In this document: one piece after another, positions 1-64,000 of the stretch | Layout: each line of letters opens with the position of its first letter | How positions within the stretch are numbered: the first letter of the stretch is position 1 | Source of the DNA: Ilyonectria destructans | Lineage: Eukaryota; Ascomycota; Sordariomycetes; Hypocreales; Nectriaceae | Reading direction: 5' to 3' | Length of the DNA: 64,000 bases | Assembly (NCBI GenBank): GCA_020740775.1 | Contig: JAHEWK010000014.1 | Span: 1,798,001-1,862,000 of the forward strand | Position numbers and translations under genes: made by a program | Notes under the pieces: generated by a model | Told to the model about the DNA's origin: nothing | What the model saw: only the letters and a program-made list of their open reading frames with translations | The model's database searches: none

Positions 1-2040
1 TTGGCGCGGTCAGCGCCTTCTCCTTCCCAGTCGGCCTAGATAGAGGTGTTAGTTATAGAGTCGTGGCGGGATAAGAAAGAAGCGGGATAAGGGGACTCAC
101 ATTCAACCCTGCGCAGAGAATGACCTGGTCTGCCTTCTCAGCCATAATTTTCGCATTTTCAATCTCCATTTTAGGATCCATGATCGGACAACCGCCAATC
201 CTGATGCCGCCTCCTCCAAACCTCACCACACCCCCAGCTCCAAGCTTGTTGGTTGGCGCACTGGCAAACACAACCTTGATATGGTAACTCGCCCCCTTCG
301 TCACCTGGATGATGCCCTTTTCTTCCACCGTGCCACACCCATAGAACACGCTTCCCTGCCTCTGATCCGTCTCGTTATCAATCACCATCTTGCCGTCCAC
401 ATATAGCTTCGCCGTCCCGTACACGCACAGGCCGAGCTCGAACTCTCCGTCTTCCTCGGATGTCAGCCAGCCCTCGACGTCAGCGTACCAGAGCGGTGAC
501 GTGATGGCTGGGTGCTTGTAGTCGAGAAGGAGCATGTCGGTTTTTGTGAGGCTGATCTCATCGACAGCCTTGCGGTTCTCGACGCTGGAAGGCTCAGTGT
601 ACGACCTGAACGTGACACCAGGGGTGCTGCCAGATTTTGTGGTGGTGAGGGATGGGCCGAGGATAGGGAGTTCCTTGTGGGCGTAGCAGCCTATGGTGTA
701 TTGGGGCTCAGTCGAGAGACACTTGCTGATTCCGTCGAATGGCGAGACGGCGTAGTATGGGTTTAGGGACGACGAGCCACCTCCGCAAAATACCGAGACC
801 TTTGCATTCGGGCCAATAATCACCGTCTAGAGGTCCAGTCAAGTTAGCTTAAATTCTCGCTTCAGGATCGGGTTCCCTGAATTCTGAATAGATGACCAAA
901 GGAGGAGAACTTGCAGATTTATGCTTCCCAAGGGGCAAAACCTCCTTCTCATTCTTCATCAACACAATAGACTCGCCCGCCAACTTTCTTAAGAGCGCCG
1001 CCGTTTCTGGTGTGTCAATCGTCCCCTCTGGAGCGTTCTCCGGAATCTTGGATGCTGCGCATCGTTTCACGACCCTCAGGACCTCCTCCGCACGCTCGTC
1101 CAGCGTCTTATATGAGACTTTGTTGGAACTCAAAGCGTGGAGGAGGTTCCCACCCCGCCAGCGAGTAGGGCCGGGCATCTCGAGATCGAGGCCAGCATTT
1201 ACCGAGCCAGAGGTTGAGTAGGTGCCGAACCTGTTGTGAAGAAGCATTGTCAGTCAGTACGCTGCCGTAGCTACGGATACTCGAACATAACAGTCGCTCA
1301 TCACCAGACCCTCCCATCCCCATTCCCCCCTCAACACCTCAGACAAAATCTTATGCTCGCTGACGTGCCTTCCGTTCAGCTTGTTGTACGCCGTCATCAC
1401 CGCCCCGGGTCCGCCCTTGCCTCCCTCCTTAAGCGCAATCTGGAACGGTCGCAGGTAAATCTCCCTCAACGCTCTCTCCGTGATGAGAGCGTCGTACAGT
1501 CCACGCTCGTGTTCCTGGTCGTTGGATACAAAGTGCTTGATCGTAGCTACTACACCCGTTTTCTGGATGCCTCGAATCATAGCCGCAGCCCCAAGTCCTG
1601 CCACTACGGGGTCCTCCGAGAGCGACTCGAAACCGCGTCCGCCGAGTGGCGAGCGCTGCATGTTGATACAGGGCCCTAGCAGGATATGGGCGCCTTTGGC
1701 AATGGATTCGTGACCCATGAGGCGACCGGCCTCTTCGAGCAGCGGTACAGAAAAGGTTGCGCCCAAGGCGGTGCCGCACGGGAAGCAGGCAGCGGGCACA
1801 CCGGCAAAATTCTTGGTGCCGCGGACGCCATTGGGGCCATCGGAGAGCCGGAGGGAGGGAATACCATGCTCGGGGAAGCCCTTGGTATGCCAGAAGTCGA
1901 TTCCTTTGAGATGTTAGTGTGTGCATGAAGCTTGAGGGTGGAGGGACAATAAGAAAGACCGGAATCATACCTGACAACAGGTCGATTTTCTCGCTGGTAT
2001 TCAGCTTTGCGAGCACATCTTTAACATTGATATCCGCCAT
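1..2040 (-). CDS. GH3 beta-glucosidase with PA14 insert (3' end beyond the window)
   Basis: Glycoside hydrolase family 3 enzyme that removes beta-glucosyl residues from glycosides or oligosaccharides. Exons on the minus strand: 2040-1971, 1903-1291, 1230-915, 826-101 and 35-1 (partial). Phases agree at every junction. The N-terminal catalytic domain includes the KHF motif and the SDW nucleophile motif (Asp near residue 227). A PA14 carbohydrate-binding insert lies at about residues 400-546, and the frame resumes after the last intron with the family motif ADWEGEG. No signal peptide is visible, so it is probably intracellular. The start fits the usual short N-terminus. Two introns are odd: intron 2 (1290-1231) begins TTATGT instead of GTATGT, and intron 3 (914-827) is GC-AG (GCAAGT). 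If intron 2 is not spliced, translation stops 17 codons after the nucleophile. The family call is secure; integrity is uncertain. Confidence 0.85.
1285..1290 (-). other. Defective or non-canonical 5' splice site (TTATGT)
   Basis: Splicing between GACTG and GTTCGGC (exon 3, from 1230) restores the conserved SDWFGTYS region exactly. It requires a donor whose first base is T (plus strand a at 1290). A branch-like CTGAC and an ACAG acceptor are present, and the intron would be 60 nt. No GT donor nearby gives the correct phase with an intron of normal length. One G-to-T change from GTATGT explains the site. Confidence 0.7.
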
Positions 2041-2558
2041 TATACAATCCAGACAGTCTCTAATCGGTGTCTGCTTTAGAGATTGGGATAAAGACTTGAG
2101 CAGCTGCGAACAGTCATCTTATGGAATATGAGTTGAGACTGGGTATTGGATTCTTCTACCAGCGCCCTATGTCTGAGCTATGCAGTGAAACCCACTCTGC
2201 AAGGAGTTGACTGACACTAATGATAAATCGGGAAGGCATCGTCCGAGACTCCCCGTCGGCTGCAGGGCACGCAGGGGTGGTTCGTTTCGGCGCTCAGCAT
2301 TTTTCTCCCCGCTTTGGGGCATTGGCGGCCTAAATATGAAGAGGGGGAATACTTGGAGCAAAGGAGCTAGAATGAGATGGGATTAAGGTGTAGCAGGTTT
2401 GAGATGTAGAGATAAATCACACACAAGGAGGAGTCTCGGTAGAGAGGGACCTTAAGCTCAAGAAACCATTTAGGGGAGTATCAAAGGATGGAATTTTACA
2501 ATTGAAGTATTGTCTACTCTAAAAAACACAATTTCGGTCTGTTCAGTCCAAGTTGACG
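2041..2558. promoter_or_regulatory. Intergenic region upstream of the GH3 gene
   Basis: This holds the promoter of the GH3 gene (reading left) and the 3' flank of the dehydrogenase gene. I see no coding frame with splice support. CCG/CGG triplets occur near 2243-2256, possible zinc-cluster contacts. Confidence 0.4.
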
Positions 2559-3796
2559 TCACGCCTTGGTGCCGTTGGTGCCGTTAACGCTATTTGTGCC
2601 ATTCTTTCCGTTCATCGCCTTGGTCGGCAATCCACCAGTCATGAAACCCCCGTCATATCCCGCCTTCATGATCATGCCAAAAATCTCAAGATCAGCTCTA
2701 GAATCGGCCGCGGTGGTCTTGACGGGCGTTCCCTGAGTCACAAGCGCATGCAGCTCCCTGAATTCGAGCGTGTACGCATCCTCGTACGTCCTCCGCACCG
2801 TCGTCTCCTTGTAGACGCCGTTGACATCCTCGCACACCGTCATGGTCGTCGGCAAGCCCTTGATGTATGGCGAGTCGTATTGGACGCGCACGCTCTTGCG
2901 CTGCGAGTAGATCTCGATGTGCGCGTCGAAGCGAGGGATGTCGTCGATGCCGCTCTCGTAGCTCACGCAGAACCCGGGATACTGGAGTAGAGCATTCCAA
3001 AAAGGGAAGCCCAGGCTAGCGCCGCGCACCGAAGTCGGCATTCCGAGGGCCTCGCGCATGACACTCAAGTCGTGTGAGCCCAGCCCGCCGAGGAGGAGCC
3101 ACATAAGTCGGGTGTTGGCGTCGACGGGGACACCGCACTCGACTGTCAGGCCTTGGTTCATTTGCGCATCGGATTGGGCGTTTTTGTCGTCCATGTCGGC
3201 CTTTTTGAAGTCGTCAAATTTCCGGGCAAAGGTACCGGATTGGGAGACGAAGCCTGCATTGGGTCCGATGATGTCTAGGGAGAGTCAGCTAGGGGTTGAA
3301 GATGGAGGGTTTCGGGCTTACCTCGTACGCGAGCATAGAGGATCTTGTCCATGCCGCCGACTTCCTCAATGGCATCCAAAAAGGCCAATGCATACCGGCG
3401 CATGTATCCCACCATGACGGTGCCTTTGCTCTTCTTTTCGGCGGCGATGATTGCATCCGCATCCTGGAGGCTGTAGCACATGGGTTTCTCGATGAAGACG
3501 AACTTGTCATGCTTCAGGCCTAGGATGGCATGTGCGGCGTGGTATTCAGTGCTGTTGGCAATGAAAACCACATCAACATCCGGCGACGAGCAGAGCTCCT
3601 CAGGATCAAAGGTAGTCTTTGGCGGGGTGCCAGGGATCTTGGAGGAGCAGTGGGTGAGGGTATCGGCGGACACATCGCACAGGTAAGTGATGCGGTAGAA
3701 GTCGGACATGAAGCCCAGCGTGGGAATATGGGCGACCTGGCTGATTTCACCGCAGCCGATCATGCCGACGCGGACGATACGAGAGGGAGAAGACAT
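2559..3796 (-). CDS. Gfo/Idh/MocA-family NAD(P)-dependent oxidoreductase
   Basis: Two exons (3796-3322 and 3274-2559) with a 47-nt intron, predicted 396 aa. The N-terminal Rossmann fold begins near residue 10 with GMIGCGEISQ, and the family motif EKPMC carries the conserved Lys. The C-terminal half is the alpha/beta substrate domain. Family members oxidise or reduce sugars, inositols and their derivatives. The tail is a low-complexity Asn-Gly-Thr stretch (about the last 18 residues), unusual for the family and probably disordered. It lies between the beta-glucosidase and a Zn2Cys6 regulator, which fits a sugar-catabolic role. The substrate cannot be read from sequence. Confidence 0.88.
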
Positions 3797-4328
3797 GGTT
3801 GTTGGTGCGTAAGTGTGAGGAGTGTGTCAGTGTGTAAGGAGCGGAAGGGTTTAGATGTAAGTTAGAAAGAGGTCCTTGGGAGTGAAGGCCAGAAATTTGA
3901 TTAACGAGTGACAAAGTGGGAGAGTTGTCATCGGGTGGCTGCGTAATAAAGGAAGTATCATGAGTGATGGTTTGGAGTGGGGTCTTGGCTGGCCCGGTAC
4001 TCCGCGGGAGGTGTGGCACGTCCGGGGTCCACAAGTGGGTGTGCTAGCACGGGCCTTGAGTGCGGGGTATTTTCCGGGGGCAGGACCAGCTCATTGATTT
4101 GCCAGCGCTCCTTCCTGAGGCCGACAGGAACTTGGAGACCTTCCCCATCTGTTCAGCGGACATCCCCGTCCAACTCAATACCTAATATAACACTTCTCCA
4201 TCCCCGGACGCATCCCCGCAACCGCAAGACCGACATCTCCCCGTGTCGTCCTCGCCCTCGCCTCACACGTATCATTCTCCTCCTCTGGCATCGGGTACTC
4301 GGCCGATACGCCCGATCAACACAACACT
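3797..4328. promoter_or_regulatory. Divergent promoter, dehydrogenase / Zn2Cys6 regulator
   Basis: Shared upstream region of two divergent genes. It has a CGG-N4-CCG site at 3995-4004, a typical spacing for a dimeric zinc-cluster regulator, and a TATAA at about 4186 in front of the regulator. No ORF with support. Confidence 0.45.
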
Positions 4329-6892
4329 ATGGATCCCCACACAAACCAGAGCTCCTTTCAGCCTCCTCTACACCAACCCACTAGCTTCGACTCCTCCCAG
4401 TCTCAATCCGATGCTCACACCCACCTCAACTCCGTCCAGTCTATGGACGCCTCCATCTCCTCCTCCTACCAGCTTGACCAGTTCAACCCTCCCCTCCATC
4501 ATGTCCGCCCCACGAAGCGTCCCCGTGTTGACCCCTCCCGAACCTCAATGTCCTACCCGCGCAAGCGCGCCGTCACAGCCTGCCAGCTCTGCCGCACTCG
4601 CAAAACCAAGTGCAGCAATGCGCGTCCCAAGTGCAAGTTCTGCGCCGACACGGGCGCCGAGTGTGTTTACGAGGACTCTTTGGACCATTCTTCGTAAGTG
4701 CTCTGCTGATATTACCCTTGCACTACGCCTTGCCCAATCCTTCTCCTCTCCTACCGTACATGAAGCCATGCCCTGACAGTAAACAGATTCGATCCTGCGT
4801 CGCTTCTGATCCTCGATCGCCTCAACCAGCTTCTTGACCGCTTCGACTCCGCAACTATTCCCTTTTCTACCGCTCAGGTCGTTCCTCCTAGCGATAATCC
4901 AACTCTTCACTCCAGTCAACATCTCCACGTCAATAAAGAAAATGAAACCGCAATTGACCCCTCCGACGAGGATCACATGCGCATCCCCTCATCCCGCACT
5001 ACCTGCGACGCGATGCTCCTCTGGCCCATCTTTGGCGGTCGCTACCCAGCCAACCACCTCCTCGAACCTTTGTTGTCTGCGGGCTGCGATGCCGAGGACG
5101 ACTCCGAGGAGCAAGGGGCTGGAAGCATAGGGCAGCACGCTGCGGCGAATGGACGCAGTGTCGCTTTGGCCAACACTGGGATAGGAAATATTGCCGTCGA
5201 GGAGAACGTGGTTCGCCTGGTCGATAATTTCATTGCTGTCGTGCATACTAAGAATCCCATCCTCGACATTTTAACTCTGAAGAGGTATGCGAGGAGCGTA
5301 GCTGAGGATGGGCCTGGGTGGGATGGGAAGACATGCCTTGTTGTAAGTTCTTTCTCCTCCTTCACTACCCTGGCTTTGATGAGGATCCTATGTTTTCTTT
5401 CTGCCGACTTTATTACAATACCACCTATCAACTCTGGGCCTCGCACTGATGTCACTGCCACAGCTCCTCACCTGTGCACTCGGCTCCCTCGCAAAGCCCT
5501 TCTCAACGTCCCTCTATAATTCTTCACTTCTTGCCACGACGTCTACCTCATCTCCGTCCACTGACCCCAGCGCGCCCACCTCCCTTACTAGCTCGGCATA
5601 TGACCTTCAACTTTCGGCTTACTATTACTCCCTCGCCCGTAAGCGCATCGGCCTCCTCGGTAGCACAATCATTCGCTCGCAGTGCTATCTACTCTCCGGT
5701 GTCTACCTCATGTACGCTCTCCGCCCGCTTGAGGCGTGGCATAATTTTGTGCAGGCGAGCACCACATACTATACCTACTTGCAGGGGCGCATGCGTAGCG
5801 CGGCCAGCCATGGTGGCGACGGAGCGCAGGTGAGCCGCACGCGCAGGCTTGAGCAGAGGCTGTACTGGAGCTGCTTCAAGAGCGAATGGTACATCCCTAT
5901 ACAGTGTGAAACGCCGTTTCGTTGTAATCTGACAGCGTCTAGTGAAATCCGTGTCGAGCTCTCGCTTCCCGAATCCACCCTCGCCGCCCTCCAATATCCG
6001 GACCTCTTCCCCTCTCCCCCTGTTGAAGAAACTGTCTCGTCGCCCTCCCCCTCCAATGCTGCCTTTGACCCTTCTTACTCCGACTTTGCCTCTCCGTCCT
6101 CTGGTGGCTCCCAAAAGCGCCACACCGAGTCCATGAACGAGAGTCAACAGCACAGCTGGTATTACTACCTCACTGAGATCGCACTAAGGAGGATCGGTAA
6201 TCGCATTTTGAATGCGCTGTATAAGAACGCAAACGTGCCTGGATATGGCGTGCCAGTCATGGAAATGCTGGAGATTGCGGCTGATTTTGAAAAACAGCTG
6301 GGGCAATGGTGCGCATTAATTCTCTTCTCTCCTTTCACGCCACCATGTCAAAGCCTGTCGGAATGGGATGCTAGAAGCTAAGTACTAACCACCTCTCAGG
6401 CAGTCCAACCTTCCCGCTTCCGTCACATACTCCCACACCAACCTACTCATCATCCCCTCCAACGAACTAGCCTATATGGTACGCGAGCGCACACTCGAAA
6501 TACAATCCTGGCTCTACCGCCCCTTTCTCTACTACGCTATCCACCATCCAAGTAGCGACCCTTTCCGCCCAGCCATGGAGGCGTTCGTGCAGAAGGCGTT
6601 GGTTTGCGGCAGCGCGCACATCCGCGGGCTGGGAGTACGGCACCGCCATCATGGGAGTTGGTATGCGTTACGATCAGGGACGGCGGAGGCCTTGTCCATT
6701 CTGGCTGCGGTGAAGAGTGGAGTTGTGGATATGGGTGATGAGACGGGAAAGTACGGTGGGATGGGAGAGGGGGGGTGGAGGGAGACGGTGAAGCAAATGA
6801 TTGAGATTTTGGCGTATTGGGAGGCGGAGTCGGTGGATGTGGGGAGATCCAAGGTGGTGCTGGAAGAGTTGTTACAGGATGTTGGGGGCTGA
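4329..6892 (+). CDS. Zn2Cys6 transcription factor (first regulator of the cluster)
   Basis: Four exons: 4329-4693, 4787-5342, 5464-6308, 6400-6892. Introns are 93, 121 and 91 nt; the last has a perfect tactaac branch site. Predicted 752 aa. The binuclear zinc cluster has Cys at residues 85, 88, 95, 102, 105 and 112 (C-x2-C-x6-C-x6-C-x2-C-x6-C), preceded by a basic stretch around residues 60-80. The Ser/Gln-rich N-terminus is low complexity. The middle and C-terminal parts resemble the fungal-specific regulator domain, with typical segments at the IIRSQCYLLSG and YYYLTEIALRRI regions. It acts in the nucleus, probably on this cluster because it sits inside it and its promoter is shared with the dehydrogenase. 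Targets are inference. Confidence 0.88.
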
Positions 6893-7650
6893 TGATCCAG
6901 GATGGAGCCTGTGGGCTGGACTAAATGGTACCTGCACAGGCATAGAGCTCAGGCTTAAGCGTACATGCTAGGTTCCGTTCTCTAGCACTCGATACCCTTC
7001 CAGCGAGGTTCGACACGATGGAATCTTCCGTAAAAAACAAGGAGGCGAGTTCGCGGCGGTCCTCACTTAGACCGAAGCCGTGGTATCTGACGCCGCACAT
7101 TCTCAACCTAGCCTTGCAAAGCCTCTCTCATTGGTACGAATTGACGTCTATAAGGAGATGTGCCTTGCCAATATTAACAATCATAACATAACTATACTTG
7201 TAAAAGCAAGTCACAAGTCTAGAAGGGCCCAAATACTTTCAACCCCGTAAACGAACCACTTTGATGTGGAATCAGTTCAAGCATGTCTCAATCTGACTAG
7301 CCCGATGGCTTGGTTAAACTAATGGATCGACCAAGCAAGGTTTGGGAAGGCTGCGGAATACCGGGTGGGAGAGTCCCTGACGTGATGAAGGGAGTCGGGG
7401 ACTGTCGGGGGACCGCCACGAGCTAGTATCGTCTCCCGTATCCAGTAACGGGGTCCCCGGATCCTCCCCGCGTTAGGGCCACCCTATACCTATACCCCAG
7501 GTTTCAGTACGTACCAACCTCTGTGGTCATCTCAAAAGCCTCTATATGTATGCTCCTTCCCTCAAGTCGATGATCTCTTCCCATCCATCTTCATCTCATC
7601 CACCCGATTATATCCACTCATCTCATTCACTCCATCATATCACATCCAAC
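6893..7650. promoter_or_regulatory. Promoter region of the sugar transporter
   Basis: Contains CGGAATACCG (CGG-N4-CCG) at 7354-7363, a GC-rich block at 7380-7480 with several CGG/CCG triplets, and a TATA-like TATATG at 7543, about 108 bp before the chosen ATG. The TATA position argues against the in-frame upstream ATG at 7546. No other gene seen. Confidence 0.45.
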
Positions 7651-9278
7651 ATGGTCCTCGAACACATGAAGGGCGTCGGCCCGGAACTAGCCGCAGTCCT
7701 CCCCCAGGATGGACTCCCCTGGTACAAGAAATCCCACCTCGTCCGCCTCAACTTCTCCATCATCTGCCTCGTCCTCTTCTCGTCCGCCAACGGATATGAC
7801 GGCTCCATGATGAACGGCCTCCAGGCTCTCCCTGAATGGGGCCACTTTATGGGAAATCCCACTGGTGCCTATCTCGGCTTCATCGTCGCTGTGCAGTCTC
7901 TCGGTGCTACAGTCTGCTTCCCTGCCATTGCCTGGTGCAACAACTACTTTGGACGCTGGAAGACCATCGCTTTTGGTTATGTCTGGCTCGCCCTGGGCGT
8001 TGTTCTGACGGCCGCTGCCCACAACCAAGTCATGTTTATACTCGGAAGACTGTTCATTGGAGGTGCCACGGCCTGCTGGTCTGCTACTGCGCCTATTTTG
8101 ATTACCGAAATTGCGTATCCCAGCCATCGATCCATCCTCACTTCCCTCTATAACTGCGGTTGGTATGTTGGTAAGTCCTTCCGGCCATTTGAAACTACCT
8201 CTTGAGAACAGTCCTAATGGCAACAGGCTCTCTCGTCGCAGCCTGGGCTACCTATGGTACCCGCAACTACGGTAACAACTGGACTTGGCGTGTTCCTTGC
8301 CTCCTTCAAGTCCTCATCCCCGTTTTCATTATTCCCGGCCTGCTCCTCGCACCCGAATCCCCCCGTTGGCTCTTTAGCAAGGACCGCGTCGAGGAGGCCC
8401 GCGCGTTCCTTATCAAAGCCCACGCTGGAGGCGACGAAAACTCCAAGCTTGTCGCCTTTGAGCTTGCTGAGATCCAAGGCACCATCGAGATGGAGAGGCT
8501 TGCCAAGTCTTCCACCTCGTATGCCGACATGGTCAAGACCAAGGGCAACCGTCACCGTCTCTTCATCTCCATCACCCTTGGTGTCTTTGCGCAGTGGAAC
8601 GGCGTGGGGATCGCGTCTTACTACCTCGCACCCGTCCTCGCAACTGTCGGCATCACAGACGTTACGCGCCAGACCCTCATCAGCGGTTTCCTGCAAGTCT
8701 GGAACCTGATCCTTGCCGTTGGCGGTACGCTTTGCGTCGACCGTCTCGGCAGACGCCCATTGTTCTTGACCTCTTGCGTTGGCATGCTTGTTTCCTACAT
8801 CCTCATCTCTGCGCTCTCTGGTTCCTTTGCCAACACCGCACAAACCGCCACCGGTCTCGCCGTCGTCCCCATCCTCTTCATCTACTACGGCTTCTACGAT
8901 ATTGCCTTTACACCTCTCGTTGTCAGCTACGTCTGCGAGATCTGGCCGTATACGTACCGTGCGCGTGGTCTCGCCGTTTCCCAGCTCTCCACACAGGCTG
9001 CTGTCTTCTTCAACATCTTTGTCAACCCAATCGCCCTCGAAGCCATACAGTGGAAGTACTACTGTGTTTATGTGGGCTTGTTGGTCATCATCACAGTGAC
9101 AGTGTTTTTCACTTATCCTGAGACAAACGGACATAGTTTGGAGGAAATGGTCAAGGTTTTCGATGGCAAGGACGCCCGGGTACCAGGTGAGGACGCCCTC
9201 AATGCGCAGATGGCGTCGAAGCGCGTGGACATGGGGGACGCCGAGCACTTTGAGGCTCAATCAGACGAAAAGGTCTAG
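7651..9278 (+). CDS. MFS sugar transporter (lactose permease / hexose transporter type)
   Basis: Exons 7651-8170 and 8227-9278 (56-nt intron), predicted 523 aa. A proton-coupled sugar importer of the plasma membrane. About 12 hydrophobic segments are visible. Sugar-porter signatures are present: GRLFIGG after the first transmembrane block, PESPRWL before the central loop, the DRLGRRP loop, the YTYRARG motif and the C-terminal PETNGHSLEEM. The ATG at 7651 is preferred because the 35 extra codons from 7546 are His/Ser-rich, unlike the family, and overlap the TATA-like box. Its place next to a beta-glucosidase and two regulators fits uptake of a disaccharide or glycoside. Resemblance to fungal lactose permeases is from the motif pattern only; the sugar is unknown. 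Confidence 0.9.
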
Positions 9279-9911
9279 ATTGAAAGAAGCAGCTTATCTC
9301 CTGTGACAGGCGGTCACAGACTCTTGGGCTAATAGGTCGCGAGCAAAGACACAGCAGGGGTGGAAAGGGAGGTGGCTGCAGACGAAGGGGAGGAGCATCG
9401 CGTTTTCTTTTCATAAGACTTTTTCTAATAAGTCAGAGAGTCAAAGGCTCGACAGACTGATTGCCAGAGTCAATAAATTTATTGCCTTTATTTTGAGACA
9501 TTTATTTGAGTCTATTTCGACTGACGTCACGATCCCTATCTAACCTCCGTCTCTCACTCTGTCAAATATCAGGCTACCGCAGGCCCTATTGAAGCCTTGC
9601 CAGCGAAATTTCCCGCAACCAACTCAATTGACTATCTCATTAGATGCTTTCCTATTAGTAGACATAAGCCTCAGATCTATCAAACTATAAACGTATAGTC
9701 TGGTGCAGCTTCAGGCTGACCTTGTAAGACGCCTTGCGACGACTTTCTGTATATCTCCCTAAGGATAAGTTAATGAGTTGGGTGTTGGTTTTCGTCCTTT
9801 TCCGCCTAACTGCCTGAGTTACCCTAAACTACCTGTGGTAACTCTGTAAGAATGAGTGGTTACAAGTTGACGGTTAGCAAAGCAGTCAATCTTGTGTATG
9901 AATAAATTGAA
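9279..9911. other. Convergent intergenic region
   Basis: 3' flanks of the transporter (plus) and the aldo-keto reductase (minus). AT-richer than the genes; no coding or RNA signal seen. Confidence 0.5.
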
Positions 9912-11134
9912 TTACGCATGTCCGAACACCTCCTTGGACTGGTACGCCTCCTCCAAATACTTCTTCTCGTCCTCAGTCAACACAAACTTGAGCGACTCTA
10001 CTGCCTCCGTGATGCGCTTTTCGCTCCCCAGCCCGACAATTGGACAGCACCCCTTTGATAGCACCCACGCCAGGCCGACGATGGCCATGCTCACACCGTG
10101 CTTCTTTGCCACAGACTCGACGCGCCCAACAATCTCACGGTCTACTTCCTGCTCTCGTCCCCTCAGCGCCTGCAGCACCTTGTCCGACTGCTCACGGGCC
10201 GTCCCAGCGGTCGGGTCGGCGGGGAACGGCCTTGCGAGGACGCCGCGAGAGAGCGGCGACCAGGGAATGATGCCCACGCCGGTTTTGCGGCAGAAGGGCA
10301 ACATCTCGCGCTCTTCCTCGCGGTATAGGAGGTTGTAGAATGGCTGCATGGAGATGAAAGGCGTCCAGTTGTGGAGGATGGCTGTGTATTGGAGTGTAGC
10401 GAATTCGTGTGCGCGCATGGACGAGGCACCTATTCGCGTCTGTCAAGGGGATTCTTTCAAGGTCATGGGGAGAGAAATAAGAGACGATAGAGCGTGGACT
10501 CTTACCAATGTACCGCACTTGTCCGGACTGCACGACATCGTGCAAAGCACGCATTATCTCCTCGCTCTCCGTTTCGTGGTCCAGCCTGTGGATCTGCAAC
10601 ACATCGATATATGTTCCCAGTCGCCTGACGCTGTTCTCGACCGCCGTCATAATGTGTTTGCGGGACAGGCCGTGCTCGTTGACCCATTCATTGGGCGTGG
10701 GATTGTTGACACGATTGGCAATGTCAGACTCATTAACAACACCAAAGACTTTAGTCATAATGACAAGCTTGGAGCGAGGGATGGAGTATTTTTCCATTGC
10801 GATGCGAATGAGCTTCTCAGATTCGCCGTTGGAGTCTGGATGAGCGAATTAGCTCAGGCGAATTATGCGCTTGAAATCATAAAAACACGCAAGAGTGACC
10901 ATACAAATGTCTGCCGTATCCCACGTATTAATCCCGGCATCGTATGCGGCTTTCATGAGAGGCAGGGACTCTTCCTCTGGAAGCACCCAGCTGGAGTCGC
11001 CCCAGAGGGGTGAGCCGTACGACATGCATCCGAGGATGATTTTGGAGACTCTGAGGCCCGATTTTCCTAAGCTGGGAAGTTTAGTATGAGAATGAAAGAC
11101 GCAAGTAGGAGATGAGAGACCGTTGATACTCCAT
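9912..11134 (-). CDS. Aldo-keto reductase
   Basis: Four exons on the minus strand: 11134-11121, 11071-10905, 10835-10506, 10429-9912; introns 49, 69 and 76 nt; predicted 342 aa. NADPH-dependent reductase of aldehydes, ketones or sugars with a (beta/alpha)8 barrel. Catalytic tetrad visible: Asp56, Tyr61 (DTADIYSNG), Lys89 (TKV) and His143 (QIHR). The cofactor-binding segment near the C-terminus (IVGLGSEKRI) is also present. The first exon codes only MEYQR, which the family needs before LGKSGLRVS. Its donor is GTCTCT, which is weak, but the branch and acceptor are good. It resembles the fungal AKR group that includes aryl-alcohol dehydrogenases. It is transcribed away from the alcohol dehydrogenase across a shared promoter, suggesting co-regulation. 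Confidence 0.9.
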
Positions 11135-11687
11135 GACGGAAGATGAGACTTTTAGTATAGAGCAAGAGGCGTTTTCAATGTTGACGAGGATATCAGTGCT
11201 AGAGAACGAGAGGAGGGAGTATGGTGTTAGATTGATTCACACGTACTAGTATTTGTCAGCATATTTCCCCTCCCCCACACTTCAAATGGGGTAGAAAATG
11301 CCTGGGATTGCGGAAAGCAGGGGAGGCCGGGGAAAGACTCGAAGGATACTCAACCTAACCTCAACATGGATTAGCGCTCGTAGGTCGGGGAGCGTGTCAG
11401 GGAGTTTGTCAGGGATGCCTTTCCAATCGCGGAATTTCGGGCATCGGGGAGTTTCGGCAAGTAGGGCTTCGGTCGTCCGAAGACATGCCAACTCTGTAGA
11501 TCCACCACCTCTTAGGCCACAGAGCATTGGTTCTCCATGAACCTCGAGCATTCTCAGACATGACTTACTCACCATTCTACTCTGCTCTGTTTAGTTCTGC
11601 TCCATATAGTTACTGTCATCTAGCAAACACCTCTCTGCATTTGCGAAAACGACAGCTTCCGAAGGACAAGACATACGGAAACTCACC
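11135..11687. promoter_or_regulatory. Divergent promoter, aldo-keto reductase / alcohol dehydrogenase
   Basis: A 553-bp region between two divergent redox genes. It has an ATATAG element at about 11604, 84 bp before the dehydrogenase ATG, and CGGAATTTCGG around 11425-11437, similar to the CGG-containing sites in other promoters of this cluster. Confidence 0.45.
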
Positions 11688-13098
11688 ATGGCCACCGCGA
11701 TCCCCCCGACAATGCGTGGCATTGTAATCGAGGAATTCAACAAACCATATGTCTACCGCACCGATATCCCAACCCCGAAACCAAAGTCAGGAGAGATGCT
11801 CATCAAGATGAAGGCCGCGGGGTTTTGCCACACAGAGCTCATGGCTGCAAAGGTTCGTTTCAATTCTTCCTTCATGTTGCTTATCCAGTTTGGAAGAAGT
11901 GCTATTGCTAATTGCATGTTTCCGTATAGGGAGATTTCAACAGCGCACTGCCTATGGTGCCGGGACACGGTTCGTGAGACCCAACTGCGATAGAAGGCCA
12001 ACCGATAGTGCCATCTTGCGCTGACGGCCGATAAACAGAGAATGTAGGTGTGATTTGTGAAATCGGGTCAGATGTCAAAGGTGATTTCAAAATCGGCGAT
12101 CGAGTCGGCGTAGGAATCTTCAGAGACCTTTGTGGTAGGTGATGTCTTTGTCAATCTTGCCGCGTCTCAATGCTGTTCTGACTATCCCAGGAAAATGTCG
12201 CGAATGCCTCCGTGGTTCTACAAACTACTGTATCTCCAACACCCTCTCCGGCCTAACTATTGGGGGTGGCATGGCCGAATACATGATTGCGGACCCGCTA
12301 TGGACAGTTAAGCTCCCAGATGGCATGCCATTTGAAGTGGCGGCACCGCTCATGTGCGCTGGTTCTACCATGTACAATAGCATCCAGCGCGCAAAAATGC
12401 CAACGGGGAGCATTGTGGCTATTATTGGACTCGGTGGGCTGGGGCACTTGGGTAAGACTGTCTCTTGAACCACTCGTACACAATTCCGGAATGGTATTTC
12501 ATGCTCGCCTACGCAAGATCTACGAATAGCTGGGTGTGGGAGAATGCACGAGCAAGGACTAACATTATCAGGTGTCCAATTCGCAAAAGTGATGGGCTAT
12601 AAAGTCGTTGCGATCGATACGCGAGATGAGCCCCTCGCCCTAATGTCCACACTCCCGACACGCTTCCAACCCGATCTCATCCTGAACGCCAAATCTGGCG
12701 TCCCTGCAGCTCTCGAAGCCATCTCCATGGCCTTTTCGTCTTCCACCGTTCCCTCTCTCCGTGCTACTGGCGTCGACTTTGCCCTCGTCTCCACTGACGC
12801 CCTCCCCGCCTTCGCCTTCGCGACCGACATCATAGAGAAGCACGGCACTCTCGTTGTCGTCGGACAACCGGAAAGGCCGATCCCACTGCCATACAGTGTC
12901 TTCATCTCGACAGATCTCGTCGTCATTGCCGGGTGTCTAGGGCAGCCGGGCACAAACAGTGAGATGTTGGCAACAGTGCAGCGGGAGGGTATTCATGTGG
13001 AAAGGAGGGCTTATGAATTAAGCAATGTTGAAAAGTTGATCAAGGATTACCATGACCCTGGAATGAAGGGTAAGTTGATTTTTAAGATTGAGGATTGA
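11688..13098 (+). CDS. Zinc-dependent alcohol dehydrogenase (MDR family)
   Basis: Five exons: 11688-11852, 11930-11969, 12039-12134, 12191-12451, 12572-13098; predicted 362 aa. NAD(P)-dependent medium-chain alcohol dehydrogenase. Catalytic zinc ligands: Cys47 (GFCHTE), His68/Glu69 (PGHEN) and probably Cys156. Structural zinc ligands: Cys100, 103, 106 and 114 (C-x2-C-x2-C-x7-C). Rossmann motif GLGGLGHLG lies at 180-188. All four intron phases preserve these motifs, so the spliced model is well supported. The short second exon (40 nt) carries the PGH motif. It probably acts with the neighbouring aldo-keto reductase on aldehyde/alcohol intermediates; the substrate is unknown. Confidence 0.92.
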
Positions 13099-13756
13099 AG
13101 AAACGGAGGCGTTGGAGAGTTGCCGACCCGGTGGCTTTAATACTATTGAATATGATAAATACAGATTGAGATGATTCTTGTGATTTTATATGTAGGCAAG
13201 TGAATAGTACACTATAGTTCAGGTTGTACGTGTCCTCTTGTAGCGAATAGAACCACGAATACCAATTGACGGTTTGATGTAGCGCCCTTGGTAGGAGAAT
13301 CGCAGGATGGGCATGGGACACTGGGGCTGAGCTTTGGGCCGAGGTGCCCACTTTTGGATCGCAATCCCCGCAAGGGACCCAGATCTGGAGGACCTGAATT
13401 ATGGCCCACGATGGCTTTTCCTATTATCGAAGCATCTGGCCTGGTCTTCCCTTGCTATTTCCGCCTTACCCCTCGGTGGAGAGTTCCAGATCGAATCCGG
13501 GGAAGGCCAACTAATGGTCGCTCGACTAGTCTAGACTTTGCTAGTCTAATCATATGCAAGCTACCCCGATGATCTAGCACTAAGTCTCGAGCTAGTCGTA
13601 TTGTCCTGCTTATCTTTTCCGAACCCCAAGAGACGAATTCACCCGTAGCAAACTCCCCGCCTCTCTTTCTCCTCTTCCCTGTCTCCCTCTGTCAACCGTC
13701 GACCACCAAGCCCTCTTGCATCTCTGGCTGCTTTGTCCATACCGCCCGTCTCGATC
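13099..13756. promoter_or_regulatory. Intergenic region upstream of the second regulator
   Basis: 3' flank of the dehydrogenase and promoter of the next gene. A pyrimidine-rich CT tract at 13650-13700 lies just upstream of the start, as in many fungal promoters. No other gene seen. Confidence 0.4.
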
Positions 13757-15226
13757 ATGAAGGCCACTTACCGTGTTCGGTTCGCCGCTGACAGCAAGTA
13801 CCAGGGCTCACCGGCAGACCCGGCGCCTCAGTCTTGCGCCGTCGCGCGCCTGTCACCCTCGGTCTGTTCGAGCCTCTCCCCAACAAGCGACAGCAGGAAG
13901 CCGAGGAGCAAGAGCAAACTCGGCTGCAGGGAATGCAAGATACGAAGAGTCAAGTGCGACGAGACGTATCCCGTGTGCCTCCGATGCCAGCGCCGCGGCT
14001 CAGTGTGTCTCTCCGCTCCGCCTCCCGTGCAGTGGCAGGCTGAGATGCCCTGGATCGTCGAGAGACCCATCTTGGATCCATGGACTGGCATCGTCAACCC
14101 GAATAAGCGACTATTGCAGTACTGGCTCGACAAGACCAGCCGAATGATGTCCCTAATCCCTGACAACAACCCGCTCTCGTTCCCCCTCATCGAGCACCTC
14201 CTCTCCACGCCGTCGTTGGTGCACGCCGTCCAGAGCATCAGTGCCGGGCAAGAACACTTTTTCCATCAGTCCTCCTTGAAGTCATGCCTCGCCGAACGCG
14301 GCCTTGCCATGCAATCGCTCCAACTCGAGATGGAAGACCCCAGCAAGATCAAGTCCTCTTCCCTCCTCACCGTCTTCCTCCTCGGCACCTCCTGGACCTG
14401 GACCGAGGATCATCCTGCTTGCTATGGGAAAGAGCACCTTTTGGGGGCTAGGGCTCTACTAGAGAAAATGCTGGTTGACGAGCAGAAGCGGGAAGATCCG
14501 CTGGTAGAGTTCATCTTGGGGTGGTACATCTATTGGGATATGTCCTGCTCATTCATCGCAGAACCCGGCGACCTCTCTCCACTAAATACCGCCGAGTTCT
14601 TTTCTTCTCTGCAGAACACGCGATCCTCCTTCCACCCCATGCTCGGCTTTTCGGCTGAGTTGTTGTACTTGGTCGCCTGTTTAGGCCGCCATTGCCGACA
14701 AGTGATGCAGAGCGGAGTCCGGGATCCGATTCTAGAATCCACCTTCGAAGAGCAACTCAGGGCATGGAAGCCTGATTGCGAAGACAAGGATTTGGTGTAT
14801 TTGAGTAATGCATATCGAAATCACGGGCTTATCATGCTATACGAGATATGTGGACAGTCCACGCAGAATCACGACCCCGATGCGCTATCGGATGACGGTA
14901 ATATAAGCACAGACTCTGGTCATGTCATGCATGCTCTCGCTCTTGAGAGCCTACAGGAAATGTTCCAGACCCCTGTCGATGTGCCCTGCTTCTGCTATCA
15001 CTCGATTCCGCTGCTCACTGCAGGCGCTGAGCTGTGGCAAGGCGACGCTCACCTGCGGATTGAGGTCATCAACCGCTTCAAGGCCCTGTACTCGACGAAT
15101 CGACTTGCTATTAATATATGGGCGATTGATCTGCTGCAAGAGGTATGGGATCTACGGGATATCGGTATTCATGTCTCATGGTTAGATTTGTTGGTAACCC
15201 AAAAGTGGACTTTGACTTTTGCATAA
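13757..15226 (+). CDS. Zn2Cys6 transcription factor (second regulator)
   Basis: Single-exon gene, 489 aa from the ATG at 13757; the frame is open 8 codons upstream but without ATG. Zinc cluster Cys at residues 57, 60, 67, 74, 77 and 84 with the standard spacing, preceded by a basic KPRSKSK linker. The remainder resembles the fungal specific transcription factor domain of the Fungal_trans_2 type, with the segment following the cluster (WIVERPILDPW), the LLQYWLDKTSRMM helix and the LGTSWTW region. It differs in architecture from the first regulator, so the two are not recent duplicates. It probably controls the flanking alcohol dehydrogenase, SDR and GMC genes; this is inference from position. 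Confidence 0.88.
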   Translation: MKATYRVRFAADSKYQGSPADPAPQSCAVARLSPSVCSSLSPTSDSRKPRSKSKLGCRECKIRRVKCDETYPVCLRCQRRGSVCLSAPPPVQWQAEMPWIVERPILDPWTGIVNPNKRLLQYWLDKTSRMMSLIPDNNPLSFPLIEHLLSTPSLVHAVQSISAGQEHFFHQSSLKSCLAERGLAMQSLQLEMEDPSKIKSSSLLTVFLLGTSWTWTEDHPACYGKEHLLGARALLEKMLVDEQKREDPLVEFILGWYIYWDMSCSFIAEPGDLSPLNTAEFFSSLQNTRSSFHPMLGFSAELLYLVACLGRHCRQVMQSGVRDPILESTFEEQLRAWKPDCEDKDLVYLSNAYRNHGLIMLYEICGQSTQNHDPDALSDDGNISTDSGHVMHALALESLQEMFQTPVDVPCFCYHSIPLLTAGAELWQGDAHLRIEVINRFKALYSTNRLAINIWAIDLLQEVWDLRDIGIHVSWLDLLVTQKWTLTFA

Positions 15227-15997
15227 GCGAGGGCTGGTTGGCAACGATTGTATTCGATCCTGTATGGAACAGACCTCGAAAGCAGGTGTTTCGGGCTTCA
15301 CGGGGCAGCCTCAACGTTCAATCTCACAGACTCCCCTCGTGCTCTAAAGACAAAGTTGTCACTGTTCAGGGTCATTTATTCATGCAGTTTGATATGGGAT
15401 AAATTGCAAAATGGGATAAGTCGAACTTGTGGACAGAGGCAACAATCCCGAGCTTTCCTTAAATGATGGTGGTAGGTAGTTTAAAGGGTTCATTTCCGGG
15501 ATAATGGTTCAGGCCGCCTTGAGGCAAGTTCCCCATTGAGGGCGATATATTCAGAAGTGGCAGCAGAGTTCTTTCGCGTTTGCACTCTAGATAGAAAGTA
15601 GCGCCATTTAGAACTAGCAGGGGATCGGCGTACTCCCTACTCCGCACGGTCTTCACCTCGGGACCTCGCTCAATGCGGAAAGTCTTGGCTATGTCGATGC
15701 GGAGCCGACCACATGGTCTTGTAGATCCAGACTAACCGTCTTTGTCTCAAACGCGAATAAGTACGGTATGAGCTGCTTCTGGGTGTGGGGAAGCGCCGAC
15801 CTAGTAGATTCTCGCCTTTTGCAGATAAGAGCGGTCTATTTAGCCAAGGCATCCCGTTCGCTGCCTTGACTCTGTTCCTAATGCTAGACTAATTATTGAT
15901 GAGTTTGGGCTATGCAAGGCAAAAAGAAAGAGGCGAAACGCGTACACATTTGTTCTTTAATTAAAACATCATTTCATTGTCGCTATAGAGGTGACGT
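15227..15997. other. Convergent intergenic region
   Basis: Lies between the regulator (plus) and the SDR gene (minus). Short ORFs only, without family signal or splice support. Confidence 0.5.
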
Positions 15998-16983
15998 CTA
16001 TCGGTCCGTCGCCGCCAGAACATGAGGCATGGCCTCATCACACCAGTCAGGCTGATCTCTAAAGTATATGTTGGACATGTTTATCTCGACTGCCCGTCCA
16101 AAGACGTCCGCTCCCTGAATTGTCCTTCCTCGAGCGTCCGACATGTCCACGCCATCGACTATCTGCAAAACAGTGCCCGTGACAATCTCCAACGGCGTGA
16201 AATACTCGGGAGGGTAATGCTCAAACTCCTCGTCAGTCATGAGGTTGGTCGCAACAACTCCAGGCAAGATGGCATTCGCGCGGATTCCCTCGCTCTCAAG
16301 GCGTGGAGCAATGGCGCGCAAGAAGCCAACCACTCCATCTGTTCCAGGAAATTGCATTGTCAGCATCAAGGTCTCTTCGGCAGGTCTGTTTACTTACGCT
16401 TTGCCCCTGTATACATGGGGATGGCGAAGCACGGATACAGCGAGCCCACACTGGCCGTCATGATGATATTTCGTGCCGGTACATGGGGACAACGTCGAAA
16501 ATAATGCAGCGCGAGGTAAGTCGAGCTGATGACCGACTTTAGGTCAATGTCGACAGCAAGCTGGTTCAGCTCCGGAGGGGGACCCTGTTGGTCGTGTGTT
16601 GCGTAGAAGTCGACACTGTCGACGATGCCTGCATTCGCAAAGACCAGATCAAGCCTTGCATGTTCCTGGAAGATCTTGTCGAACAGCGCAGCCAGCGACG
16701 CATAGTCATTGACGTTGCTCTTGTGGAATCGTGCAGAGGGTCCGAGGTCTTTCAGCGCGGCCTCGCCACGATCGGAGTCTAGGTCGAGGATATGCACCAG
16801 CCACTGACCGCGCCGTGACAGTTCGGTTGCCACGCCGAGGCCGAGGCCACTGGCTGATAGGTAGTCAGCACTCCATGATCAAGTATGCACGGGTCAGTCC
16901 TCTGGACTCTGGGGAAATAGAATCTCAGTACCTCCGCCAGTGATGATGGCGACTTTCTTCTCCGTCTGTTCTTTGGCTGCCAT
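15998..16983 (-). CDS. Short-chain dehydrogenase/reductase
   Basis: Three exons on the minus strand: 16983-16932, 16853-16398, 16338-15998; introns 78 and 59 nt; predicted 282 aa. Classical SDR with cofactor motif GGASGLGLG at 16-24, NAG at about 91-93, a catalytic Ser near 152-155 and the YTGAK motif (Tyr165, Lys169). It resembles the fungal 15-hydroxyprostaglandin-dehydrogenase-like SDRs, probably using NAD. It is divergent from the GMC oxidoreductase, so the two may be co-regulated. The substrate is probably a hydroxyl or keto intermediate of the pathway; not determinable here. Confidence 0.9.
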
Positions 16984-17493
16984 GATCAATCTAGATTTCG
17001 TTTGATAGCTGAATTAGACGGAGAAATGATGGCGGCACAGAGCGTAGAAATAGCCTCCAGGATCGGCCCAGCTGGAACGTGGAACGGTGGAATCTACTCC
17101 GTGTGCGGGGTTCTCCGAAAGCCTGAATCATGCAAAGTTGACGAAAGAAGCAATTCAGGCACGTTCCTCCACGGCCGGGAGTGGAAGATGAAAGATGGGG
17201 GCGGTTCATCGCATTGCGCTACCTGAAGGTGTCACATGTGGGATGTTAGTCAAGATAGCAGCTCTGCATTGTGGAGTACTTCACTTTTGCTAAGTCACTA
17301 CTCTTACACTACCAAATCGTCCAAAAGCGGAAGGTGGCGTCGGGTTTGGGCCCAGAAGGGCCTTGCCAGCTCGGCATTCAGAGTAACAGCACAGAAGCCG
17401 CTGAAGAAGAAGGGTTTATATGTTGGCTTCAGAGTCCCTGGATCGAGACAGAACAACTCAAGCTTCATCTCAGCATCTCCAACACGGCTCACC
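16984..17493. promoter_or_regulatory. Divergent promoter, SDR / GMC oxidoreductase
   Basis: Contains a CGG-N6-CCG arrangement near 17107 and a TTTATATG element at 17415, 79 bp before the GMC ATG. The frame of the GMC gene is open upstream but lacks homology there. Confidence 0.45.
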
Positions 17494-19207
17494 ATGTCCA
17501 CTGTCAATTGTCTCTCCACCGCCGCTGCCGACTCCTTTGACTATGTCGTCGTTGGTGGCGGCACCGCAGGCTGCCTCGTTGCCAGCCGCCTTGCCGAGTA
17601 TCTCCCCAAGAAGCGTATCCTCTTGATTGAGGGCGGACCAAGCGACCTGAACGACCAGAAGGTCGCTGACATTCGCGAATGGATCGCCCTCCTCGGCACC
17701 GAGTATGATTACGACTACCCCATCACGGAGCAGTATCGAGGTAGACGCATCTGATCTAATCCCCCGGCATGTCCATTCGTTGACAATTTTCGTCTTTCAA
17801 GGCAACTCCTCCATCCGCCACTCTCGGGCCAAAGTCCTCGGTGGCTGCTCGAGCCACAATGGCGGCATCTCCCTGCACACGGTCGAGCACGACTGCAAGC
17901 TGTACGAGTCCCTTGGCGCCAAGGGATTTTCTTGGCCGGAGATGAAGCGCTTGATTGCCAAGCTCCGTCTTCCGTACCAAGTTGTCGAGTCCCAGCACCA
18001 GAACGCCATCGTGACGGACTGGATTCGTTCCACTTCTAGCGCCCTCGATATCCCGATCGCCGCCGACTTCAACAAGAACATAATCGCACAAAACGGAAAC
18101 TTGACCGAGTGCGTCGGCTACATGCCAATTGCATACGATACACAAAAGATTCATCGTCACAGTGCCAGCACCGCCTACATCCACCCGATCTTGCGGGGCG
18201 ACTGGAGGAGGAACAACCTCACCATCCTCACCGATGCTTGGGTATCCAAGCTGAACACCAGCGCTGATGTTGTCACCGGCGTCGAGGTCAAGCTCGAGTC
18301 CGGTTCCAGAATCACCATCCGAGCTCGAGATGAAACCATTCTTTGCGCCGGAGCCATCGACACCCCAAGGCTGTTGCTGCTATCAGGTATCGGGCCCGAG
18401 GAGCAGCTACGCTCCCTTTCCATCCCCGTCGTCAAGGACATTCCTGGTGTTGGGTCAAACCTGCAGGACCATGTTGAAGCCATCATCGTGTGGGAACTCA
18501 ACAAGCCGCTGCCCAAGGAAACCGTCACCTACTCCGACGGCTTCTGCTTTGTTCGACGTAACGAGCCCAACACCTCGGCGGATGGGGCGACCCCGGATCT
18601 CATGTTCCATCTCTACACCGTCGCGCAATGTCCCAATGCAGCGCATCTTTCTTATGAGGTGCCAGAGCATGGATTCTCCATGATGCCCAACGTCCCGCGC
18701 CCCAAGTCCCGCGGCCGTCTCTACCTCACCTCCTCTGATCCCAACGTCAAGCCCGCCTTGGATTTTGCGTACTTTACGGATCCCGAAGGTTACGACGAGG
18801 CCACCGTTGTTGAAGGCTTGAAGATTGCTCGCAAAATTGCAGCCCAATCGCCCCTCAAGGACTGGATCAAGCGTGAGGTAGCACCTGGCGATAGCGTCCA
18901 GACCGATGAGCAACTGTCGGATTACGGCCGTGCGGTATCCAGCACGCTCTTCCACCCCTGTGGCACAACCAAGATGGGAGATGTCGCAAGAGATCCTCTC
19001 GCTGTCGTTGATACCCAGTTCAACGTTCGAGGTATGCGCAAGATTCGCATTGTGGACGCCGGTGTCCTGCCCGCGGTGTCCACAACGAATCCCATGTTGA
19101 CCATCTTGGCCTTTGCCGAGCGGGGTGCGGAAGTTATTGCTCAAGCTGCGGGCTGGCAGGAGGGTGCTGTCACGGAAATTAATGGCCAGGAAACAAGTAG
19201 GTTGTAG
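17494..19207 (+). CDS. GMC-family FAD oxidoreductase, peroxisomal (SRL C-terminus)
   Basis: Exons 17494-17740 and 17802-19207 (61-nt intron), 550 aa. Glucose-methanol-choline family flavoenzyme. FAD-binding GGGTAG at 21-26, then the second FAD segment (KVLGGCSSHNGG) and the GMC signature region around GAIDTPRLLLLSGIG. Probable catalytic pair His467 (FHPCGTTKMG) and Asn512 (TTNPML). The start at 17494 is in good context (caccATG) and places the FAD motif at the normal distance. The last three residues, SRL, are a type-1 peroxisomal targeting signal. No secretion signal, which separates it from secreted aryl-alcohol or glucose oxidases. An alcohol or choline-type oxidase or dehydrogenase is likely. 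The next gene is also an SRL-ending flavin oxidase. Confidence 0.9.
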
Positions 19208-20023
19208 GTTGATTGCCGGGTATTGTAGAGGCTCAGCTGGGCGCTTGAGGCTAGAGCTACTATAAATAATAGTAGTATAACTTGGATACATTCGACGATT
19301 CAAATAATATTTGCATTGATTTACCGTGATTAATCTGGGATTCTACTTGACTGAATATATAGAGTGATTATTTAAAGATATTTCTTTCATATTATATCAT
19401 TTAGAATGAAATTATTAGCTTTAAAAATAAATATATATCTTTATAATTTATCAATACTATGTAGCTTTAATACGTTTAATAATATTATATAAAGCTAAGA
19501 AAAAAGACCATTATTTTTACAGATTCGGCATAAGCACAGTCCTACTATCCGGATAGCAAAACGTTACAGTTCGATAGCACTACTCATTACCAAGACTAAG
19601 ACAAGCAGACTCTGGAGCTAGACGGAAAGCGCAGACCAACGGGGTTTCAAAAGACTCTAGTTACTCTGACAGTTGTCCAAGCATAACCGAGCAGGGTAGG
19701 GAGCAATTGGTCTTGGGGTGGCTGGCACATTCACAGTTTATTTCCGTTTTTAGCAGAAACGCGATGGCCCCACGGGCTAAACCCAACCGAGCCACTGGCT
19801 CCTACTTACCAGAAAGGGTCAACGAGCGAGGCCCCGCGTTGTACCATGTAGATATGGACATGAATGTCCTGTTACCAAAGGGTTTCGTCCAGAGTTCCCA
19901 ACATCAATTCAAACCGACAACCTAGACATCTCCAAGAGAGCCATCTTTTACTCAGTTGCTCCCACCCCCGTCTTCTACAACACTCGTCTCTTGCGCAGGA
20001 AGTGCAACCTCAATCCGGTCAAG
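19208..20023. other. Intergenic region with an AT-rich patch
   Basis: About 19260-19510 is strikingly AT-rich compared with the GC-balanced flanks and has no ORF; it could be a decayed insertion. The remaining 500 bp is the promoter region of the oxidase gene. Confidence 0.5.
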
Positions 20024-21175
20024 ATGCCCAAGATTACCATTCTCGGTGCCGGGTAAGTGTTTCGGCTTTCACTCTTTGCATCATCTCCGCCAACCTCGAG
20101 GCCGCTGACGACATTAGCATTACTGGCATGACCATCGCGAGTCAGCTCCCCAGGGATTACGATATCACAATCGTTGGCAATGATCTGCCCGGAGACGAAA
20201 TGAAGCCCGAGTACGTCAGCCAATGGGCGGGCGCAATCTGGCTTGGAACGCATGACTGCACTGTCCGAGAGCAGCAGATGCAGCTTGGTAGTCTTGCCGA
20301 CTTGTGGAGGATTGCCCAAAACCACCCCGAGTCTAGCGTACGCCACATCGAGATGAAGGAGATTTGCGACTACGGTTCTCCCGACAAAGTTTGGTACAGG
20401 AATAAGGTCCCTGACTTCGAACTCCTCAACGACAACGACCTACCTAAGGGCGCCAAGTTTGGAATGAGGTACAAGACGGTTGTCCTCACCCCAATGGCCT
20501 TTCTGCCCTGGTTCCGCACCCGCCTGGAGGAGCGAGGCGTCACCTTCAAGCGACTCTATGTCACCTCACTCGCCGACTTGAAGGGCATGGGGCACGATGT
20601 CCTCATCAATGCCACGGGATTCGGAGCTTCCAAGCTCAATGACACCGAGGAGCTACGGATCGAGCCCATGCGCCAGCAGAACATCAGGATTAGGAAGCCA
20701 GGATACAACAAGTTGTACATCCGCCGTGGTGAAAATGGCTATTACTCGACTGCCTTTTCTCGACAGGACGGCACCATCTACATTGGCGGTATCAAGACTC
20801 CCGGCTTAGTTGACTATACTGCTGATGCGGAGCATCGCAAGATTGTAAGTGTCTACCCGACCCTCTCTCCGACAGTGGAACTGACCACGCGTTCACTAGA
20901 TCATGGCTCGCCAGCATGCCAACCAGCCAGAGGTGTTCCCCTCGCCCAATGTTGAGGATTACGACTTTATCTGTGACCACGTCGGCGTCTTCCCCATGAT
21001 CTCTCAAAAGAACGGCGGTGTTTGTCTCGAGAAGAAGGATGTCGGCTCGCAAAAGGTTGTCCATGCGTACGGACAGGAGGCCGGCGGCTACACTTTCAGC
21101 TTTGGTCTGGCCCGTGAGGCTGTCAAGCTTGTCAACGAGTATCTTGCTGAGATTCCCGTGGCGAGCAGACTGTAG
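20024..21175 (+). CDS. D-amino-acid oxidase family flavoenzyme, peroxisomal (SRL C-terminus)
   Basis: Three exons: 20024-20052, 20118-20844, 20900-21175; introns 65 and 55 nt; predicted 343 aa, the usual length. FAD-dependent DAO-fold enzyme that would oxidise D-amino acids to keto acids with release of ammonia and hydrogen peroxide. The N-terminal dinucleotide motif is split by the first intron (ILGAG/ITGM). The SQWAGA segment and the C-terminal GQEAGGYTFSFG flavin-binding segment are family hallmarks. It ends in SRL, a type-1 peroxisomal signal, as is common in this family. The short first exon was chosen because it supplies the GxGxxG motif in phase. D-aspartate oxidase is an alternative. 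Confidence 0.88.
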
Positions 21176-22348
21176 ATGGTAGAAATGGTAGCGTTCATGA
21201 AGTAGTAGTGTAATTGGTAGCATTCATTACGAAAGAGCGTGAGCAATTGGCACCTATGATCTATGAGGCGCCGGTGACCCTAAACAGAGCGGGGAAGAGA
21301 GCCCCAAATGCTCACTGATGTTTAGTCCGTATCAAATCCAACAGTATCTTGATTACCTGCTTCTTAACAGTTCCGAGTGCGCATCCGCTGTGGTTATCAT
21401 CCAAGGTTTTTACAACATTCGACCATTGTATCATTCCCTGGATCATTTTGGAGGGCCCCTCGGTCGCCCTCCAAAATGCCGTGGTGAGGCTAGTCGAGCT
21501 GATTAGGCCCCTGCAAGATCGTCTCCCCAGTCACTCAAGAAGCTGAGAGTAAGGGAGCTCCTTGGCTCCACGTAAGTGACGGCCAAATGTAGATACGTGG
21601 GACTCCAGCTATCGGGGTGCAAGTGACTGTTGGCCGCGGACAACAAATGATGGGGCGGTCCCGCATTGGCGAGGAGAGGAACGAACTAACGACCGATAAG
21701 AGGCTTCTGTTGATTGCTTCGCTAAGCAAAAGTGAACTTCTCCACCACGCTAGGCATTATCGTGGTCTATGTATCTCTCATGTCCCTCGTCCACCAACAA
21801 TTCCACAGTTTAACTGGGGCACAATGACTCGCGACATACGTAAGGGGGAACCAACAAGCCGGGACAGGCTAATCTCAATCGAGACACCGTCGCGAACTAT
21901 CCGAATTAGGAAAGCTAGCACAGCGAACAGCACAATCCCTGTGACACGCTTCGCGGGGGTATGAGGTACACTAGCTGAATCCGCCACCTCCGCAAACCGC
22001 TTCCCTGCCGTAGATAGGACTATGAACCCTTGGAGAATAGCCTTCAAGTTAGCTTTCCAATACAAACCCCCATGACACCCCCCGGAGAGATGGAAAACGA
22101 AGAGGCAATGTAGAAAGTGGACGTTGTATAGCAACTAGTGCCCTATTGGTTGGAAGGTACCGGAAGGAATAAACTGTACGTGTGTGTGTAGGGTTGCAGA
22201 CTCCGCTAACGGGTCAAATGTTTTTATATCTAGCAACGTGCCGCACCCAATTCTCCAGTTTTCCCAAGGAACATTATGCTCTCCACCCCTCATTGTTGCA
22301 TAGCACCTCGTCTCTTCTAAATCTCTTGGCAACTGCAACCCTCTCATC
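21176..22348. promoter_or_regulatory. Long intergenic region upstream of the permease
   Basis: 1.17 kb without supported genes. A TTTATATC element at 22223 lies about 126 bp before the permease ATG. An imperfect inverted repeat around 21449-21475 (GGAGGGCCCCTCGG ... GCCCTCCAAAATG) could form a hairpin. Confidence 0.4.
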
Positions 22349-23899
22349 ATGGCTTCGTCGCCGGAAACAAACCCTTCTGATGTTCCCCCATCCATATCCA
22401 AGGCAGAAAAGGGGCAGTCCCTAGGCAGGGCTGAGTCTTTGGGGGCTGGAGCCTCAGCTGAAGTCCATCATCAGAAGCCTTTTACTACATTCACTGCCAT
22501 CGGCCTCGGGTATTCCATCACCAACACAGCCACCGGTGTCATCTTGACCGTCTCCGCCACGACGCCCTTTGGAGGATCACCTCTTTTCTTCTGGGGCTTC
22601 ATCTTCATCGCGGCTATTGCTCTTTGCATTGCTACGACCCTTGGAGAGTTTTGCTCCATGTGGCCACATCCTGGCGGTCAATACGTCTGGGTGGCTCAAC
22701 TCTCCCCCGAGCGGCCACGCCGCTTCCTCTCCTACATGACCGCCATCATCTCGTGGGCTTCGGTCGTGTGTATCAGTGCGTCTTGTGCGCTGGCGGCGAG
22801 CACAACCTTGTTTCAGATGATTTCCTTGACCCATCCCGAATTCGAAGTGAAGCCCTGGATGCTCTTCGTTACATACGAAGTGCTGAACATGCTCATCTTC
22901 GGACTAAACTGCTTCGAATTTCTACTGCCCATGATCGGTAAATTCCTCATCCTCTTCACCGTCACCATGATCACCATCATTTTCATCGCTCTATTCGCGG
23001 CCGGCTCGGGGACCAATTCTGGACACGATTTCTTCTTCGACTATTACAATATTTCAGGGTGGTCTGATGGAATTGCCTTTCTCATTGGTATCAACGGATT
23101 GAACTGGTGTTTTTCCTGCTTGGATGCTGCTACGCATCTGGCCGATGAAATTCCTCAACCCGAGAAGAATATCCCCAAAGCCCTCATCTGGACCATCCTT
23201 GTTGGAGCGGCCACAGGTCTGCTCATCATTTTTGCCATCTTCTTCACCGCGAAGGACTTGACAACGGAGACGAACTCGTTGCTGATATTTTACGACGTCA
23301 TCCACCACAACAAGAACGCAGCACTGGCCCTCGAGGCTTTGGTGTTCGTATCGGCATACGGCTCGCTTATTGGCATTCACACCTGGCAGTCTCGTATCGC
23401 GTGGGCCCTGAGCCGAGACAGAGGATTTCCCTTCCACTCATACCTCAGCCGTCTCGCACCTGCCCCGTTCTTGACCCCAATCTGGGCTCATCTTTGGTCA
23501 TCTTGCTGGACAGGTCTCTGCGGGTGTTTATACCTTGGCTCACAGACAGCCTTCAGTTCTTTCATTGCTGGAGGTATTATTCTGCAATACGCAACCTATT
23601 GTCTGCCGATTGTCCTCCTTATCTGGCGTGGCCGCAGCAACGCTCCTCACGGGCCGTTCTGGTTTCCCAAGATTGGACTTTTCTGTAATGTCGTTACAGT
23701 ACTCTGGTTTCTGATAACTCTGGTCTTCTATTGTTTTCCTTATTTCCTCCCTGTCCAGGCCGACCAGATGAATTACGTCTCAGCTGTAATCTTTGTTGTT
23801 ATTATCTACGCGCTCATCTACTGGTTCACCTACGGCCACAAGCATTACAGGCTTCCTCAAGACCTGCTTGTTTCAACGTCTCATATATCTAGGGATTGA
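22349..23899 (+). CDS. APC-family amino acid / GABA / choline permease
   Basis: Intronless, 516 aa. Plasma-membrane permease of the amino acid-polyamine-organocation superfamily. About 12 transmembrane segments. Typical features are the N-terminal GLGYSITNTATG segment, the GEFCSMWPHPGGQY motif in the third segment, and the DAATHLADEIPQPEKNIPKAL loop that marks fungal GABA/choline-type permeases. An N-terminal cytosolic tail of about 55 residues has Ser and Lys sites. It lies directly after the D-amino-acid-oxidase gene, consistent with import of a nitrogenous substrate for that enzyme; this is inference. Confidence 0.92.
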   Translation: MASSPETNPSDVPPSISKAEKGQSLGRAESLGAGASAEVHHQKPFTTFTAIGLGYSITNTATGVILTVSATTPFGGSPLFFWGFIFIAAIALCIATTLGEFCSMWPHPGGQYVWVAQLSPERPRRFLSYMTAIISWASVVCISASCALAASTTLFQMISLTHPEFEVKPWMLFVTYEVLNMLIFGLNCFEFLLPMIGKFLILFTVTMITIIFIALFAAGSGTNSGHDFFFDYYNISGWSDGIAFLIGINGLNWCFSCLDAATHLADEIPQPEKNIPKALIWTILVGAATGLLIIFAIFFTAKDLTTETNSLLIFYDVIHHNKNAALALEALVFVSAYGSLIGIHTWQSRIAWALSRDRGFPFHSYLSRLAPAPFLTPIWAHLWSSCWTGLCGCLYLGSQTAFSSFIAGGIILQYATYCLPIVLLIWRGRSNAPHGPFWFPKIGLFCNVVTVLWFLITLVFYCFPYFLPVQADQMNYVSAVIFVVIIYALIYWFTYGHKHYRLPQDLLVSTSHISRD

Positions 23900-24427
23900 G
23901 TAGAAGGCACACTAAGTATATTGGATTGAGATACAAAGGGAAGTGTCTTAGGAGGCTCAAGACTAAATGGTGCTGGCATTGTACAGGGTAACATGGGTAA
24001 TGCAAAGCCGTTCTGGGATCGTTTCATGCCTCTTTTTAGTTTCTTTGCTTATCTAGGTATCATAAGAGTCTGAACATGTATTTTAACAAGTTCTGCATCA
24101 AACTTGAGATTGTGAATGGTTGGCACCGATAGTATTAGGAACTCTGTAGTCTCTTTCCGAATTGTGCCAATTTGAAGCCCTATCTCAAGGCTACTTCAGA
24201 CCATGATATCTTGCCGGGGTTGATCTAGCGTATGTCACTCATAATAAACGATGGCTCTATCTGATGCGGACCCCGACTTCCTAATTAGGCGGAATCCCGA
24301 CGCAATCCCCCTCTCCTCCTCGCCCAATGGCAACACTCGGTGGGCCCTCCCTGGGACTTGATATAAAACTAAACCAAGTCAAGGTTGAGCCAGCAGCGGA
24401 ATTCTGACCACATACTTGCAATCCATT
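23900..24427. promoter_or_regulatory. Promoter region of the lactonase gene
   Basis: Contains CGGAATCCCG (CGG-N4-CCG) at 24290-24299, nearly identical to the site before the sugar transporter, and a TATAAA at 24362-24367, about 65 bp before the ATG. Confidence 0.5.
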
Positions 24428-25475
24428 ATGACGACTTTCAAATCGTACCACAAGTCTTTTAAGAAAGTCACAGGGCCTCAGCCTCGGCTTCAGTTACTTC
24501 TTGAGAAGGATTACCCCTTCGCATTCGAGGCTGGCATCTTCGTCCCGTCTAAGAACGAACTGTTTATCACAAGCAGCCCCTTTGACGATTGCAACGGGAA
24601 CAGGACAGTTCATATTTCCAAGATTACGTTCAGCGTTGTCGATGGCCAAGAGAAAGTTGGCCAGGAAGTGTTGCCAAACGGCCAGATGGCGATGGCAAAC
24701 GGAGGAACCAATGGTGGAAATGAGCTGCTTTTCTGCGCTCAAGGGTCCTTTGATCTGCCGAGCGGAATCTTCTCGATGACGACTGATCCACCTTACGAAA
24801 GCAGGCCGATCATCTGTGATTTCTACGGAAGACCTTTCAACTCTGTAAATGATGTGGTTGTGCAAAGCGATGGCAGCATCTGGTTCACAGATCCAGCATA
24901 CGGCTTTGGAGAGGGATATCGACCACCTCCTCGTCTTCCCAACCAAGTTTACAGATTTGATCCGGCAAGTGGTAGCACTCGCGTGGTAGCTGATGGGTTC
25001 GGGCACCCTAATGGTATTTGTTTCAGTCCCGACGAGAAGGTGGTATACATTACCGATACAGATTCCATCTGGGGCGATGGGAGTATAAGCGATGCCAGAG
25101 CTTCTACAATGCAAGTTCCAACCGATTCAGGCTACTTTCCAACCAAGCATGCGGCTGACACAATCTAGCTACGCATTTGACGTCGCAACATACTCGGGAC
25201 AACCCTTCCTCGTGAACCGTCGACTCTTTGCTATGGCGGACAATGGCTATCCTGATGGTATCAAGTGCGATATGGATGGGAATGTCTTTAGTGGATGCGG
25301 AGATGGTGTTCATGTTTGGTCTCCGGGCGGCGTCTTGATTGGCAAGATCTTGATTCCAGGTGGAGTTGCTAATCTCTGCTTTGGGAAGAGAGGTGAGCTG
25401 TTTATCCTCAACAGTACAAAGCTATGGCGGGCCGTACTAGCAGACTCGACGCGCGGTGCTCTTCTAAAGATATAA
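24428..25475 (+). CDS. SMP-30/gluconolactonase-type lactonase
   Basis: Exons 24428-25110 and 25169-25475, predicted 329 aa. The 58-nt intron is GC-AG: donor GCAAGT, branch GCTGACA, acceptor TCTAG. Splicing gives ASTIYAFDV, as expected in the family. Six-bladed beta-propeller metal-dependent lactonase. Recognisable elements are the N-terminal Glu (FEAGIF), SVNDVVVQSDGSIWFTDPAYG, the PNG/PDEK blade and the YPDGIKCD motif with the metal-ligand Asp. The ATG at 24428 is chosen; the frame is open 4 codons upstream but has no ATG. Sugar oxidation by the cluster dehydrogenases would give a lactone for this enzyme. Confidence 0.9.
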
Positions 25476-26417
25476 TAGACAAGAAGAGTTGACCCAAGAG
25501 AGAATTTAGGTGCAATGAGAGAAGAGGTCAACTTTCCCCGCTCAGGATTCACGAGTGAGCCAGAATTGGATAGCTAGACGCGAGTCACGCGACAGGAAAC
25601 AAGCGACTTCCCGCCCGCTTTCTTTATCGTTACATTGCGAGAGTGCAGGCACAGATCATTGTACGATCTCCTACGGTCAGCTAATTAAATATAGGAGCTT
25701 CCTCTTCACCCACTGTTGCACGCCCGAGATACTCTACCTATCAACTTTCTCGCGCGAGCCTCAAATGCCAAGAACAAACGCTCGAAGAGCTCCAGCGCCA
25801 CCATTTCGGCCCTCAAAGACAAGATTCCCAAGCTAAAGAGTGGCGACTGGCAACTCCCGACAGGTCGTGTTTCCCCACAGGTCAGACATTTCCGTCAGAG
25901 CAGCGGAGCCTCAATAAATCTATAAATGTGCTCAGTTTGGTCATCAACAAAAGGCAATCTGATAGTCGATTGCCCAATCAACCGCACCAAAGGCTAGACG
26001 CCCGCAATGAATCTTCACCGAGAACCCCTCAATGATCAGTCGTATCACCCTGCATCAGTCGTATTACTCTGGACGACAATTCGTCGAGAACTGCCGCATG
26101 TGGACCAGTAGGCAATCGTTCGCCTCGTTTTCTCATGCAGGTTGCATTTCCCCGCCACGTCGTCGAATAATACCACGTCGTAGAACTGTGACTGCAACGA
26201 CAGTTGGCCCACTAGTGTCTCGGTGGCTGACCGGCCAATCCTTGATTGGGCTGATGGTGAGAATCGTGTGATACATGTACTTGCATCATGCCGGGCTGAC
26301 TGCTGCCTGGCCCCCACAACTTGAGGCTGGAAAAGTCTGCGGCCAAGTATAAACGAGGGCATCCCAAGTATTCTGCGGGGTATCTTCCACACCCTCGACA
26401 ATCCTTCTTCAGTCAAG
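25476..26417. other. Intergenic region, right border of the catabolic cluster
   Basis: No supported gene. A TATAAA at 26348-26353 serves the next gene. A Lys/Ser-rich frame at about 25760-25920 has no ATG at its start and no recognisable family. Confidence 0.4.
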
Positions 26418-27254
26418 ATGTCCTACCCAGAGTCCCGAGTCATGCAGATGAAGTTTGGAGGCATCATCGCCAACCTGGAAGGGAGGAATATCACCTTTCT
26501 CCCTGAAGACCTCCTCGCAAACAGCACCTTGGCTGAGCTCAACACGCGAGTCAGGCGCCTCGAAACCCATCATGCCATCACTCTCGCCCCTCCTAGCTTG
26601 GCCACGACCTGGGACTCGCTGGCATTGCGCATCTGCCGAGTGAAGCAGAAGACGGATGTAGCCTATCCTACCAAGGGAACGATCGACAGCGACTTTGCTT
26701 CCATGGTTCCCGACAACTTGGACATTTCCATCGACACACTGCAGACGCTTTGCTCGGACCTTGCCAGATATCATCCATCAGCACCGGCGCCTTCGTGGCC
26801 AAAATGCGCCCATGATGATGAGATGCTGGATGTCATCAGGCAGAGGCTGTGCCACACCGCTGGAAGAAACAGAATTGTCGTGACTCCAATTCCCATCAGC
26901 CGGTTGGACGTTTATGCCCAGCTCGTTGGCGTTACCCTCAAGCTTGAAGAAGGAGAATTGCCCTACATGCGGGGGATACCTGGAGCCTTACCACCTGCTC
27001 CCAAAAAGGCATGCTGCGGTTGCTGTCTTTGCACATGCCACACTTCTCCTCCAAGGAACCAAGGAATCTATGTTCATGAGAGTAGAAGGGCCCCCCGAAG
27101 CTACGGCTACGGCAGTGAAAGGGAAGTGCCAAAGCGCAAGACCTTTGGATTCGGATGGCTTAAGGGATTGGCCTTTTGGCGGCGATCCAAGGTTAACGAT
27201 GATGCGTCATCGTACACAAGCCGAACAGGAAGCACCATTGTAGACCGCTACTAG
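26418..27254 (+). CDS. Hypothetical protein with Cys cluster
   Basis: Single-exon gene of 278 aa in good codon context, with TATAAA about 70 bp upstream. I do not recognise the family. There is no signal peptide or transmembrane segment. Residues about 195-207 hold a dense cysteine cluster (CCGCCLCTCH), and the C-terminus is basic and Ser/Tyr-rich (KRKTFGFGWLKG region). The cluster could bind metal or be palmitoylated, which would place the protein at a membrane. It lies outside the catabolic set and has no obvious partner. Confidence 0.65.
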   Translation: MSYPESRVMQMKFGGIIANLEGRNITFLPEDLLANSTLAELNTRVRRLETHHAITLAPPSLATTWDSLALRICRVKQKTDVAYPTKGTIDSDFASMVPDNLDISIDTLQTLCSDLARYHPSAPAPSWPKCAHDDEMLDVIRQRLCHTAGRNRIVVTPIPISRLDVYAQLVGVTLKLEEGELPYMRGIPGALPPAPKKACCGCCLCTCHTSPPRNQGIYVHESRRAPRSYGYGSEREVPKRKTFGFGWLKGLAFWRRSKVNDDASSYTSRTGSTIVDRY

Positions 27255-27751
27255 AAGGGTGGTCGCTAAGATGGAATTGTTGAGGGATTCTCTAGCCTAG
27301 TTTTAATTGGATTTCTTTCGCTCTCCAGATTTGCTGCATCCCTTCAACCAATTGCGTACGACATCCGTAGCACAAGCTTTAGCTAACCAAAGTCTACCAT
27401 TCCAAAACGACAAGACGCGGTACCATACCTTTAGTAACAAAGTCCAACCATATCCCTGGGTCATGGCATATTATGTGAGGACAGAAGAGCGCACCCGTTG
27501 GTTGAAGAATGCGCGTATTAATTTAGTGATTAACCATGCAAATGACAAGGGTCGCTATTTCTGCATGGATTGATGAGCCAAACCCTTTCTTGGCCAATGA
27601 AACACCCATCATTGACTGGGTTCCAGTACCGGGAATAACCGCCCATGAGCTGTTATCATTTCATGCCATCAAAAATCAGCCAACGCGTCTAAAGTACACC
27701 GCCATACCTCACTCATAATCACAACGGTCCACGCGTCAAGTCAAAATCGCA
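27255..27751. other. Intergenic region
   Basis: Short open frames only (27307-27573, 27536-27718), without recognisable features or splice signals joining them. Confidence 0.45.
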
Positions 27752-28978
27752 ATGCTGGGCTTTCTGAGGCCAGTGAGGAGTCTAGTGAAGACGCTCGTCC
27801 TCATTTCCCTCCCCGTCACGATTTTACCCTTCTTAAACGGCCTTATCGAAGGCGTTTTCGTTGGAAACTATTTGTTGGAAACCGGATATGCTTCGGTCCT
27901 CTATTTGCAGCAGGACCTCGCAGCAAAGGATTTTGCCGAACATCTCACTGTCTCTGGTCATCGCGTTGTTGACGCTGTTATTCCACCGTTTCACGTCCTA
28001 AGGCTTCATGATCCTACAGACTGGTGGGAAAGGTTGGGCCTGGAGCGGCTTGATTTTGACAAGGAGGCCTATCCTCCCTATGGGAGTCCCGACCCAACAA
28101 GTTTCGCAAGTTTGCATGGCTTGCACCGACGAGTGACCGACCCTGAAGAGGAACCATGGCATCATTGGGTGTATGCTTCTGCGCAGCCATGGCACATGGA
28201 AGGGCTTCTTATGGATGGGTGGGATACGGCATTTGAAGAGCTGATCCGATACCACTACGCCAATCCATCTGTCGCATCCGCCAGCTTCAAGTACATTTCC
28301 TGCCCAGAGAGCTTTCTTTGCGCGTCTTGGAGGGTCCATGGACCAGCCTTGTTGCATTTCACCACAGAAGGAAAGGTGGAGGACCAGGTTCCCAATTACG
28401 ACGCAGTTACCGTCCGCATTATCGAATTTCCCCTCAAAGAAAATCCGATGCTGCCTGGTGTCTTTCCGAGTTATTTCAACCAACTGAAAGCCGTGACGGA
28501 AGACGTCGGTTGGGCATCTCATTTGCCCCAGTCCGAGTTTAAACAGTTCTTACGTCGATATTCCGAGGTCTGCGAGAATTCAGAACTTGCCTACCCTCGC
28601 TCATATGGACGGCTAGCCAAGTTGGAACGAGCTGTGCTCTGGACAATGAGCTTCGAAAATTCGTTCTCGCCTAAAGTTGCGCGTTTTATCGCCATCTGCT
28701 TATCGGGCGCGAGCAGAATTCTTGGCTATCGAGCCTTGAACAAAATTCTCGACCTTTTGGGGTACAACACGCTTGAACAACCTCCACCCCCCACAGAAAA
28801 AAATGATGATGAAATCTTGAGGGCTGAGCAGTTGAGATTCCTTTTTGCTTCCCTGGAAGATGATACAAAAGAAGAAATAATGTCCGCTTTCGAGGGAACT
28901 GAAGCTTTGAACGCGTTGTTGGATACCTTCAAAAGGCTGTCAAAGGAGAAAGACGAGCAAGAAGGTGTTGAGGAGTGA
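27752..28978 (+). CDS. Hypothetical protein with N-terminal membrane segment
   Basis: Single-exon gene of 408 aa; family not recognised. A hydrophobic segment at about residues 13-40 could be a signal anchor. The central part has a CPESFLC cysteine pair followed by a hydrophobic strand and PALLHF, somewhat thioredoxin-like in pattern, but no CxxC motif is present. The C-terminal 80 residues are charged and probably helical. The frame has no breaks, so it is likely a functional gene. Confidence 0.65.
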   Translation: MLGFLRPVRSLVKTLVLISLPVTILPFLNGLIEGVFVGNYLLETGYASVLYLQQDLAAKDFAEHLTVSGHRVVDAVIPPFHVLRLHDPTDWWERLGLERLDFDKEAYPPYGSPDPTSFASLHGLHRRVTDPEEEPWHHWVYASAQPWHMEGLLMDGWDTAFEELIRYHYANPSVASASFKYISCPESFLCASWRVHGPALLHFTTEGKVEDQVPNYDAVTVRIIEFPLKENPMLPGVFPSYFNQLKAVTEDVGWASHLPQSEFKQFLRRYSEVCENSELAYPRSYGRLAKLERAVLWTMSFENSFSPKVARFIAICLSGASRILGYRALNKILDLLGYNTLEQPPPPTEKNDDEILRAEQLRFLFASLEDDTKEEIMSAFEGTEALNALLDTFKRLSKEKDEQEGVEE

Positions 28979-29065
28979 TGATGGAATAAATAAAATTATA
29001 TAGAGGATCTATTTAGCTCAAACTCTTCTCAATTGCGGACATGATACTATTTCTCCAGTCTTGTC

Positions 29066-30328
29066 CTAAAAAGAGCACTCGATGTTTGACTCTCTGAAGG
29101 CCTGCTTCAGCAATGCCTGCTTAGTTTCGAGTCCTGGAAATTCGACCTTGCGGAGGCTCGGGAAGTATACTCGGGTCTTGGTAGCCAGTTCAAAGATGTC
29201 GTCCCACATATGGTCTGGGCAAGATGTAAGTCGAAACGATTGAATTGTCGGGGGTAGAAGGTTCAAAAGTCCAACTGTCGGAGAAGGGTGATCAGACCTA
29301 GTAGCCATGATATTTTTGCTGTCGATGGTTAAACTCTCGAGAGCCGTCTTGTTGAGATTGTCGATCAAGTGGGAAATCGGTAGACAAAACGCAGGGTCAA
29401 CGGCAAGGACGAAATGTCGAAGGGTATCGCGGCGGGTCATAATGGCTTGTTCGATTTGAGACGGTGTGGCATCGGTATTCTCTAAAAGAGCAAACTGGGG
29501 AGTTCTGAAAGTGAATGATGCAAGCTTGGGAAACGCCCTCATGGTTCTTCGGAAATCGTCTCGTGCCATGACGCTGCGCTCCAAAACCAATGTCCTGATG
29601 TTGCTATGCTCAGACAGAGCCGCCACAGCACCAATCCCACAAGCTTCGATTGTTTGGAGATTGGGTGCTGATTGCAAAATATTCTTGACTGAATTAAGCG
29701 AGACCTGACTGGATCTGTATCGACATATCAGGGTGAGGTGTCGAAGACGAGGTAGCCGGCACGGTCGCAGAAGGGGGACCGGTTCATTGCATAACGCAAG
29801 CTCGAGGAATTCCAAGTTGGGAGCCAGGCAAATAAGAAGCCCAAGCTGAATCAACTTGAGATCTTTGCGGAGAAAGTTTCTGTCGATACCGCTTCGGTCA
29901 ACGTGGCTCGTCAGACGTTCCTGTACTGGCTGGTCATGAATGAATTTGTCTGCTAATTGGTTAAGGAACGCCATAGCATCAAGGTCAAGCTCACCTACCG
30001 ACCAAAAGTTGGTGACCGAGCCAAGCTCTTTGACGTGGGATGCAATGTCGGGTCTTTGGGACAATGTTTTCAGTAGTGTGAGGGTTTGAGGACCTCGAGT
30101 AACGGGGAAGTGGTATAGAAATGGCCTAGCAACGTTGCGCAGCCACCTACATGAACGTGAAAGATTTGCCAGGGCGCTGAGTCGAGGCGGGCTCAACTCT
30201 TGGCGTCGATGCTGCCAACAAGGATCGAGACGTGATAATGGAGCTGTCCAAGGAGGGGTGCAGTGCGGGCACAACTGCTGGCAAATAGCCACCAGCAGTT
30301 CGGGGGGCATTTGTTGAAGGGAACACAT
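29066..30328 (-). CDS. F-box/LRR-like protein
   Basis: Single-exon minus-strand gene, 420 aa from the ATG at 30328; the open frame extends 6 codons further but starts with GTG. The N-terminus has an F-box-like pattern: LQQMPPELLVAICQQL, then SRSCRWLRNVARPFLYHF. The rest shows irregular leucine-rich repeats typical of fungal F-box proteins, which act as substrate receptors of SCF ubiquitin ligases. A TATA-like element lies about 67 bp upstream (30394). No partner gene nearby. Confidence 0.75.
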   Translation of the reverse strand: MCSLQQMPPELLVAICQQLCPHCTPPWTAPLSRLDPCWQHRRQELSPPRLSALANLSRSCRWLRNVARPFLYHFPVTRGPQTLTLLKTLSQRPDIASHVKELGSVTNFWSVGELDLDAMAFLNQLADKFIHDQPVQERLTSHVDRSGIDRNFLRKDLKLIQLGLLICLAPNLEFLELALCNEPVPLLRPCRLPRLRHLTLICRYRSSQVSLNSVKNILQSAPNLQTIEACGIGAVAALSEHSNIRTLVLERSVMARDDFRRTMRAFPKLASFTFRTPQFALLENTDATPSQIEQAIMTRRDTLRHFVLAVDPAFCLPISHLIDNLNKTALESLTIDSKNIMATRSDHPSPTVGLLNLLPPTIQSFRLTSCPDHMWDDIFELATKTRVYFPSLRKVEFPGLETKQALLKQAFRESNIECSF

Positions 30329-30851
30329 GAATGAGTATAATGACACCAGTAAATGGCATGGCAGGGGGAATCAGAAGGCTCCGGCGTCCTCTTATATGCA
30401 ATCAGGCTGTGAAGGTTCAGCAGCATCGCCTCCAACATTAATTAAGCGTTTCGTAGCAATTGACAAGTTCTTCGTCACCTAATTACAGTGCGTAGATACC
30501 CATCATTCGAAAGCTCCACCGGGGCAAAAACTCAGCCTCCAGGCAGCAGTGGAACTCAAGCTTACCACCAGAAATGCCCAGAATAATGTTCAGCCCCAGT
30601 TTATTGAGTTGGATACTGCGCCTTACTGCGTGTAGCGTATGTCACCAGACCATGGGACGAGTAGCAGTTGCCCTCGACCGTGAATCTGCTTGCTGTCCTT
30701 TCCCTGATTTATGGAGCTTCAACTTTATAATTTACCTTTTAGAGAATCAGAGGTTCAAAAGCGTCCCGTACTTGTGTGGTGTTGATTCATGGCACTCATG
30801 TTGCACAGCCGGCAGGGTATCGAGTTGATATACGCGAGCAGGAATTCAACT
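30329..30851. other. Intergenic region between F-box gene and tRNA
   Basis: Contains the F-box gene promoter. No supported ORF. Confidence 0.45.
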
Positions 30852-30936
30852 GGCTTCATGGTCTAGTGGTATGATTCGTGCTTTGGGAGTTCTGCTCAAC
30901 TGTACGAGGCCCCGGGTTCGAACCCCGGTGGAGCCC
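30852..30936 (+). tRNA. tRNA-Pro(UGG) with 13-nt intron
   Basis: Cloverleaf read by eye. The acceptor stem GGCTTCA pairs with TGGAGCC with discriminator C at 30936. D-arm contains TGGTCTAGTGGTA, anticodon stem CGTGC/GTACG, anticodon TGG at 30884-30886, T-arm CCGGG-TTCGAAC-CCCGG. A 13-nt intron (30888-30900) sits one base after the anticodon, the standard eukaryotic position. The mature loop TTTGGGT equals that of yeast tRNA-Pro(UGG). B-box GGTTCGAACCC is internal. Confidence 0.95.
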
Positions 30937-31263
30937 TGATTCATCTTTTTGCCTCTTGAATCCCAGATATTACCGAACTGGAAGCCCAGACATTCCATGC
31001 AATGTGGTTGATCTCGCTGAATTCTCTGTCTTTTAAAGAACAAGTGAAATCGCTTACTCAACCACCAGTGTCTTGGTCAATTTGTGTGATGACGGGCTTG
31101 TGTTTGACCGAGCCTAAAAGAGATGTAAAGATTTGTAGGTTAAGCCGTTGAGGGGTTGAAACCATGGACATGATGGCTATTCCTGATTAAACCTTCGTGC
31201 TGGTTGAGAATTATCTGACAATAAGACGCCTAAAATTCACTTGCGGAAGCCTCTAGTCTCATC
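30937..31263. other. Intergenic region between the tRNA and the small-protein array
   Basis: 327 bp; nothing recognised apart from the Pol III terminator. Confidence 0.4.
30946..30950 (+). terminator. RNA polymerase III terminator
   Basis: Run of five T residues 10 nt after the tRNA 3' end, the usual Pol III stop. Confidence 0.75.
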
Positions 31264-31530
31264 CTAATTCTGAACCACCATTTTCCCTTTTCCTTTGGGG
31301 TCATCCTTGGGCTTAGGAAGGTTCTTCTTAGGCTCAGACGGGCCATCCTTGGGCTTGGGAGGGGTGCACGTCCAGCAGCGCGCAGAGTCAACGTCGTTCT
31401 CCACGGTAACCTCATGCTTCGAGCAGCTGATTTTCTGTGTCTTCTTTTGGCAGATTTGCCAACGGAGATCTACAAAAATACAGTCTCTGCACGCGGAACA
31501 TAGGAATTTGGATTCAATAAAAGTGCACAT
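31264..31530 (-). CDS. Small Met-Cys protein, array copy 1 (Lys/Pro tail)
   Basis: 88 aa from the ATG at 31530; the frame is open upstream but only from TTG, and family alignment fixes the start at Met-Cys. Cys at 2, 11, 14, 27, 36, 52 and 55, plus an extra Cys17. The GSCG block is lost (KISC instead). After the last CxxC it has a unique 33-residue tail rich in Lys, Pro and Asp (repeated PKPKD and PKKNL units), the most divergent end of the array. TATA-like TATTTAT (plus strand) at 31614 is 84 bp upstream. Possible zinc ribbon; function unknown. Confidence 0.72.
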   Translation of the reverse strand: MCTFIESKFLCSACRDCIFVDLRWQICQKKTQKISCSKHEVTVENDVDSARCWTCTPPKPKDGPSEPKKNLPKPKDDPKGKGKMVVQN

Positions 31531-32191
31531 TCCAGCGATGCCGACTTGGTATGGGAAAGAGACTAGGATTCGGGTTCCTTGATGGTGGATCGGTTCTTGG
31601 GGCAATGCTCATGTATTTATATAAATACACTTGTCTGATTCACTCACTTCAGGAATGCGTCTTTGTCACCAGTCCGGCAGTCCAAGCGTCCAAGAATACG
31701 CCAACCCTGCCTTATTCCTGCGCGACTTGCCGCTACCCATGGACTCATCGGACTGATCTTTGTCATGGGCGCAGTCAATAAAGACAGTGCGAGTTTCTTT
31801 ACACCGAGAAATTTCGTGCAATATTATAGTCAAAGCAGATTATTCTGATGCTTCCCGAGATCAGATACCTTGACATTACGCGTGTAATCAATGCTAGATA
31901 TGACTTGATCACCCCACGTGTAGTCCATACACTGTCGTGAACAGAAACCTGAATTATTTTTGAGTAACGGAGGGAGCACGTTATGCAATGAGGCTAGCAA
32001 CCAAACGACTTGAAAAAGAAGACAGACCATGGTAGCCACACATCTGTCGTACTGAGGTGGAGAAGCATGGTATTAAATTGACTTAGGCCTCTAAATAAAC
32101 CATGCTAATGTCAAGTAACAGTAAATGGCTATTGTGCTGCATGACTCATAATCCCCAAAGATTCCTCTTGATATCCGCTCAAGTATATAAA
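31531..32191. other. Spacer within the small-protein array
   Basis: 661 bp containing the promoter of copy 1. I found no additional copy with the Met-Cys scheme here. Confidence 0.4.
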
Positions 32192-32395
32192 CTAACCTTG
32201 CATATATAGCTTAATCTTGCAGGGATAGCATTTACTACTGGTTCTGTCCGGTTGTGGCTTCTTTATCGTGCCACAGGAACCTATTTCCTTGCTCTTGGTG
32301 TTGCGTGCCGTGTCGCATTTGTAAGTTACATTTTGAGAGAATACCGTGTCACCACACACCCCACAAAGGTAAGAGATTTCGCCTTGGACACACAT
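32192..32395 (-). CDS. Small Met-Cys protein, array copy 2
   Basis: 67 aa, ATG at 32395. Cys at 2, 11, 14, 27, 41, 56 and 59, with the KSKEIGSCG block at 34-42. Soluble, basic C-terminus. TATA-like box at 32480, 85 bp upstream. The reading frame ends next to a possible splice donor (AG/GTTAGT), so a downstream exon cannot be ruled out. Family unknown; the two CxxC pairs suggest a treble-clef or zinc-ribbon fold. Confidence 0.75.
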   Translation of the reverse strand: MCVQGEISYLCGVCGDTVFSQNVTYKCDTARNTKSKEIGSCGTIKKPQPDRTSSKCYPCKIKLYMQG

Positions 32396-32636
32396 TATGT
32401 GAGTGAAGTTTATGTGGCTTGAGGTTGGTTGTTGGTAATAGAGAAGTGATGGTTCAGTTCTTGTGAAGGAGAAGCTAAATATTTATGCACATTTATCCCA
32501 GTGAATTTATGCATGGTTTGGGTTCCAAATGATGGTCTTTCTGGACAGCCGCCGGAAGAAAGCAGTGAATAGATGATTTTCTTTTCGATTGACCCTAGGT
32601 TCAGATCCTAAACTCAATAGTTTCCAAGCCATCCTC

Positions 32637-32843
32637 TTAGATTCGTTGGATTATCGTCGGAGGCGTAACCTCGCAGATAGAGCACACTATTGTGCCCACG
32701 CCTGGCTTCGTCACATTTCCACAGGACCCTATTTCCTTACTCTCAGTGCCAAGTGCAGCCTCGCATTTTTTGCTGACGTAGTCTGTTGATAAACGTCGGC
32801 GGCACTTCGAGCAGTCAACCCAGGTCTGGCCTTGGGAGCACAT
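32637..32843 (-). CDS. Small Met-Cys protein, array copy 3
   Basis: 68 aa, ATG at 32843. Cys at 2, 11, 14, 27, 41, 54 and 57; ESKEIGSCG block conserved. The PxxD element before the last CxxC is shortened, so the C41-C54 gap is two residues shorter than in copy 2. TATA-like box at 32929, 86 bp upstream. Confidence 0.75.
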   Translation of the reverse strand: MCSQGQTWVDCSKCRRRLSTDYVSKKCEAALGTESKEIGSCGNVTKPGVGTIVCSICEVTPPTIIQRI

Positions 32844-33058
32844 GGTTGTTGATAATGTCGAGGAGGGTAGTGGTTGAATAGGTTGTGTTTTTAGTTTCTA
32901 GACAATACCGTCAAGGTAAGAGGCTGCCTATTTATCTGTGTTGGACGCTGGTGAATTATTGTCGTGGTAGTCGTTAATAAGAGCATGATAATTTTATCAT
33001 TAATTCACATCAATGATATAAACGGTGACTAGCTTATTTTCTTGCTTAATTACACAAA

Positions 33059-33277
33059 TCATTTCTTGTCCTTGGGGTTTGGCTTCGTAAGCTCCTCAAG
33101 CTTACACGATGGACACAATGTAGATCTGTCCGGCGGCGGCTTTGTTAGCGTGCCACAGGAACCTGTGCGCTTCGATTTGGTTTTGCATGCTGTCTCGCAT
33201 TTGTCGAGTTTATACCCAGTCGTGCACACCCAACTGCACTTCCTGCAATAGAACAAGGCTTCGCCTTCAACACACAT
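33059..33277 (-). CDS. Small Met-Cys protein, array copy 4
   Basis: 72 aa, ATG at 33277. Cys at 2, 11, 14, 27, 41, 55 and 58, plus extra Cys18 and Cys31. KSKRTGSCG block and PPPDRS element present; lysine-rich tail ending KDKK. TATA-like box at 33373, 96 bp upstream. Confidence 0.75.
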   Translation of the reverse strand: MCVEGEALFYCRKCSWVCTTGYKLDKCETACKTKSKRTGSCGTLTKPPPDRSTLCPSCKLEELTKPNPKDKK

Positions 33278-33458
33278 GGTGGCGAGTGACTTTTCAGTTG
33301 TGAGAAGAATGAGATTTGGAAGGCAGTGTGATCTTGGAGTTTAGCTTGGGCAGTTGGATAAGAGGAGCTGCGTATTTATAGACGATCAGCATGTGTCACT
33401 GAGCAATGTCACAAGAAACACGAATTTTCGAAGTTGGTTTGTATCTATTCAATGATAC

Positions 33459-33680
33459 TTAGAGAGTTTCATTCCTCAACTTGGGTATTTTGTCGATCTG
33501 AGAGGCACATTTAGGGCAGGCCTTGCTCCAATCTGCCGCCGGGGTATTCTTCGTGCCACAGGAGCCCACTTTCTTTCCCTCGGTCTTTAGTGCAGCAGCG
33601 CATGCTTCGCTTTTCCATACATTGTTATACGTCCCACCGCAAATCTTGCAGTAGACCCAAGTGAAGCCTTCGATGCACAT
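33459..33680 (-). CDS. Small Met-Cys protein, array copy 5
   Basis: 73 aa, ATG at 33680; the open frame continues upstream, but the start is fixed by the shared Met-Cys beginning. Cys at 2, 11, 14, 27, 41, 55 and 58; EGKKVGSCG block. Its upstream TATA-like element (near 33783) is weaker and slightly farther away (about 103 bp) than in its siblings. Confidence 0.73.
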   Translation of the reverse strand: MCIEGFTWVYCKICGGTYNNVWKSEACAAALKTEGKKVGSCGTKNTPAADWSKACPKCASQIDKIPKLRNETL

Positions 33681-34251
33681 GGTTGAGTTTCTTTGGGGAT
33701 AGTGGTTGTTGAAATGTAAAGCGAAGCAATGAGTTAAATTGAAGGTCAAATCAAGTCGGGTTGGGTCGTGGTGTGGGCACATAGATATACCCGTCCGACG
33801 TTTGTGAATGAATGCTTCCTGGAATCAAGACATGGATTCACTTTCAGCAAGCACTTGAATTACATTGAATGGATCTGATATGCCTAAACTTAAATTGGGA
33901 ACCTGCAATGATACTGTCTTGCCTTGTTACAACGTCTCATCGTCTGGCACCTTGTATCTCCCACGTCGCTCCCTCTTCTCGTGGCTCTAGCTTTAAAACC
34001 TCCCAATGATTGCATGACCTTTCTCTAGTGAATTTGGAACTTGGATCGTGATAGCCCGGAATTACTCAACATTGATACTATTATGTGTACACGCTTCTTG
34101 ACGGTAAAACTATCATTATTGGACAATGCTTGATAATCTTCGGTGCAGGTCACGCCTACACTATATAAGCCTCACCAAAAATAATTCCCGACTTCTCCTT
34201 TCCAGTAATGACAAACTTTCAGTAGAGATCCAATATTTGCTTTTAATAGAC
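33681..34251. other. Spacer within the small-protein array
   Basis: 571 bp between copies 5 and 6; larger than most spacers. No complete or partial family member noticed. Confidence 0.4.
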
Positions 34252-34446
34252 TTAAGTCTTCAGTTTGGGGGCACACGCGCCGCACAACTTGCTCGTATCC
34301 CTCTCCGGCGAATTCATTGTGCCACAAGAACCTATTTCCTTCGACTCGGTTTGGCTCGCTACCTCACATATTTTTGATACCCACACGGTGTCAGACCGCA
34401 GATGACAATTCCTACATATTAACTGGAAGAAGCCCTGGACACACAT
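34252..34446 (-). CDS. Small Met-Cys protein, array copy 6
   Basis: 64 aa, the shortest copy, ATG at 34446. Cys at 2, 11, 14, 27, 41, 55 and 58; ESKEIGSCG block identical to copy 3. TATA-like box at 34536, 90 bp upstream. Confidence 0.75.
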   Translation of the reverse strand: MCVQGFFQLICRNCHLRSDTVWVSKICEVASQTESKEIGSCGTMNSPERDTSKLCGACAPKLKT

Positions 34447-34643
34447 GGTCAGCTTTGGTAATAGTTTTGGGAAGATGGTTTAGTTTAATATGTGAGTGAT
34501 AGAATCTGGAGTTGGGCCCTTGGGTCGACGTTGGATATTTATGTATCTTCACGCTTGTGAATCAATGCTCAGTCACAACATAACATGTTGTCACTTGCTG
34601 ATTAAATGGCGGGAAGTGATAGTAGCCTCCTTGCTATGACACG

Positions 34644-34853
34644 TCAAGTCGCCTTGCCCTTGCCCTTTTCTCGGGTCCTCCGACATAGACCACACTCAGC
34701 ACTCTCCACTGCATCCCGACTCGTCACTTTGTTCTTACACCTCCCAAACCTATCCATTGACCCTGCGTCCTCGCAAGGTTCTTGTACCAACTGTCGCCCC
34801 AGATTTCTGTCGCAACTTTTGCAGACCTTCTTCGTCATCGTGTTCCAGCACAT
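34644..34853 (-). CDS. Small Met-Cys protein, array copy 7
   Basis: 69 aa from the ATG at 34853. An upstream in-frame ATG (34937) would add 28 residues, but the TATA-like element at 34944-34950 would then lie only 7 bp before the start. With 34853 it is 91 bp upstream, as in the other copies. Cys at 2, 11, 14, 27, 39, 54 and 57. The GSCG block has diverged (FGRCKN). Very basic C-terminus with KGKGK. Confidence 0.7.
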   Translation of the reverse strand: MCWNTMTKKVCKSCDRNLGRQLVQEPCEDAGSMDRFGRCKNKVTSRDAVESAECGLCRRTREKGKGKAT

Positions 34854-35189
34854 TTTGGGCGGTTGTTCAAATTTAGTAGAAGTTGAATGGGATGAGCAAA
34901 TTGGACTTTGTGAAGATAATTCTACAACAGGCGGCATTCGAAGTTATATAGGTGGTGACCCGAGATATTTCGTTTAACACTGAAGTAGGGGGAGTGAAGC
35001 GTAGCTGGTCAATTGCGTGATGAAGCCTGTAGTGTTCTGAGGTGAAGCAGTGTAACTTGAGGGATTCCCAGGGCTGTTGCACACCGGTGTCTAGGCAGTG
35101 ACTAGAGACAGCAGTGATCATCTTCGACCAGCGTTATGTGGGATTCAGAAATGGAGAAACTCCGGGTTTACAAAAGCCTGCCATTGAAA
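34854..35189. other. Region between the array and the toxin-gene relic
   Basis: Contains the promoter of array copy 7. No other feature recognised. Confidence 0.4.
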
Positions 35190-35682
35190 CGCACCATGGC
35201 TTTCTCGCTGCCGATTCGCGTGTCGCAAGCCGTGGCGACTACGACCCCAAGCTGGCCCTCGCGTATGACTCTGGTGCAGGGAATGAGTCGTTCGGGTTCG
35301 GATGGAGCGTGCCGCTGCCGACGATCCATTACAAGACCGCGCATGGGATTCCACGGAACGTTGATGAGGACGACCTGGCCGTGTCTGAAGCAGATATTGT
35401 TAGACAGCTAAAGGAAGACGGCACGGCTAAAACGAGAGCCGAGTCGGGGCCAGGGCGAGTTCGAGTTACTATGTATCGTCTGCGAGTCGACTCTGGCAAT
35501 ATGCGAGTGAGAGGTGGTCCAGCAAGGTCAGCCCTGGCGACGTGCACTGGAGGACCATCACATCTGGCAATGAGACGACAATCTACGGCGACAGCGATGA
35601 CCGCCGCATCCTGAACATTTCTGGCGGCTCATTGACCTCGGATACCATTGAGCTTTCTCTGAATATGTCGAGGGTCGTCTAA
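35190..35682 (+). pseudogene. Decayed fragment of a Tc-toxin B-subunit (SpvB/TcB-like) gene
   Basis: Three pieces in different frames, in collinear order, resemble the N-terminal SpvB domain of the insecticidal toxin-complex B subunit, a bacterial family also found in some fungi. The middle piece (about 35222-35500) contains the hallmark SGAGN and GFGW elements. A short piece precedes it, and a third (about 35500-35640) carries the GDVHW and TIYG elements. At least two frameshifts (near 35222 and 35500) and a stop near 35680 break it, and the other roughly 90 percent of a normal gene is absent. It cannot encode a working toxin component. Horizontal origin is likely from what is known of the family; the fungal donor or recipient history is inference. 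Confidence 0.72.
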
Positions 35683-36001
35683 GGTCTGACTAGGGCGTCA
35701 TGGTCTCGAGATCTCTATCGATCAAGATTCGGCCCTTTGCCACTCGAGCTGTCCCTGCGAAACTCTGCTAGAAAACAGTCCTTGATGAATTAGGTGAGTC
35801 AGGCGCCGGCTAAACATGGCTGCGACAAAAAGCAGGGGACCAGTAACAGATTCTGCCATTCGTGACCGCCTGGCCGCGAGGCACGTTGTAACAGAAAGGG
35901 CGGTATACGACCTTTCGTCCCCTCGTTCCTCAAGGGATTCATTCATTCACTCATCTTACATAACTACACAATCAAACAGCAAACGAATTCAACAAGGTTA
36001 G
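35683..36001. other. Short intergenic region
   Basis: 319 bp; promoter of the next gene. No further toxin-gene similarity noticed. Confidence 0.35.
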
Positions 36002-37186
36002 ATGTCTCAGTACCTTCTCGCAAGCTCCAATGGGCTCCTGTGTCTTGAGAAGCCTCAGCCAAATGCCAAACCCATCTTCCTCCAGGCAGAACATGAGTGG
36101 ACCAAGTCTGACCTTGACGAAATCTGTCAAGACTTGCTCAAAGCTGTATCTCTAGAAAGCCCGTCCCAAGACTCACGCACAAGACAAGAAAAGCCAGCTA
36201 CATCTAAGCGGCCTACAGAGCAGCGCAGGCTAGTCAACCAAGACGGCATCATGACAATTTGGAAACCCCAAAGCGAGTACCCTCTGCGAGAAGGATCATG
36301 TGCTCTCGCCAGCTGCAATCTCGGGGGCGCAATGAGCTTCTCATCGTCTCAGGCACATATCCTGGCACTCCCTGTCGAACTTCGGCTCCGGATATATAGC
36401 CATCTTCTCCTACTCGAGGACTCTCGCTTGCCTACTTTTTACCCTAGCATCGGCAGCCTCCGTACGTTAGCCCGCACCAAGCAACACGAATTCCTTGGAC
36501 CATCTGCGCAAGTACTCGCCACTTGCCGTCAAATCAACCGGGAGGGAACTCCTATGCTTTATGGAGAAAACCTGTTTCGTCGGGAGTTTTACTGGCCGTG
36601 CAACTGGTATAAGAAGAGGCAATATTTCTGGCCAGTATCCAACAGTTGTCGAATCAAGGCAGAGCACTTGCAATATGTATCCCGCATTTCCATTTTCCGG
36701 CAGTACGAGCAGTGGCTTCTCGATAACGGAGACCTAAAGGTGTTTCGGGACTTTCCGTTCTTGAGAGAGTTGCATTTGGGCATCAACTTTGCCGACCTTA
36801 CCAAAGGTGTAGACCTCCAAGTGCTCTGGCAAGACGTTATGAAGTCGATCAGTCGAAAACAGCCCAAACTCGACAGTTTGAAGTACTGCACCTCGCTCGC
36901 CTTCGACCGAGACTACCGTGATTGGTGTCAGCGTTGCCGGAGTCGACCGTTAGATTTCAGTCTGCATCAAATAAAGCGCAGGCAGTTTGAGGAATGGATA
37001 CGAGCTGAAAATCTATTCCCTGACCAACAGCTTACTTGGTCATTTACAACAAGCACTTCTCAGTATGCAGGGCCATCCTGCTCGATCGAACTTGTGATTG
37101 ATACCAAGCACAATACGAAACAGACTAGAATTCCATGCCGCACAGTTGGGGACTATGACGAACAGTTTAGTCTAGAAGCAGCCTAG
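36002..37186 (+). CDS. Fungal 2EXR/F-box-like domain protein
   Basis: Single-exon gene, 394 aa, ATG at 36002. The region after residue 115 has the pattern common to a large fungal family: LALPVELRLRIYSHLL, then ATCRQINREGTPMLYGENLF, similar to F-box-like 2EXR or related domains of unknown function. About 110 residues before it are Gln/Ser/Lys-rich and probably disordered. No transmembrane or secretion signal. Role unknown; such proteins are numerous in Sordariomycetes. Confidence 0.7.
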   Translation: MSQYLLASSNGLLCLEKPQPNAKPIFLQAEHEWTKSDLDEICQDLLKAVSLESPSQDSRTRQEKPATSKRPTEQRRLVNQDGIMTIWKPQSEYPLREGSCALASCNLGGAMSFSSSQAHILALPVELRLRIYSHLLLLEDSRLPTFYPSIGSLRTLARTKQHEFLGPSAQVLATCRQINREGTPMLYGENLFRREFYWPCNWYKKRQYFWPVSNSCRIKAEHLQYVSRISIFRQYEQWLLDNGDLKVFRDFPFLRELHLGINFADLTKGVDLQVLWQDVMKSISRKQPKLDSLKYCTSLAFDRDYRDWCQRCRSRPLDFSLHQIKRRQFEEWIRAENLFPDQQLTWSFTTSTSQYAGPSCSIELVIDTKHNTKQTRIPCRTVGDYDEQFSLEAA

Positions 37187-39077
37187 TCATAAATATTCCA
37201 AGGTCAAACCCAGCGCATCAGAATACAAACAATGTCTTGACTAGTTATACAAAGTTCCCATCACAGGAACTGGAGAGGGCACGACTCAGATCGTTAGTAT
37301 GGCCATGATTTAGCCATAGGCAATCACGAAGCGTTTCATGCGTTGGTACACTGTATCCCGGGTCCTGATTGACGCCTACAGAACAAATTGCACTATCAGG
37401 CAAGATCCAATGTGACTCTACGGACGCCTTTCGCTTGCGTGGTCCATAGAGCGACATGGTGTTGCATCGCGAATGCCATGAATCAGCGGTCGGTTCTGAA
37501 CAAGACTCAACGTCACAACTTGACAGAATCACGGCAGCCTCAGTCTCTGCATCAATTCCACAGTCAACACGGTACCGGTTTTAGGTGCAATGTCGTTGAG
37601 ATAAGCATCCTCAGTTCCTTCCTCCCACTTCATCGAAACACTTCGGTGCGGCACGACCCTTATTTCCCCGTGGTGAACCGCCAAATGGCAAGACATACCT
37701 GCGTCGCGCAACCGTACTTGCCTTGTACCGGGTAGCAAAAGGCATGCGGAGCGAGGCTCCACTTAACGCGGGCACCAAAATAAGGGTCGGGCGCTAAAAA
37801 GCTTGGTTTGAGCGCTGAGGAACAAAGGCTTGGCGCTGAAGAACGGAATCGCCCTGAAAATTAACTTAGGGCTTCCCGACCTGTCTTGGTTGATCGACCT
37901 TTGTTACTATTTGGCTCTTTTGCACCTCCACGGACGCGTGGCAACGACAATGACTTCCTGTACCCGGAGCAATCAAGATGCTGGAACGGATGATCTGGGC
38001 CAGAGTCCAGATCCGCGCGGTTTCGACTGAAGCGCCCGCGGTGAATATGGGAATGATGCCCGACATTCCCAATGCTGACATGTCCGGCCTACGAGCCTCC
38101 CATCGAGTTTCATCGACGGCCGTACTCTCAGAAGGTGGGCGACGTTGCTGACCTCTTTCAGTTGTTCTTCAGTTTCTTTATCCGTCTTTCTCCCACTCCT
38201 CTGCTCGTCGACGGTTGAGGCGACAAGTGCACCTTTGACTGCACCCGATATACAACGTGGAGCCTTCCCAGTGAGTTCTGCGCCGTACGGCTTAGTGGGA
38301 TGTCTAACCGTGTTCTAGGAGCAGCCGCTATGGGCGATCTTTGTATGATTCTGCCTGCATTCTCGGCCACTCGCTACTCTCCCCAACTTCACGAGTCGAC
38401 ACGGCGGCTGCCATCCGAAGTAATGCTCCTAGTCTCAACCACACCCTCTATCGATCAAGAAAGGCTTTGAGGAATGCCGAGCTAGGGGAATTCCAACTAC
38501 GAACTTCCACGGACCAGAGACGTGTCATGTGTTGGGGAGGATGCCAGGTCAATAGGGTCGTGCTATTTGCTGGACGATCTTGAGCGGCTGTGGACATTGG
38601 CCAGGCGTGGCGCTTCAGGGAAACCGGGGTGAATCTCTTGTGGTTGAAGATTGTCTCGTCTGGGAGCCACTGGGGTGGTGCAGATGCAGTGGATTCCTCG
38701 TTGGAGCTCTGATCCATTCCCGGGTAGTGGAGGTGAGAACGTCACCGCACTCGGGCTCTGACAGCGTCCGTTCTGTGACGCGTCTGTTCACTTGGTTTGT
38801 CACTGAACATGGATCTTCGGCCATGCTTGAGACGTTGAGGTTGTAATTACGGAGTTGGGTAGCCGTGGTAGGACCGTGAGTTGGCAAAGAGCGAAAACAT
38901 TTATTGGAACAAGGCAATTACATCATGACAATGAACTGCACAAAGGCCCGGTTGCGGCAATCTCTCATGATCGAGTTTCATAACACGGCAGCGGTCAAAG
39001 GCACAGCTGCAGACGGTCAGCTACGTCTGGTAAATACCGGTAGCTGCCACTAGACCCCCCCAAGCATTTTCCTGCCC
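37187..39077. other. Gene-poor region with a diverged repeat copy
   Basis: No gene I can support. The segment about 37588-37690 is clearly related to 40259-40360 (shared TTCGGTGCGGCACGACCCTT and GAGATAAGC blocks). A minus-strand ORF at 38448-38717 (89 aa, ATG start) lacks any recognisable feature and is left uncalled. Confidence 0.5.
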
Positions 39078-39621
39078 TTATCTCCACCAAGATCTGAGGC
39101 GGCCGGCCCAAACTGACTTGACAGGCCCAGCCGCCTCTTCACTCTCCTTGGCCTTCAGGATCTTTTGACTCCACTCCTCGAACACTCCGGAGTACGCCTC
39201 TCCAAGCCCAGCTACCAGGTCTGGGTGCCGGGTCCATGGCCAAACCGGGCTTTTCTCGAATGGAGAAACTGTAGAGACCGCGTGAGTGAATGCTTTGCAC
39301 GAGTTTTAGCGAGAACTTACAGAATCGCATCCAGGTCGCTCTGTCAACCTCATACTCGAACAGACCGACGGGGACCTGAGTCCACCCGCTGGCGATGAGG
39401 CCCTTTGAAGCCACCCTTTCGGAGATTCGGCGAACCTCCTGGTAGACCCCTTCAAAGTTGGTGCACACCAACATGTGTCGGAAGTAGGCCACCATGTAGG
39501 CACGCCGTCGACTCGAGGTTGGGTAGTCTCCAACCCAAGGATAAGAAAATGGCTTGCCATGGCCATGCAAGGGTTCGTGTCCGCGATGGGATAGCGTGTC
39601 TTCTTCACTGAGTGAAGCCAT
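39078..39621 (-). CDS. PWVGD-motif hypothetical protein (short paralog)
   Basis: Two exons on the minus strand, 39621-39321 and 39268-39078, with a 52-nt intron (donor GTAAGT, acceptor CTACAG); predicted 163 aa. No known family. The N-terminal domain (about residues 22-100) contains FSYPWVGDYP, an RRxYM segment and YEVDRATWMRF. It is clearly paralogous to the gene at 61915-62796, which has FSVPWVGDRP and the same intron at the same codon and phase. Splicing gives FSPFEKSPVWPW, parallel to FSSLDEAPCWP in the paralog. This copy lacks the C-terminal module of the longer paralog. Confidence 0.62.
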
Positions 39622-40941
39622 GCTTGGTGGTGGTGGTGGTGTTCTTGTTGTTGTTTTTGGTGAGATTACTTTCGTGAAAGAAATCCGCCCAAAATTGACC
39701 AAGTAGGCAAGATTCTGGGCCGGGTGAGTTTTGTCAGCTGCAGAATTTTTGCCAGCTGTGCGCATTTGGCCTTGGAAACAGTGCGATCGCATCTCGGGTC
39801 GACCAATACCGCAGCAGGTGTGGGCGTTACGCGTGGGAGTTATTTACGTTTAGTGGGACACAATCACGAATGAGCCGGGGACTCGTAGAACATGAACAAG
39901 TGCTAATACCAAAATCCACCCCTCTTCATTTAGCGAACTCTGGATATAGAAAAGTGATGAAATAAAGGCACACAAGCAGCCAACGGTGAGCTACCTCGTC
40001 CCGTTACTCATCTGTTTCCCCTCCCATCTCCACCTTATTGCACTCCTTGTCGGGCATTGGAGCTCTTTTTCCACGATGGTGGCCCTCGTTCGGGCTTGAC
40101 TCACACATTACTCCCGGTGTGGAAAACGATCCCTTGGACTAAGCCGGCGTTCGAGTGCTGCACGCAACAGGCCGTTACTGCCCTTGGCCAGGCAAGTCCC
40201 GAATTCCACCTCTGGCATTGTTCCGTCTCTCAAGATGGTGGTATCAAAGGCGCCCTCTGCAGCAACGTCGTCGAGATAAGCTTCCCGGTTCCTTCCCCGT
40301 CAGTTCATCGGAACTTTCGGTGCGGCACGACCCTTCTGTCCACGTGGGTGAAGTGCCGAGGAAAGAGATGCCCACACCCCGAATTCAATGGTACCACCGT
40401 GTGCGCAAATCGGGTAAAGGGATGGAATCGGGGCAACGCGGTTGGATCGGGTGCCGAAGAACAAGGGTTGAGTACTGAAGAATAAGCGCTAAGATGGGAG
40501 CCTCGTGGGCTTGGGCATGTCGGTGTTGGGAATGCAGCAGTGTCCCCATTCCTACGGTCGTGGGGGCCCTCGGTAGGGCAGCAACAAATAACACAGTCCC
40601 CTGCGAAGATAGTTAGTGACTGGCCTAGCAGATATAGTATAGGTGAGGACTTGCAGTGTCGGCACGAGCCGTTGGGAGGTTGACCGCGACATGCGGGCGA
40701 AGCATCCGGGATCGGCTGCATTTGTGTCAGTGACTGCAATAATGATTTAGTTACTGACGTAGGAAGAGACCGTGACAAACGTTGAAATGAGATGTGTTGC
40801 GAGAGGCTGCCCAAGATGAAGGGCCATTCGTCTGGGGATACTTCTTTTCCTGTCGCTCAAGCAGAGACAACAAGTCTCGTTACCGGTGATGGACAAGGCC
40901 AAAAGTAGCTCCATCGACGCCGAGAGAGGCGCGGGATATTC
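39622..40941. other. Intergenic region with the second diverged repeat copy
   Basis: 1.3 kb. The part about 40259-40360 is the counterpart of 37588-37690, and similarity seems to continue weakly to about 40495 (gaagaacaagg... aagaataagcgct). No supported gene. Confidence 0.45.
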
Positions 40942-41688
40942 CTATGACGGAGGCTTGGCCTGGGGATGCTTCTTCCTGAAGAAGTAAGCATTCACGGCAT
41001 CAGCGCTCGCCGTGTCGGGGTCGGCTCGTCGACCGTTGATAGAGTCAGTGTCCAGGCTGGACCTGTATTCGCTGTAGATGTCCCCAATGAGGAGTCGCCT
41101 AGCAAACTCGGGAGTCCAAGGATACCCGCTTGGGGGATCAAGGTCTGGTTCGCCATCATAGTACTGGCGGAGGACCGTGAACCAGTCGGCCCCCGCCAAA
41201 GCTGGCAGTGACCTGCGTTTCAACACTAGCAAGAGCACCTGCGACTCGAGGTCGCTGTGGAAGTGTTCACAGTCGATGGTCTGATGTCCAGAGGCATTGT
41301 AGATGACGCAGCCGTCTAGAAACCCGTCCTGGTTCACTTTGATGCACTTTGAGAGCTCGTGACCCACCTCGGAGCAACCCCCACACACCGGACGGGGGGG
41401 TGGGGGCTGTCGCCTCCGGAGTGACATATGGCTCCAGCCGCCGTCCTCATTTGCAAGAGTCGTAATGAAGTCGCGGCCTTCCTGGCTGGTGGCGCGGACG
41501 ACAAAGAATCCGGCACCAAGGCCAACCATGAAGGGCTGCGCTCCCTCACTCGACTCCGGGTCGAGGCTCCTTCCCAGACACCATGTTATCCGGTGGATCC
41601 CTGCGAAGTCACTCTCGGAGACTTGAAGCCCAGTCAAGACGTTGGAGGTGATTGTGAGAGACAACTGATCGGCTGCGTTTCGATTCAT
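40942..41688 (-). CDS. Zinc-knuckle (CCHC) protein
   Basis: Single-exon gene of 248 aa, ATG at 41688. Residues 102-115 form a CCHC zinc knuckle (C-x2-C-x4-H-x4-C), as found in nucleic-acid-binding proteins and retroelement gag. A second knuckle at 127-140 is degenerate: Tyr replaces the second Cys (CVIYNASGH...C). A Pro-rich linker precedes the first knuckle. No other retroelement domain is adjacent, so this is either a domesticated gag-type protein or an RNA-binding accessory protein. Function unknown. Confidence 0.62.
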   Translation of the reverse strand: MNRNAADQLSLTITSNVLTGLQVSESDFAGIHRITWCLGRSLDPESSEGAQPFMVGLGAGFFVVRATSQEGRDFITTLANEDGGWSHMSLRRRQPPPPRPVCGGCSEVGHELSKCIKVNQDGFLDGCVIYNASGHQTIDCEHFHSDLESQVLLLVLKRRSLPALAGADWFTVLRQYYDGEPDLDPPSGYPWTPEFARRLLIGDIYSEYRSSLDTDSINGRRADPDTASADAVNAYFFRKKHPQAKPPS

Positions 41689-42486
41689 CGTAGAGAGAGG
41701 CGAGGAGATGCGAAAGAAAAGTTAAGAATCCCAACATAAATTTCCTCGACCTGCAGATAGCTGAAATCTCTAGTCCTGTGTGGTAACTACCTAAGCTACA
41801 GCACTCGGAATTACCGGCCAGCTGCCAGGCAGCTGTAAGTGCGGGCCCGTGCAAGTCTGGCATTGACGAACTCTCTATTGGGGGGGGTACGAAACATTGC
41901 TTTGCCATGGACCATGTTTGCATTATTACGATCTGCACGAGTTGTTTGGAGTCCAGTGTCTTTGTTCATCTATCTTAGGGTAGTAGCCTAGAACTTCGTC
42001 CCTGTTGTGTATGAGAACATGCCCTGGTCTTTGTTCCTTGTTCAGCCCTCTCGCTGCCAACACCAGCGCCTTGACCTTTCCAACATGGCAGCAAACTACG
42101 AAAAGGCGCCAAAAGTCGGAATTTAATACAGAAATATGTCAGTGTGGTCGACTACGGCCCTTTTAGGCAAAGCTCGTTGGTCTGATCTGAATCAACTGCC
42201 AGTGCTGTGCTGTTGAAATACCAGTCGCTGCCCGATAATTCTTGGGATGGAGAGACACCATTAAACCAGCGAAAAGTCATCTCGGTATGATAGTGCTCAT
42301 GGTCACAATGCAGGGTAGTAAACCATTTGATGTCAGGACCTAGAATGAGGGTAGGTCAGCATGCGACTGTTGTCAGTAAATTCACCAGCAACATGAAAGG
42401 TTAAGCAACCGTCATACGCAGAGGTAAAAGCAAAAAAGTCCTTTCCAATTGATTAACTAACCCAAAACCAAATCATCCATCATCCC
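41689..42486. other. Intergenic region
   Basis: 798 bp; no supported feature. Confidence 0.4.
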
Positions 42487-44664
42487 TTACAATCCAAACT
42501 TATACTCTTGCAGTTCGTCCTCGTTTGAACCCTCCCGAAGGGGCCCGATCATCTTATCCAGGCCAACAATCTCGCGATGCCATCGCCAAATCAGAGGCAA
42601 CGGAATCCAGTTCCAGTCCAAAGCCACAGTGCTGGAGCCTGCAGAGGCTCTCTCGAGCTGAGTGTAAAACCCCATCGTCACTCCCTCCTGTTCCTTTTGT
42701 GGCCGATCTGCATTCCGAAAAAAGTCCCAATCAAGGGGCCACATGGCCTCATCACTCCATTCGATAGGCTGTTTAGAAACTAGGTCGTAGATCGGCCAAG
42801 GGCCATCTCCAACGTCGGTGGCGATGCCCAATTGGTGGACAAAGGCATGAAGGAGGTCCCACAGAATTTCATTGTACTCCAGGTCATTCAAGACGCCCGT
42901 CTCATCTGAGACCCGGCGACTGGGAACCTCGATATCCACAGCTTGGAAAGCGTCACCCAGCTCCTCGATCAAGTGTAGAACGCGCCGGCAACCGCGAGAA
43001 CAAATCTGTACCGCGCCCTCAAGAACAACGTGCGCTTCGACTTGAAAGAAGTTTAGGTCTGGTTCCAATTCCCTTTGAAGAAGCAGACCTTTGACGTAGC
43101 CAAGAACAAGCCAGAGCTTTCCGTGCCCGGCCTTTGGCCCAGCCAGCCCAATGTTTGCAGCTTCCAGAACCTCTTCCCTCGTGACATACGAGGTATCGAG
43201 ACTCATCATAGTGTCCACTCCGACTGTCAGAAGAGCAGCAAGCTGGATTTTCACCAGGGTGACATTTGGGAAGGACGAGGTCTGGGACAAGAACATGGCA
43301 ATTCGCGCGTCGTACCCAACCAGTGGCAGAACTTTGAAGAAAAGTTCGTGGGTTGGTAGTCGCATGCCGAGAATGGGGTTGCCATTGGGTCCGAAAGTGA
43401 CCAGATCCTGTTGAATCAATCGCCGCTTGGTTTCCTCCACGGGCACAGGATCGAGTTCCTTCAGGGCTGCGATTACCCTTTCACCCTGGATCGGCCAGTC
43501 GGAAAACTCGGCCAGACCAGCGAGGAAACCAGACAGTTGGGGGCCAGTGACGTCCATCCGTCGAGGTCTCTCCGCGTTGGCCCCATCGAGAAAGTCCACG
43601 TGCTGGTACACGATAGCACTCGCTCCCAGAAAGTCGTTCCTGTCGACCCACGAAATTTGTTCTTTGCGCTCGGATGCTGAGGTTCGCAAGTTGAGGCGGA
43701 CGGTTTGGGCCATCTTTCGATCAAACACTTTTCTCGTCCTGGTGTCGTTGGTCACGATGTGGAAGCAATCCGAGTCAAAAACCTGCTCCGGGATCCGAAA
43801 ATGACTCTTGGTGATCACGAGCCGTTTCTCGCCGTCAGTGTTTACACACAAATCGCGACCAGTGGAGTCTGATTGAATTTTGTCAATGGACCAGTCCTCA
43901 GGAGGAAAGCCGATCTGTTTTAATTCTCGAAAGGACACAACGGTGTGCGAATGCTCTGGGTCGGCCATGGAGATGCGATCAACAACGACCGGCAGGATCT
44001 CCTCTTCTCCCACGGTTATTGCACTTGCGACGCTGGCGTAGAGGATGATTTCAAAATCTGCCATCGGGGCACGTCGATAGATTTTGAAGAAGCTTCCAAC
44101 GAGGTCGCTCATCGGTTCCGAGGACATTGTCAGAACTCTCAGCGTCGCCTTTTTTTGCTGTATCGATGTCTCTGTCGCCCAGGTTAGCAGAGCTACAAGG
44201 AGCAGGGCAAACTCTGCGGAAACATCCGCATCGACATCCACGATGAACAAGACCTTCGAGGGAAGGATCGAATCCTTCCAGCCTTCACGGCCCAAGAGTG
44301 GCGGGGGGATAGAATTGGCTCGAAGCATGGTCAACATAGTGCCGTAGGACTCCGTGGCCAAATCGTATGTAGAGTCGCCGTCGTAAAAAGCGGCTTGAAA
44401 AGACTCGTTGTTGTGCTCGTCGGTAATCTCCGACGACTTTTGTTGCGAGGTGATGTGAAGCACAAGGGTATCGAGACACGAATAAGCCATTGACTTATAA
44501 ATCTCGAAAGGGACCGACTGCTCAGATGAGCTCTTTTCGGTGATGCCGGGGCCATGGATGTGACCAAGCCGGACGTAGCTGTCCCCGTCCTGTGGGAGAG
44601 TCCATTTGGTGATTTCTTCAATAACCGAACTCTGGTTAGCTGAAAACTGGGAGTCGGACACCAT
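42487..44664 (-). CDS. Degenerate DEAH-box helicase-like protein, copy 1
   Basis: Single-exon gene, 725 aa, ATG at 44664 chosen by alignment with its paralog at 55612. Layout follows a DEAH RNA helicase without its catalytic motifs. A Walker-A-like stretch is degraded (GPGITEKSS, about 38-46). Motif II reads VDVDA at 142-146 instead of DEAH. Motif III SAT is SSE at 181-183. The RecA2 end reads FDRKMAQTVRL then SERKEQISWVDR (about 331-342), where QRxGRxGR should be. Winged-helix/HA2-like part at about 372-480 with LxxDPRL-like YDARIAMFL. It cannot be an ATPase by these motifs; it may be a structural or RNA-binding descendant. Frame intact over 2.2 kb, so under selection or recently active. Confidence 0.65.
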   Translation of the reverse strand: MVSDSQFSANQSSVIEEITKWTLPQDGDSYVRLGHIHGPGITEKSSSEQSVPFEIYKSMAYSCLDTLVLHITSQQKSSEITDEHNNESFQAAFYDGDSTYDLATESYGTMLTMLRANSIPPPLLGREGWKDSILPSKVLFIVDVDADVSAEFALLLVALLTWATETSIQQKKATLRVLTMSSEPMSDLVGSFFKIYRRAPMADFEIILYASVASAITVGEEEILPVVVDRISMADPEHSHTVVSFRELKQIGFPPEDWSIDKIQSDSTGRDLCVNTDGEKRLVITKSHFRIPEQVFDSDCFHIVTNDTRTRKVFDRKMAQTVRLNLRTSASERKEQISWVDRNDFLGASAIVYQHVDFLDGANAERPRRMDVTGPQLSGFLAGLAEFSDWPIQGERVIAALKELDPVPVEETKRRLIQQDLVTFGPNGNPILGMRLPTHELFFKVLPLVGYDARIAMFLSQTSSFPNVTLVKIQLAALLTVGVDTMMSLDTSYVTREEVLEAANIGLAGPKAGHGKLWLVLGYVKGLLLQRELEPDLNFFQVEAHVVLEGAVQICSRGCRRVLHLIEELGDAFQAVDIEVPSRRVSDETGVLNDLEYNEILWDLLHAFVHQLGIATDVGDGPWPIYDLVSKQPIEWSDEAMWPLDWDFFRNADRPQKEQEGVTMGFYTQLERASAGSSTVALDWNWIPLPLIWRWHREIVGLDKMIGPLREGSNEDELQEYKFGL

Positions 44665-44959
44665 TTTGGACACACTTTCGGGTTCAATGGAGTAGATTGT
44701 TGACAATGTAGAGTGTGGTAGTTGTGGAGTTGGGGTTTGGTGTTGATGGCTGTCCTTTATCCAACTGGAGGTGAAGTGTTCAGTGAACATCGACCGACTA
44801 TTCAAGGCCTGATACCAGAACACAACCGGCAAACAAAATTGTTGTTCCAAAAGACTTTGGGCTTATTCCGTCCAAACTGCGGTGGCTAGCGGAACAGTGG
44901 CGCCTGCTCTGGCTGCTCAACACACAGTGGATCAAGCAACAAGTCTCCAGCAAGGCCGT

Positions 44960-45502
44960 AGAGCACAAACGTGTTGGCGATGACCTGCCACTGGCAAAGG
45001 TCGACCGTGTGCTTGTCCTGGGCATTGTCGAGTGCTAGTGGGGTGACGACGATTGCTTTAGCCGCGAGCATGAGGCTACCCACCCTCCTTATGGATATGT
45101 GGGAGCTCGTCACACGCTGGCTCATGTCTGTGAGGCAGGGAGGTGTTGAGACACTGCTCGACTTCCTCCTGCGGAAGTGTGGCCCCAAGAAAACGGGAGG
45201 CTACCGAGCGCTGCAAGCTCTCGCAGGTCGGAAAGTAGACATCGGCAGGCAGGAAGCCATACCGAGAGAGCATGACGCCTGTAAGCAGGCTGTCAATAAA
45301 AGTATCGATGCCAACACCACGGTCGAAGCAGTAGGACAGGTGGCTCATGTCGCCTCGGGATGGCCTGATGCTTGGCTTTGAGGAGCGCCTCAAGCTCGCC
45401 GAAGCCACGTGGAACCGAAGGAGCCTCAATTCAAAGGCTCCCAGGACCGCTGTTAGCAAGTGGGCCGACTTCGCCCGCTCACGCAGGGCCATGGACAACT
45501 GA
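44960..45502 (+). pseudogene. Pseudogene related to the 48.4-49.4 kb element
   Basis: Collinear matches to the pseudogene at 48427-49394 in three changing frames: LPLAKV (versus LPFAKV), then MWELVTRWL with GGVETLLD (versus LWDRVTQWL and GIVETLID), then a C-terminal module with LAEATWNRR and KWADFAR ending in TGA at 45502. The module also matches the C-terminus of the intact gene at 61915-62796. An in-frame stop and at least two frameshifts break it. Confidence 0.6.
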
Positions 45503-46410
45503 ATCACCAGAGCCTCAAGGCACTGGCTGGTCATGGCGTGCCTATACAGGCGCGCTTAGGGGATGTTGAAGTCGCACAGTAGTTGACGACTGAAAGTGCA
45601 AATACAGCTCAGATGACTGGGCTCTACGGAGATGCCCTCATTGAAGCGAAGCCCAGTTAACACACTTGATGTTTGTGGTGGAAGGACAGTGGGTCAAAGG
45701 ACAGTGGGATGGGCAAGCTGGATACGGTTTGGACATATTGCTGGAGGTGGATGGTTTGAAGCGCAAGGAGGAAAAGAAGGGCGAGAATGGCAAGATGAGC
45801 ACACGCAGCGACTGCTTTTGAGAACAACATTGTGAATATTAATGCGAGTTATATGAGGTTTTTCTCTCTCGATCGACCGTTGTCCAGGCTGCTCCGTCGA
45901 CTTGGGCTCGCCGACAAGTTCTTGCTCCTCATTTCCATTGCTCATTTCGCCTAATTACATCCTGAGCGCCGTATGATGTCCTGCCGGAGTTTCTCGTGTG
46001 GTCTTGTATGGTCTCGTGCGGTCTCGTGTGATTCGGTTCGGATGGTCCTCTGTCGGTAAGAGTTCATGGTCGTCTTCCGTGGTTACCAAACGTCCACCTA
46101 TGGCAAGTCAGTCAAACATCTGCGACCAGTAGTCTGAAACATACCGCACTTGTAACAGTCCAGCCATCAGTTAGGCACTCGTCCCTCGGTCCAGCAACTA
46201 CCCTCTTTACTCCTTCGACATCAACCGATTCCGTTTGAGCTCCAGGTAGTTGGGTTTCCCGGTCTCTTATCGTCTAACATCACGCCCGCGGGGCTTCCTG
46301 GTCCCAGGCTTTCCGACGTCATCGAACTCCCTGGCCTCACTTCAACGGACCCTGTCATTTCTGCTGGGAGCACCGGGAGTCTGCGGTTGACGGCGCTTTT
46401 TGGGAATGGT
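45503..46410. other. Intergenic region
   Basis: About 0.9 kb; a short GTCTCGTG-type repeat (three variants) occurs around 45993-46035. No supported gene. Confidence 0.4.
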
Positions 46411-47646
46411 TCAGCTACCGTCGGCGGATGGGACACGCTTCCGCTTCTTTGGCATGGCCCGACGGGCATCGGGACCCGCCTCAGGCCTGTCGTTTGCAGA
46501 TGTTCCCATTGTATCAGGCATCTTGGACATGGCTGCTGCGATAGGAGCTGATGAGCTCGCAGCATCGTGCCCTTCAGCCTCGATCTCCAGCTGAGAGTGA
46601 TCCCGACTGACCCTCTGGTCCCCTCCAACATCTGCCTGCATTGCGCGGTTGTTCGGGACAGGGTCGGACGACACCTTTGGTTCGCTAGCCACTGGCGCAA
46701 AAAGCTCTGGATTGTAAATTGGAGGTACCTGGACAGTCTTCGTGTATAGCAGCATGTAAGAATGCCCGCCAGTATCACTGAGGCTCCAATCATCACTCAT
46801 GAAAGTGGATGGGGTTTGAGCCATCGCAACCGGCTGGCCATTCCTCATGTAAGTTCGAATGAACTCACGATCTGGGGCATCGGATCTCATCCGGACCACC
46901 GCTATGAGATAGTAGTCCTTCCATGAGGACGGGAGGACGAATTTCCAACCCGCATCTCCTTTGCGGAAAGTCCCTATGGGCATCTCGAAGTTGCGCAGGT
47001 CGGCAAATGACCAAGGTTTGCTCGGGTTGGACAAATATTCCACCCTCACGAATCTGGGACGCCAACTGATTGGTATCTTGACCTTCTCGGCTTTCGGCAT
47101 GAAAAAGCCGTCAATGAACTTCTGTAGGCTCACATTGGACTCTTGGTGGCAATGATACTGCAGTAGGCCGGCTTCGCCTTGTTCAGTGGGAGTACCAGGA
47201 GAAAGGCCTTCACGCGTGTCCGAATCGAAGAATCCACGAAGCAAGGCCCACTCCAACGACGACCACAGAGTGCTGTTCATGAGGGAGCTCTTTGCAAGCG
47301 ATGCAAAAGAAAAGCCCTCAGGGACCAAGGTCCTGAGCTCGTCAACCAGCCGTTTCTTGCCCGCAACCATGGACTTAAACAGCTCAGGGTCATTGTCGGG
47401 AAGATCAAAATCCTGCCAAGAGTAGGGCAAGATGGGATTTCTCTCCTCCTCAGGGAGGCGAGGGTGCTCATAACAAAAGCTATTGGCGTGCCTGATAAGT
47501 TGAATCAGGCAGTCCAGGCCGTTTGTTTTGATACCCACATCGGCCTGCCGGAACGGCACTGGCGGTTCGGTGCGCAACTGTTGCACCCTCATGAAGAATT
47601 CGGAGGGTCTGTCAACCAAATCACGAAGGTCTCTCGAGGTAGCCAT
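46411..47646 (-). CDS. Hypothetical protein, possibly degenerate ubiquitin-specific-protease-like, C-terminal NLS
   Basis: Single-exon gene, 411 aa from the ATG at 47646 (an open frame continues upstream, but MATSRD is the first ATG with compact spacing). Weak pattern resemblance to USP/UCH-type ubiquitin peptidases: a possible Cys box (NGLDCLIQLI, about 44-53), a PRFVRVEYLSNPSKP strand region, KDYYLIAVV, and a closing SYMLLYTKT segment. The expected GH(Y) catalytic His region is replaced by REFIRTY, so it would be inactive. The C-terminus has PKKRKRV, a classical nuclear localisation signal. The family assignment is tentative; the gene itself is well supported by its long frame. Confidence 0.55.
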   Translation of the reverse strand: MATSRDLRDLVDRPSEFFMRVQQLRTEPPVPFRQADVGIKTNGLDCLIQLIRHANSFCYEHPRLPEEERNPILPYSWQDFDLPDNDPELFKSMVAGKKRLVDELRTLVPEGFSFASLAKSSLMNSTLWSSLEWALLRGFFDSDTREGLSPGTPTEQGEAGLLQYHCHQESNVSLQKFIDGFFMPKAEKVKIPISWRPRFVRVEYLSNPSKPWSFADLRNFEMPIGTFRKGDAGWKFVLPSSWKDYYLIAVVRMRSDAPDREFIRTYMRNGQPVAMAQTPSTFMSDDWSLSDTGGHSYMLLYTKTVQVPPIYNPELFAPVASEPKVSSDPVPNNRAMQADVGGDQRVSRDHSQLEIEAEGHDAASSSAPIAAAMSKMPDTMGTSANDRPEAGPDARRAMPKKRKRVPSADGS

Positions 47647-48426
47647 CGCGGCGGATTGTGGTAGGACGGGTGCGAAAGGTTGTGTGAATGATGAAATCGC
47701 TTTGTTGGGTTGGATTTGCGTGATATGTTTCCAACGCGCTGCCTGACAAAGGCGATGATTCAATGCCGACACGCAGTTGAACAAGCCCAACAGAAACCAC
47801 CAATCATAAAAATAGGTTTGCATTATTCTAGGTACCTACTTTATCATCACCTGATTTATGTATTTTATCCACACAGAAGGCATCAACGCTCAGAACCCAT
47901 CCCAAAATTTGCAACCATTCGAACCCATTCACACGTTCATTCAACGTGGTGTCAAAGCCAAAGGCCAAAATGCCCATGAACCAAGCAACTTTGTCAAGCC
48001 AGTTGCCAAAGTTTACCACGCCCACCACATTTTCCCGGCTCGAGGAAATGACAAAGCGGTTGGACTTAATGTGCTCGTCGATTAGGGACGAAGCAGACAA
48101 GGCCGGTTTACACTCGCCACTGCAAAGGAGGTCAGTTTCGAACTGTCGGAAACCGTCATCCTTGAACGAGAGGTTGACGGGATCCTTTTCCACCGGAAGT
48201 AATGTGCTCCAAGATTCCCGACACACATGCGCCGTCAATTACGACGAGCATCTCCGGGCGGCCTTCTTCAATTCACGTCACCTCAGGGCATCTTCGTTCA
48301 CTCATTTTTTGTGCGCGCAACAATCGCCGCCACAACTTTCGAAATTCACGGAGTGCATCATTTCCCTTCCAGTACCTGTTCTCCCCCGCCATTCGTGCGC
48401 AAAGTAATCTCCCACTACCTGCCGTC
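47647..48426. other. Intergenic region
   Basis: A minus-strand frame at 47828-48238 looks protein-like but has no ATG at its head (starts TTG) and no clear splice partner; it may be an exon remnant. Otherwise nothing recognised. Confidence 0.4.
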
Positions 48427-49394
48427 ATGTCTTTCGGTGAGCATCACGTCCTAATCACCACCATTGACAGAGGACATGCAGAGTGGAAATGCTAACGAAT
48501 GACATGCAGCCAATTTCCCATCCTCCAGGACATTTCCAGCCCCAACCCCTTTCGCAAACCCACCGGGACGAACGATATTCTGGGAGCACCACGGAGAGCT
48601 TTAGGCTGAGGAGCCAACCAAGCTGCCGAGCGTAGAGCTCCGACCAAAGATATGGAAGGCTCACTTCCCTGGTGTCTCCCCTGTGGGAGAGGCCTTTGAG
48701 GTCAGGGTCCCGGCTGGGGTGGCCTTTGACTGCCTCATACTGGGCCCTGGGGGGGCTCATCTCAGGCGCCTGCAGGGAATTCTAGATGACCGTCTCACTA
48801 TCACATGGCGATATGAGAATCCAATCCCAGCCACCGCGACTTTACACACCGGGTCGTTGGACGAGCTTCCATTTGCGAAGGTCGTTCGTTTCATGGTCAT
48901 CAACCTCAAGGAAGTTCAATGGCGAGATCCACGGCGTCTGTGGTTCTCGCCAGAGCACCCAGTCTTTCAGGGCTACGTGGTAGACCTTTGGGACCGTGTT
49001 ACCCAATGGTTGGTAGATCTTCTCAAGCTGGGAATTGTCGAGACACTCATCGACGTCATTCTACGACACTCCCTCACCACGCGAAGCTCTGGCGCCGGTA
49101 TGTTGTTGCACCAGGTCGTTGACATTGGAGTGGACGATGGAATCGATGAGGCCTTTTTGAAAGAGCAAGCTGTCTGAGGTTTCCATCAACCACATCCTCG
49201 ACAAGCACGAGATGATATGGCCACTCACCAAGGCCCTGGGCATGTGGGTCGCGTCGCACCAGGAGGGGCCGACGCTCAACGCTGGGCAGCGAATCTTGCT
49301 TGCAGAGTCGATTTGGCGTCGAAGGGTCGAAACCAATTGTACCTGGGGTGTCACGGAGTGGGCTAATTCGGTCCGTGCCAAGTTTGGCAACTAA
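48427..49394 (+). pseudogene. Disrupted gene of the accessory family with the LAExxW C-terminal module
   Basis: A start at 48427 (MSF) with a good intron (48437-48509; GTGAGC donor, GCTAAC branch, GCAG acceptor) leads into a frame with an in-frame TAG at 48602-48604. It is then open for about 190 codons to a TGA at 49175, and in another frame continues as the C-terminal module (HILDKHEM, LAESIWRRR, EWANSVR) to TAA at 49392-49394. One stop and one frameshift (about 49165-49185) inactivate it. The module matches the intact protein at 61915-62796; the middle matches the relic at 44960-45502. Confidence 0.6.
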
Positions 49395-50713
49395 TCTGTC
49401 CCATACGGAAGGGAGCCTCTCACGAGCTGCTCATTCTACGAACCGCGTACCAACAAGACATGATGGGCATCAGGAAGGTGGAATGGGCGATCGGAGAGCG
49501 CAGGGTGTGGGTCATGCAGGATTTTGTAATTAAAATTGGCTCAGCTGCATCATTTCATGACCGTGTTCTGCTTGTGTGAAGTGACCTTGGCGCATTATTT
49601 TGTCGCGGTGCGAGTGCCATGGACGTGTGAGATTGCGGCGACTTGACTTCAAATGCGACGCCTGCCCAGCGCACACTGACGTTTACGTCCCCCCATTAAT
49701 GGTCAGTTGTATGAAGTTCCTATTTCATCGCTTGACACTGATTCCAATGACGTTCTTTAGGTTTTGTGCAGCGGCTATCTCTTGCCATTCTTGTACGGCT
49801 TGTGTGGATCAGTGGGCCGTGCCGCAGGATAAGTTCGCGGCTGAAGGGATGGGTAAGGAAGGAACATAATGCTTATTTCAACGACATTGCTGCACACGCA
49901 AGACATGAATCGTGATGACGGCGTCATGACGAGTTGCGCAAGAAGTGAACAACTCAGAGTGAGGACACTGACACACTGAAACGATCGCCATTGTCACGGC
50001 AAGCACGAGCTGGGAAAATGACAAAAAGCCGACAGATGAGCCAAGGAGACACCCCACTGCGAACAAAGACGATGTCCTACCGTGTTCTTCGGAGTTGCAC
50101 GAGGCGCGAAATATGGCCCTCCTGCGCGTAATTTTGTGACTCTACCAAGCATGGGCGAAAATGTATTTTCATCATGGTCGCCTTGCAGTCAAGTTCCTAA
50201 ACCGTCCGACGAGCTCAGACTAGAGTGACCCGGACGCGTGTCGCAAAGATGGTGCAGAAGATATGCGTTTGTTTTTATGTTGGCAGTTGTCTGTTATTTG
50301 AGTAGGCTTCAATATCAAGCTGCTGGTCGACGTGGTATGGTGCTCATGCAATGAACCGCCTGACGGTTCACGAGAAGAGACTTGCGTGGCACGTTTGTGG
50401 AGACGTCGGTATCAAAAAACAGTGGACAAAAAAAATAGACTGGGATTTTCACCTCGCGAGAAAAGGAAGTGACGAGAATGCCACGATGGGGGAGAGAATC
50501 CCGTATTGATTTGTGTTTCCATCCCACAGCCAGCTTGCTGCATTCCCCATCCGACCCTGCCACCACAAATAAACATTGCCGATTGACCATTCCGAAGATG
50601 GTGACAGAGACACCAGAGCCTGAATCAGCCGTTCATCGGTGCAGATTGACGGCAAAGTGTCCCGGCAGGCACCAAGAATGACATCTGAGTGGTGACGTGG
50701 ACCAGGCAATTGA
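49395..50713. other. Intergenic region
   Basis: 1.3 kb with only short ORFs on both strands and no recognisable product. Confidence 0.4.
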
Positions 50714-51085
50714 TCACACGTCGGGTCGTCCACTGCTACCAAATGGATGTTCATCGTCCGATAAGATGTCGTCCAGAGGAGCGACTCCTCTCCTGACCTT
50801 GGTTTCTATGATAGTGCGTCGATGCTTCGTTTCTCTAACAAAGGAAACTAGTCGACGCTTCCGGATCGGACCAGGAGTCTTAGAAGGTGATGGCTCCGTT
50901 CCTGGCAAGCTCGTATGATCCTGCTTTTTAGGAGTTGGTTCTTCTGACAGAGGCTGTTTTTTACTTCCAGGATCCTTGGCAGGCAATGACTGCGTTGCGC
51001 CCAAGCTCGTACGATCCTCACTCTCAGGAGTGGGATCTTCCGGCAGGGGCCGTCCCTGGCTTCCAGGACTCTCGTGATCGGTCAT
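50714..51085 (-). CDS. Hypothetical disordered protein with 32-residue repeat
   Basis: 123 aa, ATG at 51085. Two tandem copies of a 32-residue unit (PLPEDPTPESEDRTSL... and PLSEEPTPKKQDHTSL...) rich in Pro, Ser, Glu and Lys, followed by a basic stretch (RKRR, KHRR, KVRR) that could act as a nuclear signal and an acidic end (DDILSDDE). Low complexity suggests disorder. Unknown function; weak support as a gene because it is short. Confidence 0.4.
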   Translation of the reverse strand: MTDHESPGSQGRPLPEDPTPESEDRTSLGATQSLPAKDPGSKKQPLSEEPTPKKQDHTSLPGTEPSPSKTPGPIRKRRLVSFVRETKHRRTIIETKVRRGVAPLDDILSDDEHPFGSSGRPDV

Positions 51086-52324
51086 GTCGTGGCTTTTGAC
51101 TGAGGAATGACTCGAATGTATCAAAGTATTGAGCAAAGGTTTGTGGGAAGGAAGAAATCAGGACGGGAAGAGCAACGGGAAGAGCTGTGAATCACCAGCA
51201 GTCGCCAAAGTTACGGCACTCCCTTCATCACCAACTCAACCAATAGGATACTGAGCGTCATTCTTTGTCGGAGTCATGCCTGAGGCCATAGGCCAAGTGG
51301 GTCGCATCGCCTTTGGGAAACAACAACGCTCCACGTTTGCTTCTGTGCAACATGGGGTCATGGGTCCAATTACTCATTCACCGATGGAACCCAGGTGAAC
51401 AGGCCGGCAAGATGTCTACTCACACATGTCGTACTGAGATGCGTAAGAGGAAAGTTATTGTGGTGAATCTTGAGTGGTGAATGATTTAGAAAGGCTCTCG
51501 TGGATATGACGAGCATCTACAGACTCCCCCATAACAACGAAGCTTCATCCCAGGTGGATCTTTAGACACTAACAAGTCCCCGAAGAACAGCGACCTTTCG
51601 ATTGAGGTTCCTAATCCCGATGGGTGGCCATCCCCAAGCGGATCTTCAGGCACTAATGCGAAGACGCCAGCCATCCATTAAATTGCCGACCTCAAGCAAG
51701 AACAACGCGACCAAACAGTAGAGTCGACATTTTTCGATGGCAACTACACGGTGTCGGACCATGCCCAGGAAGAGGCGACTTCAAAGAAATAATACCCATA
51801 AGCTAGCTAGAACCTAACAGAGTTCCCGTGTTTCGGTTGTAGGTTTCAGGGTAGACAGGTGCTTCTATTTCAGTGTCCTGGTTGCGCACCTGTTAGCGGT
51901 CTTGATGGGGAATTTCAAGTTGGATAGCGATGAGGTCATGCTCACCTAGAGATTGACCGTCGGCGAAAACACGGCAGAGTTCCTGGTGCAGCGGTTGCAG
52001 GCTTAAGTTCCTCTGCTACGCTGTGTTAGTTGCGCACATGTTAGCGGTCTCGATGGAATTGAAGATTCAGATAGTGATCAAACCTTACTCACTTCCTGGT
52101 TGATCGTTTCGCGACTTCAACCCATTCTCGATGGTACAGGCGGTAAAATATCCGTGAAAGTGTCCGAGACGTCGTTGTGGTTGGTTTTAATTGTCGGCTG
52201 ATTATGTCCAGTTCGTAGCTGGGGCCGACCGCGTGAGACCGTTGGAGCCGGGAACCTCACTGATAGGAGTGGGTTTAAGGGAATTAGGAGTCGATATGTC
52301 TGGATGGGTCCCCTCGTGATAAAA
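51086..52324. repeat. Intergenic region with duplicated intron-like segments
   Basis: On the minus strand, two related segments (about 51883-51960 and 52029-52095) share GTTGCGCAC, TGTTAGCGGTCT and GATGG on the plus strand. Each resembles an intron with a GTGAGC/GTGAGT donor and CTAACA near the acceptor. Adjacent sequence 52068-52190 is related to 55208-55330. This looks like a fragmented multi-exon gene family; I cannot build a coding model. Confidence 0.4.
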
Positions 52325-53470
52325 TCATCTGGTCTCGAAGTCAGCATATTCGTCGGTGCCCAACTCAAGGCTTTGGCTCCTGGTGAACTGTGATCCCGTA
52401 GGATGCAGCCTTACCTCCTGGGCGGCTTCCCTCTCCCAAACAATTCGCTCTCGGCGGTGGTTCAACCAGCAGTTTTGGTACGCAGTTTTTAACTGGTCGA
52501 TGCCGACCGGCACGTCTTGGGTGCCTCGTGCTGCCAAGAACATCTGGTACGACACCTCGGTGGATATGTGCGAGCTCAACCCATCACTCTGCAGATTGTC
52601 TAGCGCGCATATAATGCGCGAGAGATCGAGGACGCTCACAACGACTGGGCCTTCTGAATGAGCCCGTGGCGTCACAAAGACCAAAGTGCCTAGTTGGGCC
52701 AACAGATCTGATTCGATGGAAGGTAAGATCCGGTTGGCGACGGCCTCATCCCGTAACTTCATATGCCGGTCGTGAAGCGGCATATCCGACATGTCTTGGA
52801 CGTCAAACAGTCCGTCGAGAACGCGGCAAGCTGTCGGATTGGGAAAGTTGAACGGACGGCGATCATCTCCCCGACACATAGCGGCGTACCGGATGGTAAA
52901 GGTCAAAATATCATGTCTCCAAGGCCCCCGCCAGAAGGGATGGCAGATGATTCGAGACAGCTTCTTGCAGAAGCCGGCGGACCATATAGCGTTCGCCTGC
53001 ACTCGTCCGTCATGTGAGATGGTTCCGTTTTCTTCGATATTAACCTCCAGGTCTTCCATGAGGTTGATGGGATCCATGTCAAGAAGACGGATGCAGGTCT
53101 TCCAGAGCGCATGCAGGTCGCTATCTGTCGCACTGATCATGTCAACGCAGCGCTTGATCAAGGATGCAGAATACTCCTCTATCAGATCCGTCTCATCATC
53201 GTCAGTCCATATCGGGGCAAACCGAGCCGGACCAGAAGATGCCCATCCTTCAGATCCGAAGAAGTCTTCGATTGTTGTACGCGACCGTTGCTTCAGGCCA
53301 CGCTTAGAGTTCTTGACGTACACTGGCCACTGATCGGTGAAGGCCTTTGTCGCCAACCTCTGAGGTCGGCCCACAGGGGCTTCGTGGCCTCCGTACTGGG
53401 CGCTCCGTGTCGTCGTTGAGCCCAAGGATGCCATGCCTGGTGTTTTCTTCGAGCCGGTTGGTCGTCCCAT
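52325..53470 (-). CDS. Hypothetical protein
   Basis: Single-exon gene, 381 aa, ATG at 53470 (MGRPTGSKK); the frame upstream starts with GTG only. Family not recognised. The N-terminal 40 residues are basic and contain two GRP elements (MGRPTGSKK, VGRPQR) that recall AT-hooks. The middle and C-terminal parts are globular with many Trp and Leu (WRGPWRHDILTF, VLDLSRIICALDNLQSDG). No secretion or membrane signal. Located in the duplicated region between the two helicase-like genes. Confidence 0.6.
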   Translation of the reverse strand: MGRPTGSKKTPGMASLGSTTTRSAQYGGHEAPVGRPQRLATKAFTDQWPVYVKNSKRGLKQRSRTTIEDFFGSEGWASSGPARFAPIWTDDDETDLIEEYSASLIKRCVDMISATDSDLHALWKTCIRLLDMDPINLMEDLEVNIEENGTISHDGRVQANAIWSAGFCKKLSRIICHPFWRGPWRHDILTFTIRYAAMCRGDDRRPFNFPNPTACRVLDGLFDVQDMSDMPLHDRHMKLRDEAVANRILPSIESDLLAQLGTLVFVTPRAHSEGPVVVSVLDLSRIICALDNLQSDGLSSHISTEVSYQMFLAARGTQDVPVGIDQLKTAYQNCWLNHRRERIVWEREAAQEVRLHPTGSQFTRSQSLELGTDEYADFETR

Positions 53471-54456
53471 GGCTGCAATTTTCGTAGTGATGGGTTTCTG
53501 AAGTGCTTGGTTGTAGAGTTGACATTGGTGGGTGATTAGGCAGCCACCAAACACCACTGCGGTCACTGGAGTGACCTGCAGGCGAGTGATTCATGGTCGA
53601 AATATGGGCTCGGACCTGATACAACTGGCAACGGAAAATGGACAGCTGTTACGACACACGAAATCTAGCTGGTAGCCAATCAGGTATTTGCTTTGTGGTG
53701 GTTGATTTTGGTGCGGTAGGACTCAGAGCAAATCCCTTCCCATTTCTCTTTCACTCCTCCATTTTTCTTCGCAACATCACCACCGCCATCGCCATCGCAA
53801 TCGCAATCAGAAGCGGCAAGTACATGTTGAACTCATCTCTCTTGCACTATTTCTCACTGACTTTGGTAGAAAATCACCCTGAACCTGTCTCATGCAGCGA
53901 TCCCGAACCCATCGAACGAACAAGCCGCTTCCAGCCTCCGAATGGCTCCTCAATAAGCAAACCTCTTCTCGCTAACTGTCAACGGTCCTGTGAGCACCGC
54001 ACTAACCGGCAGCTCGATATCCAAGTCTAGAGAACAACGAATGCCAACACAAAGAGAACCGCATCTCTTCTGACACACGCTTGGGTCTCCACCGTATCGA
54101 CCGGCTTTTTGTCCTTGTTCCAGTTACTATTGACCACGACAATAGCGATGGTTGCGGCGTATCAATGTACTTCAAGGCGTGGCTGAAGTGGATGCCTGAA
54201 CAATGTGTCCGGAGGAGGTGGACTGGTGCATCACGATTCAGACGCACTGTGAACTGCTACGGGAGTGACAGCCATCAACTGACAGGATCGTTCCAGCACG
54301 CAGCAGACGTGTGTGATTGATGCTGGAGGTACCGAGTATTTAGATATTCCTTTCTTAGCAAAGTTGGTTTCTTGAGTCTCCTCTCCTCCACCACCCACTG
54401 ACACCTTTGCACCAAACCAAGCACATTCTTCATCGACAACCGACAAACACACAGTT
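53471..54456. other. Intergenic region with a paralogous exon pair
   Basis: An intron at 53820-53869 (GTACAT...GGTAG) followed by a frame to 54030 (NHPEPVSCS...) is homologous to the third intron and last exon of the gene at 58716-59351 (NRPEPVSDS). An upstream stop in the joined frame suggests an exon remnant. An ATC/GCA microsatellite-like run (about 53781-53807) lies in the preceding exon part. Confidence 0.45.
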
Positions 54457-54753
54457 ATGGATAGCGACAAGCCATCGGTCAAACCGCTCAAAGGGGTTCC
54501 GAATACCTATGTCATCTCTACCGAAAACGATGAGCAGTTTCTCGAACTCTCGAGGCGGCTCAGGGCCTTTGGTAGGGATGGAGCGTCGGTCATTTTCGAC
54601 ACCGAGGAGGAAGCCGTGGCACACGCCGTGTCGATGGAAGCAAAAGCCGCCGCCGCCAACACTGACACCAAGGGTTCCCAGGCTAAGACGGCTGCCACTC
54701 AGTCGCCTGCTACCAAGGATTCTCAGGCTAAGAGCACAGCCACTGTTGTTTAG
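54457..54753 (+). CDS. Small hypothetical protein
   Basis: 98 aa, ATG at 54457. Residues about 15-60 form a compact domain (NTYVISTENDEQFLELSRRL... GASVIFDTEEEAVAHAV). The last 35 residues are Ala/Thr/Lys/Ser-rich with two repeated K-(G/D)-SQAK units. The VIFDTEEEA segment resembles VIFNTIEEA in the protein at 60306-61025, so the two may share a domain. Unknown function. Confidence 0.5.
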   Translation: MDSDKPSVKPLKGVPNTYVISTENDEQFLELSRRLRAFGRDGASVIFDTEEEAVAHAVSMEAKAAAANTDTKGSQAKTAATQSPATKDSQAKSTATVV

Positions 54754-55611
54754 ACACATGATGGAACGAAGGGATACGCAGGGTCAAGATTGCCCTGAAA
54801 AAGAACGCCGGAGAAGGATTAGCTTTCTAGTTTATCACATGTTTATTCTATTTCGTCTCGGGACGTTGGTCCAGCTACGATAGCAACTCAATCCATATAC
54901 TCCGGTCATTCCTTCAACGTTGAGCTCTTCTGCGTCCAGTCGTGAGTCAATAAGAGTCGAGTAGGCATTTGGGTACATCCCTAAGGCACCTTTGTGAGAC
55001 ATCTGGGTGATGGGGTTGCTGGACAGGCCGGGAGCATGGTACAGGAGGGTGCTGGTTGGAAGGCAGCTGGGTGGTTGATCTTGGACGGATCCCGGAGCCT
55101 TTCACGCCGCCACTCGGTCGGCGCAAAGCCGTTGTCATAGGTGGTGCCAGGTCTTTCTAAACTGTTAGATGTGTTAAGAAGGTGCTTCCGCTCCGGATGA
55201 GCTGAGTAGCGATCAAATCATACTACCGCCGAACACCGGGTTGATCGTTTAGAACCTTCGGCCACCTCCTAGTCGGACAAGCAGTAAGCGAAACTCCTCG
55301 GATCGCGGTTTTAGTGGTGGTGTTGGATGCTATCCGGACCACGGATCCCGACATTCGAGAGCGAGCACCTATGGAGCACGTCCAAATGTTTGAGGTGGCG
55401 ATGAGGAGAATGCAGTCAACTTTGGTGGTGACGACGGCCGGTGATTCAATGCTCTACCTGCAGTCAGTGATTCACCACTGAGACTGGTAATCGAGTACAC
55501 CGATATCTTCTCCCGGTGTCGCCGTCTTTCTCTTTCCTCCTTCCACAAACCTTTCACTCCGAGTTACGAACTCTCACACCAGCCCTGCCAATCTTCGTGA
55601 ACATCGCAAAC
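54754..55611. other. Intergenic region with a diverged repeat
   Basis: 55208-55330 resembles 52068-52190 (shared GTTGATCGTTT and following blocks). It also holds the promoter of the helicase-like gene. No gene called. Confidence 0.4.
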
Positions 55612-57735
55612 ATGGCGGAAGCACTGTTTTCCGGCGATCGACGGTCAGTGATCCGTCGCATCGAAGAATGGTCGCGGCCTGGGAGAGGACGAAACACGAT
55701 GAGGTTTGCTCATCTTCAGGTGCCACCTGGTGTCATGGAGCAGAGTTCTACTGAGGACTCTGTGCCTTGCGCCATCTGGACTGAGGTGACGAATGCGCGC
55801 ATCAGTGTTGATGTGTCGCACGTCACTGGCGAGTGCAAGGCCAAGGACATTGTCGAGTCTCGCATGCGAGCCTGGTATCAGACTCACCCGGGCGTTGTCC
55901 AACCTGACGGGATGAGTTTGGACACCAAATCGTACCGTGAGATGGTCGACACCATGCGGAAAGCGAGCTTCCCGCGTGGGGGAGGGACGATGCCTGCAAG
56001 CATCCTCCCACCCATGTCCGGGTCGCTCTGGATCATCGATATTGATCCAGACATGCCGGCTGATCTCATGCGCGTCCTGGCCCTTGTGTTACCCTGGGCC
56101 GAGGCCAACAGCCGTGTGCGGCCTGTTACGAGCATGAGGGTCTTGGCGATGTCTTCAGACCCGCTTCACCCTCTCGTCCAAGGTCTATTCCAGGACTGGG
56201 AAACTTGCCCAACCTCGCAGTTTCAGATCTTGGAAGCGGGCGTTGGCCAGGTTGAGACGGTGGATGTTGCCAGCACGACCGACATGATGCCGGTCGTGAT
56301 GCGCAAGGCCGCGAGTCTGGGTCCAGAGGCCTCACAAACGGTTGTATCCTTCAATTTTTTGCAGGGAGGGTGTCCGCAAGACTGGAGTCGGGACAGTATC
56401 CTTTTCAATGTAAGTCGTTGCAATGACTTTGTTCTCGAGAATGCTCAGCGTAGCATCCTGTTGCATGGGTATGGAGCTCGTGTTCCCGAGCGATCGATTG
56501 GCTCGGATTATGTTCACGTCATCACCCACGGCTCCCGTTACAGACAGATCTTCGACTACAGGACAAACACCATTGTCAAGGTCCAAGTGAAAGTCTCGGC
56601 GTCAGAGCAACGGGATCAGCTCTCGTGGGCCAATCGTGCTGACACTCGCCATTCCAACGTGATCCTGTACAAGGAACATGGCGATTTCAACACAGCCCGG
56701 CCTCGACGTTTGGACGTCGCAGGTCACCAGTTGTCTGGCTTCTTGGCTAGCCTGGCTGAATTTGCTCACTGGCCCATTCGGGCTGACCGGCTCATGGCAG
56801 CTCTCGGTCGCGTCGATCCGGTGGCTTTGCACGAGACCAAGAGAAGGCTCGTTCAGCAAGGCCTCCTGGCTTTCAACGGGCCAAGCCCTGCTCCTGTTCT
56901 GGCTCTTCCCCATGCCACACACAAGGTGTTTTTTGCGGTACTGGAGGACGTGGAGTACGATGCGCGACTTGCTCGCTTCCTCTCCGAGTCCCCACGGAAC
57001 CCAAGAAGCACCTTGGTCAAGGTGCAACTTGCTACCCTTTTGACACTTGGGATGCACAAAATGGTGCAAATATCTACCGACCATATCACGGTCGAAGATG
57101 TTCTGCAATTTGCATCCGTTGGCTTGGTCGGCTCATATTCTGGGCTTGGTACGATGTGGCTTTTTCTCAACATCGTCAAAGCGGCTATCGTTGGAATGGG
57201 CCATCGCCCCAGACTTCCAAGGCAGATCGTGCAGGTACCTGGCAGTTCTGTGTCTGTCCGAGGACTTTGTGATTTCGAAGAGTTGTCAGCTCGTTTGAGA
57301 GGCTCGCTCCTTAGTCTGGGTATCGAGACTGCGGTCATGAACCCTGACACTGAGACAGGCAGCTTAACAACACTCGAGATCAATGATATTCTGTGGGATT
57401 TCCTCCGCGCTTTTGCCCACCAGATTTGCATCATGAGAGGTCTAGAGCGTCGCCTTTTGACGTTTTTGGACGTCGAGTCGCAGCAAGAGCTGAGCTGCAA
57501 TAACCTCGGGATTTGGGCCATCCGTTGGGGTCTCATCGAACGATTTGATGGGCGGACTCGATTCTGGGCAGGTGTGTACACCAGCCTTGGAAGAGACCCA
57601 GGTCGCCCATTAGCTTCCATGCTGGACTTCAACTGGATTCCGTTGAGTCTGTTGGAGCGATGGAAGCAGGAGATGAAGCCCCTCTCCGAGCCGAGGGGGC
57701 CTCCTTCGTTCGGTTCCAATGTGGACGAGGTTTGA
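55612..57735 (+). CDS. Degenerate DEAH-box helicase-like protein, copy 2
   Basis: Single-exon gene of 707 aa, paralog of the gene at 42487-44664, aligned from the first residues (SVIRRIEEW versus SVIEEITKW). The start at 55612 is set by that alignment and good context (aacATGg). DEAH-type layout: Walker A is lost (PPGVMEQSS), motif II is IDIDP at 142-146, motif III is SSD at 181-183, the same residue numbers as in copy 1. RecA2 end FDYRTNTIVKV then SEQRDQLSWANR in place of the arginine-finger motif. The HA2-like part (YDARLARFL, LVKVQLATLL) is the best conserved. Orientation is opposite to copy 1 and 11 kb separates the starts. Intact frame over 2.1 kb. Confidence 0.65.
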   Translation: MAEALFSGDRRSVIRRIEEWSRPGRGRNTMRFAHLQVPPGVMEQSSTEDSVPCAIWTEVTNARISVDVSHVTGECKAKDIVESRMRAWYQTHPGVVQPDGMSLDTKSYREMVDTMRKASFPRGGGTMPASILPPMSGSLWIIDIDPDMPADLMRVLALVLPWAEANSRVRPVTSMRVLAMSSDPLHPLVQGLFQDWETCPTSQFQILEAGVGQVETVDVASTTDMMPVVMRKAASLGPEASQTVVSFNFLQGGCPQDWSRDSILFNVSRCNDFVLENAQRSILLHGYGARVPERSIGSDYVHVITHGSRYRQIFDYRTNTIVKVQVKVSASEQRDQLSWANRADTRHSNVILYKEHGDFNTARPRRLDVAGHQLSGFLASLAEFAHWPIRADRLMAALGRVDPVALHETKRRLVQQGLLAFNGPSPAPVLALPHATHKVFFAVLEDVEYDARLARFLSESPRNPRSTLVKVQLATLLTLGMHKMVQISTDHITVEDVLQFASVGLVGSYSGLGTMWLFLNIVKAAIVGMGHRPRLPRQIVQVPGSSVSVRGLCDFEELSARLRGSLLSLGIETAVMNPDTETGSLTTLEINDILWDFLRAFAHQICIMRGLERRLLTFLDVESQQELSCNNLGIWAIRWGLIERFDGRTRFWAGVYTSLGRDPGRPLASMLDFNWIPLSLLERWKQEMKPLSEPRGPPSFGSNVDEV

Positions 57736-58198
57736 GCGGGAATGTCGGCCGATGGTGGTTTGACGCCTTGATCCCAGCCATGCGGATGCTAACTGCGACA
57801 GAAGATTGTCCGTCAGTGGACCGACGGGCTCAACGATGATGCCTCCCTGGGTGGCATTAACGACGCCTTTGGCCGGGTTGCCTGCGGCCCTGCGCAACAC
57901 AGGATAGAGCATATATACCTCCTTCACCAAATGGAAGCTCCCTTACGAAGGAGTGAAGCCAAACAGGACCTACCCATCCCTTACGCGTACCTTTGTCGTG
58001 CGTGCTGGGTTGAAGTTGAAGATTAGTGGCGGCCCTGGAGTGGGACGGCTGCAGCTGCATGGCACTCATGTCCAGCGACACTGATAATGGCCCCATGGCG
58101 AGCCGGCCCACGACGAGCTGCATCGCTTGTGAATATTCAAGATCCAGCCAGCGATCGGGCGAGAATTCACACACACTGCGGTGTTCCTGCCGAAGGGC
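57736..58198. other. Intergenic region
   Basis: 463 bp; short ORFs only. Confidence 0.4.
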
Positions 58199-58573
58199 AT
58201 GCAACGGGAGTTGGCTGCTGCATACCAGGTAGCCACTTCATTCGTGGCTCTTGGCACTGAGCCTTACAAGAACATCGCCGAACAACTGTGGCAGAGCCCG
58301 AATATCCAGCGTTTCATCAAGTACGTATTCCATGCATCACTTTCAACGTGCTTTACCACTAACCTCCACCGCAGCGTCACGACGGCCTCTGCGACGGCCA
58401 CCGACATTGTCATCGACGCCAGGCGCGCAATCCAGAGAACTAGGCCTGAACTCGACCCAGAGCTTCGGTGCGATTCTCCGGCACACTCTCGACTGTGTGG
58501 CCACAGCCTTCTCTCAGAATCCAAATCCTGGCACGGAACTCAAATGACCCGTTGCCCACAAAACCAACGATGA
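58199..58573 (+). CDS. Small two-exon hypothetical gene (possibly decaying)
   Basis: Exons 58199-58320 and 58375-58573 with a strong 54-nt intron (GTACGT donor, ACTAAC branch, CGCAG acceptor), giving 106 aa. Exon 1 reads like a conserved helical domain (FVALGTEPYKNIAEQLW). In exon 2 another frame looks more protein-like at its end (FGAILRHTLDCVATAF), so a frameshift may have occurred and the product may be non-functional. Family unknown. Confidence 0.42.
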   Translation: MQRELAAAYQVATSFVALGTEPYKNIAEQLWQSPNIQRFIKYVFHASLSTCFTTNLHRSVTTASATATDIVIDARRAIQRTRPELDPELRCDSPAHSRLCGHSLLSESKSWHGTQMTRCPQNQR

Positions 58574-58715
58574 TACCGCTGTCATGGTTTACAATTTCTT
58601 TTTGTTGGTCAAGCACCAAAAGTTCCTACCAGCACCCTCAAAGTCGAGGAACCGGGGCGGAGCTGTGGCCAGTACCTAGTGAAGGTTTGGATCTGGACGG
58701 GATTCCACGGCAGCA

Positions 58716-59351
58716 ATGGACCCCCCGAGGAGAAGAAGAGACAGACGAGGTCGTTCGCCAATGCCGCAGCAAGCGGACGAGGAGGATGAAGCCGCGGAGA
58801 TATGCCAACTCTTGTGGCGCTCGAGAGGCTCTCGATCTGCCCGCCTTATTGCAGGCTCTTCCATCAAGACGACTACTCGCTTGCAGTATCCACCGCAACG
58901 ACATCGCATTGACGCCTCAGGGCCGTCCCATTGCCTACTGGACACCCCTCTACGATACCCAGAGTCGCTGTATCTGAGACCAGGTGCGACAGCGCGGTAC
59001 GTTTCTCCATTCTACCTACTTCACAGGAACTGATGCTTTATAGGTCACTGAGCAAGGGAAATGGCCCAGAATCGCCTGATCTGTGGCATCACGGCGACAA
59101 ATTCGCCCAACGTTGTGAGTTGTGGGATTGCACCAACTCCCCGACAACTGTTGAGGCAGCACCAAGTACGTATTCGCTCGTCTTTCTTTCACTGCTTCCT
59201 ACTAACCTTTGCCACAGGAAATCGCCCTGAACCCGTCTCGGATAGCCAAAGCCCATCGAACAAACAAGCGACAACCAAGCCTCGACTATCTCCTTCGACT
59301 ACGCACTGCGACAATTATGGGCAAAAAGTCCGTTTCCCCGCCCAAGAGTGA
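58716..59351 (+). CDS. Three-exon hypothetical protein
   Basis: Exons 58716-58996, 59044-59165 and 59218-59351 join into one open frame of 178 aa. Introns are 47 and 52 nt with GTACGT donors; the second has a perfect CTAAC branch and CACAG acceptor. Phases match at both junctions, which random sequence would rarely do. N-terminus is Arg-rich (PPRRRRDRRGR) with an acidic EDEAAEI helix after it; the C-terminal exon is Ser/Thr/Pro/Lys-rich. The last exon has a paralogous copy at 53870-54030. Function unknown, possibly nuclear. Confidence 0.5.
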
Positions 59352-60305
59352 AATGTGGTGGACATGGATTGGGCATTGCACACCGAGGAGAGGTGGAACA
59401 ACTGCACGAGGGAGGTCGCGTATGGAAATACTTTCAAGACGACTGAGAAAATGATGTCGGTGCTTGCAATTTCGTCCACTAGTTTACTTTTTGGACTGGT
59501 ACGCATTGGTGACTGAAGCTTTGAAGGGTGGTGAGGAGAGTCACCTCGGACTAGTAGTTGCGGCGTGCCAGCACTGCATGTTGCGTCAAACAATACGAAG
59601 CACAATCACCTGTCACTTTGTGGCCTACTCAGTGTTGGGGGCGTGGATTTGAGTTGCAAACGTTCACGCCGGCTACCATTTATGCTTGTCGCATGCTATT
59701 GAAAACGACGAATCGACCGTGATGGTGCAGTTTGCCTTATGGCAGGTCCTGTGGCTCGTGACTAATTGATGGCCTGGTCCCCTCGTCTTGGATCTCATGA
59801 TACGCCGTGATGTCGGGTGCAATTCGTGACTGGTCGGGGTTTTATACATTCGTTCGACAATTGAGATGGGTAACTAGGAGGTCGGTTAGACAATGAACAT
59901 CCATTGTGCGAAGGTTTCTTACATTTGTTGGGCCATACTTGCTGCCCTAGCGGCTTCGATGGGTTGAACCAGCCGCCAGGATCATACGTTTGTTCGCCAG
60001 GTCTCGGTCGCAGGCAAGGTGATTCTCGGCAGGTAGTTGACAGCGGCGGCCGTTTTGTGCTCGAAAAAGGCCATCCGCGTTACCTCACTCTGTTGACAAT
60101 CCAGCTTGTGGTTTCGTCGTCATTGCCTGTGCAAAGTGTTAGTGATGTCGTGGGTGAAGTGGATCTGAACATACCACAGAGTTGGTCGAATGCCGCCGGC
60201 AGGAGTACTTTTTTTGACACGGCAGAAGCGCAATCTAAGACACACATGTTAGTGAGCCCTAGACGAGTAGCGAAAATGTTTACGTACCAGAGATGGCGCG
60301 TGACA
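59352..60305. other. Intergenic region
   Basis: 954 bp. A long plus-strand frame enters here from 59904 but begins with TTG and mainly overlaps the minus-strand gene, so I do not call it. Confidence 0.4.
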
Positions 60306-61025
60306 TCAGGCATCGATCTCCGCGCTCAGATCCTCCACTTCATCGTCGCCCCCCAAAGGCGCGGCAGCAGCGTCGAGGGCAGCGCCCGCCTCCTCTATGG
60401 TATTAAATATCACGAGGTTGCCATTTATCCGCCGTTGTCGGGGAAAATTGACCGTATTGTCTGGCGGGACAAACGACGCACGCTGTCTCACGTGGGCCTC
60501 TGTGTCTTGAACAGGGCGCCTTATTCTGCCAATGAAGAAGAATACGTCGACTTCTTGGCTGCCCGTGGCTTCCCTGACTCGGTTGGCGGCTTGTATCATG
60601 TTGTCGTTCCCCTCCGAGCACGAAAAAGCGACGATTCCTTCTCGCCCACCACCTTCGGCGTCATTGTGCAGTCCCAAGGGAGGTCGATTTGAGCCCGGCC
60701 TCGTAGAACCGGTCAGCGAGATGGACTCGACTGTGGCGAGGAGGGTAGTTCTGCTACGGCGAGCACCACCTCTACGGGCAGAACCGCTGCGGTATGTGCG
60801 TCCCCGAGAGCGTCCCCCATTCGGGGAAGCTCCTTGGAAGTTACCTCGTTGGGTATATCCATGTTAGACACTACCATGTCGGGCATTGCCTCGACGGCCC
60901 CCATGGCCTCCACGGCGCCCAGTTTCCGGAGGGAACCGGGTATGGCTGTGCCTGCCAGGCCAGTCTTGGCCCCAATCAGGTCGCTCACGTCTCCCACCAA
61001 CATTGTTGTTGTTGCTATCGCTCAT
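60306..61025 (-). CDS. RGG-rich protein with an in-frame stop or tiny intron
   Basis: From the ATG at 61025 the frame encodes an Asn/Gly/Arg-rich N-terminus (RRGGHGGRRG), typical of RNA-binding RGG proteins, then a TAA at 60864-60866. In the same frame it continues with more Arg/Gly sequence (GGRSRGR, SARRGGARRS) and a globular end (VIFNTIEEA... acidic DDEVED) to 60306. A 42-nt intron (60874-60833, donor GTAGTG, acceptor CCAAG) would remove the stop in frame, but its signals are weak. Otherwise it is a pseudogene with one nonsense change. A stretch of the end resembles the protein at 54457. Confidence 0.45.
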
Positions 61026-61914
61026 GTTGGCGATGGTGGTGGTGATGGTGATGGTGATGTTGGTGTTGATGTGAGAAAGGTGAGTCAAAGAGGTGAGAGG
61101 AGAATCAACACCCAAAAGTACGGCCCGCTGACAAGCAAATTTCACTGTCTGTTGCATGTACAGCTGGCCGGCAGCTGTTCCGCCAATTCAGTTTGCTAGC
61201 GTCGCTTTCTATTGAACAAAAACACCAAGTGCAGCGCTATTGGAACACTGGTTTGACGTGATTGTGCTTCACGCACCATGCAGGGTTTGCAGCTGTCAAA
61301 CGTGCGTCATGCAGGGCCGGCAGCTGTCAAACGCAACGCAGTACTGGCACGCCGCAGCTACTTTCAAATCTTCAGTCACCAAGCCAATCCGTCAAGCCAA
61401 CCTCTTCATACTCGCCCGTCTCTTATCCTTCTCTTCACAATAAAGCGAGTTAGATCGAAAGGCATAAAATGGGGCGTGGTGTCTTTAACATAAAGTACAG
61501 TGTTCAGGGAGCACAGCTTGTGTCTACAACCAATGGTACGTCCCCATCAGGAGACATGCGAGGGAGTTCGGGGAGGTAGTGCGACGAGCTGGTTTGGGAA
61601 CATTTAAACTAGATGAGCATTTTCTCTCCGATTGACTGTTACCACCCCTTATCTCCATCCATTATTTCGGGAAGGTGCCAGTTAATTGTCCTGGATCAGC
61701 TTGATATTAAACCTCTGCCTAACGCCTCCACACAAAACCACAAGTGCAATCCTAGTCAAGTTCTCTCCTCGACCAATGCAAAAACACAATACCCAAAGGG
61801 TATCCCGAGCTGGTCGTGCTTTCCGGTCGTCAGCTCTAGTGCGACATTCTTTGATCGTGGGCGCCGATATTGGGAACCCGACGACAGGTCGATTAGCCTC
61901 TGGGCTACGATAAC
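61026..61914. other. Intergenic region with a short direct repeat
   Basis: A 26-30 bp imperfect direct repeat (CATGCAGGG...GCAGCTGTCAAACG) occurs at about 61278-61303 and 61309-61333. The start of this region reads GTGGTGATG-type triplets (about 61034-61062). No gene called. Confidence 0.45.
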
Positions 61915-62796
61915 TTATTTGCCCGTGGTAGACCGAGCGGAGTCTGCCCACTCAGCAACATGGTTCCTGAGCGACTGGGACCTCGCCATCCTCGCATTCC
62001 ACACGCCTTCGGCCAGCATGATGTGGGTGTTCCTGCTGAGCCCGGGGGCACCTCGTGGCGCTAGGAGCCACCGGTCCAGGGCATTTTTCACATCATCGAC
62101 GACATCGTTCGTGTCGAGGATAGAGTTGACAGCCGCTGTGCAGGCTTGATGCTGCTTCAAAATGCGCTCCTGTCCGACGGTGTCCACATAGGGATTTCCC
62201 AGCCCAAAAAGCCCAGCGTGCTCACAATACTTGGTCGGGAAAACTTGGAAGGGGTTTCGGGCGTTCGGGGCAGCTGGGAGCCTGGGCGACTTTGAGGGCT
62301 TTTCGGGGGCCTTGATACCCTTCTCCCTGGCGGCCAGGGACTTCAGGCGCAACTCGTCGAACCTCTTGGATGTCGGCTCCTCCGGTTCGGGATGTGGCTC
62401 GCTAACCGACGGCCAGCAGGGTGCCTCGTCGAGACTCGAAACTGTCAAGGGATTATTAGTATCCATCGCGAAGTCAAAAAAGTAGAACTTACACCAGCGT
62501 TCCCAGATCAGCCTATCGACGCTGAACTCGAAGGTCTTAGCCTGGATCGTTTCAACACCCTCAGAAACAAGTCGGTCCGCCACTTGAACCTCAGCTTCTC
62601 GACGAAGCTGGTCTATCGCTGCGCGGAAGTCCGGGACGGGGACCATCCAGTCGAGGTAGGCGTGCATGTAGCGACGCCTTTGGCCCAAATTTGGCCTGTC
62701 GCCAACCCATGGCACAGAGAATATGCGGCTGGGCAGTCTGCTGTGCGAGGGCTGGTCTCGGGGAGGGAATCTCTCGTAATCGGTGTTGGAACCCAT
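61915..62796 (-). CDS. PWVGD-motif hypothetical protein (long paralog)
   Basis: Exons 62796-62493 and 62441-61915, intron 51 nt (GTAAGT donor, TGACAG acceptor), predicted 276 aa, ATG at 62796. The N-terminal domain (FSVPWVGDRP, RRRYMHAYL, FEFSVDRLIWERW) is shared with the gene at 39078-39621, including intron position and phase. The middle is Lys/Pro/Ser-rich and likely disordered. The C-terminal module (VNSILDTNDVV, LAEGVWNAR, EWADSAR) is shared with two pseudogenes at 45 and 49 kb. The intron has no stop and is a multiple of three, so retention would add 17 residues. Function unknown. Confidence 0.65.
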   Translation of the reverse strand: MGSNTDYERFPPRDQPSHSRLPSRIFSVPWVGDRPNLGQRRRYMHAYLDWMVPVPDFRAAIDQLRREAEVQVADRLVSEGVETIQAKTFEFSVDRLIWERWCKFYFFDFAMDTNNPLTVSSLDEAPCWPSVSEPHPEPEEPTSKRFDELRLKSLAAREKGIKAPEKPSKSPRLPAAPNARNPFQVFPTKYCEHAGLFGLGNPYVDTVGQERILKQHQACTAAVNSILDTNDVVDDVKNALDRWLLAPRGAPGLSRNTHIMLAEGVWNARMARSQSLRNHVAEWADSARSTTGK

Positions 62797-63266
62797 GGCT
62801 AGTAAATGCGATGGTGTTGATTGATGATGTTTGTGGTGAGTCTCATTGACTGTCACTAAGTGCACGGAATGAGGTAGTGAATTGGGGAGAAATGTTTGCG
62901 ACTCTTGCCGGCTACCTGACACTGCCAACGTACCCAAGGTACACTAATGACCGCAAACATGGTACCTAAATTCAGGTGGTAAACAAAGAATCACTGCAAC
63001 TTTGCAACTCTGCAAACACAAAAACTTGATGCTCCATGCCGAAAACCCGAATCATGGACCAACAACCCATACAAAGGTACGGAAGCTTAGTCGCAAGCTG
63101 GCATCGCCGTCCCCTTGCGATCACGACACGAAATAGGGTCTCCTCCTGGGGCCCGCCGCTATAAATTACAGCACTTCTATAAATTTAATTTTCCTTAAAA
63201 TATAATCTGAAGTAACCCTTTAGATCTTTAATATTATTGCTATTTATACTACCTCTAATTAATATA
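62797..63266. other. Transition from gene-bearing to AT-rich sequence
   Basis: Promoter of the PWVGD gene, then an abrupt change to AT-rich DNA near 63160. No gene. Confidence 0.5.
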
Positions 63267-63500
63267 GTATTATTAGAAGGAATAATAAGCCAGTTTAAAT
63301 ATTTATATTAGAATAAAGCTGCTTACTATTAAGTAATTAATACAGTATTATTAGGAGGAATAGTAAGCCAGTTTAAATACTTATATTGGAATTAGCTACT
63401 TAATATAAAGTAATTAAAACGGTGTTATTAGAAGGAATAGCAAGCCAGTTTAAATATTTATATTGGAATAACAGTATTGTTTAAGTAATAGCTAGTAACT
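63267..63500. repeat. 77-bp AT-rich minisatellite, 3 units
   Basis: Units start at 63267, 63344 and 63422 (spacing 77 and 78), each with GAAGGAATA-like, AGCCAGTTTAAATA and TTATATT blocks. Confidence 0.8.
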
Positions 63501-63515
63501 TCAAACTAAAATAGT

Positions 63516-63706
63516 ATTATTTAAAGTAATAGCTAGGTACTTTAAATAAGTATCTTTAAATTCAGCTAAAAATAGTTAAAAAGTATTATTTAAAGGAATA
63601 GCTGGATATTTTAAACATACATACTTAAATTCAGCTAAAGATAATTAAAACTATATTATTTAAAGTAATTACTAGGTATTTTAAATAAGCTAAAGATAAT
63701 TTAGAA
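63516..63706. repeat. 70-bp AT-rich minisatellite, about 3 units
   Basis: Units start at ATTATTTAAAG near 63516, 63585 and 63655 (spacing 69 and 70), with TTCAGCTAAA-type blocks. The last unit is truncated. Confidence 0.75.
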
Positions 63707-63846
63707 AGGTATGTTTAAATCCAGCTAAGGATGATTCAGAAAGGTGTGTTTGAATTCAGTAAAGGGAAATTAAAACAGGTATGTTTGAATTCAGCTAAGG
63801 ATAATTTAAACAGGTATATTTGAATTCATCTAAGGATAATTAAATA
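63707..63846. repeat. 35-bp minisatellite, 4 units
   Basis: Units beginning AGGTRTRTTT at 63707, 63742, 63777 and 63812, exactly 35 bp apart, with the block TTCAGCTAAGGATAA. The block is shared with the preceding 70-bp array, so the three arrays are related. Confidence 0.85.
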
Positions 63847-64000
63847 GTTGTATTATAAGGTTCTTATATCTCTTTACGATATGTAAATAAGTATGTATAG
63901 CTGGAAATATTTGTTTTTGGGATTTGTGTTATTTTTTGCACCATGTTAAATCAGAAACTACAAATAGTAGCATTGGAATTTAATAGCATCCAATTCACAC
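63847..64000. other. AT-rich end of the window
   Basis: Continuation of AT-rich DNA; no telomeric repeat (TTAGGG) visible. Confidence 0.5.

Follow-up and report, generated by a model that had tools for sequence, protein, structure and literature searches.

A genome-wide family of small Met-Cys proteins with a seven-cysteine frame, putatively folded around zinc, in Ilyonectria destructans

In regulators of the Fur/PerR type a structural Zn(Cys)4 site is built by two CxxC pairs, and the Met-Cys proteins described here share this CxxC...CxxC organisation. Such a Zn(Cys)4 site is named in the title of the Fur/PerR-type PDB entry 2fe3. Zinc ribbons and double zinc ribbons (Zn_ribbon_6, PF07191; DZR, PF12773; Zn_ribbon_SprT, PF17283) likewise combine two CxxC knuckles with a beta-hairpin; however, the Met-Cys family differs from them in always beginning with Met-Cys and in having three more cysteines in its framework. 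The Zn(2)-Cys(6) binuclear cluster (PF00172) is also a small, fungal, all-cysteine zinc domain, whereas in the Met-Cys family the domain makes up the whole protein. Other filamentous ascomycetes presumably encode unnamed hypothetical proteins that resemble this family in their Met-Cys start, a cysteine about eight residues further on, a Cys-Gly in the middle and a closing CxxC.

The sequence analysed here (the window) is a 64,000-nt stretch of contig JAHEWK010000014.1 of Ilyonectria destructans, in which the minus strand carries seven ORFs of 64-88 aa between positions 31264 and 34853. These are MC gene 1 (31264-31530, 88 aa, with a long K/P-rich tail), MC gene 2 (32192-32395, 67 aa), MC gene 3 (32637-32843, 68 aa), MC gene 4 (33059-33277, 72 aa), MC gene 5 (33459-33680, 73 aa counted from its Met-Cys start, with an in-frame upstream ATG at 33782), MC gene 6 (34252-34446, 64 aa) and MC gene 7 (34644-34853, 69 aa). 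MC gene 7 also has an in-frame upstream ATG, at 34937, only 13 bases away from where its TATA-like motif begins; this ATG is the less likely start. Motifs of this kind were found at -93, -91, -92, -103, -96 and -97 of MC genes 1, 2, 3, 4, 6 and 7, respectively; MC gene 5 has none under the widened rule.

The spacing C2-x8-C11-x2-C14-x12-C27 and the final CxxC closing the core, both described in the initial annotation, are kept in all seven proteins. Each of them has in addition a cysteine at position 36, 39 or 41, between C27 and the last CxxC, and the frame therefore comprises seven cysteines, one more than had been recognised. The strong divergence reported apart from the cysteines was also evident, with identities to MC gene 2 of 21-44% across the array. 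The description as seven paralogs holds in that they belong to one family, but they are not equals: MC genes 2 to 6 (32192-33680 and 34252-34446) are close kin and the outer two are distant members.

The frame is not restricted to this set of seven, and the idea that the array is special to its locus is not supported. At least 17 further uninterrupted copies were found at eight other places of the 71.7 Mb genome, including two tandem arrays of five copies each, which brings the family to at least 24 members of 58-98 aa in one genome. As judged from sequence, the Met-Cys frame belongs to a larger, unnamed, genome-wide family that extends beyond the window array. The Met-Cys start occurs in 24 of 24 members, as do M1, C2, C11, C14, C27 or C28, the middle cysteine and the final CxxC, the members having been selected in part by this frame. 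Both CxxC knuckles are present throughout, 37-46 residues apart.

When the 1914 window ORFs were ranked with a profile derived from 16 members at the other places, the seven window proteins took the first seven ranks, with E-values from 5.6e-9 (MC gene 7) to 0.018 (MC gene 5). When each protein was compared with 500 decoys in which the cysteines were kept and the other residues shuffled, 0-15 decoys scored as well as the real sequence for six of the window proteins, and 123 did so for MC gene 5; among the outside members, 4 of 17 (two from the C34 array, one from C12 and that of C8) were matched by at least 50 decoys. The reciprocal profile, made from the window seven, placed most outside members high, five of them only at E 0.099-0.69, and also admitted a chance ORF (L049) at E 0.0016. 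In view of these weak reciprocal and decoy scores, it is mainly the cysteine frame that ties the most distant copies to the family. Outside the framework columns, identity amounts to 6-17% between groups and 8-33% within groups, compared to 6.4% for shuffled sequences. An identity of 32% links the five close copies of the window to C74:967943, with which they also cluster in the tree (91/87). Another group (81/84) unites the C12 array with the solitary copies at C8, C23 and C74:941336. None of the 21 inner branches is fully supported, and the deep order is unsafe because branches are long; the seven window genes do not fall into a single clade, although such a clade was not rejected (p-AU 0.103).

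The pooled pN/pS ratio was 0.65 and rose to 0.80 after removal of the framework columns; constraint therefore bears on the cysteines and is weak elsewhere. This between-copy comparison lends no support to the diversifying selection that had been proposed. Both TGT and TGC are used in every one of the seven framework columns among the 24 members, meaning that selection acts on the protein. Constant cysteines amid changing residues suggest a metal-folded scaffold with a surface free to diversify. It is scarcely credible that the array consists of chance ORFs or of decayed remnants of one duplicated stretch, as the weak constraint outside the framework might be read: the window contains the strict spacing pattern 7 times, vs 0 times in 30 first-order Markov windows of equal size, all 24 members read without a stop through the closing CxxC, their cysteine codons have changed synonymously, and a profile from other places recovers all seven window proteins. 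A TATA-like motif between -140 and -80 precedes 12 of the 24 members (6 of 7 in the window), compared to 2.4-8.4% of random stretches, for a motif set that was widened after the upstream DNA of the window had been inspected; with a narrower set the counts are 7 of 24 and 3 of 7.

The initial annotation knew no described family with this scheme, and the searches agree in that no convincing match was obtained in Pfam, PHROGs or NCBIfam. In Pfam the window seven had no match above a curated cut-off, and for the 24 members the best hit among the 25 of 34 matching families listed was to a Defensin-like family (E 0.0027, one member). The best values were E 0.019 in PHROGs, E 0.0081 (two members) in NCBIfam and E 0.11, to ribosomal protein bL36, in a PDB profile search. 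No relative was confirmed in the prokaryote and viral collections by close-copy alignment, nor among viral contigs with a one-protein query, searches that relied on short motifs and that distant kin could escape. In the available parts of the literature, where a cysteine pattern is not a searchable term, no description of the family was recognised. A zinc ribbon or double zinc ribbon was considered on Pfam score, by which all window proteins fall below the curated cut-off: MC gene 5 matches such models at chance level (E 0.066-0.37; best 13.7 bits vs cut-offs of 25-28, its scores lying below half to two thirds of these), MC gene 7 reaches DZR_2 at E 1.7, and the other window genes have no zinc-ribbon match. 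Among the 25 of 34 families listed for the 24 members, none of the zinc-ribbon models hit more than a single protein and PF00172 (Zn_clus) was absent; the latter had no match in the window seven either.

AlphaFold2 models of two members, one of them MC gene 6, reached pLDDT values of 88.5 and 88.8 and agree in a strand at residues 2-10/11, a second strand at 17-25, a helix from residue 28 and a C-terminal helix. The Fur/PerR C-terminal domain was the most frequent family in the top rows of the PDB fold searches with both models, with matches that were not significant, and no other structural match to the models was significant in these searches. Structure prediction had been suggested as a check for a zinc site; both models gave an ordered beta-hairpin/helix domain, of which zinc is a putative occupant, and metal binding, as earlier proposed, appears plausible.

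By a slight balance of probability, these are small intracellular proteins with two zinc sites, duplicated and fast-diverging, that probably serve as interaction adaptors and are encoded by intron-free, separately promoted genes. The seven invariant cysteines would fold a compact domain around zinc, in which a first site, Zn(Cys)4, may be formed by C11xxC14 in the turn of the beta-hairpin together with the last CxxC, which sits within or immediately ahead of the C-terminal helix, and a second site by C2, C27 and the middle cysteine nearer the opposite end of the hairpin, with a bridging cysteine or, once Met1 is removed, the free amino group of Cys2 as candidate fourth ligand. Such a scaffold could accept almost any surface, and tandem and dispersed duplication would yield paralogues with differing surfaces, which would most likely act as adaptors in protein interactions, every copy with a separate partner; the roles in defence, self/non-self recognition or RNA binding suggested earlier are hypothetical. 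The family has 24 or more members in a single fungal genome, a seven-cysteine frame that begins at residue 2, no convincing Pfam match and a predicted fold that has no significant counterpart in the PDB searches made; if folded by zinc, it would represent a very small and very tolerant scaffold that one fungus has repeatedly duplicated, and offer a clean test of an N-terminal cysteine as structural metal ligand.

Metal buffering of the metallothionein kind, for which CxC motifs are typical, is a highly improbable role. Seven framework cysteines per about 65 residues would suit it, as would duplication, which is reported for fungal metallothioneins (PMC12508003); on the other hand, CxC motifs occur in only 3 of the 24 proteins, cysteine content is 8-13%, and the exact spacing and ordered predicted fold favour a structural site.

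The second residue raises two further readings. The mature N-terminus could itself be a metal ligand, the loss of Met1 allowing Cys2 to complete the three-cysteine zinc site with both its thiol and its amino group. This proposal is unlikely, yet it would explain both the invariant Met-Cys and the absence of a conserved eighth side-chain ligand (D, E or H reach at most 14 of 24 in any alignment column filled in at least 12 rows); if true, Met removal would gate folding and the scaffold would constitute a diversifying intracellular recognition repertoire spread across many small arrays. Alternatively, Met-Cys could act as an N-degron in oxygen, NO or redox sensors, with Met removed, Cys2 oxidised and arginylated and the protein degraded. 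In plants, according to PMC11773813, Met-Cys N-termini are substrates of the Cys/Arg N-degron pathway. The Met-Cys start shared by all 24 members (themselves partly chosen by the frame) and an arginyl-transferase domain, ATE_C (PF04377), at C6:1331545-1331955 accord with such a fate. No PCO/ADO dioxygenase was found in the genome, a result of little weight since the control genomes were equally without a match. Cys2, however, is conserved exactly as the other framework cysteines. In the models it belongs to the first strand and is close to the C27-proximal end of the second, which together with its conservation suggests burial, and an N-degron is decidedly unlikely.

The intracellular location assumed for the zinc-folded adaptors is consistent with the earlier statement that a secretion signal is lacking: by run length of A/I/L/M/F/V/W, a measure other than a signal-peptide program, the longest run is 2-5 residues in the 24 proteins, and no hydrophobic leader is present. 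Many effectors are small, rich in cysteine, tandem-expanded and fast-diverging, and the Met-Cys proteins have these same traits, so that cysteine-rich effectors exported through an unconventional pathway, with a host or a competitor as their site of action, were weighed as well. They are unlikely, since besides the missing leader the number of framework cysteines is odd, the CxxC pairs would better fit metal sites than extracellular disulfides, and the Pfam-matched neighbours, except for an SpvB fragment, mostly have everyday functions in metabolism, transport and regulation.

This SpvB fragment adjoins the window array, and a tie to a toxin-gene relic had been suggested from it. A survey of neighbours at the other eight places, not directed at SpvB in particular, covered 30 of the 84 long ORFs listed there; no type recurs, and the tie is unsupported rather than excluded. 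At a threshold of E 0.001, at least 15 of these 30 were without a match; the matched ones are of the SGF29, Arf, kinase, bZIP/PAP1, FAD hydroxylase, P450 and potassium transporter types, as well as Zn-cluster regulator, aminotransferase, hydantoinase, mitochondrial carrier and LrgB types. Zn-cluster regulators are common in fungi, and one is encoded in the window (13649-15223) and another near C74:941336.

Seven ORFs on the minus strand between 31264 and 34853, from gene 1 (31264-31530) to gene 7 (34644-34853), encode products of 64-88 aa. All begin with Met-Cys, keep the spacing C2-x8-C11-x2-C14-x12-C27 without exception, have a closing CxxC and are otherwise highly diverged (21-44% identity of the window proteins to gene 2), as the initial annotation had described, and each carries an extra cysteine at position 36, 39 or 41. 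The strict pattern occurs seven times in the window vs none in 30 Markov windows.

The genome, in which the window spans C6:1798001-1862000, has 71.7 Mb in 74 contigs and is probably that of a filamentous ascomycete, judging by its Zn2Cys6/Fungal_trans_2 regulators and its gene content. A search of it with single proteins as queries, together with the reading of fetched DNA, revealed 17 further members at eight other places, evidencing that the family is real and larger than the seven genes originally singled out beside a toxin-gene relic, and that the window locus itself is not special. Arrays of five are located at C34:2921846-2924935 and C12:4102714-4105778 (contig:position), a pair at C73:850481-851390, and single members at C74:967943, C74:941336, C8:1005382, C23:3163437 and C6:1644898. 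The total is at least 24 members in nine places, a lower bound as the searches score best candidates only. Within each array all copies are on one strand; tandem arrays and dispersed single copies point to a putative birth-and-death mode of evolution. The array member at L036 2886-3179 (-) has, past the closing CxxC, two additional cysteines at 63 and 68 as well as a tail rich in Gly, Ser and Thr.

M1, C2, C11, C14, C27 or C28 and the final CxxC are invariant in 24/24 members; the invariance of Met-Cys and the early cysteines is partly due to selection of members, since the ORFs were read with a pattern demanding them. The first members of the C12 array and of the C73 pair were initially seen by this pattern in fetched DNA and the rest are protein-search matches (E 1e-25 to >1, single queries). 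Three matches without the pattern were left out (C4:2238650, C36:159134 and C26:279821; E 0.16, 1.0 and 3.1), and these match residues 38-86 of gene 1 only. A pure selection effect is disfavoured because full-length matches align from the first residue of the query onwards (in one case from the second) and because the middle cysteine and the final CxxC were no part of the pattern. The middle cysteine is found in 24/24 members by position lists, in a single alignment column in 22/24 and by pattern count in 23/24, Cys 32 of C6:1644898 being nearer C28 than the pattern allows. The spacing from C14 to C27 or C28 is strictly x12 in 22/24 members and x12 or x13 in all. Both TGT and TGC codons occur in every framework column.

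Outside the framework, identity is 6-17% between groups and 8-19% within the groups outside the window. The five closely related window copies (genes 2-6, 32192-33680 and 34252-34446) share 33% with one another and 32% with C74:967943; the shuffled-row background is 6.4% (sd 3.4). A profile of 16 non-window members, leaving out the close copy C74:967943, placed genes 1-7 ahead of every other ORF among the 1914 read from the window in six frames. Their E-values are 5.6e-9, 2.6e-7, 3.6e-5, 1.4e-4, 1.5e-4, 6.9e-4 and 0.018, followed by an ORF with E 0.061. Among 500 decoys per protein, with all cysteines kept and other residues shuffled, the real score was reached by 15 for gene 6, 15 for gene 2, 1 for gene 3, 4 for gene 4, 123 for gene 5, 1 for gene 1, none for gene 7 and 17 for C74:967943. 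With the window profile, 0 to 104 of 500 decoys reached the score of the 17 outside members (50 or more for 4/17), and one chance ORF also scored E 0.0016. Kinship beyond the cysteines is thus shown by most members, not all.

Between positions -140 and -80 relative to the Met-Cys start codon, 12/24 members (6/7 in the window) carry a TATA-like motif; it was found in 119/5000 random stretches across the window and 418/5000 in the 30-36 kb part. The motif set was widened after the window's upstream DNA had been read, and a narrower set gave 7/24 and 3/7 (two upstream regions shortened). Genes 5 and 7 have an upstream in-frame ATG, at 33782 and 34937, respectively. The latter and the beginning of the TATA-like motif are 13 bases apart, a distance at which this ATG would probably not be part of the transcript, and therefore Met-Cys is the likely start of gene 7; for gene 5 we infer this start from its kin.

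The initial annotation considered the copies a candidate diversifying set. Pooled over the 15 pairs that genes 2-6 form with one another and with C74:967943, pS was 0.641 and pN 0.415 (ratio 0.65), and 0.614 and 0.490 (ratio 0.80) without framework columns, with silent sites near saturation and 2/15 pairs beyond correction. These ratios show purifying selection on the cysteine frame and weak constraint elsewhere, and give no evidence of diversifying selection. A defence or self/non-self role would be a guess.

AlphaFold2 models of gene 6 and the C23 copy were obtained from the 24-member alignment. In the gene 6 model (pLDDT 88.5, pTM 0.58; remaining four models 69.8-72.5), residues 2-10 and 17-25 are strands, 28-31 form a helix and 59-63 a second one at the C-terminus. 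The model of the C23 copy (pLDDT 88.8, pTM 0.62; others 76.1-86.1) has strands at 2-11, 17-25 and 40-49 and helices at 28-33 and 55-60. Both models place C11xxC14 within the turn of the hairpin or next to it, C2 and C27 towards the opposite end of the hairpin, and the last CxxC at the last helix or directly before it. None of the matches in fold searches with the two models had a Foldseek E-value of 0.001 or lower. Domains of the Fur/PerR type, which bear a Zn(Cys)4, often appeared in the top rows, with scores resembling those of unrelated rows.

A two-site metal domain is the economical reading, in which the two CxxC pairs would form one Zn(Cys)4 site and C2, C27 and the middle cysteine a second. 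D, E or H reaches at most 14/24 in any alignment column filled in at least 12 rows, so that no conserved eighth side-chain ligand of this type was found in such columns, and a bridging cysteine, or the Cys2 amino group once Met is removed, might complete the second site. Cysteine in the second place permits Met removal; see also PMC11773813. An N-degron is likewise compatible with the Met-Cys start, and ATE1 is present in the genome; a search for a PCO/ADO dioxygenase of that pathway had no match there or in the control genomes. In the metal-domain reading, metal rather than a large hydrophobic core would hold the scaffold together, which would explain the variation of nearly everything else, and the copies may be interaction adaptors with different partners.

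The family is probably a new small zinc scaffold. It has no convincing match in Pfam, PHROGs, NCBIfam or PDB sequences (best E 0.11 in the latter), and no description was found in the literature, as judged from listings. It may be widespread yet undescribed, because hypothetical proteins with a Met-Cys start and a comparable layout, as yet unnamed, presumably exist in other filamentous ascomycetes.

The toxin-gene relic is presumably an open 169-aa SpvB-like fragment (PF03534) at 35102-35608 (+), which matches positions 17-114 of the 287-position profile at E 9.2e-21. A tRNA-Pro (anticodon tgg; 30852-30936, +) adjoins the array, also flanked by a 420-aa ORF (29066-30328, -) that likewise starts with Met-Cys and looks like an F-box/LRR protein (LRR match weak, E 0.00099, below cut-off; F-box by eye). 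Genes for a sugar transporter, a Zn2Cys6 regulator, GMC and FAD oxidoreductases, an amino acid permease and an SMP-30/gluconolactonase-like protein share one strand at 8193-25472, which looks like a catabolic gene neighbourhood.
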